From NCBI GenBank assembly GCA_009778485.1, contig WRJQ01000005.1:1-52817 (forward strand): a DNA stretch of 52,817 bases, given 5' to 3'. Each line of letters opens with the position of its first letter. Position 1 is the first letter of the stretch. The DNA comes from Oscillospiraceae bacterium (GTDB lineage: Bacteria > Bacillota > Clostridia > Oscillospirales > Oscillospiraceae). Below, in pieces: positions 1 to 52,817 of this stretch. The notes beneath the pieces are model-generated. The model was not told the origin of the DNA. It saw only the letters and a program-made list of their open reading frames with translations, and did no database searches. Made by a program: the position numbers and the translations under genes.

Positions 1-7
1 TCTTTCC

Positions 8-73
8 GCCTGTTTTGCGCGTTTTTCGGTTAAATACAGCAAGTATTCGCCCTCAAAACCCGCAAAACAGGCG
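8..73. repeat. Inverted repeat at window edge
   Basis: A perfect 13-bp inverted repeat (CGCCTGTTTTGCG at 8-20, its complement at 61-73) encloses an AT-richer centre. It resembles the small palindromic elements elsewhere in the window (25.0 kb, 45.3 kb). Between it and the terminator at 258, bases 140-215 hold a degenerate inverted repeat built around GCTTGAC and GTCAAGC. I see no gene in 1-309. Confidence 0.55.
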
Positions 74-257
74 AAAACAATCGGCACTTATCTAATGACG
101 CGACTTTTGTCCAAGGCTCCTAGGGCGAACACTCTTTTTTCGTCATTGCGTGCTTGACCCGCAATCCCATTAATCGTGCGCTCTTCCGGGTCGATTCCGT
201 GTCAAGCGCGTAGTAAGTGTGGCCTATCGCAATGATTTTGATAAGAGCGACAACATC

Positions 258-285
258 AAAGGCGCGCAGTTTACTGCGCGCCTTT
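258..285 (-). terminator. Hairpin terminator after the first glycosidase gene
   Basis: A perfect 13-bp stem (AAAGGCGCGCAGT / ACTGCGCGCCTTT) with a 2-base nominal loop lies 24 bp beyond the stop codon of the minus-strand gene ending at 310. The end of the stem supplies a short T stretch, so it is a plausible intrinsic terminator for the two-gene minus-strand operon. Confidence 0.7.
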
Positions 286-309
286 GCATCGCAACTGTTG
301 CAGCTTCGG

Positions 310-2112
310 CTACTTCCCGATAACGCCCGTCACCATGGTGAGATAACTGTTCGCGCTCCATGAGCTCCAGGGCCAGCCATCCGTCGCAATCGGCGGAACC
401 TGCTGCGCAGCCTTCTCTCCGTTGTGCAGATAATAATTATACGGCGCGTACCCGAGGATAATACCCTCGCGGTTCGTGTGGTCGCAGTAGCGGCGGGCAA
501 TGAAGTCCGCCTCTTTCTGCTTGCCGGCAGCCTGCAAGCCAACAGTCAGGATCATGTTCATCGGACCGACAACCCTGCCGCACACAAACGAGATTCCGAA
601 CGTCGCCCGCTCGCTCTGCATACTCTCGGAAGCAAGGCCGATGTCTGTCAGCCAGCAACCCTCTTCCGTGAGCTTTTCGGCGACCTTGTCGATAATATGC
701 TGCGGCAGCCGCTTGCCGAGGATAATCGGCTGGTAATTTGCCAGGCTGAACGAATCGACAGGCTTCCCCTTGACCCTGGCTATGAACTTCTCGCCGTCCC
801 AATACTCGCTCACAAGAGTGTTCAGCAGCTTCTCAGAACGGGCTGCCCACGCATCGCGCTTATCCTTGTAGCTGTAAGACCTGCCCGCCAGCAGCGCAAC
901 CGCTTCCATCAGCAGGATAATGAACGTGTTCGCGCAAGGGTCGACAGCAGGGAAGCCGTCCTGGAAAATAGAAGAGTCGTCCCAGCCGGACTCATGAGGG
1001 CTGTGCATCGCGATGACGTCGTCCCCGAAGCCGGCGTTGTGGTAAGTCGTCCAGTATTCCGCCCAGGCGGACATCTGCGGGTAAACGCGCTCCGCCTCGT
1101 CCTCTGAAATAAAACCGTCGCCCAGCTTGCGTATCAGGTAATCCAGCGCAAAGCCCTGGAAAGCCGGCTGAACGCCGCCCGCCGGAGCGTTTGCGTAAGT
1201 CATCATATTGGGTGTATGCCCGGTCAGCGGGTTCTGATACTGGAACATAACGTTGTTCAACCGCCAGGCCTCCGCGGGATTCGCGAGCATAGCCATCGCG
1301 TTGTAGGACTGCTGCCACGGCGCGGCGGCGCAGGACCAGGCGTTCTGATAGAGTATGTGCGGCTGTTTGAAGTTGCCGATGACCTTTGTGCGGTGACTCC
1401 AGACGACCCACATCGCGTACTTGGACATCTCCTCATAGCCCTTCGCGGGCGTCAGGTAGTTCTCGGTAAACTCCGCGAACTCCGCGCAGTTATCCTCGAC
1501 GAGGTCGCTGAAATCCTCATACTCGCCGAACGGCAGCAGCTTGTCGCGATAGTCGTGAATAGCGGCGTCAAACTCGCCGGTCGCTGCGTCAGGCATAAAG
1601 TCGATCCGCACCAGCGAATACTCGCCCTTGGAGCCCGGTTTGGAATCGTCAAAAATCGAAGCCACGCTGAAGTTCCCGGAAAGCGCCCTGAAGAAAAGCT
1701 TGCCGAAGCGGCCGAACTCGCCTTCCCAGCCACTCCCGTCCTGCATGGCGTACATCCCCCTGCACGCCGCCGCGCCCTTGCCCGAAGCCGAGCGCAGCTC
1801 GAGCCGCAGCCCGCAGTAAGCCCCGCGTATACGGAAGTGCGAGCGGTCAGTCAGCGCGATCTCAGCGACGGCGCCGTTCGCTTCGAGCTTGACAGAACCC
1901 TCGTCGGCGAAGTAAGTATACTTCACAGGCGTGCCGTTCATCGTCATCTTGACGTCAAAGAGGAAATCGGTGGAATTGACAGACTCGCCTGTCCAGTTAT
2001 TGCCTATGCGGAGCAAGCCGTGCTTGTGGTAATCCTCGGCTATATACGTGTTCGAGCCGCTGCGCGCGAAAGAACAGCGCACAAGGTTGAATCGCTCATA
2101 AGTACCAAACAT
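310..2112 (-). CDS. (alpha/alpha)6-barrel glycosidase-like protein, paralog 1
   Basis: A 600-residue protein with no evident signal peptide, so probably cytoplasmic. The N-terminal ~200 residues look beta-rich; the rest is helix-rich with many aromatic residues. A motif HESGWDDS around residue 370 resembles the SG-W/M-D-S site of six-hairpin glycosidases (GH37/GH63/GH78-like), where the Asp is catalytic. The C-terminal half has YQPIILGKRLPQHIIDK, shared almost unchanged with the genes at 2125-3633 and 10703-12475, so the three are paralogs. AGGAGGG lies upstream of the ATG. It is the second gene of a two-gene operon, 12 bp after its paralog. I infer hydrolysis of a plant-derived oligosaccharide, perhaps an alpha-glycoside; the exact GH family and substrate cannot be assigned. 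Confidence 0.75.
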   Translation of the reverse strand: MFGTYERFNLVRCSFARSGSNTYIAEDYHKHGLLRIGNNWTGESVNSTDFLFDVKMTMNGTPVKYTYFADEGSVKLEANGAVAEIALTDRSHFRIRGAYCGLRLELRSASGKGAAACRGMYAMQDGSGWEGEFGRFGKLFFRALSGNFSVASIFDDSKPGSKGEYSLVRIDFMPDAATGEFDAAIHDYRDKLLPFGEYEDFSDLVEDNCAEFAEFTENYLTPAKGYEEMSKYAMWVVWSHRTKVIGNFKQPHILYQNAWSCAAAPWQQSYNAMAMLANPAEAWRLNNVMFQYQNPLTGHTPNMMTYANAPAGGVQPAFQGFALDYLIRKLGDGFISEDEAERVYPQMSAWAEYWTTYHNAGFGDDVIAMHSPHESGWDDSSIFQDGFPAVDPCANTFIILLMEAVALLAGRSYSYKDKRDAWAARSEKLLNTLVSEYWDGEKFIARVKGKPVDSFSLANYQPIILGKRLPQHIIDKVAEKLTEEGCWLTDIGLASESMQSERATFGISFVCGRVVGPMNMILTVGLQAAGKQKEADFIARRYCDHTNREGIILGYAPYNYYLHNGEKAAQQVPPIATDGWPWSSWSANSYLTMVTGVIGK

Positions 2113-2124
2113 CTGTTGACCCTC

Positions 2125-3633
2125 CTAAAGAACTTTGTGCGCCAGAGCCAGCAGCGAAGCTCCGTAGAACGGGCAACTTACCCCGCCGGAACGTACCGTG
2201 CTGAGCGCGGAAAGCGCGATGCTCGCGGCTGCGACCTTCTCGCCCGCGTCAAACAAACCTCCGGCTAACAGGAACCCCACTGCGCTGTTTGCGTTGCCCG
2301 CGTTTATCTTCGCGGCGAGTTTGCTGATAATGCTCTGCGGCAGGCGGTTGCCGAGTATTATCGGTACGAGCGAGAGAAACTCGTCCGGCGCGGAAGCTTC
2401 GCCCGTATAGGCGTTCTTCCCGACGAAGTTCTCGCCGTCCCACAAATCCGCAATCAACATCCTAAGCAGCCTGCTTGCGTGAGCTTCCCACTTCTGCGCC
2501 GCGCCATCGTCATACTCCATCCTCGCGAGCCTCCCCGCGACTTCGCATGAGATGGCCAGATAAGCGTTGAGGTCGGGCGCCAGCACAGGCTCACCGGCCT
2601 TGAAGAACTCCGGCGAGCTTCCAGCGCCGCTCTCGAAGCGGTAGGCGTAGAAACTGAGCCCGTCCTTATCCGTAGCGCGTTCATTGCGGCATTTGCTCGC
2701 GATTGCCTCAAGAGCCGCGTACACTTTATATATCTCGCCCCTGGAGTCGTTGAGCAGCTCTTCGTCCAGCAGCGCCGCTGCAGCTACCCCGGCGACGGGA
2801 GGCATATCCGGAGGATACGCCGTTATCATCTCGACAGCTCTCCTCGGATCCTTAAACGCCATGGCCGCGATAGCCATGAGCCTAGCGTCGGTGTTCTTGG
2901 AGTTGTACTTATTCTCGACGACGACCTCGTACTTCGCGTCCAGGAACCTATGGCAAAGCCACAGCGGGTAGGCAATCGCCCGCTTGACGTCGTCCCACTC
3001 GGAGGGGACGTCGACGAGCGTACCTGTAAAAGCCTCAAAATCGGCTTCGACGGCGGCGACGCAGTCGTCGAATGTGCCGGTGGGCGCTATTGGCATTGCG
3101 TCTTCAGGCAGGTCGTACGCCAGGATCTCGAACAAGCCGCCCTCGGGCTCAATGTCGATCACCGGGGTCGCCGAGCGGAACTCGTTTAAGACCCATGAAT
3201 CGTCGAAGGTGACTTTGCCTTTGAGGATTTTGAAGAAATAATGGTTGGAGCCGGAGTTTATCGCAACCCCCTCTGCCGTGTTGAGCGTTGAGACGCGCAT
3301 AGCGGGCGACACTCCGTTGAGCCTGAACGCGCCGCTGCCCGAAATCCTGAGAGCCTGCGCGGGCGCGTCAACCGCGAAGCGTACGACCGCCCCGCTTTTT
3401 GCAGTAAGTTCCAGGATGCTCTCCGTTGCTGTGTAAGTGAACGGCACAGGCGCGCCGCCTTCCAGCGGTTCGATCCTGAGCGTGCCGGGCAAACCCGACA
3501 TTCCCATAGCCAGGAACCCTCCGATTGCCTGGGGCGCCATTGCCAGCCACAGCTCGCCCTCGTGGTCGATGACGATATGCCTGGTGTCGCGGTGCCCGAA
3601 TCCGAATTTTGACATTGCAGAACTGATGTCCAA
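2125..3633 (-). CDS. (alpha/alpha)6-barrel glycosidase-like protein, paralog 2
   Basis: About 502 residues, shorter than its two paralogs. It keeps the C-terminal signature VPIILGNRLPQSIISKLAA and an N-terminal beta-rich domain, but I cannot find the SGWDD-type motif of paralog 1, so the acid residue may be displaced or lost. The best start is TTG at 3633: AAGGAG lies 8 bases upstream, whereas the TTG at 3651 has no ribosome site. It is the first gene of the two-gene minus-strand operon and is divergent from yajC. It could be an inactive or accessory paralog (inference) or act on a different linkage. Confidence 0.65.
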   Translation of the reverse strand: MDISSAMSKFGFGHRDTRHIVIDHEGELWLAMAPQAIGGFLAMGMSGLPGTLRIEPLEGGAPVPFTYTATESILELTAKSGAVVRFAVDAPAQALRISGSGAFRLNGVSPAMRVSTLNTAEGVAINSGSNHYFFKILKGKVTFDDSWVLNEFRSATPVIDIEPEGGLFEILAYDLPEDAMPIAPTGTFDDCVAAVEADFEAFTGTLVDVPSEWDDVKRAIAYPLWLCHRFLDAKYEVVVENKYNSKNTDARLMAIAAMAFKDPRRAVEMITAYPPDMPPVAGVAAAALLDEELLNDSRGEIYKVYAALEAIASKCRNERATDKDGLSFYAYRFESGAGSSPEFFKAGEPVLAPDLNAYLAISCEVAGRLARMEYDDGAAQKWEAHASRLLRMLIADLWDGENFVGKNAYTGEASAPDEFLSLVPIILGNRLPQSIISKLAAKINAGNANSAVGFLLAGGLFDAGEKVAAASIALSALSTVRSGGVSCPFYGASLLALAHKVL

Positions 3634-3678
3634 GAAAACCACTCCTTCCAAATATACCGAATTTACTGAAAAATCTGC

Positions 3679-3707
3679 TTGCTTTTACGCTTCGCCGCAA
3701 GTATAAT
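3679..3707 (+). promoter_or_regulatory. Sigma-A-like promoter for yajC
   Basis: TTGCTT at 3679-3684, a 17-base spacer, and a perfect TATAAT at 3702-3707. It lies about 90 bases upstream of the GTG start of yajC, in the divergent gap with the glycosidase operon. Confidence 0.65.
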
Positions 3708-3797
3708 GGGAAATTGCGGCGGGAAATACTCATGGGATTCGCGCCTGTGATCCGGACGCAGTATCCGGACACATTATTAAAACAGGGAGGGATAGCA

Positions 3798-4076
3798 GTG
3801 GGTTACGAAACGATAATAATGATCGTGGCTATGATCGCCATTTTCTATTTTTTCATGATTCGCCCCGACAGCAAGAAGAAAAAGAAAGCCAAGGAGATGC
3901 GCGATTCGCTGGCAGTCGGCGATACGATCACAACCATAGGAGGAATCCTGGGGAAGATCGTGTCTGTGGACGACGACAAGATCACGTTCGAGACAAGCGA
4001 GGACAGAGTCCGCCTGCAGGTTGCGAAGTGGTCAGTATCCACGACAGGCAAGGCGACCGAGGAGCAGCCTAAGTAG
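3798..4076 (+). CDS. yajC: Preprotein translocase subunit YajC
   Basis: A 92-residue single-pass membrane protein. It has one N-terminal hydrophobic helix (TIIMIVAMIAIFYFFMIRP), the family's post-membrane KKKKK basic stretch, and a small soluble domain with the YajC motif GDTITTIGGILGKIVSV. Length and layout match YajC, an accessory of the SecDF-YajC complex. The GTG start at 3798 is chosen because AGGGAGGGA lies just upstream and the membrane helix then starts near the N-terminus; an upstream ATG at 3714 would add 28 unrelated residues. It stands alone with its own promoter, not next to tgt or secDF as is common. Confidence 0.93.
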   Translation: MGYETIIMIVAMIAIFYFFMIRPDSKKKKKAKEMRDSLAVGDTITTIGGILGKIVSVDDDKITFETSEDRVRLQVAKWSVSTTGKATEEQPK

Positions 4077-4172
4077 GCGTCTTACGATTGCAACGCGCCC
4101 TACAATCGCGATGCGCTAAGTGCCGTAAGTGGCGCAGCATCGATGATATCGAGGCTTTACCCGGTAAGAGTA

Positions 4173-4205
4173 CCGCCTACGCGCCTTAACGAGGCGCGCA
4201 GGCGG
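4173..4205 (-). terminator. Hairpin terminator after the small cupin gene
   Basis: A 13-bp stem (CCGCCTACGCGCC / GGCGCGCAGGCGG, one mismatch) with a 7-base loop lies just beyond the stop of the minus-strand cupin gene. It may also stop read-through from yajC. Confidence 0.6.
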
Positions 4206-4211
4206 CTGCTT

Positions 4212-4562
4212 TCACTTGAGTACGACGAGCATCTGGCAAGCGGTCGTCCCGTTGTTGACGACCGATTTCTTTGTATTGGGGCCGCAGTGGTAGGTGTCGC
4301 CCGCGAACAGCGTCGTCTTGACCTCGTTCTCGGTGTCAATCTCGCTTTCGAGGTACATCTGCCCTTCGATGATGTAGTAAATGCTCTCCCTCGCGTTCGA
4401 GCTGTACTCGCAGCCGCCCCCCGGCAGGAAGTGGCTCAGACCCATCGTGACCACTCCGTCGTTGACGTCGCCGGGGTCATGCAGGCGCGTGGTGCGCACG
4501 TCGAAATGGCCCGGCGCATCGTACTTGTATGCTTCGTCTTTCCTTGTGATTTTGTAGCTCAT
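4212..4562 (-). CDS. Small single-domain cupin protein
   Basis: A 116-residue beta-rich protein with cupin motif features: a Gly-rich turn (LPGGGCEYSSNARES), IYYIIEGQMYLE, and the second motif GDTYHCGPNTKKSVVNNG. The usual HxH of the first motif is replaced by CEYSSNARE, so metal binding may be altered. GGAGG precedes the ATG. It has its own promoter (4646-4675) and is divergent from the GH3 gene, which suggests a link with sugar metabolism, for example as a sugar-binding or isomerase-like protein (inference only). The function is unknown. Confidence 0.75.
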   Translation of the reverse strand: MSYKITRKDEAYKYDAPGHFDVRTTRLHDPGDVNDGVVTMGLSHFLPGGGCEYSSNARESIYYIIEGQMYLESEIDTENEVKTTLFAGDTYHCGPNTKKSVVNNGTTACQMLVVLK

Positions 4563-4645
4563 GTCATTCTGCCTCCAAAAATATTATTGCCATTGGCTTA
4601 AAGAATGTTGACATTTTAACACCCTTCGCGCAGAACCTCAAGTAT

Positions 4646-4675
4646 ATTCTACACTTGCTCTTGCCTTTTCTGCAA
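4646..4675 (-). promoter_or_regulatory. Promoter for the small cupin gene
   Basis: On the minus strand, TTGCAG, an 18-base spacer ending in TG, and TAGAAT, about 84 bases before the cupin start. It overlaps the opposing promoter for the GH3 gene, so the two could be co-regulated. Confidence 0.5.
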
Positions 4676-4688
4676 TATCTGTTAAAAT
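4661..4688 (+). promoter_or_regulatory. Promoter for the GH3-xylB operon
   Basis: TTGCCT at 4661-4666, a 16-base spacer, and TAAAAT at 4683-4688, about 70 bases upstream of the GH3 start. The boxes interlock with the minus-strand promoter for the cupin gene. Confidence 0.45.
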
Positions 4689-4706
4689 TGTCGCAACAAC
4701 ACAACC

Positions 4707-4723
4707 GGGTACCTGAACAGACA
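4707..4723 (+). repeat. Partial copy of the GGTACCTGAACA repeat
   Basis: GGGTACCTGAACAGACA matches the 3' half of the 35-base repeat at 6863-6897 and 10652-10686. Here it sits in the leader of the GH3 gene, not after a stop codon. Confidence 0.7.
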
Positions 4724-4759
4724 TGAACCAGGATCGCCGGGATGGAAAGGTGACCAGCA

Positions 4760-6862
4760 ATGACAGCCACAGGAAAAGCACAATGCGCGCGCAAGGCGGC
4801 AGCGCTCGTCGCGCAGATGACAATAGAAGAAGCAGCGGGGCAGATGTCCTTCGAAGCCCCCGCGATACCCCGCCTCGGAGTACCCGAATACAACTGGTGG
4901 AACGAAGCGCTCCACGGCGTAGCGCGCGCCGGAACAGCCACCAGCTTCCCGCAAGCCATCGCCATGGCAGCCGCCTTCGACGAAGGACTCATCAAAACGA
5001 TCGCGGAAACGATAGCGACAGAAGCCCGCGCAAAGTACAACATTGCCTCAAGCAGGGGAGACAGAGGACGCTACAAAGGACTCACGTTCTGGTCCCCGAA
5101 TATAAATATATTCCGCGACCCGCGCTGGGGGCGAGGCCATGAAACATACGGCGAAGACCCCTACCTGACGACGAGGACAGGCGTCGCGTTCGTGAAAGGC
5201 CTCCAGGGCGAAGGCGAAACAATAAAAGCCGCAGCCTGCGCCAAGCACTACGCCGTCCACTCGGGACCGGAATCGCTCAGACATGAGTTCAACGCGGAGT
5301 GCAGCATGAAAGACCTCTATGAAACGTACCTGCCCGCGTTCGAAGCATGCGTAAAAGAAGCCGGAGTCGAAGCCGTCATGGGCGCATACAACCGGACGCT
5401 CGGAGAACCCTGCTGCGCATCGCAGCTCCTGCTCGTCGACATCCTGCGCGGGAGCTGGGGCTTCGACGGCCATGTGGTATCGGACTGCTGGGCGCTGCTG
5501 GATATCCACGAGCACCATAAAATTACGAACACGCCGGAGGAGTCCGCTGCGCTCGCGCTAAAAGCCGGCTGCGACGTGAACTGCGGCAGCGTGTACAGCT
5601 ACCTGATGGACTCATACGAGCAAGGGCTCATTACCGAGGCGGAAATACGCGCAGCCGCGACAAGGCTGATAGCAGCGAGATACAGGCTGGGCATACTGGG
5701 CGAAGGCAGCGCTTTCGACAGCATCCCATTCAGCGAAATAGACTCCCCCGGGCACCGCGCGCTCAGCGTGCGGACAGCGGCGGAAAGCTGCGTGCTGCTG
5801 AAAAACGACGGACTCCTGCCGCTGGATAAAGGCAAGATAAAGCGCCTGGCGATAATCGGGCCGAACGCGGACAGCCGCGCCGCGCTGAAAGGCAACTACT
5901 ACGGCGTTGCCTCGCAATATGTTACTATAACCGAAGGACTAAGGGCCTACCTGGGCGAAGACGTGTCCATCCACTACTCCGCAGGGAGCGCCCTGGGCGA
6001 CTCATGGGATATAGAACCGCCCGCCGAGCTGTGCGCCGAAGCTGCGGCGACCGCCGGGCACTGCGATGTGACCGTGCTTGTGCTCGGGCTGGACGAGACG
6101 ATCGAAGGCGAGGAAGCGCACAACGATAAAATCCTCTTCGACGGAGACAAACCTGACCTCCTGCTCCCGGAAGCGCAGCGCCGCCTGCTATCGGCTGTGC
6201 TGGAAACAGGCAAGCCGGTAGTAGTGGTGCTGATGGCAGGCAGCGCGATAGACCTTCGCGAGGCGCAAGCAGCGCCGAACGCAGGAGCGATCCTTTGCGC
6301 ATGGTATCCCGGAGCGCTCGGCGGCAAAGCCGTCGCGCAGATCCTCTTCGGCGAAACGTCCCCCAGCGGAAAGTTGCCCGTCACATTCTACAACAGCGCG
6401 CAAGACCTCCCGGACTTCACGGACTACTCGATGACCGGGCGGACATACCGCTACTACCGGGGAGACACGCTGTACCCCTTCGGATACGGCCTGACATACG
6501 GCGACGTCTGCGTGAAAACCGCGCGCTATGATGAAAAAACGCATGAACTTGAGATTACTGTTGCCAATGAAGGCAATATGACCGTAAAAGACGTGATTCA
6601 AGTTTACATAAAGGCACAGTCAGAGTTCGCGCCACCCAACCCTCGCCTGTGCGCGTTCACCAAAGCGGAGTTTGCGGCGGGGAAGAGCGTAACGCTGAGG
6701 CTGCCCCTTAGCGATGAAGCGTTCGAGGTCGTGGACGAAACGGGCGAAAGGGTATTCGGCGGGCCGCGATTCGAACTGTATATAGGGACAGGCCAGCCGG
6801 ACGAACGCACAACCCGGCTCACAGGTCGCAGAAGCATAAAACTGGAAGTAATAAATAAATGA
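4760..6862 (+). CDS. GH3 beta-xylosidase / beta-glucosidase
   Basis: A 700-residue glycoside hydrolase family 3 enzyme without a signal peptide, so probably intracellular. Domains in order: the GH3 barrel (about 1-310), the alpha/beta sandwich (about 340-560) and a C-terminal fibronectin-III-like domain (about 590-700). The nucleophile is Asp242 in GFDGHVVSDCWA; the preceding YNRTLGEPCCAS and the motif FWSPNINIFRDPRWGRG resemble the plant/bacterial xylan 1,4-beta-xylosidase branch. GGAAAGGTGA precedes the ATG. It is followed 41 bp later by xylulokinase, so cleavage of imported xylo-oligosaccharides to xylose is the likely role (inference); activity on beta-glucosides or arabinosides cannot be excluded. 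Confidence 0.92.
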   Translation: MTATGKAQCARKAAALVAQMTIEEAAGQMSFEAPAIPRLGVPEYNWWNEALHGVARAGTATSFPQAIAMAAAFDEGLIKTIAETIATEARAKYNIASSRGDRGRYKGLTFWSPNINIFRDPRWGRGHETYGEDPYLTTRTGVAFVKGLQGEGETIKAAACAKHYAVHSGPESLRHEFNAECSMKDLYETYLPAFEACVKEAGVEAVMGAYNRTLGEPCCASQLLLVDILRGSWGFDGHVVSDCWALLDIHEHHKITNTPEESAALALKAGCDVNCGSVYSYLMDSYEQGLITEAEIRAAATRLIAARYRLGILGEGSAFDSIPFSEIDSPGHRALSVRTAAESCVLLKNDGLLPLDKGKIKRLAIIGPNADSRAALKGNYYGVASQYVTITEGLRAYLGEDVSIHYSAGSALGDSWDIEPPAELCAEAAATAGHCDVTVLVLGLDETIEGEEAHNDKILFDGDKPDLLLPEAQRRLLSAVLETGKPVVVVLMAGSAIDLREAQAAPNAGAILCAWYPGALGGKAVAQILFGETSPSGKLPVTFYNSAQDLPDFTDYSMTGRTYRYYRGDTLYPFGYGLTYGDVCVKTARYDEKTHELEITVANEGNMTVKDVIQVYIKAQSEFAPPNPRLCAFTKAEFAAGKSVTLRLPLSDEAFEVVDETGERVFGGPRFELYIGTGQPDERTTRLTGRRSIKLEVINK

Positions 6863-6897
6863 AGCGCCTGGAGGTAGTGGGTACCTGAACATACAGT
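6863..6897 (+). repeat. 35-base GGTACCTGAACA repeat, copy 1
   Basis: Begins at the base after the GH3 stop codon. It is identical to the copy at 10652-10686 except one base (T for G near the 3' end). It contains a small stem AGGTA-GTGGG-TACCT. Confidence 0.85.
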
Positions 6898-6903
6898 TAA
6901 AAA

Positions 6904-8382
6904 ATGAGTGGTAATATGTACATAGGAATAGACATAGGAACATCAGGCACGAAAACCTTGCTGACAGACGGGCAGGGAAACATCCTGCGCTCGCAGACGC
7001 GCGAATACCCGCTCAGCACGCCGCAAAACGGCTGGGCCGAACAGCAACCGGAGCTATGGCGAGACGCCGCGATCGAAACAATACGCGCCGTACTGGACGG
7101 CATCGAAGCCACGCAGATCGAGGCGGTCGGCCTGACAGGGCAGATGCACGGCCTCGTCTGCCTGGATAAAGCGGATAACGTCCTGTGCCCAGCGATACTC
7201 TGGTGCGACCAGCGCACGGCAGCCGAGTGCGAAGAAATCACAAGCATCGTTGGCAAAGAAAGGCTCGTCGAGCTTACAGCAAACCCCGCGCTTACGGGAT
7301 TTACATCGCCGAAAATACTCTGGCTCAGGAAAAACGAACCCGGAATCTACGAACGGACAGCAAAAATCATGCTGCCCAAAGATTACGTGAGATACATACT
7401 GACAGGGGAGAACGCGTCGGATATGTCGGACGCCTCCGGCACAGGGCTGCTGAACGTGGCTAAGCGCGACTGGGACCCGGAAGTCCTCATAAAGCTGGGA
7501 ATAGAAAAAAGCCTGCTCGGCAGGCTGTGCGAATCCCCGGAAATAGCAGGCCGCATAACACAAAGCGCCGCCGCGCTGACCGGCCTGCCCGAAGGAACGC
7601 CTGTCGTCGCGGGAGCCGGAGATAACGCCGCGGCAGCAATCGGAACCGGCGTATGCAAGGACGGGCAGGCATTCGTCACCATTGGCTCATCGGGCGTGGT
7701 CTACGCGCATACATCCGACATGCGCTTCGACGCTGCCGGACGCATACACACATTCTGCTCGGCAGTCCCGGGGGAGTGGCACGTTATGGGCGTGACGCTC
7801 GCTGCGGGCATGTCGCTGAAATGGTTCAGGGATAACTTCATGCCGGGCAAACCGTATAACGAGCTCGACTGCCTCGCTGAGCAAGCGCCGATCGGCGCAG
7901 ATGGCCTTTACTATCTGCCGTACCTGAACGGCGAACGCTCGCCCCACCTTGACCCAAACGCGCGGGGCGCGTTTTTAGGACTGTCTTCGATGCATGAGGC
8001 GCGGCATTTGGTCAGAAGCGTGATCGAAGGAGTCACATACTCGCTGCGGGACTGCTATGACGTCATCTTGCAGACAGGCCTGCGCTTTGCGGAAATAGCG
8101 GCCTGCGGAGGCGGAATGTCGAGCGCGTTCTGGAGGCGCATGACATCCGACGTATTCGGCGCGCGAGTCACAGCAGCGCAAACGACCGCCGGACCCGCCC
8201 TTGGCGCGGCAATGCTCGCGGCAGTAGGCACAGGCGCTTACTCCGGCGTCGCCGAGGCTTGCAGTGCGATTGCCGACCAGCAGCCGGACAGCGTCGAACC
8301 CGACCCGGAAGCAGCCAAAGAGTACGCGAAAAGCTACGCCGGGTACAAAAAACTCTACCCCGCTCTGCGTAACGTACCGTAG
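6904..8382 (+). CDS. xylB: Xylulokinase (FGGY sugar kinase)
   Basis: A 492-residue FGGY-family kinase that phosphorylates D-xylulose with ATP to feed the pentose phosphate pathway. Visible motifs: the N-terminal phosphate loop GIDIGTSGTKTLL, LTGQMHGLV and WCDQRTAAEC typical of xylulokinases, the catalytic Asp in GAGDNAAAAIGTGV, and the C-terminal ACGGGMSSAFWRRMTSDVFG nucleotide-binding segment. No clear ribosome site precedes the ATG at 6904; the in-frame ATG at 6916 (MYIGIDIG...) fits the family N-terminus better and is an alternative start. It follows the GH3 xylosidase, consistent with xylo-oligosaccharide use; xylose isomerase is not in the window. Confidence 0.92.
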   Translation: MSGNMYIGIDIGTSGTKTLLTDGQGNILRSQTREYPLSTPQNGWAEQQPELWRDAAIETIRAVLDGIEATQIEAVGLTGQMHGLVCLDKADNVLCPAILWCDQRTAAECEEITSIVGKERLVELTANPALTGFTSPKILWLRKNEPGIYERTAKIMLPKDYVRYILTGENASDMSDASGTGLLNVAKRDWDPEVLIKLGIEKSLLGRLCESPEIAGRITQSAAALTGLPEGTPVVAGAGDNAAAAIGTGVCKDGQAFVTIGSSGVVYAHTSDMRFDAAGRIHTFCSAVPGEWHVMGVTLAAGMSLKWFRDNFMPGKPYNELDCLAEQAPIGADGLYYLPYLNGERSPHLDPNARGAFLGLSSMHEARHLVRSVIEGVTYSLRDCYDVILQTGLRFAEIAACGGGMSSAFWRRMTSDVFGARVTAAQTTAGPALGAAMLAAVGTGAYSGVAEACSAIADQQPDSVEPDPEAAKEYAKSYAGYKKLYPALRNVP

Positions 8383-8433
8383 GGGCGAACCCTGCCCCGA
8401 ACCACTAAATCTGAACCAGAAAGGACGAACGAC

Positions 8434-9408
8434 ATGAAAAACCCGTACCTGATCCGCATGGAGCAGCCGGAAGACTGCGTAATGATCTCAGACAAAGAAG
8501 GCATATACTACAGGATGTTCCAAAACCCGGTGACCGGCAGGCTGAAAAACGAACTCGACTGTATGCAATTCCATGAACCATCCATAAAAATGGTCGGCTA
8601 CCACGAACACACCTACGGCACGGAAACCTTCTTCATCAGCCAGGGCAAGTTCCTTTGCAACTGCATGGGACGCGGATTCACGATGGACCCGGGCGACATA
8701 CTGCACATCCAGCCATGGATGGGACACAGCTTCATCCCGATAGAACCCGAGAGCAGGCTGAACATCATGTTCATGGACATAGACCAGCAGTACGCGCTCA
8801 CTCAGCCCAGGAAACGCCTGCAGGAAAACTTCCCCGGCGTGTTCGAAGATCCGCAGTTCCAAAACTCGTTCCGCAAAGCAAACGGCGGAGTCGGCCTGCG
8901 CACAGTCCCCGTACAGGTGAACTACCCCAAGGAGCAAGTCCAACAGCTTCGCCCGTCCGGCTACGCGCTGCGCGAGCACGAATATAAAGGCATAAAGATG
9001 CACCTGAAAATCGCGAAGTACGAAACCGAAGGCATCAAGGAAGTCTGGGAACACTTCATGCAGCCGGGGTTCTACTGCGAGTGGGACGCCTTCCTGCCGG
9101 AGTACCGCGTGTTCTACGTGACCGGCGGCAAACTCAAGTGCTGGGTAAGGACGTCCGCAAGCGAGAAACTGGAATTCACCGCCGAAAAAGAAAACATAGT
9201 CACGATCCCGCCCTACACCCCCTTCGGCTTTGAAGTCGCGCAGGAAGCGCAAATGTACGATATGGACTGCGGCGCCAGGCTGCAGGACCTGTGCGAAGAG
9301 CTTGAAACAGCAACCGCTGCGGCCGACGGGAAAATCCCCGAAAAAGACGCCCTGCTCAAACTGTGCAAGGCGCATGACTTCAACATCACAGCAATCGGGA
9401 ATAAATAA
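8434..9408 (+). CDS. Bicupin protein of unknown function
   Basis: A 324-residue protein with two cupin-like domains. The first (about 40-130) keeps the metal-site pattern HEHTYGTETFFISQG ... DPGDILHIQPWMGH, with two His, Glu and a later His. The second (about 205-285) has the fold pattern (FYVTGGKLKCWV, VTIPPYTPFGFE) but lacks the His ligands. AAAGGACG precedes the ATG. It lies 51 bp after xylB and 13 bp before tyrS, in one transcription unit, so a role in sugar metabolism such as isomerisation or oxidation is plausible, but no function can be assigned. Confidence 0.8.
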   Translation: MKNPYLIRMEQPEDCVMISDKEGIYYRMFQNPVTGRLKNELDCMQFHEPSIKMVGYHEHTYGTETFFISQGKFLCNCMGRGFTMDPGDILHIQPWMGHSFIPIEPESRLNIMFMDIDQQYALTQPRKRLQENFPGVFEDPQFQNSFRKANGGVGLRTVPVQVNYPKEQVQQLRPSGYALREHEYKGIKMHLKIAKYETEGIKEVWEHFMQPGFYCEWDAFLPEYRVFYVTGGKLKCWVRTSASEKLEFTAEKENIVTIPPYTPFGFEVAQEAQMYDMDCGARLQDLCEELETATAAADGKIPEKDALLKLCKAHDFNITAIGNK

Positions 9409-9421
9409 GGAAAGATGAAAA

Positions 9422-10648
9422 ATGACACTCTTTGAAGAACTCACTGCGCGCGGGCTGGTCGCGCAGATATCCGACCCCAAGGAAGTACCGGACCTCGTAA
9501 ATAACGGCAAAGCGACATTCTACATAGGCTTCGACCCGACGGCCGACAGCCTGACAGCAGGGCACTTCATGGTGCTTTGCCTCATGAAACGCCTGCAGTC
9601 AGTAGGCAACACGCCCATCGCGCTCATAGGCGGGGGCACAACCATGGTCGGCGACCCATCGGGCCGGCAGGACATGCGCTCCATGCTCACGGTAGAAGCC
9701 ATAGACCGCAACGGAGAACGCTTCAAGCAGCAAATGTCGAAGTTCATAGACTTCTCCGACGGAAAAGCCATCATGGCAAATAACGCCGACTGGCTGCGCA
9801 ACCTGAACTACTTAGACTTCCTGCGCGAGTACGGTCAGCACTTCTCTGTCAACCGCATGCTCACCGCCGAAAGCGTAAAAAGCCGCCTGGAGAAAGGCCT
9901 TACATTCCTTGAATTCAATTACATGATAATGCAGGCGTACGACTTCTACGAACTCTTCCTGCGCTATGGCTGCAACATGCAGATGGGCGGCGACGACCAA
10001 TGGTCGAACATACTCGCCGGGACAGAGCTGATACGCCGCAAACTCGCCAAAGACGCCCACGTCCTGACAATGACCCTGCTCCTGAACTCCGAAGGGGAGA
10101 AGATGGGGAAAACAGCGCGGGGCGCGCTATGGCTCGACCCCAACAAGACCAGCCCATTTGAGCTGTACCAGTACTGGAGAAACGTCTCGGACGCCGACGT
10201 CATTAAGTTCCTGAAAATGCTTACATTCCTTACACTCGACGAAATCAAGGAAATGGAACCCTGGCAAGGCGAACAGCTCAACCGCGCAAAAGAGATACTG
10301 GCATACGAAATAACCGCGCTCGTGCACGATAAGGAGACCGCCGCCCAGGCAATGGAGACTGCGAGAGAACTGTTCAAAACAGGCGGCGCAGCGGACATGC
10401 CTACTGTCAAACTCGAGCAGGCAGACTTCGACGCAAGCGGCAGGATCGACATCCTCACCCTGCTGCAAAAATCCGGGCTATGCCCCTCCAAGGCGGACGC
10501 GCGCCGAACTGTAGAGCAAGGAGGCGTCGAGGCAAACGGCGCAAAGGTCTCAGCGATAGACGCGACGTTTGCCATGGACGACTGCACAGGCGAAGGCTTG
10601 ATAATCCGCCGGGGCAAAAAAAGCTTCCGCAAAGTAACTATTATCTAA
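9422..10648 (+). CDS. tyrS: Tyrosyl-tRNA synthetase
   Basis: A 408-residue class I aminoacyl-tRNA synthetase that charges tRNA-Tyr. The Rossmann catalytic domain has GFDPTADSLTAGHF, IGGGTTMVGDPSGRQDMR and QMGGDDQWSN; the KMSKS loop reads KMGKT; the C-terminal S4-like RNA-binding domain has SKADARRTVEQGGVEANG. Oddity: the first His of the HIGH signature is Thr (TAGH). AAGGAAAG precedes the ATG. It sits 13 bp after the bicupin gene at the end of the xylose operon, an unusual place for a housekeeping gene, and no T-box leader is visible. Expression may be tied to the upstream promoter. Confidence 0.95.
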   Translation: MTLFEELTARGLVAQISDPKEVPDLVNNGKATFYIGFDPTADSLTAGHFMVLCLMKRLQSVGNTPIALIGGGTTMVGDPSGRQDMRSMLTVEAIDRNGERFKQQMSKFIDFSDGKAIMANNADWLRNLNYLDFLREYGQHFSVNRMLTAESVKSRLEKGLTFLEFNYMIMQAYDFYELFLRYGCNMQMGGDDQWSNILAGTELIRRKLAKDAHVLTMTLLLNSEGEKMGKTARGALWLDPNKTSPFELYQYWRNVSDADVIKFLKMLTFLTLDEIKEMEPWQGEQLNRAKEILAYEITALVHDKETAAQAMETARELFKTGGAADMPTVKLEQADFDASGRIDILTLLQKSGLCPSKADARRTVEQGGVEANGAKVSAIDATFAMDDCTGEGLIIRRGKKSFRKVTII

Positions 10649-10651
10649 TGT

Positions 10652-10686
10652 AGCGCCTGGAGGTAGTGGGTACCTGAACAGACAGT
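10652..10686 (+). repeat. 35-base GGTACCTGAACA repeat, copy 2
   Basis: Starts four bases after the tyrS stop codon. The sequence is AGCGCCTGGAGGTAGTGGGT followed by ACCTGAACAGACAGT. It abuts the heptamer repeat that closes the convergent glycosidase gene. Confidence 0.85.
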
Positions 10687-10707
10687 AACTGCTGACTACT
10701 AACTAAC
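10687..10707 (-). repeat. Degenerate TTAGTAG heptamer array
   Basis: On the minus strand it reads TTAGTTAGTAGTCAGCAGTTA and supplies the TAG stop codon of the glycosidase gene that ends at 10703. It is about three degenerate copies of a 7-base unit. Confidence 0.55.
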
Positions 10708-12475
10708 CCGAAACCATCTCGCTGAAAATCGTGAAAACGCAGCGGCCCCAGGTCCCCCAGAAAGGACTCCCGTCGCCCGAGATAGGATCGATGATGTGCG
10801 AGAAACCGCGGCTCATGAGCCTCCCGTTGTAACGATTCACAATCTCGCGGGCAAGCTCCGTCTTCCCCGCGTCCCACATACCCGTGACGACGAAAATCTC
10901 AGCCGGCGGATCGATAGCCCCGCGCCCCATCTGCACACCCTGAACCTCGAACAAATCGCTGTCGAGCCTCTCTGTTGCAAGGCCGAACTCCGTAAGGAGC
11001 CCGCCCTCCTCCGAGAGATCGGCAGCCATTTTGTCGATAATCTCCTGAGGGAGACGCTTGCCAAGGACGAACGGGATATAATGCGTTATCGAACCGGTGA
11101 ACACAGGCTCATGCGAGAACTCCCGCAGAGCGACGAAATGCTCGCCGTCCCAAAGGCGGTCGATCATGCGCTCAAGAAGCTCGCTCGCCTTAGAGTACCA
11201 GGCCTCGACCTCCGCGGCAGGCTTGCCGAGAGCCTTAGCCAGGTCGCCCTGCGCCTCGAAGTTGAGCACGGTGAACGCGCTCACATCCGGGGAAACCATA
11301 TTCACCTGGTCATACCAGACAGTCGCCTCGTCGAGACCATTCTCGACGCCGCCCTCGAAAGCAGGCAGGCCGTCGCCATCGTTATCCCGGTGCGTCATGA
11401 ACCAGTCAGCCCACCGGCCCGCGCCGTCGTACAGCATTTCGATCTGCTCGCGAGACCAGGCCTTCGTAATATCGCGGCGGCTCATGATATTCTTGAGCGC
11501 CCACCCGTAGACAGGCGGCTTGATGCCGTTGGTGGCCAGAAAAGCATCGTCGTACGAGTCTGCGAGCTGACCGTCCTCGCTCTGCCTCTGCAGGAAAGCC
11601 AGCAGCAGCTCGATGGACAGCTCCTCGTGCTCTTGCAGCGCGACAGCGTTTTGCACGTGCTGCCACTGCGAACCGATCACGCAGGGGAACATCATAATCA
11701 TCCAGTTGGGCGTCGCGGGGGAGGGCTCCACCAGGTGGGACCAGAGCACATAAGCAGTCTCCTCGCGCCTGTCCTCGAACGGCTCGATATAATGGGGCAT
11801 CTTTGCAAGGAAAGCCTCCCAGTCAGCCTGCATGGAAGCCTTTGCCTCGCTGTACGATGGGTACTCGTCGCGGACGTGAGTGCCGTAGAAGAATTCTTCG
11901 ACGACCATCGTAAACTTGCCCGATGCATCCGGGACCGTGTAGCCGCGAACCTCCGTGAACTTGAACTTATTGAAGTCCCACGTATCGTCGAACATGAACG
12001 AAGAACCACCGAGCCCCTTGAACAAAAGCGGCTTGGCGTTACGCAGCGGCGACTCCCAGGCGCCGTCGCGCCGGCGCTTGATGAGCTCGTACGGCTCACC
12101 CTCGCGGGTGAAGAACAGCCCCATGCCCTCGTCGCCCTCGGCAAGCAGCTTGGAACTGTCTGCCCAGGTGAACCTGACGTCGCCGTGCCTCGTGTGGAGC
12201 GTGTACTCTGCCGCGGCAGTCTCGATGGCGAAAGGAACCCTGCGCCCCTCGTAAGTCGGGAAAATCCTGTAGAGTTTCGTATCCTCCCTGTTCCCGCTGT
12301 GGCATCTCGAGCCGCGGTTCGTCATCAGGTGCAGCGCGCCCCTGCCGTACTTGGCGCTATCCGCCTGTAGAGCAAGCCACGCCCCCCTCCGTGAGAACAT
12401 ATGCTGCTCGACCGTAAAATACTGCTTGACGTCGCGGAAGTAAGGATCGCCGGCCCCGGCCTTTGCTTTATCCAT
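10703..12475 (-). CDS. (alpha/alpha)6-barrel glycosidase-like protein, paralog 3
   Basis: A 590-residue paralog of the genes at 310 and 2125: it has HYIPFVLGKRLPQEIIDKMA and LTEFGLATERLDS in the C-terminal third, an acidic segment FMTHRDNDGDGLPAFEGG in the barrel, and a beta-rich N-terminal domain. The C-terminal WDAGKTELAREIVNRYN looks like a Walker A by chance; the context is a barrel helix. The start at 12475 (MDKAKAG) is preferred because GGCAGG lies 9 bases upstream; an ATG at 12517 lies in the leader. It has its own promoter (12553-12582) and is convergent with tyrS. A glycoside hydrolase role is inferred from fold-like features, and its substrate is unknown. Confidence 0.75.
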   Translation of the reverse strand: MDKAKAGAGDPYFRDVKQYFTVEQHMFSRRGAWLALQADSAKYGRGALHLMTNRGSRCHSGNREDTKLYRIFPTYEGRRVPFAIETAAAEYTLHTRHGDVRFTWADSSKLLAEGDEGMGLFFTREGEPYELIKRRRDGAWESPLRNAKPLLFKGLGGSSFMFDDTWDFNKFKFTEVRGYTVPDASGKFTMVVEEFFYGTHVRDEYPSYSEAKASMQADWEAFLAKMPHYIEPFEDRREETAYVLWSHLVEPSPATPNWMIMMFPCVIGSQWQHVQNAVALQEHEELSIELLLAFLQRQSEDGQLADSYDDAFLATNGIKPPVYGWALKNIMSRRDITKAWSREQIEMLYDGAGRWADWFMTHRDNDGDGLPAFEGGVENGLDEATVWYDQVNMVSPDVSAFTVLNFEAQGDLAKALGKPAAEVEAWYSKASELLERMIDRLWDGEHFVALREFSHEPVFTGSITHYIPFVLGKRLPQEIIDKMAADLSEEGGLLTEFGLATERLDSDLFEVQGVQMGRGAIDPPAEIFVVTGMWDAGKTELAREIVNRYNGRLMSRGFSHIIDPISGDGSPFWGTWGRCVFTIFSEMVSG

Positions 12476-12552
12476 AAAATAATACCTGCCTTTTCTTATT
12501 TTTTCTGTTTGGCACATGAACAGACACTCTGTCTGGCAGCCTCCGTAGGCAC

Positions 12553-12582
12553 ATTATACACTTATCTCACAAAGGAATGCAA
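12553..12582 (-). promoter_or_regulatory. Promoter for glycosidase paralog 3
   Basis: On the minus strand, TTGCAT, an 18-base spacer and TATAAT, about 78 bases before the start at 12475. It is divergent from the ABC transporter promoter. Confidence 0.6.
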
Positions 12583-12620
12583 AAAAAAATGTAAAATATC
12601 CAAAAAAAAACTCTCCCCCC

Positions 12621-12649
12621 TTGACTAATCAATTGCGGTGTGGTAGCAT
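12621..12649 (+). promoter_or_regulatory. Promoter for the oligopeptide-type ABC transporter operon
   Basis: TTGACT at 12621-12626, a 17-base spacer, and TAGCAT at 12644-12649, about 50 bases upstream of the first permease gene. Confidence 0.65.
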
Positions 12650-12698
12650 TCACGAAACCCTGAAAAACCCCCGCGAAACATCAACAGGAGGATAGAAA

Positions 12699-13667
12699 AT
12701 GCTAAGATACATTGTCAAGCGACTACTGCTCTTCATTCCCATTATCCTCGGCATATCCTTCATCGTGCTAATCCTCATCGACATCACCCCCGGCGACCCA
12801 GTCGCGATTATGGCCGGCTGGGACGCAAAACCCGAAGTAATCGCGCAAGTGGCCGCAGACCTGCGGCTCGACAGGCCGATAGTCGTCCGCTATTTCGAGT
12901 TCGTGACCAACGCTCTGAAAGGCGACTTCGGCAAATCGTTCAGAAACAAAAGGCCGGTCATGACGGACATCCTCTCGCGCTTCCCCTACACGGCGCTCCT
13001 GGCATTCGTCAGCGTGGTACTATCGGTCTTAATTGGGTTACCGCTCGGGATATACGCGGCCACCCACCAGTACTCATGGAAGGATAATACGGCGATTTTC
13101 GCCACGTTGATACTAGTGTCGATGCCGTCGTTCTGGTTAGCCTTGCTCCTTGTGCGGGTGTTCTCCCTCGGCCTGGGGATAACACCTGTATCGGGCATAC
13201 AAAAATGGACTTCATGGATTCTACCCATGTTTTCGCTCGCGGTCGGCTATGCAGCCTCGATCGCAAGGCAGGCAAGGTCAAATATGCTGCAGGTCATCAG
13301 GGAAGACTATATAGTAACGGCGCGCGCCAAAGGGCAATCCGAAAGGGTAGTCATTTACAGGCACGCGCTTAAAAACGCCTGCATCCCGCTTATAATGACA
13401 ATCGGCTCGCTGTTCGGCATGGCCCTCGGCGGCGCTCTTGTCACAGAGCAGATATTCTCGATCCCCGGACTCGGGCAGTACACGATAACAGGCCTCATCA
13501 ACGTGGACTACCCCGCGATCCAGGGATCTGTTCTGTTCATGTCGATTATCTCCTGCTCGATTATCCTCCTCATCGACATAGCCTTCGCATTCATCGACCC
13601 GAGGATACGTTCGCAGTACATCAGGAAAAAAGTCAAAGCAATCCAAGTGGGAGGTGAAGGAGCATGA
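12699..13667 (+). CDS. Oligopeptide/dipeptide ABC transporter permease (DppB/OppB type)
   Basis: A 322-residue inner membrane permease with about six membrane helices. The first starts at LLLFIPIILGISFIVLILI, followed by the family segment ITPGDPVAIMAGWDAKPEVI. The EAA coupling motif near residue 215 reads AKGQSERVVIYRHALKNACI. AGGAGG precedes the ATG. It overlaps the next permease gene by 4 bp (ATGA), as expected for the two halves of one membrane channel. It forms an importer with the next four genes. The family takes up peptides, nickel or oligosaccharides; given the glycosidases nearby an oligosaccharide is possible (inference). Confidence 0.93.
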   Translation: MLRYIVKRLLLFIPIILGISFIVLILIDITPGDPVAIMAGWDAKPEVIAQVAADLRLDRPIVVRYFEFVTNALKGDFGKSFRNKRPVMTDILSRFPYTALLAFVSVVLSVLIGLPLGIYAATHQYSWKDNTAIFATLILVSMPSFWLALLLVRVFSLGLGITPVSGIQKWTSWILPMFSLAVGYAASIARQARSNMLQVIREDYIVTARAKGQSERVVIYRHALKNACIPLIMTIGSLFGMALGGALVTEQIFSIPGLGQYTITGLINVDYPAIQGSVLFMSIISCSIILLIDIAFAFIDPRIRSQYIRKKVKAIQVGGEGA

Positions 13668-14551
13668 GTTCGGCAACAAGCACCGCTGAGAACAAGCAGG
13701 CTGTCAAGAAACAGTCTCAGCTTAAGGAAATCTGGCGCAGGCTCAAGAAGAACAAAATCGCCGTCATAGCGATGTTCGTCATCATATTCCTCGTCCTCAT
13801 CGCGATTTTCGCTCCGCTGATCGCGCCATACTCCTACGAAACGCAGGACGTCATGCGGCCGCTGGAAGGACCCAGCAGGGATCACATCCTCGGCACCGAC
13901 AGGCTCGGGCGCGACGTCTTCAGCAGGCTTCTCTACGGAGCCGGCCAATCGCTTCAGATGGGGTTCACGGCAGTCCTCGGCGCCGCGCTGCTGGGCATCA
14001 TAATCGGGTCCATAGCAGGCTACTACGGCGGCTGGCTGGACAACCTCCTCATGCGTATACTCGATATCTACCAGGGCATACCGATGTTCCTGCTGACAGT
14101 CACGCTCGCGGCCGTGCTCGGGCCAAGCCTGCAAAACGCCATACTCGCAATAGGAATCGCGCTCGTGCCCGGCAACGCCCGATTCATGCGCGCCTGTATA
14201 CTCACGGTACGCGAGATGGAATATATAGAAGCGGCGAAGTCCATCAACTGCAGCGTGCGAAGGATCATCGTCAGCCACATTATACCTAACGCGATACCGC
14301 CGATGATAGTCTCGGTCACGATGGGCCTCGGGTTCGCGGTCCTCTCCGGCGCGATGCTGAGCTATATCGGACTGGGCGCGCAGCCGCCGACAGCAGAATG
14401 GGGCGCGATGATCTCAGACGGCAGGAACTACCTCAGATCTGAGCCGCAGCTCGCCCTGTACCCCGGATTGTGCATCATGGTATCGGTGCTCGCGTTCAAC
14501 TTGTTTGGCGACGGTTTGAGGGACGCCCTCGATCCGCGGCTGAAGACTTGA
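13664..14551 (+). CDS. Oligopeptide/dipeptide ABC transporter permease (DppC/OppC type)
   Basis: A 295-residue partner permease. It has the N-terminal cytoplasmic OppC-type segment, a first membrane helix (IAVIAMFVIIFLVLIAIFAP), the periplasmic loop with HILGTDRLGRDVFSRLLYG that is diagnostic of this family, and the EAA motif EYIEAAKSINCSVRRIIVSH. Its start overlaps the DppB-like stop. It is followed 18 bp later by the first ATPase. Confidence 0.93.
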   Translation: MSSATSTAENKQAVKKQSQLKEIWRRLKKNKIAVIAMFVIIFLVLIAIFAPLIAPYSYETQDVMRPLEGPSRDHILGTDRLGRDVFSRLLYGAGQSLQMGFTAVLGAALLGIIIGSIAGYYGGWLDNLLMRILDIYQGIPMFLLTVTLAAVLGPSLQNAILAIGIALVPGNARFMRACILTVREMEYIEAAKSINCSVRRIIVSHIIPNAIPPMIVSVTMGLGFAVLSGAMLSYIGLGAQPPTAEWGAMISDGRNYLRSEPQLALYPGLCIMVSVLAFNLFGDGLRDALDPRLKT

Positions 14552-14569
14552 GAAGCGAGGTATGATATA

Positions 14570-15535
14570 GTGGCTGAAAAAATACTTGAAATAAAAGACC
14601 TTGTCGTGGAGTACCACACCGACGCCGCCATAGTCCATGCGGTGAGCGGGGTCAACCTGAGCGTCATCAAGGGCGAGACCCTCGGGCTCGTCGGCGAGAC
14701 AGGCGCCGGGAAGACGACGATAGCGCGCTCGATCCTGCGCATACTGCCGACGCCCCCCGCGAAGTTCCGCAGCGGGGAGATCATCTTCGGCGGTGAAGAG
14801 CTTACGACGAAGACAGAAGTCGAAATGCGCAAGATACGCGGCAACAGGATAGCGATGATCTTCCAGGATCCCATGACCGCGCTCAACCCTATAGAGACGG
14901 TCGGCTGGCAAATCGCGGAAGCGATAAGCCTGCATAACGAAGTCAGGCGGGACGAAGCCGAGAAGCGGGCGATGGATATGCTCGAGATGGTCGGCATCCC
15001 CATGGAGAGGTTCATGGAGTACCCGCACCAGTTCTCAGGCGGCATGAAGCAAAGGGTCGTCATAGCGATGGCCCTGGCCTGCAACCCGGAGCTCCTGCTC
15101 GCGGACGAGCCGACGACCGCCCTGGACGTCACAATCCAGGCACAGGTCCTCAAAATGATGCAAGATCTGAAAGACAGGCTGAACATGTCCGTCATCCTGA
15201 TTACGCACGACCTCGGCGTCGTAGCGACCAGTTGCCAGTCTGTAGCAGTCATATACGCCGGCGAGATTGTCGAGTACGGCACGGTCGAGCACATCTTCGA
15301 TCACCCGGCTCACCCGTACACGAACGGCCTGTTCGGCTCCCTTCCGAGGCTGAAGACGACGGAGCGCAGGCTGAAGCCCATCAAAGGCCTCATGCCCGAC
15401 CCGACGAAGATGCCCGAAGGCTGCAGATATGCCGAGCGCTGCCCCGACGCGACGGAAGAATGCTCGGCAAAGCCGCCCGACGTGGCCGAAGTCACGCCCG
15501 GGCATCAAGTGAAGTGCATTAAGGCGGGGAGGTAA
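14570..15535 (+). CDS. Oligopeptide ABC transporter ATPase (DppD/OppD type)
   Basis: A 321-residue ATP-binding subunit that powers the importer. Walker A is GETGAGKTT, the Q-loop is IFQDPMTALNP, the signature is FSGGMKQRV, Walker B is LLLADEPTTALD and the switch His is in LITHDLGVV. The C-terminal oligopeptide-transporter extension contains CRYAERCPDATEEC, the Cys-rich motif typical of OppD/DppD. GTG start with a weak GCGAGG site. It is 6 bp upstream of the second ATPase. Confidence 0.93.
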   Translation: MAEKILEIKDLVVEYHTDAAIVHAVSGVNLSVIKGETLGLVGETGAGKTTIARSILRILPTPPAKFRSGEIIFGGEELTTKTEVEMRKIRGNRIAMIFQDPMTALNPIETVGWQIAEAISLHNEVRRDEAEKRAMDMLEMVGIPMERFMEYPHQFSGGMKQRVVIAMALACNPELLLADEPTTALDVTIQAQVLKMMQDLKDRLNMSVILITHDLGVVATSCQSVAVIYAGEIVEYGTVEHIFDHPAHPYTNGLFGSLPRLKTTERRLKPIKGLMPDPTKMPEGCRYAERCPDATEECSAKPPDVAEVTPGHQVKCIKAGR

Positions 15536-15541
15536 GGATAG

Positions 15542-16492
15542 ATGGCATTATTGGAAGTTCAAAACCTGAAGAAGTACTTCAGGACCCCCCGCGGGCCGTT
15601 GCATGCCGTCGATGATGTGACATTCAAGCTCGAGAAGGGGAAAACAGTAGGCGTCGTCGGGGAGTCCGGCTGCGGAAAGACGACGCTCGGCAGGACGATA
15701 ATCCACCTGCTCGACAGGACAGAAGGCAAAATATTCTTCAACGAGAAGGATGTATCCGATCCGACCAAGAAAGAACTCAAAGAGCTGCGCGAGGATATGC
15801 AAATCATCTTCCAGGATCCGTACTCCTCGCTCAACCCCCGAAAGACAGTCAGCGAGACTATCGCCGAGCCGATGAAAGTCCAGGGCAAAATGACGAAAAC
15901 CGACATCAGAGCCGAAGTCAGGAGCCTCATGGAGACCGTCGGCCTCGCGGAGCGCTTCGAGAACTCCTACCCGCACGAACTCGACGGAGGCCGTCGGCAG
16001 CGCATCGGAGTCGCGCGCGCCCTGGCGCTCAGGCCGAGCTTCATTGTTTGCGACGAGCCGGTTTCCGCTTTGGACGTTTCGATCCAGGCGCAGATCATCA
16101 ACCTCATGCTCGATCTGCAGGAAGAACGCGGCATAGCATATATGTTCGTCACGCACGACCTGTCCGTCGTCAAGTACATCTCGGACGACATCATAGTCAT
16201 GTATCTTGGCAACATGGTGGAAATGGCTCCTTCGGAAGAGCTGTTCGAGAACCCGCTGCACCCGTACACGAAGGCGCTGCTCTCGGCCATTCCGGAGCCC
16301 GACATCCACAACCAGACCGAGCGCATCATCATGCGCGGGGAACTCACGTCGCCTATCAACCCGAAGCCCGGCTGCCGCTTCATGGCGCGCTGCGAATACG
16401 CTTCGGAGGAATGTGAAGGTTCCCAAATCCTTGAGGAACACACGGCAGGGCATTTTGTCATGTGTTGTAAGTATAAACAAATCACAAACTAA
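15542..16492 (+). CDS. Oligopeptide ABC transporter ATPase (DppF/OppF type)
   Basis: A 316-residue second ATPase of the importer. Walker A is GESGCGKTT, the Q-loop IFQDPYSSLNPRK, Walker B FIVCDEPVSALD and the switch region FVTHDLSVVKYIS. The ABC signature departs from LSGGQ: it reads HELDGGRRQR. The C-terminal Cys-rich motif is CRFMARCEYASEEC. It is followed 10 bp later by the substrate-binding lipoprotein gene. Confidence 0.92.
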   Translation: MALLEVQNLKKYFRTPRGPLHAVDDVTFKLEKGKTVGVVGESGCGKTTLGRTIIHLLDRTEGKIFFNEKDVSDPTKKELKELREDMQIIFQDPYSSLNPRKTVSETIAEPMKVQGKMTKTDIRAEVRSLMETVGLAERFENSYPHELDGGRRQRIGVARALALRPSFIVCDEPVSALDVSIQAQIINLMLDLQEERGIAYMFVTHDLSVVKYISDDIIVMYLGNMVEMAPSEELFENPLHPYTKALLSAIPEPDIHNQTERIIMRGELTSPINPKPGCRFMARCEYASEECEGSQILEEHTAGHFVMCCKYKQITN

Positions 16493-16502
16493 GGAGGAAA
16501 AA

Positions 16503-18260
16503 ATGAAAAGAAGGTTAGCAATCCTACTCGTCATGTGTCTGGTCTTTACGTTCATCGCTACCGCGTGCAACAAGGACGACGACACACCCAGCGCCTCGTC
16601 TTCGTCGTCCGGCAGCCAGGAAAGCAGCGCGCCGCCGTCGTCGTCGACCAGCGCGAGCACAGCTCCGAGCGAGAGCAAAGGCCCCACCGACATACTGGAA
16701 GATGAGCAGCACGAATCCGTCAGGGATACGCTGACAATGGCTATCACCCAGGACGTCGGCACGCTCAACCCGCTGTACCTCAACGGCTGGAAGTCACAGC
16801 AGTGCATCCGCGCCATCTACGAGCCCCTGTGGTCGATGGACGAGCTGCGCCGCGACCTCAAGTACGTCCTCGCGACCGGTTATGAGATGAACGAAGACGG
16901 ACTCATCTGGACGGTCCATCTCAGAGACGACGTCTACTTCTCCAGCGGACATAAGCTCACAGCGGAAGACGTCATCTTCTCCCTGTACCTCGCCAACCAC
17001 AGAGAAGGCGAGCCGCCCTGGTTCCAGTATATGCTGGATGACGAGAACGTGGCGATCAACGACACAACGGTCGAGTTCCACTTCTCAAAGTTCCTGATCG
17101 GCTATGAGAACAGCTTCACGTCGGTCATGATCTTCTGCAAAGAGACCTACGATCCCGACACCATCGACATGGACACCGACGGCACAGGGCCGTACGGAGT
17201 GGTGGACTACATAGTCCAGAGCCACCTGACGCTCAAGGCGAGGCCGGAATACTGGGGCCCGACGCCGCCGATCGAGAACGTCGTATTCAGATTCATGTCT
17301 GAGGATGCCCAGAGGGTCAATGCGATGCAAGCCGGCGAGATCGACGTATCAGACTGCCCGTTCCCGGACATCGAGTATGTCGAAGGCCTGCCCAACATGA
17401 GCGTCCACTTCGCTCCGAGATATGAAGAAAGGGCCGTATTCTGCAACAACACGAACCCTGATTCGCCCTTCTACAACAATCTCGACGCGAGAAAAGCGGT
17501 CTTCTATGCTGTCAACCCCGAACCCATCCTGAGGATCGCGTACAACGGCTACGGCGCTATAGCCCAGGGCCCGTACCAGTTTGACTCCGAAGGCGCGAAC
17601 CCTGCAGACCTCAACATTGGTCCCTACGCGCCGGGAGTCGGATACAATCCCGACCTTGCAAAAGAACTCGCTGAAAGCTCCGGGCTCGCGGAGTGGAGCC
17701 AGAACAACAGCCTGCGCCTCATCAACAACGGTACGCAGGACCTGGTGACATCCTCCGAGCTTGTCCAGGAGATGCTGGCGCAAATCGGCGTCAAAGTCGA
17801 AATCCTCTCGTACGACCCGGGTTCATGGCTGTCATACCGCTTTGACCACACATCATACGAGATGACTGTCGACTTCACCGGCAGCAGCACGGCAGCCACA
17901 GACCTCGGCATGTGGTGGCAGTACTGCGGCAACAACAGCCAGTCCAGCGGCAACCCGGATCCCGAGGACACCATCCGCCTGCGCGAGCTGTCGAGCGGCG
18001 AGCTCAAAGATCCGAACGACCTGACCGTCATGATCCCGATCATCGACGAGAACGGTAATAAGATGAAGCCCCTCGGGGAGATCGCCGACCCGGTCCTGCG
18101 CGCTTCGTACGTGTCAGAGATGTCGGCAATCCTCAACGAGATCTTCCTGTTCAAGAACCTGGTCAACCTGGTTCACGCGATTGGATATAACAACGACCTC
18201 CACATCGAGTTCATGAACAGCAGCTGGGTCGACCTGCTCCAGACATACTGGATGAGCTAG
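16503..18260 (+). CDS. Extracellular solute-binding lipoprotein (SBP family 5)
   Basis: A 585-residue substrate-binding lipoprotein. The N-terminus MKRRLAILLVMCLVFTFIAT ends in a lipobox-like ATAC with Cys about residue 22. A Ser/Ala/Pro-rich linker (about 27-60) is typical of Gram-positive surface lipoproteins. The mature part has family-5 features such as MAITQDVGTLNPLYLN, YEPLWSMDE and LRDDVYFSSGHKLTAEDVIF. AAGGAGG precedes the ATG at 16503, although the frame stays open upstream. It is the last gene of the B-C-D-F-A importer operon; placing the binding protein last is a less common order. It captures the ligand outside the cell; the ligand is unknown. Confidence 0.93.
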   Translation: MKRRLAILLVMCLVFTFIATACNKDDDTPSASSSSSGSQESSAPPSSSTSASTAPSESKGPTDILEDEQHESVRDTLTMAITQDVGTLNPLYLNGWKSQQCIRAIYEPLWSMDELRRDLKYVLATGYEMNEDGLIWTVHLRDDVYFSSGHKLTAEDVIFSLYLANHREGEPPWFQYMLDDENVAINDTTVEFHFSKFLIGYENSFTSVMIFCKETYDPDTIDMDTDGTGPYGVVDYIVQSHLTLKARPEYWGPTPPIENVVFRFMSEDAQRVNAMQAGEIDVSDCPFPDIEYVEGLPNMSVHFAPRYEERAVFCNNTNPDSPFYNNLDARKAVFYAVNPEPILRIAYNGYGAIAQGPYQFDSEGANPADLNIGPYAPGVGYNPDLAKELAESSGLAEWSQNNSLRLINNGTQDLVTSSELVQEMLAQIGVKVEILSYDPGSWLSYRFDHTSYEMTVDFTGSSTAATDLGMWWQYCGNNSQSSGNPDPEDTIRLRELSSGELKDPNDLTVMIPIIDENGNKMKPLGEIADPVLRASYVSEMSAILNEIFLFKNLVNLVHAIGYNNDLHIEFMNSSWVDLLQTYWMS

Positions 18261-18330
18261 TCCCGACCCTGACCCCTCGCGCTGCGCAGCTTCCCGCAAG
18301 GTAGCCGCGCAGTAGGAAGTATGAAATGCC

Positions 18331-18375
18331 AAACAGGAGCGAACGCCGGATCAGTCCGGATGTTCGCTCCTGTTT
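18331..18375. terminator. Bidirectional terminator between converging transporter operons
   Basis: A 14-bp perfect stem (AAACAGGAGCGAAC / GTTCGCTCCTGTTT) with further pairing CCGG/CCGG inside the loop lies between the lipoprotein stop (18260) and the minus-strand permease stop (18391). The A and T ends serve both strands. Confidence 0.85.
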
Positions 18376-18390
18376 ATGTTGTGGTTCCGG

Positions 18391-19299
18391 TCAGTCCGCT
18401 GTCACTTCGTCCATCGGGTCCAAGGCGCTCCTGAGACCGTCGCCGAAAAGGCTGATTGACACGATAGTGACGATGATGACGATGCAAGGGATGATGATCA
18501 AATGCGGATGCAAACGGAAATGCGCCTTGCCCGTGAAAACGATGCGCCCCCATTCGGGCTTCGGAGGCGTCACGCCAATGCCGATATAACCCATAATCGT
18601 GCACATAACGATAGCCTCCGCGAGGCAAGTCGTGAACCTGACGATGATAGGCGGCGCGCTGTTGTGCAGGATATGCTTGAAAATTATCTTGAGATGCCCA
18701 ATGCCCAAGCAACGCGCAGCCTCGATATACCCGCTCTCCATAATGCTCAAGACAGAAGCCCGCACAAGGCGCGCAAACTGCGGGACAGCGGCGATAGCCA
18801 TGGCATACATGAAGTTGCCCTGACCCCAGCCCAGAGCGTTCTCAAAAACGATGACAAGCAACAGAATCGGGACTGCAGCGAACACATCCAGGACAGGCGA
18901 AATAATATAGTCGACGCCGCGCCCGAAGTACCCTGCCGCAAGACCCAGGGCGCTGCCGGCAATCAGCGCGATGACGGACGACCCCGCGGCAATCCGGAGT
19001 GTCGACCTGCCGCCGTAAAGCATCCGCGAAAACACATCGCGCCCAATGTTGTCCGTGCCCATGATATGCTCGCGGGACGGCGGCGCAAGCGTGTAGTCGG
19101 TATTGATCGAGCTGTATTCCCACTTCGTGAGCAAAGGCGCCATGACGCAGGCAAGGCAAATAATCACGAACACTAAAAGGCCGATCATAGCCGTTTTGTC
19201 CTGCCTGAGCTTGCGAACAACCTCAGCCCATGGATTTCCGGACCGGTCCGCGCTGAGAATCTCAAAATCGTAGGAAGTTTCCTCGCCGCTAATTGTCAT
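18391..19299 (-). CDS. ABC transporter permease (DppC/OppC type), orphan pair member
   Basis: A 302-residue permease with about six membrane helices. It has the OppC-family loop HIMGTDNIGRDVFSRMLYGG and the EAA motif GYIEAARCLGIGHLKIIFKH. It pairs with the permease at 19393-20370 upstream. No ATPase or binding protein gene accompanies the pair, so it may borrow ATPases from the neighbouring importer or from elsewhere (inference). It is clearly diverged from the DppC-like protein at 13664, so it is not a recent duplicate. Confidence 0.92.
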   Translation of the reverse strand: MTISGEETSYDFEILSADRSGNPWAEVVRKLRQDKTAMIGLLVFVIICLACVMAPLLTKWEYSSINTDYTLAPPSREHIMGTDNIGRDVFSRMLYGGRSTLRIAAGSSVIALIAGSALGLAAGYFGRGVDYIISPVLDVFAAVPILLLVIVFENALGWGQGNFMYAMAIAAVPQFARLVRASVLSIMESGYIEAARCLGIGHLKIIFKHILHNSAPPIIVRFTTCLAEAIVMCTIMGYIGIGVTPPKPEWGRIVFTGKAHFRLHPHLIIIPCIVIIVTIVSISLFGDGLRSALDPMDEVTAD

Positions 19300-19326
19300 A
19301 TTAATGATCTACTTTCTGGTATAACT

Positions 19327-19386
19327 ATGGTTTGTCCGACAAAATCGCCGAAAAAGAGGCAGGCGTGCATTTATCGGGCGGACCAT
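19327..19386. repeat. 60-bp palindromic element between the two orphan permease genes
   Basis: Imperfect terminal inverted repeats ATGGTTTGTCCGACAAAA and TTTATCGGGCGGACCAT. The ends match those of the element nested inside the 45.3-kb repeat (GGTT-GCCCGACAAAA), so they are probably one family. It fills most of the 93-bp gap between the two permease genes. Confidence 0.6.
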
Positions 19387-19392
19387 GACTGT

Positions 19393-20370
19393 TCAAATCT
19401 CTCCGGCCGGCTCGCGCGCGCCAAGCTTGCGGAACTGCTTCAGCAGACCGTACGACTTGACGTAACGCAGCTTAATCTGCGGGTTTATAAGCGCGTACGA
19501 GACGTCGACGATCACGCTCGAAACCGCCAGGATCAAAGTCAAAATGGCAGTGCAACCCAGCGTCTCAAAGTGGCTCCTGTTAGCGACGGAATCGAGCATC
19601 AGCGACCCGAGCCCCGGGACGTTGAAAAAAAACTCGACCACCAGCGTGCCGCAGAGCAGTTGGGAGACAAGCCCGCCGGCGACGGCGATGATCGGAACCA
19701 GCGCGTTTTTCAACGCGTGGCTGTATAGAATACGCACACTGCCGAGCCCCTTAGAACGCAAAGCAGTTATATACTGCTGCCCAAGCACCTCCAGCATGCT
19801 CGCCTTGGTCATGCGCGACACCGAAGCGATGCCACCGAGAGAAATCACGAGCGTCGGCAGCACAAACGCGATAGGCTCCGTATAACTGGGTATGAGCGGC
19901 AAAAGGCCCAGCCTCAGGCAGAGGATGAGCGTAAGCAAAATCGCAAGCGCGTAATTTGGTATGGCGGAGAAGACCAGAGTGACGATGTTGACGATGCGGT
20001 CGCTCAGGCGGTTCTTATGGGTCGCGGTAAAGATGCCGATAGGTATGCCGATGATAAGCGTCGCGCCGACGCCGGTCACAAGGAGCTTGATGGTATTGCG
20101 TATCCTGTGCGCGAGCTGATTGACCATCCTCGACCTGCCAAAGTCGAAATGGACCAGGATATTATAGCAGTAGCGAATATATTTGGTGAAAATATTGTCG
20201 CTTGCGTTCGTAGCCTCAAAAAAGGAGTCGAGCGCGTCGCCGCCGCGATGGATGGAAATCGACCTGATAGCTGAAGCCGGCGTAGCGTACAGCATTAAGA
20301 AAAGCAGAAAAATGATAACGAAGACAATCGGGATGATAAGCAAGATGCGCTTGAGGGTGTATCTAAGCAT
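19393..20370 (-). CDS. ABC transporter permease (DppB/OppB type), orphan pair member
   Basis: A 325-residue permease: the first membrane helix IILLIIPIVFVIIFLLFLML is followed by the family periplasmic loop, an EAA motif in RSKGLGSVRILYSHALKNAL, and late helices. It is the upstream partner of the DppC-type gene at 18391, with 93 bp containing a palindromic element between them. The first periplasmic loop is longer than in the 12699 permease and lacks the PGDP segment, so the substrate may differ. Confidence 0.92.
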   Translation of the reverse strand: MLRYTLKRILLIIPIVFVIIFLLFLMLYATPASAIRSISIHRGGDALDSFFEATNASDNIFTKYIRYCYNILVHFDFGRSRMVNQLAHRIRNTIKLLVTGVGATLIIGIPIGIFTATHKNRLSDRIVNIVTLVFSAIPNYALAILLTLILCLRLGLLPLIPSYTEPIAFVLPTLVISLGGIASVSRMTKASMLEVLGQQYITALRSKGLGSVRILYSHALKNALVPIIAVAGGLVSQLLCGTLVVEFFFNVPGLGSLMLDSVANRSHFETLGCTAILTLILAVSSVIVDVSYALINPQIKLRYVKSYGLLKQFRKLGAREPAGEI

Positions 20371-20390
20371 GAAATGTCTCTCTTCCGGGA

Positions 20391-21350
20391 TTAATAATTG
20401 CCCCCTGTGATGTGCTTGCTGACCTTCTCGCGCAAGATATCAGGCACGAAAGGCTTGACGATGAAATCCTTCGCGCCCAGGGCGAGGGCGGTAGTGAGAT
20501 TATCGATAGTACCGTCGGAGGTCAGGAAGACGATAGGCGTGTTCTTGTGCTCCTCAAAGCTCCTTATAACCGGAACCAGATCGAAGCCGTTCATCTCGGG
20601 CATGAGGTAATCCAGCAGGAAAAGATCCGGCTTCTGCTTTTTCAGCAAATTGGGCACTTCCAGAGGATTCGGAAGCGTGATTACTTTATACTCATCTCCC
20701 AGAATAGTCCATACCGACTTCAAAATCACAGGCGAGTCGTCGACAGCCAGGATGACAAGCTTGCGCCCGGCCTCCGCCTCGTCGAGCTGCCTGATCGCGT
20801 CTTCCAGCGTCAAATCCTCCCCTTGCCCTGCAAGGTTCTGCCCGGCAAGGCCCTGCCCGGCAGCGTCACCCTGCCCGACGGCGGCATCCGCATCCGCAGC
20901 CTGCCCGGCGGCGCCGCCCTGCCCCTCGCCGCCATCGGCAGCCATCGCGCCCTTAGCAGGCTTATACCGCCGAATACGCTCAATCGCAGTATGGAACTCG
21001 CCCCAAGGCCCGCGTATCCTTCTCGCGTAAGTCGCCGCCAGCCGCCAGTTGCCTTCGCGCTCGTAGGCGTCGAGAACAGAATGGAACTCGACAATGAACA
21101 TCTCGCAGCCCAAAGTTTCCAGCAGGTTAATCATATCGTTCAAGCTTCTGCGGTCTTCTTTGTCGACGTCGCGGTTCTCGAACCTGCCCAGCGCCCTTGA
21201 AACGTTCGGGGCAAGCGTCAAAAATTCTGACAGCCACTCGTAATACTCGCCGACCGTCAGCAGCGGATGCCTCTGCGCAAGCCCCCGGATATCCAGGCTG
21301 CCCTGAGCCAGGAGGGACTGCATATCAAAAGTTTCGTTGCTGTTACTCAT
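20391..21350 (-). CDS. Response-regulator protein with C-terminal receiver domain
   Basis: A 319-residue protein. The N-terminal ~130 residues are helical with no recognised domain. A low-complexity Gly/Ala/Gln/Asp linker follows (AGQGLAGQNLAGQGEDL). A C-terminal CheY-like receiver (about 197-315) has the acid pair in AVDDSPVILKS, the phosphoacceptor Asp in LLDYLMPEMNGFDL, Thr/Ser in FLTSDG and Lys in DFIVKPF. There is no DNA-binding domain, so it probably acts by protein interaction or passes phosphate on. The start at 21350 is chosen for GAGG 9 bases upstream. It lies 20 bp downstream of no other regulator and is divergent from the hybrid kinase, its likely partner. Confidence 0.85.
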   Translation of the reverse strand: MSNSNETFDMQSLLAQGSLDIRGLAQRHPLLTVGEYYEWLSEFLTLAPNVSRALGRFENRDVDKEDRRSLNDMINLLETLGCEMFIVEFHSVLDAYEREGNWRLAATYARRIRGPWGEFHTAIERIRRYKPAKGAMAADGGEGQGGAAGQAADADAAVGQGDAAGQGLAGQNLAGQGEDLTLEDAIRQLDEAEAGRKLVILAVDDSPVILKSVWTILGDEYKVITLPNPLEVPNLLKKQKPDLFLLDYLMPEMNGFDLVPVIRSFEEHKNTPIVFLTSDGTIDNLTTALALGAKDFIVKPFVPDILREKVSKHITGGNY

Positions 21351-21401
21351 TTCACAATACCTCATAACGTGTCCGAATCTAAAATCCTCAGCTTCGACAT
21401 T

Positions 21402-21430
21402 ATAATACACTATTTTGTTTTATAACGCAA
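21402..21430 (-). promoter_or_regulatory. Promoter for the response-regulator gene
   Basis: On the minus strand, TTGCGT, a 17-base spacer and TATTAT; an overlapping perfect TATAAT gives a 20-base spacer. About 50 bases upstream of the start at 21350. Confidence 0.45.
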
Positions 21431-21440
21431 GATGATATGA

Positions 21441-21446
21441 TATAAT
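21441..21446 (+). promoter_or_regulatory. -10 box upstream of the hybrid histidine kinase
   Basis: A perfect TATAAT about 100 bases before the kinase start, with only a weak T-rich -35 region (TTTTAT at 17-base spacing). The divergent promoters are within 40 bp, so one regulator could control both genes. Confidence 0.4.
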
Positions 21447-21546
21447 GGTGTAAAGAAGCGAAAATGAGAGCTTACTACTCAGTGCCTCGGTGATGTAACG
21501 GCCGAACTAATGTGGTACTGAATAGCAACAATGAGAGGTAATTATC

Positions 21547-24500
21547 ATGTCGATGCGAATAAGGGCGATGCTGGCCATAATTCTTATAACTCTTGCCGTG
21601 ACATGCGCGAACTTTTTCTCGAGCCTGATATTCACGACCAGGAGCATTACGGAAACGATGGAACAGGAACTCTCCCTTGCCCTGGACATAGCGAACACAG
21701 TAGTAGTCACGAAAACAGGCCTACTCAAAGCAAACGCCGAGACAATGGCGGAAAGGCTGCTCAAAAGCAGCTCAGTCGGAGCAATGGCGATGATAATGCA
21801 ACAGCAGCTTAATGAGTTCCCGGAGTTCATATCGCTGGCAGTCTACGACCGCAACGGGATATACGCGAGCTACGGGAGCGAATCCGCGCACGATGTGTAC
21901 CAGAACGACTACGAGTACATCCAAACAGCATTCAGCGGGATTAGGTTCCTCTCCTCTCCCCATTTCAACAGCAGCAACGGCAACCTCGTAATGCACGTAT
22001 TCGTGCCGATGGGAGATGACCTTGTCCTCTCCGCGACAATACCCGGGCTGTACTTCTCCGAGCTGCTCGCGGAGTACAGGCTGTGGCAGACAGGCAGCAT
22101 CTTCATAGTCGACTCCGAAGGCACCTTCGTCGCCAGCTACCGCACGGACCTGGTGATGTATCAGCGCAACTTCATTACCGAATCGAAAACAAACGCGGAA
22201 CTCAAACCATCCGCCGACTTCTATCAGAAGATGATAACCTCGACGCAGCCCGGATCGGGCCTGTACGACTTTGAAGGCAAAGAAAGGTTCTGCGTCTACA
22301 AGAGCGTCACAGACTCGCTTGCAGGCTGGCATATCGCCGTGACCGCGCCGGTGGCGGAAAGCCCGCAAAGCACGATAAAAAGCAGCCTTCTGTTCGCATC
22401 CGCGTTCTTCTTCGCGATAGGAGCACTCGTATCCGTCCTGGTATCGGGATTCGCGGTAAAGCCATTCATAAAAATCGAAGCGCAAAACCGCAACCTGGAG
22501 CATCTGAATGAAACTGTACAGGCACAAGCCGCTCAGATACTCGACGAGCACGAGCGGACGGAAGTCCTGCTGGACGCGACTCCCCTGGCATGCCGATTGT
22601 GGAATAAAGACTTCAAAGTCTTTGAATGCAATGAGGAGTCCGTCAAACTCTTCGGGCTCGAAAGCAAGCAGGAGTATATGGACAGGATATTCGACCTGTC
22701 CCCCGAGTTCCAGCCCGACGGCATGGACTCGCGGGAAAAAACCATATTGACTCTCGAAAAAGCGTTTAAAGAAGATATGGAGCCGTTCGAATGGCTGCAC
22801 CAGCGGCTGGACGGAACGCCCCTGCCATGCGAGGTGACGCTGGTCCGCGTCAAGCACGGAGGCGAAGACGTCATTGCCGGGTACACGCGCGACCTGCGCG
22901 CAGAGAAAAGGATGCTCTCCGAAATCGAAGAGATAATGCAGGATCTGCGCACGGCGAACAGCGCGAAAAGCGACTTCCTGGCGAAAATGAGCCACGAGAT
23001 GCGCACTCCGCTCAACGCGATCATAGGCCTGTCGGAGCTTACGCTCGAAGACGAAGACGTCCGGGCGGAAGCGCGCATGAACATAGAAAAAGTCAGCAAC
23101 GCCGGCACGACGCTGCTGCACACCGTCAACGACATCCTGGACATATCGAAGATCGAAGCGGGCAAGATCGACATCGTAGCGGCGATATACGACCTGCCGA
23201 GCCTGCTGTACGACACGATGACGCAAAGCGCCGTATATATAAACGAAAAACCGATAGACTTCCTGCTTGATATAGAAGAAGACCTGCCGACGCAGCTTTG
23301 CGGCGATGAACTGCGGATCAGGCAGATACTGAACAACTTGCTCTCCAACGCCTTCAAGTATACGAAAGAAGGCTACGTGGAACTGGGCGTCCGCTGTGAA
23401 GCTCTTGCTGATGACGGCAATAGCGGCGGGTTGGCTGAGATTGAAGGCGACGGCGCGGCAGTCTCAGCAGACGCAGACGGGGCTGACGCCGGGGAAACGC
23501 AAGACGCCGGCGAAGAGAAGTACCGCATGACAGTCTGGGTGCGCGATACAGGCGCCGGCATAAAGCAAGAGAGCCTGGACATGCTGTTCGACGAGTTCGT
23601 AATGGTGGACAGCCAGGCAGCTCGGCAGACTATGGGGACCGGGCTGGGCCTGCCAATAACAAAAAGGCTCGTGGAACTCATGGGCGGCACGATAACAGTC
23701 GAAAGCGAGTTTGGGAAAGGCAGCCTTTTCAAAGCAAGCTTCATCCAGACTCACGCATCCGAAACGCATATCGGCGCGGAAGTAGTCGCGAACCTTAAGA
23801 CATTCAGCTACTCCGACCACAAACGCCACAGCAACGCCGGCATAGTGCGAACTAAAATGCCGTATGCGCGCGTGCTCGTGGTTGACGACACTGTGACGAA
23901 CCTGGACGTCGCTAAAGGTCTGCTGAAACCATACGGCATGAAAGTTGACTGCGTGACGAGCGGCGAGCAGGCTATCGACGCTATAAGGCTGGAGAACGTA
24001 AAGTACGACGCTATTCTCATGGACCACATGATGCCGGTCATGGATGGCATCGAAGCGACGAACCACATAAGGGATTTGGATACACTTTACGCAAAAACAA
24101 TCCCGATAATCGCGTGTACAGCCAACGCTGTAACCGGGAGCAGCGAAATGTTCCTGCGGCAGGGATTCCAGGCCTTCATCTCAAAACCGATAGACATCAC
24201 GCGCCTCAACGACGTTCTGCGCACCTGGGTGCGCGACAAAGACCGGGAGAAGGAGTACTATGAGAACAACCCCGAAGAGGCTGCGGACAGCGCGCAGGGC
24301 AGAGACGGCGCTGACGGGGAATCGCCCGCCTCCGTTGCCGCACGCAATTACTACCTGCGCGTACTCGACAGCCTACGCGAAGACATCGACGTCGACAAAG
24401 GGCTTGAGCGTTTCAGCGGAGACGCGGAAGTCTACCTGGGTATATTGAGCTCCTATGCCGCGAATACGAGGCCGTTGCTCGATGAAGTAAAGGGAGTGAC

Positions 24501-24948
24501 GCAGCAGACGCTGTCCGAGTACGCGATAATAGTGCACGGGATCAAAGGCTCAAGCCGCGTCATCTACGCAGAAAAACCCGCCGACCTCGCGGAGGCGCTC
24601 GAAACAGCGTCGAGGAACGGCGACATGGACTTTGTAACCGCGAACAACGCGGGGCTTGTCGAAGCCTTGGAAAAGTTGCTTGGGATATTCGACGAGGCTC
24701 TGCGCACCGCTGCGGTCGACGAGCCTGTGGTGGAAAAGCCGAAAAAAGACAAGCCCGACGAGACATTGCTGAGAAAGCTCATGTCGGCTTGCGGCGATTA
24801 CGATCCGGACGCCGTGGAGAACATTTTCAAAGAAATAGACAGCTTTGACTACGAGACCGGCGGCGAACACGTGAAATGGATAAGAGACGCAATCGACCAG
24901 TTCGCATACGCTAAAATCGCCGAAAGAATCAACGAGCTGCTAGCCTAA
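21547..24948 (+). CDS. Hybrid sensor histidine kinase (Cache-PAS-HisKA-HATPase-REC-HPt)
   Basis: A 1133-residue membrane sensor. Membrane helices near 5-28 and 280-303 flank a Cache-like extracellular domain. A PAS domain follows (about 335-460), then HisKA with His483 in MSHEMRTPLNA, and an HATPase with N-box LLSNAFKYTKEG, DTGAGI and GTGLGLPITKRL. A receiver has Asp826 in ILMDHMMPVMDG. The C-terminus has an HPt-like domain with His997 in IVHGIKGSSR. Between the N-box and DTGAGI lies an acidic low-complexity insert (about 617-660), unusual inside this fold. The layout indicates an internal four-step phosphorelay; the divergent receiver protein at 20391 is the natural output (inference). Ligand unknown. 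Confidence 0.93.
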   Translation: MSMRIRAMLAIILITLAVTCANFFSSLIFTTRSITETMEQELSLALDIANTVVVTKTGLLKANAETMAERLLKSSSVGAMAMIMQQQLNEFPEFISLAVYDRNGIYASYGSESAHDVYQNDYEYIQTAFSGIRFLSSPHFNSSNGNLVMHVFVPMGDDLVLSATIPGLYFSELLAEYRLWQTGSIFIVDSEGTFVASYRTDLVMYQRNFITESKTNAELKPSADFYQKMITSTQPGSGLYDFEGKERFCVYKSVTDSLAGWHIAVTAPVAESPQSTIKSSLLFASAFFFAIGALVSVLVSGFAVKPFIKIEAQNRNLEHLNETVQAQAAQILDEHERTEVLLDATPLACRLWNKDFKVFECNEESVKLFGLESKQEYMDRIFDLSPEFQPDGMDSREKTILTLEKAFKEDMEPFEWLHQRLDGTPLPCEVTLVRVKHGGEDVIAGYTRDLRAEKRMLSEIEEIMQDLRTANSAKSDFLAKMSHEMRTPLNAIIGLSELTLEDEDVRAEARMNIEKVSNAGTTLLHTVNDILDISKIEAGKIDIVAAIYDLPSLLYDTMTQSAVYINEKPIDFLLDIEEDLPTQLCGDELRIRQILNNLLSNAFKYTKEGYVELGVRCEALADDGNSGGLAEIEGDGAAVSADADGADAGETQDAGEEKYRMTVWVRDTGAGIKQESLDMLFDEFVMVDSQAARQTMGTGLGLPITKRLVELMGGTITVESEFGKGSLFKASFIQTHASETHIGAEVVANLKTFSYSDHKRHSNAGIVRTKMPYARVLVVDDTVTNLDVAKGLLKPYGMKVDCVTSGEQAIDAIRLENVKYDAILMDHMMPVMDGIEATNHIRDLDTLYAKTIPIIACTANAVTGSSEMFLRQGFQAFISKPIDITRLNDVLRTWVRDKDREKEYYENNPEEAADSAQGRDGADGESPASVAARNYYLRVLDSLREDIDVDKGLERFSGDAEVYLGILSSYAANTRPLLDEVKGVTQQTLSEYAIIVHGIKGSSRVIYAEKPADLAEALETASRNGDMDFVTANNAGLVEALEKLLGIFDEALRTAAVDEPVVEKPKKDKPDETLLRKLMSACGDYDPDAVENIFKEIDSFDYETGGEHVKWIRDAIDQFAYAKIAERINELLA

Positions 24949-24978
24949 CAAGACAGGGGGACGGTTCTCTTGTCTTGT
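24948..24978. repeat. REP-like repeat copy 1
   Basis: ACAAGACAGGGGGACGGTTC followed by TCTTGTCTTGT: an imperfect hairpin with ACAAGACA / TGTCTTGT ends. It starts at the last base of the kinase stop codon. Related copies lie at 26651-26680 and 26727-26756. The type resembles REP hairpins of Firmicutes that are linked to REP-associated tyrosine transposases (family knowledge); no transposase is in the window. Bases 24983-25020 hold two imperfect copies of CATGCCCCCTTCGC. Confidence 0.75.
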
Positions 24979-25021
24979 TCGTCATGCCCCCTTCGCACGC
25001 CCCATGCCCCCTTCGCTCACA

Positions 25022-25183
25022 TGTGTGTTGGCTTGGTGATATTCAGGCTTATCTTACGTTATCTTTTTCCGCCTTACTTCGTTGAAAGTCCTTGAAAGGC
25101 CTGGGGCATTCCTGCGGACTTTCGCCTCGTCAGACGAAAAAATCTACCGCAATCTTAGCCCAAATATCACCAAGCCAACACAC
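25022..25183. repeat. 162-bp palindromic MITE-like element
   Basis: Terminal inverted repeats of 21 bp, TGTGTGTTGGCTTGGTGATATT at one end and its complement at 25163-25183, enclose a second inner inverted repeat (GAAAGTCC / GGACTTTC). Its inner right part contains GACGAAAAAATC, also found in the nested element at 45.4 kb. It has no coding potential. Confidence 0.7.
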
Positions 25184-25247
25184 CGGGGGAAGCCGCCCAA
25201 AGGGCGGCGGGGGTTGTCCTATCCCACTATGTTTCCGCACTAACAAA

Positions 25248-25285
25248 CCGCCGTCACCACAGCCAACAAGCTGCGGTGACGGCGG
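25248..25285. terminator. Strong hairpin between converging kinase and URO-D genes
   Basis: A 15-bp stem with one mismatch (CCGCCGTCACCACAG / CTGCGGTGACGGCGG) and an 8-base loop. A smaller hairpin GCCGCCC-AAA-GGGCGGC precedes it near 25191. It probably terminates the minus-strand gene ending at 25312 and possibly the kinase. The gap 24949-25311 has no gene. Confidence 0.7.
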
Positions 25286-25312
25286 TACTACTAACTACTA
25301 ACTACTAACTAT
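25286..25312 (-). repeat. TTAGTAG heptamer array after URO-D stop
   Basis: Three to four copies of a 7-base unit; on the minus strand it reads TAGTTAGTAGTTAGTAGTTA directly after the TGA stop of the URO-D gene. Confidence 0.8.
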
Positions 25313-26547
25313 CAGTACGCCCCGTACTTCAGCGTCGTGTCGAACATCGCGTGCAGATTCTCCTTAGGCGCCCTGTCCACAGGGATCGAAACGTCCATCA
25401 TGAACCCACCGCCCGGCGCGCAAGTGTCGAGCAGCCGCTTAGTCTCGTCGGCGACCTTCTCAGGAGTGCCGTACATCAGCAGCGAGGTTGGAAGATTGCC
25501 GTTGATGCAAGCGACCTTACCCACCGTCTCCTTGGCACGCTTCATGTCGACCTTCTCGAACATATAGATGACCTTGCCCGGAGGCACGTCGCAAAGCTGC
25601 TCTAGCCTTGTGTTGTAGTTGCCCTCCGTAAAAATGTACGGAGTGATGTTGTTGTCGATACAAGCCATGATAAGCGCCTTGAGACCCGGCCAGTAGAACT
25701 TCTCATAATCCGCCGGGCTCATAAACTCATCGACGCCCATATGCAGCGGAATGAGGAAATACTCTCGACCCATCTCTACCGCGCTGCCCAGCGCGTTTCT
25801 CAGCATGAGACCCTGCATCGTGTTGACAGCCGCGAGCAGCTCGTCAGGCCGCTCCTTGACGTCGACGATGGTGTTGATCATGCCGCGGAAAGTATCTGCG
25901 AGCATATCGAACGGGCACGTAGTGCCGAGCTGCGGCCCCAGGACGAAACCCTCTTCCTCGATGACCTGCGCGATCATGCCGCCGCCGATCAACCAGTTGA
26001 GCGAATGCTTGCCTGACTCGGCCAGGGCGTCGAAAGCCTGCCTGACCTCGGGATCCGCGAAAGGCACTGTCGCAGAGAACATGCCGAACTCGATTGGGTT
26101 TTGAACGTTGATCTTAGAAAGGCCGGCGAGGTTCTTGTTCCTCCTCGGGAACCATTTTGTCAGGATAAAATGAGTCGGGTCAAAGCAGAACTCCTCGTAC
26201 TCATCCTCAGACATGTACTCGCCGTCGAGGTACTGGTAGCTCTCATTGAGCCCGATGCCATGCTCGAACCCGGGAAGCTTCAGGAACTCAGAGCCCAGCG
26301 CGAGCGACGCCAGACCCGGGTAGACAGCCGGCGGCCACACGATGTCCGGGTCGAACTCTTCCAGATAAGCCTTCACGCCGGGGATGGAGTTGCGAACATC
26401 CATCAGCGTGGCGTAGCTGGGTATCCCATAGGCGGAGCCATAGAAGAAACCCAGCTTCGGGGCAATCGGCACGCGGTCGCCCTCCGTCAGCGCGGTCGCT
26501 GCGTGCACGCGCTTCTGGCGTACTTTGTAATCGTCTTGTTTGGACAT
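25312..26547 (-). CDS. Uroporphyrinogen decarboxylase-like (URO-D/MtaA superfamily) protein, paralog 1
   Basis: A 411-residue protein of the URO-D superfamily, which includes haem-pathway HemE and the cobamide methyltransferases MtaA/CmuA. HemE is unlikely: the HemE N-terminal signature is missing and no haem genes are nearby. Segments such as DPDIVWPPAVYPGLASLALG and the later GKVACINGNLP fit the methyltransferase-like branch, but the Zn-ligand HxC motif is replaced by FTEGNYN, so metal-dependent methyl transfer is uncertain. AGGAGG precedes the ATG. It is alone on the minus strand, divergent from the flavodiiron gene, and one of four paralogs in the window. The substrate is unknown. Confidence 0.82.
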   Translation of the reverse strand: MSKQDDYKVRQKRVHAATALTEGDRVPIAPKLGFFYGSAYGIPSYATLMDVRNSIPGVKAYLEEFDPDIVWPPAVYPGLASLALGSEFLKLPGFEHGIGLNESYQYLDGEYMSEDEYEEFCFDPTHFILTKWFPRRNKNLAGLSKINVQNPIEFGMFSATVPFADPEVRQAFDALAESGKHSLNWLIGGGMIAQVIEEEGFVLGPQLGTTCPFDMLADTFRGMINTIVDVKERPDELLAAVNTMQGLMLRNALGSAVEMGREYFLIPLHMGVDEFMSPADYEKFYWPGLKALIMACIDNNITPYIFTEGNYNTRLEQLCDVPPGKVIYMFEKVDMKRAKETVGKVACINGNLPTSLLMYGTPEKVADETKRLLDTCAPGGGFMMDVSIPVDRAPKENLHAMFDTTLKYGAY

Positions 26548-26619
26548 TTGATAACCTCCTGTATGTTATATTTGTTGTATCTTTGGTATTGAGCAGTACA
26601 GTACAGTAAGCCCATGTAC

Positions 26620-26648
26620 AAACTACCAAAAAACTGCCGAAATGTCAA
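26620..26648 (-). promoter_or_regulatory. Possible promoter for URO-D paralog 1
   Basis: On the minus strand a perfect TTGACA with 17-base spacing to a poor -10 (TAGTTT), about 75 bases before the start codon. Confidence 0.35.
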
Positions 26649-26650
26649 CA

Positions 26651-26756
26651 ACAAGACAGGGGGACGGTTCTCTTGTCTTGCTCGCCAGCCCCCTTCGCTC
26701 GGCGCTGAGCGCCACGCTCCCCCGCAACAAGACAAGAGAACCGTCCCCCTGTCTTG
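26651..26756. repeat. Pair of inverted REP-like repeats
   Basis: Two copies of the repeat at 24948 in opposite orientation (26651-26680 and 26727-26756), followed by a truncated third (TCCCCCTGTCTTGCC at 26761). Together they could fold into a long hairpin, as in BIME-type pairs. The promoter of the following gene starts 33 bases later. Confidence 0.75.
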
Positions 26757-26788
26757 CCCGTCCCCCTGTCTTGCCTGCAAAATGCAGC

Positions 26789-26817
26789 TTGAAATATCAC
26801 AACTTTTGGTATACAAT
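26789..26817 (+). promoter_or_regulatory. Promoter for the flavodiiron-kamA operon
   Basis: TTGAAA at 26789-26794, a 17-base spacer, and TACAAT at 26812-26817. This places the transcript start near 26824, downstream of the REP repeats, which shows that the open frame through the repeats is not coding. Confidence 0.6.
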
Positions 26818-26878
26818 TCTACAAATCATAAATCATTGTGGAGGAGGTGGAGTCGGGCCCCTTGCGCCCGGCGCTGCA

Positions 26879-28237
26879 GTGCATTGCATCAGAAAAGTTA
26901 CGGAAGACCTCGTATGGGTGGGATCCAACGACCGCAAACTGCTCATGTTCGAAGGCGTATACTCAGTCCCCAAAGGCGTCGCGTACAACTCCTATCTGCT
27001 GCTCGACGAAAAGACCGTGCTGTTTGACACGGTCGACAACGCAGTCAGGAACCGATTTTTCGAGAACCTGGAAGAAGCCCTCGGCGGAAAAACCCTGGAC
27101 TACCTGGTAATCCAACACATGGAACCGGACCATACCTCCGCTATCATAGAACTGGCCGAGAAGCACCCCGGAATGAAAATAGTCTGCAACGCCAAGTCCC
27201 GGGACCTGCTCAAACAATACTTCGACTTTGACATCGAATCGCGCGTGCAGCTTGTAAAAGAAGGCGACACGCTTGAAACAGGGAAGCACGCCCTGAGCTT
27301 CATCATGGCGCCCATGATACACTGGCCCGAAGTAATGATGACCTATGACTCGACGTCGCATATCCTGTACTCGGCGGACGCGTTCGGCTGCTTCGGAGCA
27401 CTCAACGGAGCGCTGTTCGCCGACGAAGTCGACTTCGACAGGGAATACATGGACGAAGCGAGGAGATACTACGCGAACATAGTCGGCAAGTACGGCAACC
27501 AGGTAATGGCGCTGCTGAAAAAAGTATCGTCGCTGCAGATCGATATCATCTGCCCGCTTCACGGCTTCGTGTGGCGCAAGGACATAGACAAAATCATTGA
27601 AAAGCACGCGCTCTGGGCATTGTGCGCCCCCGAAGAGCGCGGCGTGATGATTGCATACGCGTCCGTCTACGGGAACACAGAGAACGCGGCGGAAATACTA
27701 TCATGCAAATTGCAGGAAGCCGGCGTGAGGACAGCCATGTACGACGTCTCGGTCACGATGCAGTCTGAGATTGTCGCCGCGGCTTTCAAGTGGAGCCACA
27801 TAGTATTCGCCTCAACGACATACAACGCGGGCATCTTTGTGACAATGGAAGCCGTGATTAACGACATAACCGCGCACAACCTCCGCAACCGGACCGTCGG
27901 GATAATTGAAAACGGCTCATGGGCGCCAACCAGCGGCGGGCTTATCCGCGAAAGCCTCGAGAAATGCGAAAACATCTGCTTCCTGGATAAGAAAGTCACG
28001 CTGAAATCATCTTTGAAAAAGGAGCAGCTAGCCGAGATCGAAGCAATGGCCGAGGCGCTGATTGCGACATTGCAGACCGAAGAAGCGGGAACAGCCCCGC
28101 AGCCGCAAACGCAGCCCGAGGAGAAAAAAGGCTTCGTATGCTCGATATGCGGCTACGAATATGAAGGCGAGACGCTGCCGGAAGACTTTATCTGCCCGCT
28201 GTGCAAAAACGACGCCTCCGTGTTCGAACCGATGTAG
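26879..28237 (+). CDS. Flavodiiron-type protein with fused rubredoxin (FprA/NorV-like)
   Basis: About 452 residues from a GTG start. The N-terminal metallo-beta-lactamase-like diiron domain has H80-x-E82-x-D84-H85 (HMEPDH), a later His in MIHWPE, Asp in SADAFG and His in CPLHGF. A flavodoxin domain starts near 255 (IAYASVYGNTENAA). A C-terminal rubredoxin (about 417-452) has C421-x2-C424 and C439-x2-C442. The family reduces O2 or NO to harmless products. The start is awkward: GGAGGAGGTGG ends 28 bases upstream with a small CGGGC/GCCCG stem between. It is 6 bp upstream of kamA, suggesting protection of oxygen-sensitive radical enzymes (inference). Confidence 0.9.
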   Translation: MHCIRKVTEDLVWVGSNDRKLLMFEGVYSVPKGVAYNSYLLLDEKTVLFDTVDNAVRNRFFENLEEALGGKTLDYLVIQHMEPDHTSAIIELAEKHPGMKIVCNAKSRDLLKQYFDFDIESRVQLVKEGDTLETGKHALSFIMAPMIHWPEVMMTYDSTSHILYSADAFGCFGALNGALFADEVDFDREYMDEARRYYANIVGKYGNQVMALLKKVSSLQIDIICPLHGFVWRKDIDKIIEKHALWALCAPEERGVMIAYASVYGNTENAAEILSCKLQEAGVRTAMYDVSVTMQSEIVAAAFKWSHIVFASTTYNAGIFVTMEAVINDITAHNLRNRTVGIIENGSWAPTSGGLIRESLEKCENICFLDKKVTLKSSLKKEQLAEIEAMAEALIATLQTEEAGTAPQPQTQPEEKKGFVCSICGYEYEGETLPEDFICPLCKNDASVFEPM

Positions 28238-28243
28238 CGTACG

Positions 28244-29425
28244 ATGAGCATAGAAACGATGTTCCCGGGAGTATCCAAAACCGACTGGGACAACTGGGAG
28301 TGGCAACTGCAAAATAGAATCGAAACAGCGGCCGGGCTGAAGAAGTACATACCGCTGACAGAAGAAGAAGAGACAGGAGTCACCGCGTGCCTGAAAACGA
28401 TAAGGATGGCGATAACGCCCTATTACCTCTCTCTCATTGACACAACAGACTCATTCGACCCGATCCGGAAGCAGGCAATACCGACCGCAAAGGAACTAAA
28501 CCTAACAATAGGCGACTTGGCCGACCCTCTGTGCGAGGAAGCGGACTCCCCGGTGCCGGGGCTAACTCACCGCTATCCGGACAGGGTTCTGCTCCTGGTT
28601 ACAGACAGATGCGCAACGTATTGCCGCCACTGCTCGAGACGCCGTTTCGCCGGTCAGACCGACAGCACTCTTCCGATGGAGCAGATAGAGCACGCCACCG
28701 CGTATATAGCCGAGCATCCGCAGATCAGGGATGTCCTGATCAGCGGGGGAGACCCGCTGATAATGGGTGACGGCGCTCTGGAAGAGATACTTAGAAGAAT
28801 AAGAGCCATCCCGACGGTCGAAATCATCAGGATCGGTACGCGCGCGCCCGTGGTAATCCCGCAAAGGATAACGCCGGAGCTTACAGCGATGCTGAAAAAA
28901 TACAACCCGCTATGGGTCAACACGCAGTTCAACCACCCCCGCGAGATAACAACTGAGTCGGCAGCCGCCTGCGCGATGATAGCCGACGCCGGGCTACCGC
29001 TCAGCAATCAGAGCGTATTGCTCGCCGGGGTAAACGACTGCCCGCATGTGATGCGTGAGCTTGTGCAAAAGCTCCTTGTAAACAGGGTCAGGCCATACTA
29101 TCTGTACCAGTGCGACATGTCGCTGGGGCTTGAGCATTTCAGAACTCCTGTATCCAAAGGCATTGAAATAATCGAATCCCTCAGAGGGCATACGTCCGGC
29201 CTTGCCGTCCCGACATTTGTGGTTGACGCGCCCGGCGGCGGAGGAAAGATCCCGGTCATGCCAAACTACCTAATATCCCAGTCGCCGCAAAGCGTCGTGC
29301 TAAGAAATTACGAAGGCAATGTCTACACATACCCGCAACCGGCCGGCTACGAAAAAGCATGCCACTGCGAGACGTGCCTCGGGAAGAAGAAAAGCCCGCT
29401 CAAGGGCGTTGCGGGACTGCTTTAG
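28244..29425 (+). CDS. kamA: Lysine 2,3-aminomutase (radical SAM, PLP)
   Basis: A 393-residue radical SAM enzyme interconverting L-lysine and L-beta-lysine. The 4Fe-4S motif is C123-x3-C127-x2-C130 (CATYCRHC). The PLP lysine is K335 in DAPGGGGKIP. Two aspartates that bind the lysine side-chain amine in the clostridial enzyme (D293, D330 there) match D291 (YQCDMS) and D328 (VVDAPGG), with a constant offset of two that also fits K337/K335. Glutamate 2,3-aminomutases have Lys and Asn there, so lysine is the likely substrate. It is 6 bp after the flavodiiron gene and 25 bp before the first oxidoreductase. The beta-lysine acetyltransferase partner and the full lysine fermentation set are absent. 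Confidence 0.9.
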   Translation: MSIETMFPGVSKTDWDNWEWQLQNRIETAAGLKKYIPLTEEEETGVTACLKTIRMAITPYYLSLIDTTDSFDPIRKQAIPTAKELNLTIGDLADPLCEEADSPVPGLTHRYPDRVLLLVTDRCATYCRHCSRRRFAGQTDSTLPMEQIEHATAYIAEHPQIRDVLISGGDPLIMGDGALEEILRRIRAIPTVEIIRIGTRAPVVIPQRITPELTAMLKKYNPLWVNTQFNHPREITTESAAACAMIADAGLPLSNQSVLLAGVNDCPHVMRELVQKLLVNRVRPYYLYQCDMSLGLEHFRTPVSKGIEIIESLRGHTSGLAVPTFVVDAPGGGGKIPVMPNYLISQSPQSVVLRNYEGNVYTYPQPAGYEKACHCETCLGKKKSPLKGVAGLL

Positions 29426-29450
29426 TAATCACGACAGAAAGGAGCCATAT

Positions 29451-31433
29451 ATGATCAACAATTTCCCGAACCTGTTTAAACCCATCAAACTGGGCGGCGT
29501 CCTGTTCCGCAACAGGATATTCTCAGCCCCCACAGGCCTGTACAACTACATCCCACTCGGGACGCCGACGCCCGACTTCATAGCCTACTTCGAACGCAAA
29601 GCGAAAGGCGGCGCCGCATCCGTGAACATAGGCGAATGCTACGTCGACGACGAAGGCATACCCCGCAGCAGGGGCTTCATCATGCTCGACGACCACGAGA
29701 CCGCCCGCCTCGGGCTCGGCAAACTTGCCGACGGCATTACGAGGCACGGAGCCATAGCCACCGTCGAACTCAACAAACGCGGAATGGTCGGTACGCCAAA
29801 CAAGGACGGCCATATAATCGGCCCGAGCGAACGAGAGCTCAACGCGCTCGAGTGGAACGACAACGTCGGAACGAGCCACGCCATGAGCGAGGAGCAGATA
29901 CTCGCCAGCGTGGAAGCCTTCGTCAGCGCGGCCGAGTTCGCAAAAAGCTGCGGCTACGGCATGGCGATGGTGCACGCGGGCCATGGCTGGCTGCTGCACC
30001 AGTTCCTCTCCCCGACGATAAATAAACGCACCGACCGCTGGGGAGGCAACCCCGAAAACAGGGCGCGGATCGTAGTAATGATCTGCGACGAAATACACAA
30101 AAGATGCGGCGCCGGGTACCCCGTGGAAGTGCGCATGAGCGCGGCGGAAGAAGGCTGGGAAGGCGGCTACGGGATCGAAGAAGGCGTCGAAATAGCCAAA
30201 CAGCTCGACGGGCACGCGGACCTCATACACGTCTCCGTCGGCAATATATTCGTGCCGGCGTCGATGGGCGTCACCCACCCCGGCATCTTCAGCGACGAAG
30301 GGCGCAACGTGAAATATGCCGCCGAGATAAGAAAACACGTCAAGACCCCTGTGGCGACCATCGGAGCGCTCTCGGATCCCTATGTGCTTGAAGAGATCAT
30401 AGCCACCGGAAAAGCCGACATCGTAGAAATGGCGCGCGGCCTTATATGCGACCCCGACCTGCCGATCAAGGCGCGCGAAGGGCGCGAAAAGGAGCAATAC
30501 CGCTGCATGCGCTGCTTCTACTGCGTAGGTGTGAACTACGCCTACGGCCACCTCGTCTGCGCGCTCAACCCCGAGTCCGGCAGGGAATGGGAGCAGGACT
30601 CCGCGCTGCCCCCGGGCAAGAAACAAAAAGTGCTCATAGCCGGAGGCGGCATCGCGGGGATGCAGACCGCGATCACAGCCTCGCAGCTAGGCCACGAAGT
30701 CGTACTGTGCGAAAAGACGGGCAAGCTTGGCGGCCCGATAATGTGCGAGAAGGACGTACCGTTCAAGAAACGGCTGTCCGAATATGTGGACAGGCAGATA
30801 TATATGCTTGCGAAGACGGGCGTGGAAATCCGCCTCAACACGGAAGTCACTCCCGAATACGCCGCGCTTCTCAACCCCGACGCCATCGTCGCTGCCGTGG
30901 GCTCGCGGCCGTTTATCCCGCCGATCCCGGGCGCCGAAGCGAAAAACGTAGTCAGCGCCGAAGAAGCCTTCTCCGACCCCGGCTGCGTCGGCTCAGCAGC
31001 AGTTATCCTCGGCGCCGGACTGACCGGTGCGGAGCTCGGGCTGTACCTGAACTCCCTGGGGAAAAAGGTTCAGCTCATAGAAATGCGCGACGACATATAC
31101 GCCGAGCACAGCGCCGGCACGTACAAAGCCGCGCTCAGGGACGCCGGAGTCGCCGTACACTTCAATACGAAAGCTTTGGAGATTACCGAAACCGGAGTTA
31201 GGTGCGAGCAGGCAGGAAACGAAGCGGGCGGCGAAGCAGGCGGCGGCGATACATTCTACGAATGCGATACCGTCATACTGGCCGCAGGCCGCTTGCCGCT
31301 GCACGAGACAGTCGAAGCCTTGTCAGACTGCGCGCCGAGATTCTACTACATCGGCGACTGCCGCACCCCGAGGATAATAGCCGCCGCGACAGGAGAAGCA
31401 TGGACGACCGCAAGGCACATAGGGAGATATTAG
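29451..31433 (+). CDS. FMN/4Fe-4S/FAD oxidoreductase (2,4-dienoyl-CoA reductase / enoate reductase family), paralog 1
   Basis: A 660-residue modular flavoenzyme: an Old-Yellow-Enzyme barrel (about 1-345) with HAGHGWLLHQFLSP and RTDRWGG, a 4Fe-4S site C352-x2-C355-x2-C358-x11-C370, an FAD site LIAGGGIAGMQTA and an NAD(P)H site VILGAGLTGAELG. The family reduces activated C=C bonds, for example in enoates, bile-acid intermediates and isoflavones. The start at 29451 has GAAAGGAG upstream; the frame is open earlier but overlaps kamA. A Gly/Ala/Glu-rich insert lies near 585-600. Its tandem paralog at 31568 suggests two sequential reductions or different substrates (inference). A simple dienoyl-CoA role is unlikely without beta-oxidation genes. 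Confidence 0.92.
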   Translation: MINNFPNLFKPIKLGGVLFRNRIFSAPTGLYNYIPLGTPTPDFIAYFERKAKGGAASVNIGECYVDDEGIPRSRGFIMLDDHETARLGLGKLADGITRHGAIATVELNKRGMVGTPNKDGHIIGPSERELNALEWNDNVGTSHAMSEEQILASVEAFVSAAEFAKSCGYGMAMVHAGHGWLLHQFLSPTINKRTDRWGGNPENRARIVVMICDEIHKRCGAGYPVEVRMSAAEEGWEGGYGIEEGVEIAKQLDGHADLIHVSVGNIFVPASMGVTHPGIFSDEGRNVKYAAEIRKHVKTPVATIGALSDPYVLEEIIATGKADIVEMARGLICDPDLPIKAREGREKEQYRCMRCFYCVGVNYAYGHLVCALNPESGREWEQDSALPPGKKQKVLIAGGGIAGMQTAITASQLGHEVVLCEKTGKLGGPIMCEKDVPFKKRLSEYVDRQIYMLAKTGVEIRLNTEVTPEYAALLNPDAIVAAVGSRPFIPPIPGAEAKNVVSAEEAFSDPGCVGSAAVILGAGLTGAELGLYLNSLGKKVQLIEMRDDIYAEHSAGTYKAALRDAGVAVHFNTKALEITETGVRCEQAGNEAGGEAGGGDTFYECDTVILAAGRLPLHETVEALSDCAPRFYYIGDCRTPRIIAAATGEAWTTARHIGRY

Positions 31434-31450
31434 CGTGATAAATCACGCTA
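31431..31450. promoter_or_regulatory. 20-bp palindrome at the oxidoreductase stop codon
   Basis: TAGCGTGATAAATCACGCTA: perfect 9-base arms around AA, starting with the stop codon itself. No T-run follows, so it is either an operator-like site or an mRNA-processing hairpin, not a classical terminator. Confidence 0.5.
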
Positions 31451-31498
31451 ACCGAGGAATGTGCCAATCGCTCCCCCTGCGGGGAATCGCGAGTTGAT

Positions 31499-31564
31499 GC
31501 ACAAAAAGTCCATTCCTTATCATGGACGATTTGTGCCTGAAGTGAAACGAAAGGAATGGACTTT
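31499..31564 (+). promoter_or_regulatory. Two mutually exclusive hairpins covering the ribosome site of the next gene
   Basis: Hairpin A pairs GCACAAA (31499-31505) with TTTGTGC (31530-31536) and GTCCA (31508-31512) with TGGAC (31523-31527). Hairpin B pairs 31505-31518 (AAAGTCCATTCCTT) with 31551-31564 (AAGGAATGGACTTT), perfect over 14 bp. Both use bases 31505-31512, so they cannot coexist; B buries the AAGGA site of the downstream gene. This is a candidate translational switch (inference). Confidence 0.5.
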
Positions 31565-31567
31565 GAT

Positions 31568-33541
31568 ATGAACAAATACTACCCTCATCTGTTCAGCCCG
31601 CTGAAATTCGGGAACCTTGTCAGCAGGAATCGAATATTCGCCGCCCCGTACGGCGGCGTGGCGACGCCCGAAGGCTCGATAACGCCTGAAGGCACAAACC
31701 GCTTCGAGGAAGTCGCCAGAGGAGGCGTAGGCCTCGTGTGCATCGGCGAAACGCTTGTGCACAATGAAACGGGCAACAACCACGGGCGGGTGCTGCGCCT
31801 TGACCACGGCGGCGTAATACCCTCATTCCTGCGCTGCACCGACGGAATCCACCGCCAGGGCGCGCTTGCGTCGATAGAGCTTATACACCCCGGCAACCAC
31901 GCCAGCCCGGAGTACACGCCCGATGGAAAAGTCTACGGCCCCTCCGGAGGCATCATCCACGACCCGGACGGCGATTTCGAGATCACGGAGATGGACGAAG
32001 CGATGATCGCCGTCATAGTGAATGCCTTCGGCGACGCCGCCGAAAGAGCGATGTTCAGCGGCTTCGACATGGTCACGGTACAAGCAGCGCACGGCTGGCT
32101 GCTCAGCCAGTTCCTTTCGCCGCTATCGAACCGCCGCACCGACCGCTTCGGCGGCCCGATAGAAAACCGCGCCAGGTTCCACGTCATGGTAGCCGAGAAT
32201 ATAAGGCAAAAATGCGGAGACGCGCTGGCGATTGACTTCCGCCTCAGCGGGAGCGACTTCATCGAAGGCGCATCGACGCTTGAAGACGTAGTCGAAGTGT
32301 GCAAAATGCTTGACGGCAAAGTCGATATGCTGCACATATCGGCAGCCAACTTCGACGACAAACGAGCGGGCATACGCATGTTCCCGACCATGTTCTACGA
32401 GCGCGGCTGCAACGCCTTCCTCGCCGAAGAAATCAAAAAGCACGTCTGCGTCCCCGTCGTGACCGTCGGGGGCTTCAACGACCCAGAGCAGATGGAAAAA
32501 TACATAGCCGAAGGACGCGTCGACGCTATAGCCCTCAACCGCGCGCTGCTGGCGGATCGCTTCATGCCGGAAAAGGCGCGGCTCGGCCTCGCGGACGACA
32601 TCATGTACTGCACCCGCTGCAACGACTGCATCAGCTCCACGTACGGCAAACGCCCCACGGCGATAGCGTACTGCTCCGTCAACCCCTTCTACGGCATGAA
32701 CGACCGTGAGTATAATAAAATCGTGAGAAAAGGCAGCCAGAAAGTGCTGGTTGTCGGAGCCGGCCCCGCCGGGATGGAAGCCGCGCTCGGCGCCGCAGAA
32801 TGCGGGCACGACGTCGTACTGGCGGAAAAAACCGGCAGTTTTGGCGGCATGCTCAAGAACGCCTGGCACCCGGAGTTCAAAAAGGACATCAAACGCTTCG
32901 TCGAAGTTCTGACCCGCCGCATTGAAAAAGCCGCCAACATCAAAGTCGAGCTCAACACGACCGTCACGCCGGAGTACATAGAAGCCATGGCGCCAGACTC
33001 CGTGATAATCGCCATCGGCGCAGCGCCGGCCGTGCCGGACATCCCCGGCATCGACAGACCCAACGTCATCCTCTCGTCTGAGATACACACGAAAGGCCTG
33101 GGGCACAAAGTCGTATTCATCGGCGGCGGCCTGATCGGAGGCGAGGAAGGGATCGACGCAGCGAAGTACCACGGCAAGGACGTCACAATTATCGAGCTGA
33201 CAGGCGAAATCGCCGCAAGCGCGACGCACCTGCACAGGCTCACCATACTCAGCGAATCCGAAAAACTGCCGAACCTGCGCGTGCTCACCCTGACGCAATG
33301 CCTCTCCATAGACGAAGGCGGAGTCACCGTGAGAGATAAAGACGGCAAAGAATCGTACATAGAAGCCGACACAATCGTGCTTTCTGCGGGCATGAAGCCA
33401 CTCAGCGAGGAAGCCTGGAAACTGTACGGCATCGGCGGACAGACGATTATTACCGGCGACTGCGCCAAACCCGCCCGCATGAACGAAGCGGTGCGCTACG
33501 GCTGGTTCGCCGGATTCAACCTGCAAAAACTTGAACAATAA
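31568..33541 (+). CDS. FMN/4Fe-4S/FAD oxidoreductase (2,4-dienoyl-CoA reductase / enoate reductase family), paralog 2
   Basis: A 657-residue paralog of the gene before it, with the same modules: barrel motifs QAAHGWLLSQFLSP and RTDRFGG, 4Fe-4S cysteines C348, C351, C354 and C369, FAD site VVGAGPAGMEAA and NAD(P)H site FIGGGLIGGEEG. The spacing to the fourth Cys is 14 residues here against 11 in paralog 1. The second ATG (31568) is chosen because AAGGA touches the first ATG at 31556 directly and the N-terminus MNKYYPHLFSPLKFG then aligns with paralog 1. The 134-bp gap to paralog 1 holds a palindrome and a two-state hairpin, so expression of the two may be uncoupled. Confidence 0.92.
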   Translation: MNKYYPHLFSPLKFGNLVSRNRIFAAPYGGVATPEGSITPEGTNRFEEVARGGVGLVCIGETLVHNETGNNHGRVLRLDHGGVIPSFLRCTDGIHRQGALASIELIHPGNHASPEYTPDGKVYGPSGGIIHDPDGDFEITEMDEAMIAVIVNAFGDAAERAMFSGFDMVTVQAAHGWLLSQFLSPLSNRRTDRFGGPIENRARFHVMVAENIRQKCGDALAIDFRLSGSDFIEGASTLEDVVEVCKMLDGKVDMLHISAANFDDKRAGIRMFPTMFYERGCNAFLAEEIKKHVCVPVVTVGGFNDPEQMEKYIAEGRVDAIALNRALLADRFMPEKARLGLADDIMYCTRCNDCISSTYGKRPTAIAYCSVNPFYGMNDREYNKIVRKGSQKVLVVGAGPAGMEAALGAAECGHDVVLAEKTGSFGGMLKNAWHPEFKKDIKRFVEVLTRRIEKAANIKVELNTTVTPEYIEAMAPDSVIIAIGAAPAVPDIPGIDRPNVILSSEIHTKGLGHKVVFIGGGLIGGEEGIDAAKYHGKDVTIIELTGEIAASATHLHRLTILSESEKLPNLRVLTLTQCLSIDEGGVTVRDKDGKESYIEADTIVLSAGMKPLSEEAWKLYGIGGQTIITGDCAKPARMNEAVRYGWFAGFNLQKLEQ

Positions 33542-33557
33542 AAAAGGAGCCTACACT

Positions 33558-35360
33558 ATGTTCTTCACAAACTTCAACACCATGACCCCGGAAGAAATCG
33601 ACGCGAAAGTCAAAGCGAACCCGAAAGCCGCAGGCCCGGACGAAACCTGCGCATGCCTCGCCGGCGGAACGCTTAAACTGAAACTCGAAGGCGAATATGC
33701 CCCGGAGCAACTGGACTACGAGTTCAAGGACGAAGCGACGCTGAGCTTCACGGAAAACGGCCAAACCCACGAAGCGCCATACACAGTCGACTGCCTCGGA
33801 CGCATCGCCCTTATCACGCACCTTGTACCGGGGACGACCCGGGGCTGGCACATCGTGTACGACTCGGAAACGCAGCTCGTCACAGTCTTTGAAACCTGGT
33901 TCGGCATAACCGTGCTCGTAGGCATGGACCTCGGCGGAGAGCGCGAACCGACCGGCATGCGCGAAATCTACCGCGAAATCCAGCGCCAGTACTACTTCGG
34001 CTACAACGACATAGGGCAAGGCGCGCCCGAAAAACTGCACACGACGACCAACCGCCTCGAAGGGCGCGGAATGCACTGGCTCTTCGGCAGCGGCAGCGAA
34101 ATCCTGACATACTTCCCATCCGTAGTATGCTCAACGACAGTCTCGCTAGACGAGCCCGAAGACACGCTCACAGTAACATACCCATCGGACTACATACGCA
34201 TAGACGACGAGTATTACATCTTCGCAAAATGGGGAGTTGAGTTCGGCGGCGAAATGCACCTGCACGTGCTGAACCTGCTGGACATGGAAGCGATAGGCTT
34301 CGAGTTCGGGTTCAACGAAGCAGACGAACTCGTATATGAATTCTGCGAAGCGTGGCTGACAGTCACGGGCGATATAGCGCACCTCGAAACCATAACCCTC
34401 AACGGCGACAAAGCACCGCCGATGGCAATGCTCAGGCCGGGCAAAGGCGCGCGCTACGGATACCGCCCGCGAGACATCGACGTCCCGATGACCAACGAAG
34501 AAGCGCTCGAAGCCGCAAAAACGCAGCAGATATTCGAGTTCGGAGGTCCGAACATAATGATGAGCAGGAACACCCTCGAATTCAAGTATGACCTCGTCGG
34601 GAAGCAATTCTCGCTATCATACGACCACGTCCGCACGCCCTACGCCTGGTCCGCGGCCAACACACCGGAAAAACTGATCCAGGAGTACGAGTACGACTTC
34701 ATCTCGGAAGAAACGCTCAAATGGCGCGAGCGGGGCGGCGACTGGCATGAGGAGAAGTACGTCTGCTTCGAACCCGCCAGGGATATATGGTTCTTCATGC
34801 ACATGCTGACAGGCGACCCCGACCACGCGAGCATAGCGCACGCAGTCGACTTCTCGAACGGGCTGACGACAGGCGTGTACGGCCGCATCGGAAGTTGGCG
34901 CAGCGGCTGGGAGATCGGCGCCACCGTACTCTTCGGGACAGCCGCCGGCGAAAGCATAGCCCCCGCGCCATTCTCCAAGCGCCATGACTTCACGACCGAC
35001 CTCGTCGGCAAAGCTTACGCCTGGGCATATTCGGAGACGATGAGCAGCATCCACGTATACAGCTCGCCCGACAGCTATAGCTGGACGATATTCCAGGGCG
35101 ACAACTCCGGCGGCGCGACATGGAGCAGCCCCGGCTTCTACATCAAGCTCCGCGAAGACGCCTATCTCTTCCAGTGGGTCGAAGAAAACTGCAACGGAAG
35201 CCAGGGGCTCGTCTGCATCAACCCGCAGATAATGCACGACGGCGGCTTCTTCTTCGGAGTGAGCCACAACGGCCTGCGCCTGAACATCACCGGAGCCTAC
35301 GCGCGCAGCCTAGGAACATTCAACGTCAACCCCTACTTCGACGACAAGGGGAATCTATGA
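33558..35360 (+). CDS. Four-repeat lipocalin-like / MoaF-like protein
   Basis: A 600-residue protein built of four beta-rich units of about 120-140 residues. Units 1 and 3 share a pattern (THLVPGTTRGWHIVYDSETQ; MHMLTGDPDHASIAHAVDFS), and so do units 2 and 4 (YYIFAKWGVEFGGEMHLHVL; AYLFQWVEENCNGSQGLVCI), so a two-unit module has been duplicated. The pattern resembles MoaF and phenolic-acid-decarboxylase lipocalin folds (LVGK..., W.E). I infer a small-molecule binding or lyase fold; despite the MoaF name nothing points to molybdenum cofactor. AAAGGAG precedes the ATG at 33558. It is 16 bp after oxidoreductase 2 and upstream of the glycyl radical enzymes, so a pathway role is likely. No catalytic site is evident. 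Confidence 0.7.
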   Translation: MFFTNFNTMTPEEIDAKVKANPKAAGPDETCACLAGGTLKLKLEGEYAPEQLDYEFKDEATLSFTENGQTHEAPYTVDCLGRIALITHLVPGTTRGWHIVYDSETQLVTVFETWFGITVLVGMDLGGEREPTGMREIYREIQRQYYFGYNDIGQGAPEKLHTTTNRLEGRGMHWLFGSGSEILTYFPSVVCSTTVSLDEPEDTLTVTYPSDYIRIDDEYYIFAKWGVEFGGEMHLHVLNLLDMEAIGFEFGFNEADELVYEFCEAWLTVTGDIAHLETITLNGDKAPPMAMLRPGKGARYGYRPRDIDVPMTNEEALEAAKTQQIFEFGGPNIMMSRNTLEFKYDLVGKQFSLSYDHVRTPYAWSAANTPEKLIQEYEYDFISEETLKWRERGGDWHEEKYVCFEPARDIWFFMHMLTGDPDHASIAHAVDFSNGLTTGVYGRIGSWRSGWEIGATVLFGTAAGESIAPAPFSKRHDFTTDLVGKAYAWAYSETMSSIHVYSSPDSYSWTIFQGDNSGGATWSSPGFYIKLREDAYLFQWVEENCNGSQGLVCINPQIMHDGGFFFGVSHNGLRLNITGAYARSLGTFNVNPYFDDKGNL

Positions 35361-35364
35361 CAAC

Positions 35365-35493
35365 TGTCCAGTGTGGTGTCCGAAAACTGTTTTTTGAAGC
35401 GCTAATGAAGCAGGAGGCGGTAGCCACTGCACATATAACCTACTCAATTCACAGATAGCTTCAAAAAAAGTTTTCCGGACATCATACTGGACA
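35365..35493. mobile_element. 129-bp MITE-like element
   Basis: Terminal inverted repeats of 36 bases with a few mismatches (TGTCCAGTGTGGTGTCCG... and its complement), five bases after the MoaF-like stop codon. The core is the same as in the longer element at 45292-45584. It has no coding capacity and no clear target duplication. Confidence 0.7.
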
Positions 35494-35507
35494 GCACAAA
35501 CACGAAC

Positions 35508-35536
35508 TGTACAACCGGAAGAAGTTGAGTTATACT
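35508..35536 (+). promoter_or_regulatory. Possible promoter for the glycyl radical enzyme genes
   Basis: TGTACA at 35508-35513, a 17-base spacer, and TATACT at 35531-35536, 35 bases before the start of the first glycyl radical enzyme. It begins just beyond the MITE-like element, so the GRE genes may have their own promoter. Confidence 0.4.
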
Positions 35537-35570
35537 AAAGAAAAGTACAAAAACAGGGGGATACACAGAT

Positions 35571-38066
35571 ATGGCACAAACATTCCAATTCGCGCCCGTG
35601 ACCGACAGAATCGCGAAAATGCGGGACATGCGCGACGCCTTCACGCAAGGCGAACTCATCACCATCAACACAGAACGCACAAAACTATACACAGACTACT
35701 ACAGAGACCACCCCAACGAACACCCGCTCCTCAAACGCTCAGGCGCCGTGCAGTACTGGGCCGAAAACCACGAAGCGAACGTCTTTGACGACGACATCAT
35801 CGTAGGCACGCCCGGCCCCGACGAACGCAGCCTCGGCGTCTACGTAGACAACAGCCCCGAATGGATACTCGGCGTCATCGACGAAGCCACATTCAAAAAA
35901 GCCTGGCAATCCGAAGGCGCGATCCGCATGAGCGACGAACAGAGGGACATCCTGGCCGACGCCTACGAAGTCTGGAAAAACATCAGCGTCAGCAAAATGT
36001 TCGAAGGCGCCGTCACCGAAGACTTCTTCCCCGCGTTCGGCACAGGCCCCGTCATGAACTACATGCAAGGCCGTGCAGGCAGGCCGAACGTATTCGGCAT
36101 GATCCAGGGGCACTACGTAGCGAACTTCCGCAAAGCCGTCAACACCGGCTTCGGCGAAGTCAAACGCCAGGCGCAGGAAAAAATCGACGAACACAAAGGC
36201 AAAGTGTTCGGAGACTGGGCGAAAAAACACGTCTTCTACCACGCAGTCGTCAGAACCTGCGACGCGGCGATTACGCTCTCGAACAACTACGCGAAATCCT
36301 GCCGCGAAAAAGCAGCGGCGACGAAAGACGAAAAGCGCAAAGCGGAACTGCTCGACATGGCGGACTCGCTCGAATGGATCATGGACAAACCGGCCCGAAC
36401 CTACCGCGAAGGCCTGCAAGTCCTTATCCTCTACCAGCTCCTGCTGACGGCGGACTGCCAGCAGCACGGCCAGTCGATGGGCCGCGTGGACAAATACGTA
36501 GGCCACCTGCTGGAAAAAGACATAGCCGAAGGCAGGCTGACCATGGACGAAGCGCAGGAACTCACGGACGCCTTCCTGCTGCGAATATGCGACATCATGA
36601 TCGTCCACGGCATGATGCTCAACAACAAACGCGTCATTGAACTCAACGAAAACGGCATGAACGCCTTCATGGCGATATACATGGGAATGACCGCCACAGG
36701 CGGGATAGTCCTGACGATCGGAGGCTCCACGCCCGACGGCGAGGACGACTGCAACGACGTGACCCGCCTGATGCTCCAGGCATACGGCAGGATGAAAGTG
36801 CCGGACCCGACCGTCGCGCTGCGCATCCATTCAAAAACTCCCGAAGATATATGGCGGCTCGGCATCGAATGCAGCAAGCTCTGCGGAGGCATGCCGGAAC
36901 TCCTCAACGACGCGGTCGTGATCCCCTCGATGATGTCCTGGGGATTCACGCACGAGGACGCCGCAGACTACAGCATCGTCGGCTGCGTGGAACCCGGCGG
37001 CACCGGCAACGAATGGTCGGCATCGGGCAACGACGGCGGCAACTCCATCTGGAACATGATGGAAGCGATAACTCTGCTTATTAACGGCGGCGTCTCCCCC
37101 AGGACGGGCAAGACCGCTGTCGAAGTGCCGAAGCTGTATGAATACGAAAGCTTCGAGCAAGTTAAAGAAGCATTCGTAAAACTCGTAGAATACTGCATGG
37201 ACTGGACAGTCTCATTCACGTCCATCTATGAACTTGCCTACTCGCAGAACTTCCCGTGCATAGTCGCATCCACGATGATGGAAGGCTGCATGGAGTCCGG
37301 CAAGGACGTCACCGAAGGCGGAGCTAAGTACAACAGGACCGGCCTCACAGCCTGCGGCACCTCGAACGTCGGCGACAGCCTCATGGCAATCAAGAAACTC
37401 TGCTTCGACGACAAGACCGTCTCCCTGCGCACCCTGTACGACGCCCTGCAAGCGAACTGGGAAGGCTACGAGGAACTGCGCCAGACAGTCATCAACGAAG
37501 TCCCGCATTACGGCAACGATCTGGAAGAAGTCGACGGCCTCTCCTCATGGGCTCTGGAAGTTTTCGCCGACAGCATCGGCTCGAAATACGGGCCGAGGGG
37601 CCGCTACTGCGGAGGGACATTCACGATGACGGCGCACATCAGGTTCGGCGAAATGATCGGCGCGACGCCTGACGGGCGCAAAGCCGGCGAGCCGATAGCG
37701 GACGCGATCTCCCCACGCCAGGGCTTCGACAAGAATGGCCCGACGGCATATCTGCGCTCCGCCGCGAAGCTGCCGCACCTCAAGCTCGCCAACGGCGACC
37801 AGCTCAACATCCGCTTCACGCCATCCTCCGTCGCCGGCGACGAAGGCGCGATGAAGCTGAAGAACCTCATATCAACGTACTTCCGCCTCGGAGGGATGCA
37901 AGTGCAGTTTAACGTCGTCGGCACGGACAAACTATACGAAGCGCAAAAAGACCCGCTGAACAATAAGGATCTCATTGTCCGCATAGCGGGCTTCTCGACC
38001 TACTTCGTAACCCTGTCGGAGGACGTGCAAAACGACTTCATCACAAGAACCGAACAGGCGATGTGA
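35571..38066 (+). CDS. Glycyl radical enzyme 1 (GCVE type)
   Basis: An 831-residue glycyl radical enzyme. The thiyl-radical Cys472 is in IVGCVEPGG with Glu474 two residues on, the C-x-E arrangement of dehydratase, lyase and decarboxylase types (choline lyase, glycerol/propanediol dehydratase, HypD, HPAD), not the CC pair of pyruvate formate-lyase. The glycyl radical is G807 in VRIAGFSTYF, 24 residues from the end. Late motifs such as GATPDGRKAGEPIADAISP are standard. GGGGGA precedes the ATG. It clusters with a second GRE and one activase. No shell proteins, alcohol/aldehyde dehydrogenase or trimethylamine genes are present, so the substrate is open; dehydration, C-C, C-N or decarboxylation chemistry are all possible. 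Confidence 0.93.
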   Translation: MAQTFQFAPVTDRIAKMRDMRDAFTQGELITINTERTKLYTDYYRDHPNEHPLLKRSGAVQYWAENHEANVFDDDIIVGTPGPDERSLGVYVDNSPEWILGVIDEATFKKAWQSEGAIRMSDEQRDILADAYEVWKNISVSKMFEGAVTEDFFPAFGTGPVMNYMQGRAGRPNVFGMIQGHYVANFRKAVNTGFGEVKRQAQEKIDEHKGKVFGDWAKKHVFYHAVVRTCDAAITLSNNYAKSCREKAAATKDEKRKAELLDMADSLEWIMDKPARTYREGLQVLILYQLLLTADCQQHGQSMGRVDKYVGHLLEKDIAEGRLTMDEAQELTDAFLLRICDIMIVHGMMLNNKRVIELNENGMNAFMAIYMGMTATGGIVLTIGGSTPDGEDDCNDVTRLMLQAYGRMKVPDPTVALRIHSKTPEDIWRLGIECSKLCGGMPELLNDAVVIPSMMSWGFTHEDAADYSIVGCVEPGGTGNEWSASGNDGGNSIWNMMEAITLLINGGVSPRTGKTAVEVPKLYEYESFEQVKEAFVKLVEYCMDWTVSFTSIYELAYSQNFPCIVASTMMEGCMESGKDVTEGGAKYNRTGLTACGTSNVGDSLMAIKKLCFDDKTVSLRTLYDALQANWEGYEELRQTVINEVPHYGNDLEEVDGLSSWALEVFADSIGSKYGPRGRYCGGTFTMTAHIRFGEMIGATPDGRKAGEPIADAISPRQGFDKNGPTAYLRSAAKLPHLKLANGDQLNIRFTPSSVAGDEGAMKLKNLISTYFRLGGMQVQFNVVGTDKLYEAQKDPLNNKDLIVRIAGFSTYFVTLSEDVQNDFITRTEQAM

Positions 38067-38076
38067 CGTCTATTTC

Positions 38077-38104
38077 TAGTTAGTAGTTAGTAGTTAGTTA
38101 GTAG
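38077..38104 (+). repeat. TTAGTAG heptamer array after GRE 1
   Basis: Four 7-base units (TAGTTAGTAGTTAGTAGTTA...) ten bases after the GRE 1 stop, in the sense direction, ending just before the GAGGAGG site of GRE 2. Confidence 0.8.
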
Positions 38105-38125
38105 CGACGACGAGGAGGCATATCA

Positions 38126-40564
38126 ATGTACCAGTTTAGACCGTACACAGAAAGAATTTGGAAAATGCGCGAGCGCATCCGCGACAGAGTGATCAGGGCG
38201 AGCCCTGACAAACTGCGCCTGAGGCTCGAAGCCGCCGAAAAGTACGAAGGCATCGTGCCGCTGATACAACGCCCGATGCAATCGCTCCATGTCATCACGA
38301 ACATGCCAATCAGGATTGAAGACGACGACTACTTCGTCGGAAACCTCGGCAACAAGTACTTCAACGGCAGCAGCGGCATGATGTGGCTGATGGCGAACAT
38401 CGAGAAAGACTGGCCTATGAAAGAAGACGGCCTGTACCACAGCCCCGACCACTTCGAGCTGCGCCTTGCAGTCTCGCCGGAAGACCTGAAAGAACTGCGC
38501 GAACTCGCCGTCGGCATGAGGCGTGGCGGAGGGATGTTCGGACGCGGCGAATGGCTGCCGGACAACGCCGGGCAGTTCATCGAACTCGGCGCCAGCGACT
38601 ACGGCATACCGGGCCGGCCCGGCGCTCTGACCCCTCCCGGGCACCTGACGCCCGGATTCCAGCATATCATAAGAAAAGGCTACGGCGCCATACGCAAGCA
38701 GGCGCAGGACTGGATGGACGAGCGCGAAGGCAACCTGATGAACGACGACATGCGCAAGTACATGTTCTACAAAGCCGCGACGATAGCCTGCGACGGAGCC
38801 ATCACGCTGACAAGCCGCTACGCCGAGATGGCGGCGGAAAAAGCTAAAGAAGCTGAGACGCCTGAGCGCAAAGCGGAACTCGAAAAAATGGCTGCATCGC
38901 TCGAGTGGATTTCGACGAACCCGGCGCGGACATTCTGGGAAGCCTGCCAGATGGCTCTGCTCTATCAGCTCTTCCTCGTGGTGGACAATGGCCCGGGCGT
39001 GACCGCTATGGGGCGCTTCGACCAGTACACATGGCCATTCCTGAAAAAGGAACTTGAAGAAGGCTCGATAACCCTCGACGGTGCGCAGGAACTTGTCGAC
39101 GCGTTCTTCCTTAAGCTGAACACATACTACGAAGGCGGCTTCGGGAAAATGGCACAGACTGCCGGCATCGGCAACACCTACCAGCACACGACGATAGGCG
39201 GCTGCCTGCCCGAAACCGGCGAAGACGCGACGAACCCAATAACCTACATGACGCTCGAGACAATAGCGCGCCTCAAGCTGCACGATCCGACGATCTCGCT
39301 TAGAGTTCACAAGAACTCACCAGATGAGATATGGAACTGCGCCCTCGCGACCTCAAAGATGGTCGGCGGCCTGCCGCTGTTCCAGAATGACGATATAATT
39401 ATCCCGGGACTCATGAAAGAACTCGGGTTCACCCTTGAGGACGCGCGCGACTTCAGCCTCATAGGCTGCCAGGAAATCGTCGGCTCCGGCAACGACTACC
39501 CCGCGCCGAACGGAATGGGCATGACCCACGCCGCGCTGTACTGGGCTGTTATCATGGACATGGCGATCAACGACGGGATAAACCCGCTCAGCGGCAAGCA
39601 GGCTCCGGAACACGTGCGCAGCGGGCATCTGTACGACATGAACTCCATCGAGGAAGTCCGCGACGCTTTTGAAAAGCTGGCGACGTGGCTGCTGAAGTGG
39701 TACGTGACGATCAACAACTATGCCGAGTACCAGCAGGAGCAGCACTTCCCCTTCCCGAACCTGTCCATATCCACGGAAGGCTGCATGGAAAAGGGCATGG
39801 ACGTCTCCGTAGGCGGAGCGAAATACAACTCCTACGGCGGGACGGCGACAGGCCTCGCGACCGTCGCGGACAGCATTACGACTATCAAGTACATGTGCTT
39901 CGACAAGAAGCTGTGCACGACACGCGAGCTGTATGATGCCGTCATGGCGAACTGGGAAGGCTACGAGCCCCTGCGCCAGCAGATAATTTCGGAAGTCCCG
40001 CACTACGGCAACGCCGACCCCTACGCTGATATGGAACTCAAGTGGGTCATCGACCTTTACTACCGCCTGTGTTCCGAGTGCTCGAACCAGCGCTGCAGCG
40101 TCTATAAAGCGGGCATGTACGGCGCAGCCGACCATGTCCAGCAGGGCGAAGTCACCTGGGCGACGCCGGACGGGCGCCGGACGGGCGAGCCTATCGCCGA
40201 CGCGATGAGCCCGGCACAGGCGAGGGACGTCAACGGGCCGACCGCTGTGTTCCTGTCGACCTGCTGCTTCGACCATACGAAGTTCATGGACGGCATGGCG
40301 CTCAACCTGCGCATGCACCCCTCGGTGCTCGCTAACGACGGCGGCGTCGAAAAGCTGCGCGAGATGACGAAGACCTACTTCGAAAACGGCGGCATGGAAT
40401 GCCAGTATAACGTCGTCGATACCGACACGCTGCGCGCCGCCCAGGCTGACCCGGGCGCGCACCACAACCTCGTCGTGAGGATAGCAGGCTACTCGGCATA
40501 CTTCGTCGAGCTGGGCACCGACCTGCAAAACGACATCATAGCCAGAAACGAAAATATGATATAA
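38126..40564 (+). CDS. Glycyl radical enzyme 2 (GCQE type)
   Basis: An 812-residue glycyl radical enzyme clearly diverged from GRE 1. The thiyl Cys448 is in LIGCQEIVGSG with Glu450. The glycyl radical is G788 in VRIAGYSAYF, 24 residues from the C-terminus. Other family segments: STEGCMEKGMDVSVGGAKYN and WATPDGRRTGEPIADAMSP. The residue between Cys and Glu is Gln, not Val, and the following segment (NDYPAPNGMGM) differs from GRE 1, so the substrate pocket should differ. GAGGAGG precedes the ATG. It lies 59 bp after GRE 1 and 32 bp before the activase. It could act on a different substrate or form a hetero-complex with GRE 1 (both inference). Confidence 0.93.
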   Translation: MYQFRPYTERIWKMRERIRDRVIRASPDKLRLRLEAAEKYEGIVPLIQRPMQSLHVITNMPIRIEDDDYFVGNLGNKYFNGSSGMMWLMANIEKDWPMKEDGLYHSPDHFELRLAVSPEDLKELRELAVGMRRGGGMFGRGEWLPDNAGQFIELGASDYGIPGRPGALTPPGHLTPGFQHIIRKGYGAIRKQAQDWMDEREGNLMNDDMRKYMFYKAATIACDGAITLTSRYAEMAAEKAKEAETPERKAELEKMAASLEWISTNPARTFWEACQMALLYQLFLVVDNGPGVTAMGRFDQYTWPFLKKELEEGSITLDGAQELVDAFFLKLNTYYEGGFGKMAQTAGIGNTYQHTTIGGCLPETGEDATNPITYMTLETIARLKLHDPTISLRVHKNSPDEIWNCALATSKMVGGLPLFQNDDIIIPGLMKELGFTLEDARDFSLIGCQEIVGSGNDYPAPNGMGMTHAALYWAVIMDMAINDGINPLSGKQAPEHVRSGHLYDMNSIEEVRDAFEKLATWLLKWYVTINNYAEYQQEQHFPFPNLSISTEGCMEKGMDVSVGGAKYNSYGGTATGLATVADSITTIKYMCFDKKLCTTRELYDAVMANWEGYEPLRQQIISEVPHYGNADPYADMELKWVIDLYYRLCSECSNQRCSVYKAGMYGAADHVQQGEVTWATPDGRRTGEPIADAMSPAQARDVNGPTAVFLSTCCFDHTKFMDGMALNLRMHPSVLANDGGVEKLREMTKTYFENGGMECQYNVVDTDTLRAAQADPGAHHNLVVRIAGYSAYFVELGTDLQNDIIARNENMI

Positions 40565-40586
40565 CTAGTTAGATAATAGTTAGTAG
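40565..40586 (+). repeat. Heptamer array after GRE 2
   Basis: CTAGTTAGATAATAGTTAGT then AG, a degenerate three-unit array starting at the base after the TAA stop of GRE 2 and ending ten bases before the activase start. Confidence 0.7.
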
Positions 40587-40596
40587 AGAGAGCAGT

Positions 40597-41547
40597 ATGC
40601 AGCAGTTGACAGGAAAAATCTACGACATCCAGGGCTTCAGCGTCCAGGACGGGCCGGGCGTGCGCACGACAGTCTTCCTCAAAGGCTGCCCGCTGCGCTG
40701 CCCTTGGTGCCACAGCCCAGAATCCCGCCGCTTCGACACGGAGCTCAACTGGATGCACATCCGCTGCACAGGCCTCGACGCCTGCGGGAAATGCCTCGGC
40801 GTATGCCCCCGCAACTGCATAACGCGCGGCGAGCCCACCAGGGGCGTGACCGGCGAGGAGATAAGCTACCCGGCGGTTGACAAGACGGACTGCGACGAAT
40901 GCGGGCTGTGCGCAAAAGCCTGCAAAGCTACTGCGCTATATATGTGCGGCGACGACAAGACCGTGGACGAAGTCATGCACAGGATTGAGCGCGACATGCC
41001 GTTTTACGAGGACTCCGGCGGCGGCGTAACCGTATCGGGAGGGGAGTGCCTCTCCCAGCCCGCCTTCACGCTGGAACTGCTGAAACGTTGCAAAACCCTC
41101 AGCGTCAATACGGCAGTCGACACCACGGGCTTTGTCCGCTGGGAAACTATAGAGAAGGTCATGCCGTACGCGGACTTGTTCCTGTACGACCTCAAGTGCA
41201 TGGACGAAGCCTTGCACGAGCGGGTGATTGGCGTCCCCGGCGGCCTGATACTGGAAAACGCTGTGAAGATCGCGGAGGCGGGCGGCTCGCTCTGGGTGCG
41301 CATACCGGTAATGCCGATGTTTAACGACTCGGAGGAACATTTTGAGAAATACGCGGCTTTCCTCTCCGGGATAAAAGACTCAATCGTGATGGTGCAGCTC
41401 CTGCCCTATCACAAAATGGGCGTGTCAAAGTACGCCCGCCTGCTTACACGCGAGCAAGTCTTCGTCGCCGAACCGCCGACCGATGAGCTCATGGAAGCCC
41501 GGAAGCAGCAACTCGAAGCAGCCGGCCTGCCTGTAAGAATACACTAA
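40597..41547 (+). CDS. Glycyl radical enzyme activating enzyme (radical SAM)
   Basis: A 316-residue radical SAM activase that abstracts the glycine hydrogen to arm the glycyl radical enzymes. The SAM-cluster cysteines are C31-x3-C35-x2-C38 (GCPLRCPWCHSPES). A ferredoxin-like insert with two extra 4Fe-4S sites follows (CTGLDACGKCLGVCPRNC and CDECGLCAKACKA), as in activases of non-PFL glycyl radical enzymes. GGGVTVSGGE binds SAM. The ribosome site is weak (AGAGAGAG) and lies beside the heptamer repeat. As it is the only activase seen, it probably serves both GREs. The operon ends at the hairpin at 41573. Confidence 0.93.
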   Translation: MQQLTGKIYDIQGFSVQDGPGVRTTVFLKGCPLRCPWCHSPESRRFDTELNWMHIRCTGLDACGKCLGVCPRNCITRGEPTRGVTGEEISYPAVDKTDCDECGLCAKACKATALYMCGDDKTVDEVMHRIERDMPFYEDSGGGVTVSGGECLSQPAFTLELLKRCKTLSVNTAVDTTGFVRWETIEKVMPYADLFLYDLKCMDEALHERVIGVPGGLILENAVKIAEAGGSLWVRIPVMPMFNDSEEHFEKYAAFLSGIKDSIVMVQLLPYHKMGVSKYARLLTREQVFVAEPPTDELMEARKQQLEAAGLPVRIH

Positions 41548-41553
41548 GGGGGC

Positions 41554-41570
41554 GGGTACCTGAACAAACA
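41554..41570 (+). repeat. Partial GGTACCTGAACA repeat before a terminator
   Basis: GGGTACCTGAACAAACA, seven bases after the activase stop and two bases before the terminator stem. Confidence 0.7.
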
Positions 41571-41572
41571 CA

Positions 41573-41599
41573 AACGCGGAGTCATTTCGACTCCGCGTT
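41573..41599. terminator. Bidirectional terminator ending the GRE and URO-D operons
   Basis: A perfect 11-bp stem AACGCGGAGTC / GACTCCGCGTT with a 5-base loop between the activase stop (41547) and the minus-strand URO-D stop (41627). Confidence 0.8.
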
Positions 41600-41626
41600 C
41601 CCGTGCGCACATGGCAAGTGCGTCAG

Positions 41627-42667
41627 CTAAAACAATATCTGCAGCGGGAGGCGCTGGACCTCGCTGGCCTTGATGCCGAACTTCTCCTCGTTATAGCGGT
41701 CGATCTCCTCGACCAGAGCATGGTAAGTGCCCTCGAACAAGGAACCCGGGCCGCCCTGGGTGATGCAAGGGATGAAATAGTTGATCCCGCAAGCGTCGCA
41801 AACCTCATGCACCTTGTTCCTGACATGCTCCTGCGTCCAACCCGTGAAATCGACGGACTTGTTATCGATGCCGCCCATGAAAGTCATCTGCTTGCCATAC
41901 TTCTTGACAAGCGCCGGGACGTCGTTCGACTCCATGCAGCCCTGCCAAACATCGATGCCCATCTCGATCATAGCCGGAACGAGCGTAGCCTGGTAGCTGT
42001 CGGCATGGTGGATAATCAGCTCTACACCGTTATCCTTGTAGTACTTGTAGACCTTCTTGTACGGCTCCAGGAAAAAGTCCTCGAACATAGCCGGGCTCAT
42101 GAACGTGCTGCTCTCGCTGCCCCAGTCGTCATGATGGAACAAAGCGTCCGGCTTGAGATGCTTGCAGATGCCCTCGGCAAGCTGGAGCTCCCACTCGGCG
42201 AGGTACTCGATGAGCGCGTGCATCTCGTCGGGGTACTCGATGAAAAAGCTCAAAGCGTTGATGATCTCGCACAGATAGTGCGTCTGGTCGAAAAGGCCCG
42301 GAACCACGAAAGCAGCCTTGTAAGCCTGCGTGCCGTCGACTTCGTCGTAGGTGGCCTTCGCGATAGCCCACTGCTCATCGGTGAACTGGAGCGGGGGGCC
42401 TTTCACATAGTCGCGCCATTTCGTGATGTCCTTGATAACGATGGTGTCCTTGTTATGCACCGGGAACTGGCCCGGGACATTGGCGGGGAACGACATCGTG
42501 ACGCCCCACGGGTTGATGACGTTCAGATCCCCCTTGTTGAGCAGTATGCCTTCGGTGAACATAAAGTAGGGGTGGAACATGAGGTAAACAGCCTCGTACT
42601 GGTTGACGAACCGCTCCGGCTTCCCGCCTTTGATGACCTCCAGCATGTTTTGTTTCGCAGTAAGCAT
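41627..42667 (-). CDS. URO-D/MtaA superfamily protein, paralog 2
   Basis: A 346-residue URO-D superfamily member. The barrel region contains LIIHHADSYQATLVPAMIEM where MtaA-type methyltransferases carry their Zn-binding HxC, followed by WQGCMESNDVPALVKKYG and FMGGIDNK. The usual Cys ligands are missing, so metal-dependent cobamide methyl transfer is doubtful. AAGGAGA precedes the ATG. It is the second gene of a two-gene minus-strand operon with paralog 3, convergent on the GRE operon. HemE activity is unlikely. Possible roles are methyl transfer, decarboxylation or another reaction on a substrate of the same island; none can be shown. Confidence 0.82.
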   Translation of the reverse strand: MLTAKQNMLEVIKGGKPERFVNQYEAVYLMFHPYFMFTEGILLNKGDLNVINPWGVTMSFPANVPGQFPVHNKDTIVIKDITKWRDYVKGPPLQFTDEQWAIAKATYDEVDGTQAYKAAFVVPGLFDQTHYLCEIINALSFFIEYPDEMHALIEYLAEWELQLAEGICKHLKPDALFHHDDWGSESSTFMSPAMFEDFFLEPYKKVYKYYKDNGVELIIHHADSYQATLVPAMIEMGIDVWQGCMESNDVPALVKKYGKQMTFMGGIDNKSVDFTGWTQEHVRNKVHEVCDACGINYFIPCITQGGPGSLFEGTYHALVEEIDRYNEEKFGIKASEVQRLPLQILF

Positions 42668-42766
42668 ATGCTATCTCCTTTATCTTTGTGATATGCCCGC
42701 ATTAGCAGGCTGATAAGCAGTCGTGAATCGAACCCCAACGCCTCTCTCTTACGACACATCTGCGGG

Positions 42767-43888
42767 TCAGGCGTTCTCCTTGTCGTAAAACTCGCGGCTG
42801 TAGGCGTAGAACTCATCCGCAGCGAGCCAGAGAAGCTCGGGGTCGCGCATGAACGAGAAAGCGTAGAACCCGCCCGTCGGGGCGAAAAGATCGACAGTAT
42901 CGCGGATCATCTTGACAAGCTCTTCTTTCGGCGGCGGAGGCTTCATCATGTCGAAACCCTCGATGCCGGAACCGAATCCAAGGACGGTGCCGTAATCCTT
43001 CTTGAGCTGGATGAAATCGACCGCCCTGCGCTGCATCTGCAGCAGGTTGACGCCGAGCTCAACGAAGTACGGCAGGAAGCGAGTCAGGTTGCCGCAGCAA
43101 TGGAACTCGAAAACGCAGCCCGCCTTCTTCACATGGTCGACGAAGCGCTTAGTCGGCTCCATCAGCATATATTCAAGCATTGCCGGGGAGAAGAACGTGT
43201 CGCGCTCGTTGCTCCAGTCGTCATGGTAAGTGAGCCTTGTGATGGGATAGAGCTTCATGATCCTGTCGAACTGCTCTATCTCGTGGTCGATAAAAGCGTT
43301 GAAGAAGTCCTTGCAGGCGTCCGGCTCGGTCGCGAAAGCCATCATAGCCTCCGTGTAGCCGCCCATGATCGAAACGAAACGCTCCGTGCAGCCAAGCCCG
43401 ATGTCGGTCGAAAGAGCCTTGGCCGGGTCGTACTCGTTCTTCATGAAGTTGCTGTGGAAAGTCTCCCAGTCCCAATCGTCGAACTTCGGGAAAACAGCGC
43501 ACTTCTCCCAGTTCGTGACGTCGTCGCACAGCGAGAAGCCGGGAGTAAGCATCGGGCCGCCCGCTGAATGGACGTAAGTCCAGTCGGTGAGGAACCAGTC
43601 CGTGAACGTGTAGTCCGCCGTGTGCGGGTTCGAGAAGTCCATGCACACGCATTGGCCTTTGACGGCTTCCGTCGGGAGGATCATGTCGTTGGGGCTGATC
43701 GTCTGGCAGTCGAGCGAAGGGTTCGGCACCCACATGGGCTTGTCGTGCAGCGCGGACCGCTTGAAGTTCTCGACGGGCGTGATGGGATAGTCCGGCGCCG
43801 GCAGCGTAAACTCGCCGCCTCCGAAAAATGACCTGGACTTTACGGTCTTGACCGCCGGGTCGCCATACTCATGGCGCGGGTAAATCAT
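42767..43888 (-). CDS. URO-D/MtaA superfamily protein, paralog 3
   Basis: A 373-residue URO-D superfamily member. Of the four paralogs it keeps the most metal-like site: FEFHCCGNLTRFLPYFVELG, with His and two Cys as in methylcobamide:CoM methyltransferases, followed by LQMQRRAVDFIQLKKDYG. A second Cys ligand further on is not obvious. GAGGG precedes the ATG. It is the first gene of the two-gene operon, 99 bp before paralog 2. A corrinoid-linked methyltransferase is the best guess from family knowledge, but no corrinoid protein, substrate methyltransferase (MtaB/MttB) or reactivase is present in the window. Confidence 0.82.
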   Translation of the reverse strand: MIYPRHEYGDPAVKTVKSRSFFGGGEFTLPAPDYPITPVENFKRSALHDKPMWVPNPSLDCQTISPNDMILPTEAVKGQCVCMDFSNPHTADYTFTDWFLTDWTYVHSAGGPMLTPGFSLCDDVTNWEKCAVFPKFDDWDWETFHSNFMKNEYDPAKALSTDIGLGCTERFVSIMGGYTEAMMAFATEPDACKDFFNAFIDHEIEQFDRIMKLYPITRLTYHDDWSNERDTFFSPAMLEYMLMEPTKRFVDHVKKAGCVFEFHCCGNLTRFLPYFVELGVNLLQMQRRAVDFIQLKKDYGTVLGFGSGIEGFDMMKPPPPKEELVKMIRDTVDLFAPTGGFYAFSFMRDPELLWLAADEFYAYSREFYDKENA

Positions 43889-44101
43889 AGAGCGTTCACC
43901 CTCTCATATTTTTTATACGGCAATTCTACCACGCGGCAGCGCGGAAATCAAGCGATATGTAGCGCCGCATGTCAATGAAAACGGAGGAAAAAGCACAAAA
44001 GCTAGCCGGTGAGAGGCGTGTTGAGTTCGAATCCCGCCCCCCTAATCGCAACGACCTCACCGAGGCACTGAGTAGTTACAGGTGCGGGCCTCCGTGCCAG
44101 C

Positions 44102-44866
44102 CTACATCCTAAGCCCGAAGAAGCGCTTGCCGTTCTCCATGGTCAAAGCAGCCGCATCCTCGACCGTGATCCCGCGAACCTCCGCAACCTTCTGCGCAAT
44201 ATGCGCAAGAAAAAGCGAACTGTTGCGGCGGCCGCGTACCGGCTCGGGCGAAAGATAGGGGCAATCGGTCTCAATCATGATCCTGTCAGCAGGAACCTTC
44301 GCGACGACGTCGAGCGCCTTGCGTGCGTTCTTGAACGTTATGACGCCGGTAAAAGATAAATACCAGCCCATATCCAGAATAATCCTAGCAGTCTCCCAAC
44401 TGCCGGAAAAGCAGTGCAGCACCCCGCTCAGGTCGCGAAACTCCCTGATAGTGTCCAAGGTATCGCGCAAAGCCTCGCGCTCATGTATCACGACGGGCAT
44501 ACCCGCAAAACGCGCCAGCTCAAGCTGCTCCCTGAAGCGCGTCATCTGCACGTCGCGCGGGGAGAAGTCGTAATGATAGTCGAGGCCGATCTCGCCGACG
44601 GCCACAGCCTTCGGGTGCCGCAGCAACTCCTGAAGGACGTCGACTGAGCCGTCATCCATCTCCTTGCTGTCATGCGGGTGCACGCCTACGGTCGCGTAGA
44701 CGAAAGGGAACCTGTCGGCAAGCGCCAGTCCCGCCGCCGACGACTCCATGCTGCTGCCGGCGTTAACTATCAGCGAGACTCCCGCGCTCTCCATAGCGCC
44801 GAGAACCTCGTCGCGGTCGCCGTCGAAGCGCTTGTCGTCGTAATGCGCGTGCGTGTCAAAAAACAT
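44102..44866 (-). CDS. tatD: TatD-family metal-dependent hydrolase (DNase)
   Basis: A 254-residue TIM-barrel hydrolase of the TatD family, generally 3'-5' DNases or DNA-repair nucleases. Metal ligands are visible: H6-x-H8 in FDTHAHYDD, Glu in VAVGEIGLDYHYDFS, His in MPVVIHEREA, His in VLHCFSGSW and Asp in IETDCPYLSPEP. The length is typical. It is divergent from secG across a 114-bp gap; upstream of the stop, 43889-44101 holds only a tRNA-like 3' fragment and a repeat, without a gene. Confidence 0.93.
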   Translation of the reverse strand: MFFDTHAHYDDKRFDGDRDEVLGAMESAGVSLIVNAGSSMESSAAGLALADRFPFVYATVGVHPHDSKEMDDGSVDVLQELLRHPKAVAVGEIGLDYHYDFSPRDVQMTRFREQLELARFAGMPVVIHEREALRDTLDTIREFRDLSGVLHCFSGSWETARIILDMGWYLSFTGVITFKNARKALDVVAKVPADRIMIETDCPYLSPEPVRGRRNSSLFLAHIAQKVAEVRGITVEDAAALTMENGKRFFGLRM

Positions 44867-44902
44867 CGTAGTACCTCAACCAATGCAATCAGAAAAAAAT
44901 GC

Positions 44903-44931
44903 TTGCGTTTCGCCCGGGCGTATGCTAGAAT
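44903..44931 (+). promoter_or_regulatory. Promoter for secG
   Basis: TTGCGT at 44903-44908, a 17-base spacer, and TAGAAT at 44926-44931, 50 bases upstream of the TTG start. Confidence 0.65.
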
Positions 44932-44980
44932 ACCTTTCACGAATGCCCGTGCGCATCGGAAACGAAAGGATTGAACCAAT

Positions 44981-45208
44981 TTGAAAACAGCGCTTGTTAT
45001 TATCGACCTCGCCGTATGCCTGCTGCTCGTCATCGTCGTGATCTTCCAGTCCGGCAAAACATCCGGGCTTTCGGGAGCGCTCAGCGGCAGCTCCGATACA
45101 TTCCTGTCAAAGAACAAATCCAAAACATTCGACGCGAGGCTCGCGCGGGCCACCAAATGGATCGCCGGCGTATTCGTCATACTGACCCTCGTGCTGAACC
45201 TGATCTGA
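44981..45208 (+). CDS. secG: Preprotein translocase subunit SecG
   Basis: A 75-residue inner membrane protein of the SecYEG channel. Two hydrophobic helices (ALVIIDLAVCLLLVIVVIFQ and WIAGVFVILTLVLNLI) flank the conserved loop QSGKTSGLSGALSGSSDTFL. It starts with TTG; GAAAGGA lies ten bases upstream. It has its own promoter and terminator and is monocistronic. In many Firmicutes secG precedes rnr and smpB; those are absent here. Confidence 0.92.
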   Translation: MKTALVIIDLAVCLLLVIVVIFQSGKTSGLSGALSGSSDTFLSKNKSKTFDARLARATKWIAGVFVILTLVLNLI

Positions 45209-45238
45209 AACATCGGCCCGAACCCGGCGTCACCAGGG

Positions 45239-45256
45239 CGCCCTGCTTGCAGGGCG
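45239..45256 (+). terminator. Intrinsic terminator after secG
   Basis: CGCCCTGC-TT-GCAGGGCG hairpin followed by TCTTT, 30 bases after the secG stop. Confidence 0.75.
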
Positions 45257-45291
45257 TCTTTGCCATTTGCAGGCAGGTCGAGCATTGATTC

Positions 45292-45584
45292 AGTCCGCAG
45301 TATGCCCGCAAAAAACTTTTTGAAGCTTTCTGTGAACTGAGTGTGTTATGGTTCGCCCGACAAAAGCACGCCCGTCTCTTTTTGGCGCTTTTTCCGCCAA
45401 ACTTCGCCCAATATGTTGGGTAATACACATAGTATTACCGCAACATATTGGACTCGCCTGACGAAAAAATCACTCAAAAATCGCCAGACGCGGTTTTGTC
45501 GGGCAAACCATGTTATATGTGCAGTGGCTATCGCCTCCTGCTTCATTAACGCTTCAAAAAGTTTTTTCGGACACACAGCGGACT
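45292..45584. mobile_element. 293-bp MITE-like element carrying a nested element
   Basis: Terminal inverted repeats of about 34 bases (AGTCCGC...CTTTTTGAAGC) match the ends of the 129-bp element at 35365. The shared core is interrupted at GTTAT by a second palindromic element (45348-45511). It ends six bases before the stop of the minus-strand pduL-like gene. No transposase is visible. Confidence 0.7.
45348..45511. mobile_element. 164-bp element nested inside the MITE-like repeat
   Basis: Inverted ends ATGGTTCGCCCGACAAAA and TTTTGTCGGGCAAACCAT with an inner palindrome (CCAATATGTTG...CAACATATTGG). GTTAT occurs on both sides, so a short target duplication is possible. Its ends match the 60-bp element at 19327. 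Confidence 0.65.
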
Positions 45585-45590
45585 GTAAGA

Positions 45591-46166
45591 CTAATCCACT
45601 ATCACGCCGTAGATATTCGGGGGAAACAGCATCGCGGCGTTTATCTCATCATAATCAACATGCATATACGTCGCGTACTCCGGGCTGACGCGAGCAACAA
45701 CCTCGTCAAAAACCATAGCCCTCTCGCCCTCGACCCTCACCCTGATAATCTGCTTATCCACCAAACCGAACTTATCAGCATCCTCCGGCGTCAAATGCAA
45801 GTGCCGCTTAGCGACTATGACACCCTCGTCGATAACGACCTCGCCCTTGGGTCCGATGATCTTGCAACCCGCGCTGCCCGCGACATCGCCGCTTTCGCGC
45901 GTAGGGGCATGGATGCCCAGGGCGAAAGCATCGGTTATCGACAACTCGACCTGATTGACCTTGCGGCACGGCCCGATGATGGACAGCTCCGTCGAACCCT
46001 TCGGACCCTCAATCCTGACCTTCTGCGGCGTCACGAACTGCCCCGGTTGAGTGAGCATCTTCTTGATCTCCAACTCGAAACCATCGCCGTACAGAATATC
46101 CAGCGCCCCCCTGGTGACATGGCAATGCTTACCAGAACCCTCGATCTCAACTTTAAAGCCCGGCAT
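45591..46166 (-). CDS. PduL-type phosphate acyltransferase (phosphotransacylase)
   Basis: A 191-residue PduL-family protein that exchanges CoA and phosphate on acetyl or propanoyl groups. Two PduL half-domains are visible: an N-terminal GKHCHVTRGALDILYG and a C-terminal VAKRHLHLTPEDADKFG, each with the His-x-His zinc motif, plus GPCRKVNQVELSITDAFALG and the CoA-side SPEYATYMHVDYDEINAA. The first motif is GKHCH instead of the usual SRHVH, a conservative change. The start at 46166 has AGGAGA seven bases upstream. It is alone, with no acetate kinase or microcompartment shell gene nearby, so a cytosolic acetyl-CoA to acetate energy role is likely (inference). Confidence 0.88.
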   Translation of the reverse strand: MPGFKVEIEGSGKHCHVTRGALDILYGDGFELEIKKMLTQPGQFVTPQKVRIEGPKGSTELSIIGPCRKVNQVELSITDAFALGIHAPTRESGDVAGSAGCKIIGPKGEVVIDEGVIVAKRHLHLTPEDADKFGLVDKQIIRVRVEGERAMVFDEVVARVSPEYATYMHVDYDEINAAMLFPPNIYGVIVD

Positions 46167-46322
46167 AAAAACATCTCCTATTATATAATAATTCAACGTT
46201 GCTGCCGATATGTTAGCACTTTTTGATGAAATTTACAAATAATTCTTCACTTTTCTTCTCATTAGTAGTAAAATCAGATATTACATACTTTTTACGTCGT
46301 GAATGAGAGAGGAGGGGTGGTC

Positions 46323-47480
46323 GTGAAAGTTGCGCTGGGGATGATTATAAGGAACCTGCTATCCTCCGCAGAACTGATAGCGTTTATCGACAACGCCGAA
46401 AAACACGGACACGAACTCGATTGCGTGATAGCGGCATACTCGCAAAAACTTGACCCGAAAGTCGCGGAAACCCTGTGTAAAAGAATACCGTTTCACGCTA
46501 TTGATATTAAAAACCCGGACTACTGCAAAGAAAACCTGCGCCGCATAGGCGTCAGCGAAAAAACCGCGCAAACGCTGCTCGAATGCCCGGTGGACCCGAT
46601 GGGCGGCCCGGTACCCTACGGGTACAAACGCACGCTCCTGACAACCGAAGCGATACTGCGCGGAATGGACGTGCTCTTCTTCGTCGACTCGGACGTGCAC
46701 CCTGCCGTGCTGAAAATGACGCAAGACGGCGCGGTGACGGAAGACGCCGACTTCTTCGGCGCCCACCTGAGCCACCTCAACAGCGGCTCGCTCGTCACCA
46801 CAGGCGAGTACAGCGGATACAACATCCTGCCGCCGGCATCCTTCGACGGCATGGACGACCTGCTGTATGGGCTGCAGAAAGAAGACATGCTCGAGTACTG
46901 GCAAAACAGCGAGAAGCACAGATGCCTCTACACCCAGCCGGCGGCGACGGAACCGAAACCCTGCACGAAAATACTAGGCGGCAACTGCGCTATCACGCTG
47001 TCCGCCTTCTCAGCGCTTCCACCGTTTTTCTCATCGTTTTACAGAGTCGGCGGCGAACTCTTCCTGAACAGGGGAGAAGACACGGTACTCGGGCTTGGAA
47101 TCGCGAAAACCGGGACCGTCTGCACCGACGTCGGCCTGAACCCGCTGCACGACACATACAAAAACTACCCCGCCGAACCAGACCTGCGCGGCAGCGCGGA
47201 AGACCAGGAGCGGTTTTATTATGCCTGCACAGGATGGGTCGGCCGCAACCCGCTCTACAACTACGTGCGGGGCGGCGACCTGCAAGCGATCAGGGAATCG
47301 CGGCGCGAACGGCTCGGCCCCGGCCTGCGCGCGCTGGCGCAATACACGAACAACGAACGCTACCTCGGCGTGCTGGAAAACTTCGACGTGAGTTGGAGCA
47401 ACCTTGACAGGTACATCGAAGAATATGAACGCGTGATGGAAGCCTGGGAGGATTTCATTGGAAGGAGTGAACACAAATGA
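46323..47480 (+). CDS. Glycosyltransferase-like protein (GT-A type)
   Basis: A 385-residue protein with a GT-A-like core: an N-terminal beta-alpha segment, the DxD-like metal motif in VLFFVDSDVHPAVL, and a late GED in LFLNRGEDTVLG that resembles the catalytic acid region of GT2 enzymes. The GTG at 46323 is chosen because GGAGGGG lies seven bases upstream; the frame extends to a GTG at 46299. Its stop overlaps the start of the next gene (ATGA), so the two are translationally coupled. It is the first of three glycosyltransferase-like genes; the acceptor is unknown. No signal peptide or membrane helix is evident. Confidence 0.8.
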   Translation: MKVALGMIIRNLLSSAELIAFIDNAEKHGHELDCVIAAYSQKLDPKVAETLCKRIPFHAIDIKNPDYCKENLRRIGVSEKTAQTLLECPVDPMGGPVPYGYKRTLLTTEAILRGMDVLFFVDSDVHPAVLKMTQDGAVTEDADFFGAHLSHLNSGSLVTTGEYSGYNILPPASFDGMDDLLYGLQKEDMLEYWQNSEKHRCLYTQPAATEPKPCTKILGGNCAITLSAFSALPPFFSSFYRVGGELFLNRGEDTVLGLGIAKTGTVCTDVGLNPLHDTYKNYPAEPDLRGSAEDQERFYYACTGWVGRNPLYNYVRGGDLQAIRESRRERLGPGLRALAQYTNNERYLGVLENFDVSWSNLDRYIEEYERVMEAWEDFIGRSEHK

Positions 47481-48664
47481 GGGTACTGATGATAAATCAT
47501 TTCCCCATAGCCGGCTCCGGGAGCGGCACCTATACGCGCAACATTGCTGTACACCTTATGAAGAAAGGCCATGAGGTCTGCATTGTCATGCCTGAGAACA
47601 CAGTACACTTCAACGGCGTCCCCGGCGCGGTGATATACCCCGTGTTCTTCTCGTATGACGAACCTATCAGGGACGCGCTGCCTTTCAATTTTCCGTGCTT
47701 TACGACGCATCCGCGCAGCCTGACGACATTCTTTGACCTCGACGACGGACAGTTTGAAGCATACCTGAACGCGTTCAGGCAAACGATAGCGAAAGCAGTC
47801 AAGGAATTCAGGCCTGATGTGATCCACGGCCAGCACGTGTGGGTCCTCAGTTGGCTTGCGAGGGAGACCGGCCTGCCGTACGTCATAACCGCGCACGGGA
47901 CTGACCTCATGGGATACCAGAAGACGTCGCGGTTCCGCAAATATGCCGATGAAGCCGCGGCAGGGGCGAAACACATCATTACGATATCCAACGACAACGA
48001 CGCGCTGGTCCGCGAACTCTTCCCGGCGAGCGCGGATAAAGCCGTCTTCATGCGCAACGGGTACGACCCGGAGAGATTCTTCCCCGAGCGCGTGCCGCAG
48101 GAACGGCTGCTGCCCTCCTTCGACATCAACCCCCTCAAGAAGCTCGTGCTCTTCACAGGTAAACTCACCTACTTCAAAGGCGTAGACATACTGCTCGAAG
48201 CCGCCCGGCTCTACGAAGGCGAGCGCCCGGGTGAGATTGTGACGATACTGGCAGGGGAAGGCGAACTCTCGGCGCAGCTCAAGAAACAGGCGAGGGATTA
48301 CAAGTTGCAAAATGTGCATTTTCTGGGCTTTCTCGATATATCGGAACTGCGCAACCTGTACAGCTCGGCCGACGTCAGCATAGTGCCGTCGCGCCGCGAA
48401 CCCTTTGGCCTCGTAGCCGTGGAGGCGCTGGCGTGCGGGTGCCCGGTCGTGGCGACGAACCAGGGAGGGCTGCCCGACATAATAAACAGCGACGTCGGGA
48501 CGCTTGTGGACGTCGACGACGCATTCGGGCTATCCTCGGCGATACTCAAGGAACTCAGCAGGGACGACGTCGAACAGCGAAGGAAAAACGCTGCAAAGTA
48601 CGCGTTCGATACATACGCTCAGGATTCGCTGATCGGTTCGCTCGTCGAACTGTTCAAATCATAA
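47477..48664 (+). CDS. Family 4 glycosyltransferase (GT-B)
   Basis: A 395-residue GT4 enzyme. It has the N-terminal glycine loop GSGSGTYTRNIAVHLMKKGH, a mid-protein HGQHVWVLSWLARETGLPYV acceptor region, and the C-terminal nucleotide-sugar site with the retaining GT4 E-x7-E motif in REPFGLVAVEALACGCPVVA. It transfers a sugar from a nucleotide donor with retention of configuration. It overlaps the preceding gene by 4 bp and is 37 bp before the GT-cNMP fusion. Cell-surface or glycolipid synthesis is plausible (inference). Confidence 0.92.
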   Translation: MRVLMINHFPIAGSGSGTYTRNIAVHLMKKGHEVCIVMPENTVHFNGVPGAVIYPVFFSYDEPIRDALPFNFPCFTTHPRSLTTFFDLDDGQFEAYLNAFRQTIAKAVKEFRPDVIHGQHVWVLSWLARETGLPYVITAHGTDLMGYQKTSRFRKYADEAAAGAKHIITISNDNDALVRELFPASADKAVFMRNGYDPERFFPERVPQERLLPSFDINPLKKLVLFTGKLTYFKGVDILLEAARLYEGERPGEIVTILAGEGELSAQLKKQARDYKLQNVHFLGFLDISELRNLYSSADVSIVPSRREPFGLVAVEALACGCPVVATNQGGLPDIINSDVGTLVDVDDAFGLSSAILKELSRDDVEQRRKNAAKYAFDTYAQDSLIGSLVELFKS

Positions 48665-48701
48665 AAATGAGATCCTAAACAAGGAAAGGGTATTTGTAGT
48701 T

Positions 48702-50468
48702 ATGCGAAAAGTGGTACTGATTCCGACATACTGGTCACGAAAGAAAGACGACGCCTGGCACGAGGGGGACGCGGTATATGACCACCCGACCCCGATAGAC
48801 GAGGAAGGGACGCTCCAGCGCACGCTTGAAAGCATGAACATGCTCAAGTACAAAGACTTCAAACTGGTACTGCTCATCTGCCCCACAGCGCCGGAAGTCG
48901 CCGAAGAAGCGGAGAAACGCGTCGTCGAGATAGTCAAGCGCGTGGATCTGAAAGCGGAAACATATATCTTCACAATTGGAGATTTAGAACGCATATCGAA
49001 CATTATCTACGAAAAGGACGCCGTCCGCAGGACAGCATCCCTGCTCGTTATGGCAGGCTACGCGAATGTCAGGAATATGTGCCTGCTATGCGCGGACATC
49101 CTCGCCGCAGACGCCGCGATCCTGATAGACGACGACGAAGTCTTTGAAAAGACCGACTGGATCGAAAGCTCAGTGGAATTCCTCGGCAAACGCATATACG
49201 GCGACGTAGTGTACGGCATGGCAGGGTACTATATCAACAAACACGACCAGTATTACGACGACGTCAAGACAGAATCATGGATGACATACTGGGACAGGTT
49301 CGGCGCGAAAGCCGCCGCCTTCGATGAAATCATAGGATGCCCTCCGAGGGTCAAAAGAACGCCATTCGCGTTCGGAGGAGCCATGATCCTGCACCGCGAC
49401 CTTTTCCAGAGCGTCCCGTTCGACCCTCAAATCACGAGGGGCGAAGACATCGACTATCTCATCAACAGCAGGATGTACGGCTTTTCGTTCTTCCTGGATA
49501 ACACCTTGTCGATCAAACACCTGCCCGTGCCGAAGAAGCACCCGCAGTGGAAACGCATCCGCGAGGATATTGTCCGCTTCGTCTACGAGCGGGCAAAGAT
49601 AAACACCCAGTACAAGACCGGCAATATGGTCATGGTCACCCCGGAAGATTTTGACCCGTACCCGGGCGAGTTTCTGCGGGACGACCTGGATGAGAAGATA
49701 TTCCGCTCGAACATGATGCTCGCCGCTGACTACATGATCCAGGGTGATTCAGACGGCTGCGCGGAGTCGCTGAACAACATCGCGATAAGCAGGAAAGACG
49801 CGGTGCCGAACTACGACGCCTTCTCGCGGTATCGCCATAACCAGAAACTCTGGGAGCAGATCAGCTCAATCGTAGGGGAAAAGCGCTACGAACTTCGTAA
49901 AGTCATGGAGGAGCACAACCTCTCGAAAGCCCCGATCGTGCGAGATGCCAACCGCGCGCGCATAATGACGACGGAAGAGATCGCCGTACACCTGCGCAAC
50001 ACATTCGAGTCGGAGCTCACGGAGGATGAATGCTCGCGGCTTTGCAAGCTGTTCTTTGTCAACACTTACTACGAGGATGAGGTAGTCTTCAGCAGCGGCG
50101 ACTTCAACGACGCGATGCACATACTGCTCAAAGGCGAACTTATCCTCTACTCAGGCACGCGCGAGACCGGCGGGGAAGTCGAAGTCGCGAGGCTGCACAA
50201 AGACGACGTGCTGGGGGAAAGCTGCCTGACGCATTCGCTTTTCACGCTAAACTGCCGCGCCGGGCAATTCACGGAGATAATCGGCATAAAAAAAGACGAC
50301 ATCGAGAAGTTCGTCGAAGCCGACCCGAGGCTCGGTATGAAGTTCTACCAGATAATCCTGAACAAGGTCGTAGCGAAGCTGCGCACAAGCAACGACCAGA
50401 GCATCAGCATGGGCGACCGCGCCGTGCTGGAAACCTTCATCAACGGCGGCGCGGAGGGCGCGGAGTAG
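48702..50468 (+). CDS. GT2-like glycosyltransferase fused to a cyclic-nucleotide-binding-like domain
   Basis: A 588-residue protein. The N-terminal ~300 residues form a GT-A glycosyltransferase: LIPTYWSRKKDD, a metal motif in ILIDDDEVFEKTDW, FGGAMILHRDLF and the catalytic-type GEDIDYLINSR. A helical middle follows. The C-terminal ~135 residues (about 430-565) form a cNMP-binding-like barrel: VVFSSGDFNDAMHILLKGEL, then DVLGESCLTHSLFTLNCRAG in the phosphate-binding-cassette position, with GE and an Arg present. This suggests a glycosyltransferase gated by a nucleotide or other small ligand (inference). It is the third gene of the operon; the terminator at 50528 closes it. Fusion by assembly error is unlikely because the frame is continuous. 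Confidence 0.82.
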   Translation: MRKVVLIPTYWSRKKDDAWHEGDAVYDHPTPIDEEGTLQRTLESMNMLKYKDFKLVLLICPTAPEVAEEAEKRVVEIVKRVDLKAETYIFTIGDLERISNIIYEKDAVRRTASLLVMAGYANVRNMCLLCADILAADAAILIDDDEVFEKTDWIESSVEFLGKRIYGDVVYGMAGYYINKHDQYYDDVKTESWMTYWDRFGAKAAAFDEIIGCPPRVKRTPFAFGGAMILHRDLFQSVPFDPQITRGEDIDYLINSRMYGFSFFLDNTLSIKHLPVPKKHPQWKRIREDIVRFVYERAKINTQYKTGNMVMVTPEDFDPYPGEFLRDDLDEKIFRSNMMLAADYMIQGDSDGCAESLNNIAISRKDAVPNYDAFSRYRHNQKLWEQISSIVGEKRYELRKVMEEHNLSKAPIVRDANRARIMTTEEIAVHLRNTFESELTEDECSRLCKLFFVNTYYEDEVVFSSGDFNDAMHILLKGELILYSGTRETGGEVEVARLHKDDVLGESCLTHSLFTLNCRAGQFTEIIGIKKDDIEKFVEADPRLGMKFYQIILNKVVAKLRTSNDQSISMGDRAVLETFINGGAEGAE

Positions 50469-50487
50469 GATTTTTGCATTGCAGAAC

Positions 50488-50514
50488 CTGAAGGTAGCGG
50501 ATACCTGAGCAGAA
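50488..50514 (+). repeat. Diverged GGTACCTGAACA repeat before a terminator
   Basis: CCTGAAGGTAGCGGATACCT then GAGCAGA: a diverged copy of the 35-base repeat, 20 bases after the stop codon and 14 bases before the terminator stem. Confidence 0.6.
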
Positions 50515-50527
50515 GCAACAGCCAAAA

Positions 50528-50577
50528 AAAGGACGGCCTGTGAGCCCGCCGCAGGCGGAGCGCAAAGACCGTCCTTT
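50528..50577. terminator. Bidirectional terminator
   Basis: AAAGGACGG / CCGTCCTTT stem with an inner CCGCC-GCA-GGCGG hairpin, followed by TATTTT on the plus strand. It separates the converging glycosyltransferase and transglycosylase genes. Confidence 0.8.
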
Positions 50578-50587
50578 ATTTTAGTCG

Positions 50588-51271
50588 TTAGAACACTACT
50601 TTTTTCTTGTCCTTATCATCTGAGGACGAACTCATCTGCATCTCGATTATCCTCATCAGCAGCATCTGCGGAAGGCTCATGTTGAAAGCGCCTGCCAGGC
50701 CGGTGGACTTCTTCTCGCCGGAAAGCTCCTTCGCGCTGCCATACGTGACCGAGCCCGCGTAAATCGACTCGCCGCCAAGCAGCGACAGGACATTCTTGAC
50801 ATAGTTTTGCGTCTCGTTAAACGGCGGAACCCCGCCATACTTAGCCACGTTGCCCGGACCCGCGTTGTAAGCCGCGAGCGCCAGGCGGACGTCGCCGTCG
50901 TACTTATCCAGGAACTGCCTCAGCAGGTTTGCCCCGCCCATGATGTTTTGCTCCGGGTCGTAAGCGTCCGTCACGCCAAGATACTGCGCCGTGCCCGGCA
51001 TAAGCTGCATGATGCCCATGGCGCCGCTCCTCGACGTCGCGTCGGGGATGAAGTTCGACTCCGCTTTTGCGACAGCCTTCAAGAGATCGACCGAAACGCC
51101 GTACTTGCGTGAAGCAGCCTCGAAAATCGCGTCAAGATCGTACTTGCCGCCGCCCGATGCCGACTTCAGGGCGTCGGAAAACGCCAAATCGACCGCAGCC
51201 TCGGGTTTCGCTGCTTCCGCCGGCGTACCGGCGCCATAGGCGTTCCCCGGTGTGACTTCATTAATAGTCAT
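50588..51271 (-). CDS. Lytic transglycosylase (SLT family)
   Basis: A 227-residue peptidoglycan lytic transglycosylase of the SLT/goose-lysozyme-like type. The catalytic Glu is in AVAKAESNFIPDA; further motifs are SGAMGIMQLMPGTAQYLGV, NIMGGANLLRQFLDKY and LALAAYNAGPGNVAKYGG. It has no signal peptide: the first ~55 residues are a disordered-looking Ala/Pro/Glu segment, and a polar C-terminal tail follows. The layout resembles signal-less SLT proteins near flagellar or secretion genes in Firmicutes, but no such genes are present here. Confidence 0.9.
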   Translation of the reverse strand: MTINEVTPGNAYGAGTPAEAAKPEAAVDLAFSDALKSASGGGKYDLDAIFEAASRKYGVSVDLLKAVAKAESNFIPDATSRSGAMGIMQLMPGTAQYLGVTDAYDPEQNIMGGANLLRQFLDKYDGDVRLALAAYNAGPGNVAKYGGVPPFNETQNYVKNVLSLLGGESIYAGSVTYGSAKELSGEKKSTGLAGAFNMSLPQMLLMRIIEMQMSSSSDDKDKKKVVF

Positions 51272-51390
51272 AGAAAACAGTACCTCGCGAGCATTCTTGG
51301 AGGAGCGGCGCGATGACCGCGATGAGCCCGAATCCCGCTCCCTACGGTAATATCTTCGACATAAGCGCGCAAAACTTTAGCCGAGCCGTC

Positions 51391-51438
51391 CAACTACTAA
51401 CTGTTAACTACTAACTACTAACTCCTAACTACTAACTA
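51391..51438 (-). repeat. Long TTAGTAG heptamer array at URO-D stop
   Basis: About seven 7-base units, with occasional substitutions, running from inside the stop codon of the URO-D gene (the TAG is the first unit) into the gap. It reads in the sense direction of that gene. The rest of the gap 51272-51431 shows no gene. Confidence 0.85.
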
Positions 51439-52403
51439 TAGTAAGTCCCCCGGAGCTTCGTGAACTCGTCGTTAATCCATTCCGTCCGCTGCTGCGAGAC
51501 AGGATCGGGCGCGAGCACGCCGCCGAAGAACGCATAACCGCCGCCGGGAGCCAATCTGTCGAGAAGCTGCTTGACCGCATCGCGAATCTCTTCTTCGCTG
51601 ACGTCTATGTGCGGCAGGAAACGCCTCGACTCGAAACCCCCGCATATCATAAGCCTGTTGCCGAACTTGCTCTTGATAGCGGAAAGATCGTTCGACTCCT
51701 GGGCGGGATCCCAGGCGTTGAACCCCATATCAACGACGTCGTCGAGGAAAGCCTCGAAATGCCCGCAGTTATGATGGACGGCGAGATAGCCCCTGTCCTT
51801 GAAGAACTTTATGTACCTGCGCCAAACCGGCTCAAAGATGTCGTGGAAAACCTCCAGCGACACAAACGGATTGCGCTCATGCGCGATATCGTCGCCGAAA
51901 GATATATAGTCCGGCTCATAGTACTTAAGATAGTTATCCGCGAGGCTCAGATAGTTGTCGCAGAGATAGTTCAGCAGAGCCTTGACTTCCTCCGGCTCCT
52001 CAAAGCAGGCGACAAGCCCTTCGGTGAAGCCCATGAAAGCCATGAGGCTCTGGAAGAAGCCGCCTGCGGAGATTCCGCCGCCCCTCGGGAGTTCCGGGTC
52101 GGTATCCTTGAGATCCTTCTTTGCCATCGCATCCCAGTCCAATCCTGAAAAATCAGGGAACTTGATGACGTCCCGCCAGTGGCGGATATCGTCGAGCAGG
52201 AAGACGTCGTTCCTCGGCAGAGCGGCCTCAAAAGCGCTCCCCTCGTTCGTCCATTCCACGCCGTACATATCCTTGCCGACCCCATTTACGCGCTCGCCAA
52301 CGAAAATCGACGGGCGCACGCCCCAGAAAATGTTGTATCGCGGCACATACTCGGGAACCTCGCCGCTAAGCGCGCGCAAAAAGTTTTCTTTCTCGCTCAG
52401 CAT
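51432..52403 (-). CDS. URO-D/MtaA superfamily protein, paralog 4
   Basis: A 323-residue URO-D superfamily member, the shortest of the four. The metal-site region reads LAVHHNCGHFEAFLDDVVDM, with His and one Cys, and a later Cys occurs in LMICGGFESRRF, so a His-Cys-Cys zinc site as in MtaA is possible. The start at 52403 is chosen for AAAGGAGG six bases upstream; the frame stays open to 52454. It stands alone. A methyl-group transferase role is possible, but there is no corrinoid protein nearby. Confidence 0.82.
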   Translation of the reverse strand: MLSEKENFLRALSGEVPEYVPRYNIFWGVRPSIFVGERVNGVGKDMYGVEWTNEGSAFEAALPRNDVFLLDDIRHWRDVIKFPDFSGLDWDAMAKKDLKDTDPELPRGGGISAGGFFQSLMAFMGFTEGLVACFEEPEEVKALLNYLCDNYLSLADNYLKYYEPDYISFGDDIAHERNPFVSLEVFHDIFEPVWRRYIKFFKDRGYLAVHHNCGHFEAFLDDVVDMGFNAWDPAQESNDLSAIKSKFGNRLMICGGFESRRFLPHIDVSEEEIRDAVKQLLDRLAPGGGYAFFGGVLAPDPVSQQRTEWINDEFTKLRGTYYS

Positions 52404-52486
52404 GATAACGCCTCCTTTGTAGATCAAAATGATTGTAGTAGCATTGTAGCACATAAGAAGGAGTAATAGAAGAGCGAATTCAGGAG

Positions 52487-52608
52487 CAGTGCCCAGCCTT
52501 GCCCTCTTGATGAATAGTGGCAGTACCCAGCCTTGCCCTCTTGATGAATAGTGGCAGTACCCAGCCTTGCCCTCTTTAGCAAAGAGGGTGCCGCCCGCAG
52601 GCGGCGGG
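52487..52608. repeat. 34-bp tandem repeat followed by a double hairpin
   Basis: Two complete and one partial copy of CAGTACCCAGCCTTGCCCTC + TTGATGAATAGTGG (starting at 52487, 52521 and 52555). The third copy breaks off into CCCTCTTT-AGC-AAAGAGGG and CCGCC-CGCA-GGCGG hairpins, a dispersed-repeat type common in gut Clostridia (family knowledge). I see no gene in 52404-52817. Confidence 0.7.
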
Positions 52609-52817
52609 TGATTTGTATGTCACACAGGGCATTATCTATCGTGCTGGCAGCAAGCCCGACATCGTCTCTTACCAAGCACGACGCCTCGCGTCGCGAGCAG
52701 CGCGCCGCCCACCAGCATTTGCCGCAGCGCATGTCTCCCGTTCCCACCCGCCCTGCGGCGCGCTGCTCCCTGTCCGCAGAAATTGGTTGCGTTTTCTCGT
52801 CTCTTTAGATAAACTGT

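Follow-up and report, generated by a model that had tools for sequence, protein, structure and literature searches.

A partly recurrent glycyl radical enzyme island of gut Oscillospiraceae that probably acts on a plant compound

An Oscillospiraceae gut bacterium, whose kin are termite-gut and ruminant-gut microbes, carries an island of radical and redox enzyme genes, part of which recurs in many relatives and probably serves to break down a plant compound. The island occupies positions 26879-41547 of contig WRJQ01000005.1, which was analysed over a stretch of 52,817 nucleotides (hereafter, the window). Its core would consist of two glycyl radical enzymes (GRE1 and GRE2) that share one activase (ACT), the flavoenzymes ER1 and ER2, a MoaF-type binding or lyase protein (MoaF2) and neighbouring proteins of the URO-D type. 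Judging from sequence, we tentatively read this core as a reductive, radical-based catabolic set, most likely for the anoxic breakdown of a plant-derived cyclic or phenolic compound, a reading that we place close to, but short of, an even chance.

The island comprises eight genes, all on the plus strand, in the order FDP, KAM, ER1, ER2, MoaF2, GRE1, GRE2 and ACT, with intergenic gaps of 6, 25, 122, 16, 210, 59 and 32 bp, respectively. The original prediction had announced nine genes, one more than its own list named; its coordinates, its family names and the plus-strand run with small gaps were borne out, and it correctly counted three radical enzymes (KAM, GRE1 and GRE2), to which the activase adds a further radical-SAM protein. 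It overlooked four minus-strand genes of the URO-D family in the window, a dispersed repeat in the MoaF2-GRE1 gap and an inverted repeat 5' of FDP. Inspection of the motifs that we take to be the catalytic signatures of flavodiiron proteins, lysine aminomutases, enoate reductases, GREs and activases showed them to be intact in the respective island genes. The window, in which scans for Rfam families and tRNAs produced no matches, also encodes MGH1-like glycosidases; inspection by eye further suggests genes for an FGGY kinase and a GH3 enzyme.

GRE1 (35571-38066) and GRE2 (38126-40564) are predicted glycyl radical enzymes on account of their domains, motifs and nearby activase. In both proteins the two diagnostic domains score above the Pfam cut-offs (PF02901, 485 and 467 bits; PF01228, 97 and 93.5 bits), and the active-site cysteine and radical glycine are in place: GCVE at 471 (C472/E474) and the glycyl loop RIAGFS at 804 (G807) in GRE1, an unusual GCQE at 447 (C448/E450) and RIAGYS at 785 (G788) in GRE2. 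ACT (40597-41547), which starts 32 bp past GRE2, is a radical-SAM activase (TIGR02494, 328 bits against a cut-off of 174) with the motif CPLRCPWC and ferredoxin-type cysteines. A single NCBIfam name for either GRE had to be rejected, all matching GRE models being under cut-off, including those of HypD, CutC, HpfG/HpsG, the indoleacetate and hydroxyphenylacetate decarboxylases and PFL. The best equivalogs score 459.8 against 1000 for GRE1 (HpfG) and 417.2 against 1100 for GRE2 (HypD), and the broad PFL2-3 subfamily model gives 497.8 and 459.1, respectively, against 678.2. For each of the two enzymes, a branch supported at 100% separates its clade from the other sequences, and the clades have motifs of their own (GCVEPxGxGNEWxAxG for GRE1, GCQE...GNDY for GRE2). 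GRE1 and GRE2 share with the characterised CxE GREs (glycerol/propanediol dehydratase, CutC, HypD, HplG and IslA) the PFL-like domain, the glycyl loop, the Cys-x-Glu motif and a radical-SAM activase, but differ from them in their clade motifs, their sub-cut-off scores and the adjoining of two GREs to one activase. They represent two unnamed, heavily duplicated GRE clades; a single one of the genomes searched can contain as many as 24 GREs, 26 URO-Ds or 30 ER-family genes.

Among solved structures, GRE1 best matches glycerol dehydratase (428 bits), followed by CutC (378) and HypD (358), and the pocket histidine of glycerol dehydratase has a counterpart in both GRE1 and GRE2. Together with the glycosidase, GH3 and FGGY kinase genes of the window and one relative's locus (L059, order GRE2-GRE1-ACT-GRE2) that contains four relatives of these glycosidases, this match would suit GREs that dehydrate polyols, cyclitols or sugar derivatives, in a set that breaks down the sugar moiety of a plant glycoside. 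We consider this quite unlikely: the counterpart of Asp447 of glycerol dehydratase varies within the GRE1 clade and a glycine takes the place of Ser282 (the roles of both residues being those we assume), MGH-type genes lie within 8 kb of GRE1 at just 2 of 55 sites, and URO-D proteins and enoate reductases are ill-suited to sugar breakdown.

The case for the reductive core rests on the neighbourhoods of GRE1 in other genomes. We compared the window with 54 of 55 loci encoding GRE1 at 58% identity or higher; the locus left out, from Alkalibaculum (L075), which escaped the codon-based gene caller, has an adjoining activase (67%) and a URO-D gene (50%) 3.5 kb off, so both counts would rise if it were added. 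Neighbour families were called by blastp (1e-6) against the window proteins, so that distant family members are missed, and background densities were derived by Pfam (196 URO-D, 201 ER and 158 GRE genes in 27.6 Mb, at rounded genome sizes, from the 12 GRE1-bearing genomes among 17). At 26 of the 54 loci, GRE1 has an activase ortholog no more than 600 bp away. The commonest partner after it is URO-D, found within 5 kb at 16 loci against 2.8 expected, a count reached in none of 200,000 simulations; when loci were clustered at 80% identity, URO-D was still near GRE1 in 7 of 22 clusters (1.3 expected, p 2e-4). Enoate reductases occur within 10 kb at 11 loci (4.5 expected, p 0.004), ER1-type genes among them at 8 (2.1 expected); within 600 bp they were found in 1 of 22 clusters (p 0.17). 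Tandem GRE1-GRE2 orthologs are present at 4 loci. Neighbour clustering without a prior list likewise ranked activase, ER, GRE and URO-D first. At one locus (L098), the "other GRE" neighbour probably represents a piece of the same gene. Repeated co-occurrence, which the original prediction had named as support for a single pathway, was observed for the GREs, activase and enoate reductases, weakly for MoaF and not for KAM and FDP, and the single-pathway interpretation is supported for part of the island. Against the core set it can be said that the partner enrichment may come in part from a general clustering of accessory catabolic genes, that fewer than half of the loci (26 of 54) have even the activase next to GRE1 and fewer still any other given partner, that the URO-D genes are on the opposite strand and that a repeat divides the island before GRE1.

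This repeat (35364-35494), which lies in the 210 bp that separate MoaF2 from GRE1, is dispersed and MITE-like, with 37-bp arms that are 84% complementary; four further partial copies are present in the metagenome-assembled genome (MAG), on contigs C6 and C21 and in the window at 45302-45349 and 45512-45586. A perfect, MITE-like inverted repeat with 29-bp arms (26652-26756) precedes FDP, and a further single copy of its arm is found at 24950-24976. Given these repeats, the eight genes may be transcribed as two units. Promoter and terminator scans gave no excess over shuffled sequence (4 versus 5.5 and 20 versus 21.2, respectively), and a promoter-like match after the repeat (35508-35536) is of a kind no more frequent than expected by chance. 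Possibly, though in our opinion rather improbably, the repeat marks the joint between two unrelated units, FDP-KAM-ER1-ER2-MoaF2 and GRE1-GRE2-ACT, brought side by side by repeats or rearrangement and having separate substrates and regulation. The position of the repeat exactly at the boundary and the promoter-like match behind it would fit, as would the lack of KAM and FDP near GRE1 elsewhere and the solitary occurrence of most MoaF2 relatives (see below). However, a short repeat insertion need not interrupt a transcript, and enoate reductases recur not only near GRE1 but also within 3 kb of GRE2 at 11 of 49 sites (49 genes including that of the window; 40 stretches chosen from the match list, plus other loci). 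At 5 of 55 sites, the window counted, a MoaF gene, too, is no more than 3 kb from GRE1.

The flavoenzymes of the favoured core, ER1 (29451-31433) and ER2 (31556-33541), are 35% identical and were assigned to the enoate-reductase/BaiCD type of Fe-S flavoenzymes by domain and model matches (for ER1, PF00724 at 184 bits, and PF07992) and motifs. They share with BaiCD-type enoate reductases the OYE domain, the Fe-S cysteines, kept in both, and the pyridine-nucleotide domain, but with 363 and 351 bits, respectively, both are far under the curated BaiCD cut-off of 825, so that the domain family alone is common to them. MoaF2 (33558-35360, ATG at 33558) consists of two fused MoaF-like units (PF10703, PF17409), presumably of the lipocalin type, whose halves are 25% identical (E 1e-4); at two loci (L091 and L092), two separate MoaF genes of about 275 aa stand beside GRE1 in place of the fusion. 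Within 10 kb of GRE1, MoaF was found at 4 of 54 loci, equivalent to 1 of 22 clusters. MoaF2 homologs of 49-71% identity were examined at seven places in relatives, several of them near a contig end; at six, the available stretch contained no other island gene and no URO-D, and at the seventh (G020) a GRE2 homolog lies 3.7 kb off, with an enoate reductase beyond. MoaF2 as an obligate partner was accordingly rejected, and a literature search for MoaF with lipocalin found nothing related to this set.

The four URO-D superfamily genes are all encoded on the minus strand and hence lie outside the operon of the island. UROD1 (25312-26547; PF01208, 56.9 bits; NF004889, 39.4 bits, under cut-off) is on the far side, divergent from FDP. 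UROD2 (41627-42667; 55 bits; AlphaFold model with a mean pLDDT of 84) has HDDWGS and HHxD motifs that are invariant in seven aligned rows, and lacks HxCG. UROD3 (42767-43888; 19.9 bits, under the cut-off of 23.9) contains an HxCGN motif like that of CoM methyltransferase and aligns weakly to 4ay7 (E 0.11), and UROD4 (51432-52454) scores 46.7 bits. At all three GRE places of the MAG itself that have a readable flank, a URO-D gene is close by, at about 25 bp (C6), 65 bp (C32) and 1,060 bp (this island) from a GRE. The superfamily includes O-demethylases, according to PMC10418091, and the UROD3 and UROD4 types keep the HxCG motif of the UroD-type corrinoid methyltransferases (MtaA, O-demethylases); unlike in those systems, no corrinoid protein was found in the island or on its contig, and the UROD2 type is devoid of the Cys. 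The MAG encodes two PF02607 proteins (C31 and C2) and one RACo-type activator (C16), and 11 of the 12 GRE1-bearing genomes have 0-2 PF02607 proteins versus 10-26 URO-D genes per genome. A role of the URO-Ds as plain corrinoid O-demethylases is weakened by this shortage; yet RACo-type activators are present, and a few URO-D genes do adjoin corrinoid proteins (e.g., G070:C193 and G059:C49).

The first two genes of the island are probably local additions. FDP (26879-28237; GTG start, uncertain, with no clear ribosome-binding site) is a flavodiiron protein with a C-terminal rubredoxin-like domain, having the ODP beta-lactamase domain (PF19583, 85.7 bits), the diiron ligand motifs HMEPDH and CPLHG and rubredoxin-type cysteines (PF21349, 34.5 bits); its flavodoxin domain is under the Pfam cut-off (20 versus 25 bits) and it is under that of the flavorubredoxin equivalog (PRK11921, 253.5 versus 635). 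KAM (28244-29425) is a lysine 2,3-aminomutase above the curated cut-off (TIGR03820, 578.7 versus 525.4 bits), with the radical-SAM motif CATYCRHC, the PLP lysine and, in QCDMSLG and VVDAPGGGGK, what we take to be the two substrate-binding aspartates. Neither gene was detected near GRE1 at any of the 54 other loci by blastp or, L075 included, of 55 by tblastn, and the suggestion that FDP protects the radical enzymes finds no comparative support. In five genomes of the same genus, KAM adjoins lysine-fermentation genes, namely that for 3,5-diaminohexanoate dehydrogenase in all five and lysine 5,6-aminomutase in four. Tblastn with both proteins of one relative (G018), each named above a curated cut-off, detected neither enzyme in the window. 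An amino-acid pathway in which KAM makes beta-lysine that the flavoenzymes and GREs then process, to which the score of KAM and its closeness to the adjacent genes (6 and 25 bp) lend some appeal, is hence very improbable, and KAM and FDP were rejected as pathway members.

In the reductive, radical-based set that we favour, the genes would be expressed jointly and the flavoenzymes would reduce conjugated double bonds in a ring or side chain. ACT would install the glycyl radical on GRE1 and GRE2, and a substrate radical would form from which a group is eliminated; because both enzymes keep the Cys-x-Glu motif and the dehydratase pocket histidine, this may be a dehydratase- or decarboxylase-type cleavage of a C-O or C-C bond. 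The URO-D proteins might transfer a methyl group or take off a carboxyl.

The hosts and Sporobacter lend plausibility to a role in plant phenolics. By record title, 31 of the 54 loci are from Oscillospiraceae and 2 from Sporobacter; the guts of sheep, water buffalo and roe deer are mentioned in titles, and further sample codes resemble what we take to be termite-gut samples. Two named isolates possess GRE1, Alkalibaculum sporogenes and Sporobacter termitidis DSM 10068; the latter, according to PMC4585845, grows solely on a narrow range of methoxylated aromatics, by means of O-demethylation and ring cleavage. The closest GRE1 (L066, 84%) has enoate reductases 0.1 and 8.6 kb away and an SDR 7.5 kb away; at 3.7 kb there is a molybdopterin enzyme that carries an AhtL-like domain, a neighbour seen at this one GRE1-clade site only. 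The phloroglucinol cluster of Clostridium scatologenes (PMC10470551) also serves anaerobic polyphenol breakdown, and its BKACE and 3-hydroxyacyl-CoA-dehydrogenase-type genes occur near a MoaF2 homolog in one relative (G014); however, "glycyl" appears nowhere in the main text of that paper, and no such cluster genes were recognised in the window. A search by titles and abstract openings, with most subscription literature outside its scope, returned no paper on this gene set among the matches listed.

Eggerthella and Gordonibacter reportedly expanded one class of anaerobic metalloenzyme, the catechol dehydroxylases, for many phenolics; the lineage-specific expansion is alike, but relies on molybdenum there and on glycyl radical chemistry here. 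We speculate, as an unlikely extension, that GREs, URO-Ds (mostly working without a corrinoid protein) and ERs make up a modular catabolic kit that has been duplicated repeatedly in termite- and ruminant-gut Oscillospiraceae and whose copies each serve a plant compound of their own, with GRE1 and GRE2 performing a radical cleavage new for GREs (e.g., of ether, methoxy or side-chain groups of lignin- or polyphenol-derived rings). To our knowledge, the enzymes for strictly anaerobic breakdown of such rings in termite and ruminant guts are poorly explained. The present analysis flags two heavily duplicated GRE clades without a name, and the recurrent set of GRE, activase, enoate reductase and URO-D, in the lineage of the cultured Sporobacter termitidis, provides a concrete list of candidate genes.

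The island at 26879-41547 consists of eight genes on the plus strand rather than the nine of the original prediction, whose own list likewise came to eight. In order, they encode a flavodiiron protein (FDP), a lysine 2,3-aminomutase (KAM), two enoate-reductase-type proteins (ER1 and ER2), a tandem-MoaF protein (MoaF2, with its ATG at 33558), two glycyl radical enzymes (GRE1 and GRE2) and an activase (ACT), separated by gaps of 6, 25, 122, 16, 210, 59 and 32 bp, respectively. All catalytic motifs sought in these proteins were found. Pairwise identity is 38% between GRE1 and GRE2, 35% between ER1 and ER2, and 25% between the two halves of MoaF2. Minus-strand genes of the UROD superfamily (URO-D) are located on both sides of the island, one at 25312-26547 and, beyond ACT, UROD2 (41627-42667) and a gene below the Pfam cut-off (42767-43888); a fourth, also on the minus strand, lies at 51432-52454. 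The source genome, in which the window is contig C5, is a metagenome-assembled genome (MAG) estimated to be 64.5% complete. Elsewhere in the window, Pfam identifies MGH1-like glycosidases at 2125-3651 and 10703-12517, with a relative lacking a Pfam match at 310-2112, and a GH3 gene (4760-6862) and an FGGY kinase gene (6904-8382) were read by eye. Relatives of the MGH1-like proteins also flank the GRE2-GRE1-ACT-GRE2 cluster of locus L059.

The 210-bp gap preceding GRE1 contains an inverted repeat (35364-35494) with 37-bp arms that are 84% complementary. Four more partial matches to it (81-92% identical) are present in the MAG, two of them within the window at 45302-45586, where they may be halves of one copy. 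A perfect inverted repeat at 26652-26756 is located 5' of FDP, and further inverted-repeat or MITE-like elements occur at 24950-24976 and 25023-25183. The repeats at 35364-35494 and 26652-26756 look like small mobile elements; their presence allows for two transcription units but does not prove a recent assembly of the island genes.

Among 120 genomes of the family, GRE1-like genes (E <= 1e-100) were detected in 32, counting the genome of the window and paralogs, and GRE2-like genes (E <= 1e-225) in 23, again including that genome. When 14 aligned GRE1 orthologs were used to scan 84,980 species genomes, 283 loci were confirmed; among the best 80, the GRE1 clade (identity of at least 58.8%) is separated by a gap from the next proteins (at most 50%), with the exception of two partial genes, L115 and L117, at 55-56%. 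A tree built by a quick method from 85 uncharacterised GREs of the loci analysed set GRE1 (28 rows) and GRE2 (30 rows) each apart from all other rows by a branch with an SH-aLRT support of 100%. Both scored below cut-off for every NCBIfam GRE model with a match. A GRE1-clade gene appears in a Spirochaetes MAG record (L062) and a gene of the sister group in a Coriobacteriales MAG record (L107), which suggests either horizontal transfer or binning errors. A tandem of three GRE2-clade genes was observed in one genome (G117:C10:125730-133168).

Neighbours were counted at the 54 GRE1-clade loci other than the window and in the 22 clusters that these form at a GRE1 identity threshold of 80%, and the counts were compared with expectations derived from genome-wide gene densities. 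An activase (at least 60% identity) lies within 600 bp of GRE1 at 26 loci (10 clusters), and URO-D genes within 5 kb at 16 loci against 2.8 expected (7 clusters against 1.3, p 2e-4). An enoate reductase of any type is present within 10 kb at 11 loci against 4.5 expected (p 0.004) and in 8 clusters against 2.3 (p 0.001), with no significant enrichment per cluster within 600 bp (1/22, p 0.17). A GRE2 ortholog is within 600 bp at four loci (L059, L094, L095 and L111; 2 clusters), which belong to Oscillospiraceae, an uncultured Clostridia bacterium and Peptococcaceae. Clustering of the proteins within 6 kb of GRE1 and GRE2 sites without a prior list, with cluster identities checked, ranked the same kinds first: activase (26 GRE1 and 9 GRE2 sites), enoate reductases (11 and 11), other GREs (8 and 14) and URO-D (13 and 8). 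Within 3 kb of the 49 GRE2-clade genes (window included), enoate reductases occur at 11 and URO-D at 8. The GRE-activase-enoate reductase core and its URO-D neighbours recur above the density-based expectation.

Two other kinds of neighbour were noticed. Cupin-like proteins are found repeatedly in the vicinity of GREs (L018:12172-12636; L098, L105, L172, L178 and L180), with 4 of the 55 GRE1 genes and 4 of the 49 GRE2 genes having one within 3 kb. A xanthine-dehydrogenase-type molybdenum hydroxylase subunit adjoins a GRE in L030 (6570-11708) and L104 (136-5143) and shares a locus with one in L120, at 72-73% identity to the L030 subunit; this is possibly a second recurrent pairing.

The island does not amount to a single nine-gene pathway. 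Neither KAM nor FDP is near GRE1 at any of the 54 loci, nor did tblastn detect them in the DNA of 55 loci (these and the Alkalibaculum locus L075), and both genes are probably passengers. MoaF occurs within 10 kb at 4 of the 54 loci, yet in only one of the 22 clusters, which makes MoaF2 an optional member. KAM is a lysine 2,3-aminomutase above the curated cut-off, with matches (E <= 1e-80) in 7 of 39 other genomes searched, six of them of the same genus. Five of the same-genus genomes carry a homolog of 3,5-diaminohexanoate dehydrogenase directly beside KAM, joined in four by a lysine 5,6-aminomutase homolog (both named over cut-off in genome G018); neither was beside KAM in the short stretches read in the sixth (G014) and in G038. 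The window KAM stands without these neighbours, and tblastn of the window matched neither. Homologs of MoaF2 (49-71% identity) were read at seven places, six of which showed no other island gene or URO-D in the stretch read; at the seventh, in G020, a GRE2 homolog is located at a distance of 3.7 kb and an enoate reductase further out. The MoaF beside GRE1 in L091 and L092 takes the form of two distinct genes of 273 and 275 aa.

The MAG of the window encodes five GREs. A URO-D gene lies ~25 bp from a GRE on its contig C6, ~65 bp on C32 and, in the window, ~1,060 bp from GRE2 (UROD2); none was seen on the 3.7-kb contig carrying the fifth GRE. Across 17 chosen genomes (12 with GRE1 and 5 others), the numbers per genome range from 0 to 24 for GREs, 0 to 26 for URO-D, 0 to 30 for the enoate reductase family, 0 to 2 for corrinoid-protein domains and 0 to 3 for RACo-type activators (two in G092). 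Because corrinoid-protein domains are far fewer than URO-D genes, most of the latter cannot each own a corrinoid protein of this type; G092 and G097 have 21 and 13 URO-D genes, respectively, without any such domain, and in the other genomes several URO-Ds may share one corrinoid protein. Four genomes of 1.7-2.8 Mb (G092, G095, G059 and G070) carry 16 to 24 GRE genes each, and 3 of 14 control genomes had any GRE match. At first look, G053 showed 21-23 GRE-like candidates, of which 8 were scored, with none past the GRE1 or GRE2 thresholds; this genome may represent a further lineage rich in GREs, but of another type.

Cys-x-Glu is kept in both GRE1 and GRE2, and this motif suggests dehydratase- or decarboxylase-type chemistry and not that of pyruvate formate-lyase. 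The GRE1-clade motif is GCVEPxGxGNEWxAxG, with variants, and GRE2 has GCQE where the aligned solved GREs show CVE or CIE. Compared with the glycerol dehydratase pocket, both enzymes have the aligned His, Gly occupies the Ser282 position in GRE1, and in the alignment the Asp447 counterpart is not conserved across the GRE1 clade.

The record titles of the 54 GRE1-clade loci include 31 Oscillospiraceae and 2 Sporobacter, and mention the gut of sheep, water buffalo and roe deer; other isolate codes presumably denote termite-gut samples and digesters. GRE1 adjoins an activase in two isolates, Sporobacter termitidis DSM 10068 and Alkalibaculum sporogenes. According to PMC4585845, S. termitidis uses nothing but a narrow range of methoxylated aromatics for growth, via O-demethylation and ring cleavage; PMC8359953 gives a similar description. 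At a distance of 3.7 kb from the nearest GRE1 (84%, L066) lies a molybdopterin enzyme of AhtL-like type (31.2 bits for PF21423, with a cut-off of 27); none was found at any other GRE1-clade site. These pointers to the substrate, from hosts, S. termitidis and the AhtL-like neighbour, are circumstantial. Taken together, the island is real. Its kinds of enzyme are already known; as far as our searches of the literature show, neither this combination of genes nor either of the GRE clades has been described before.
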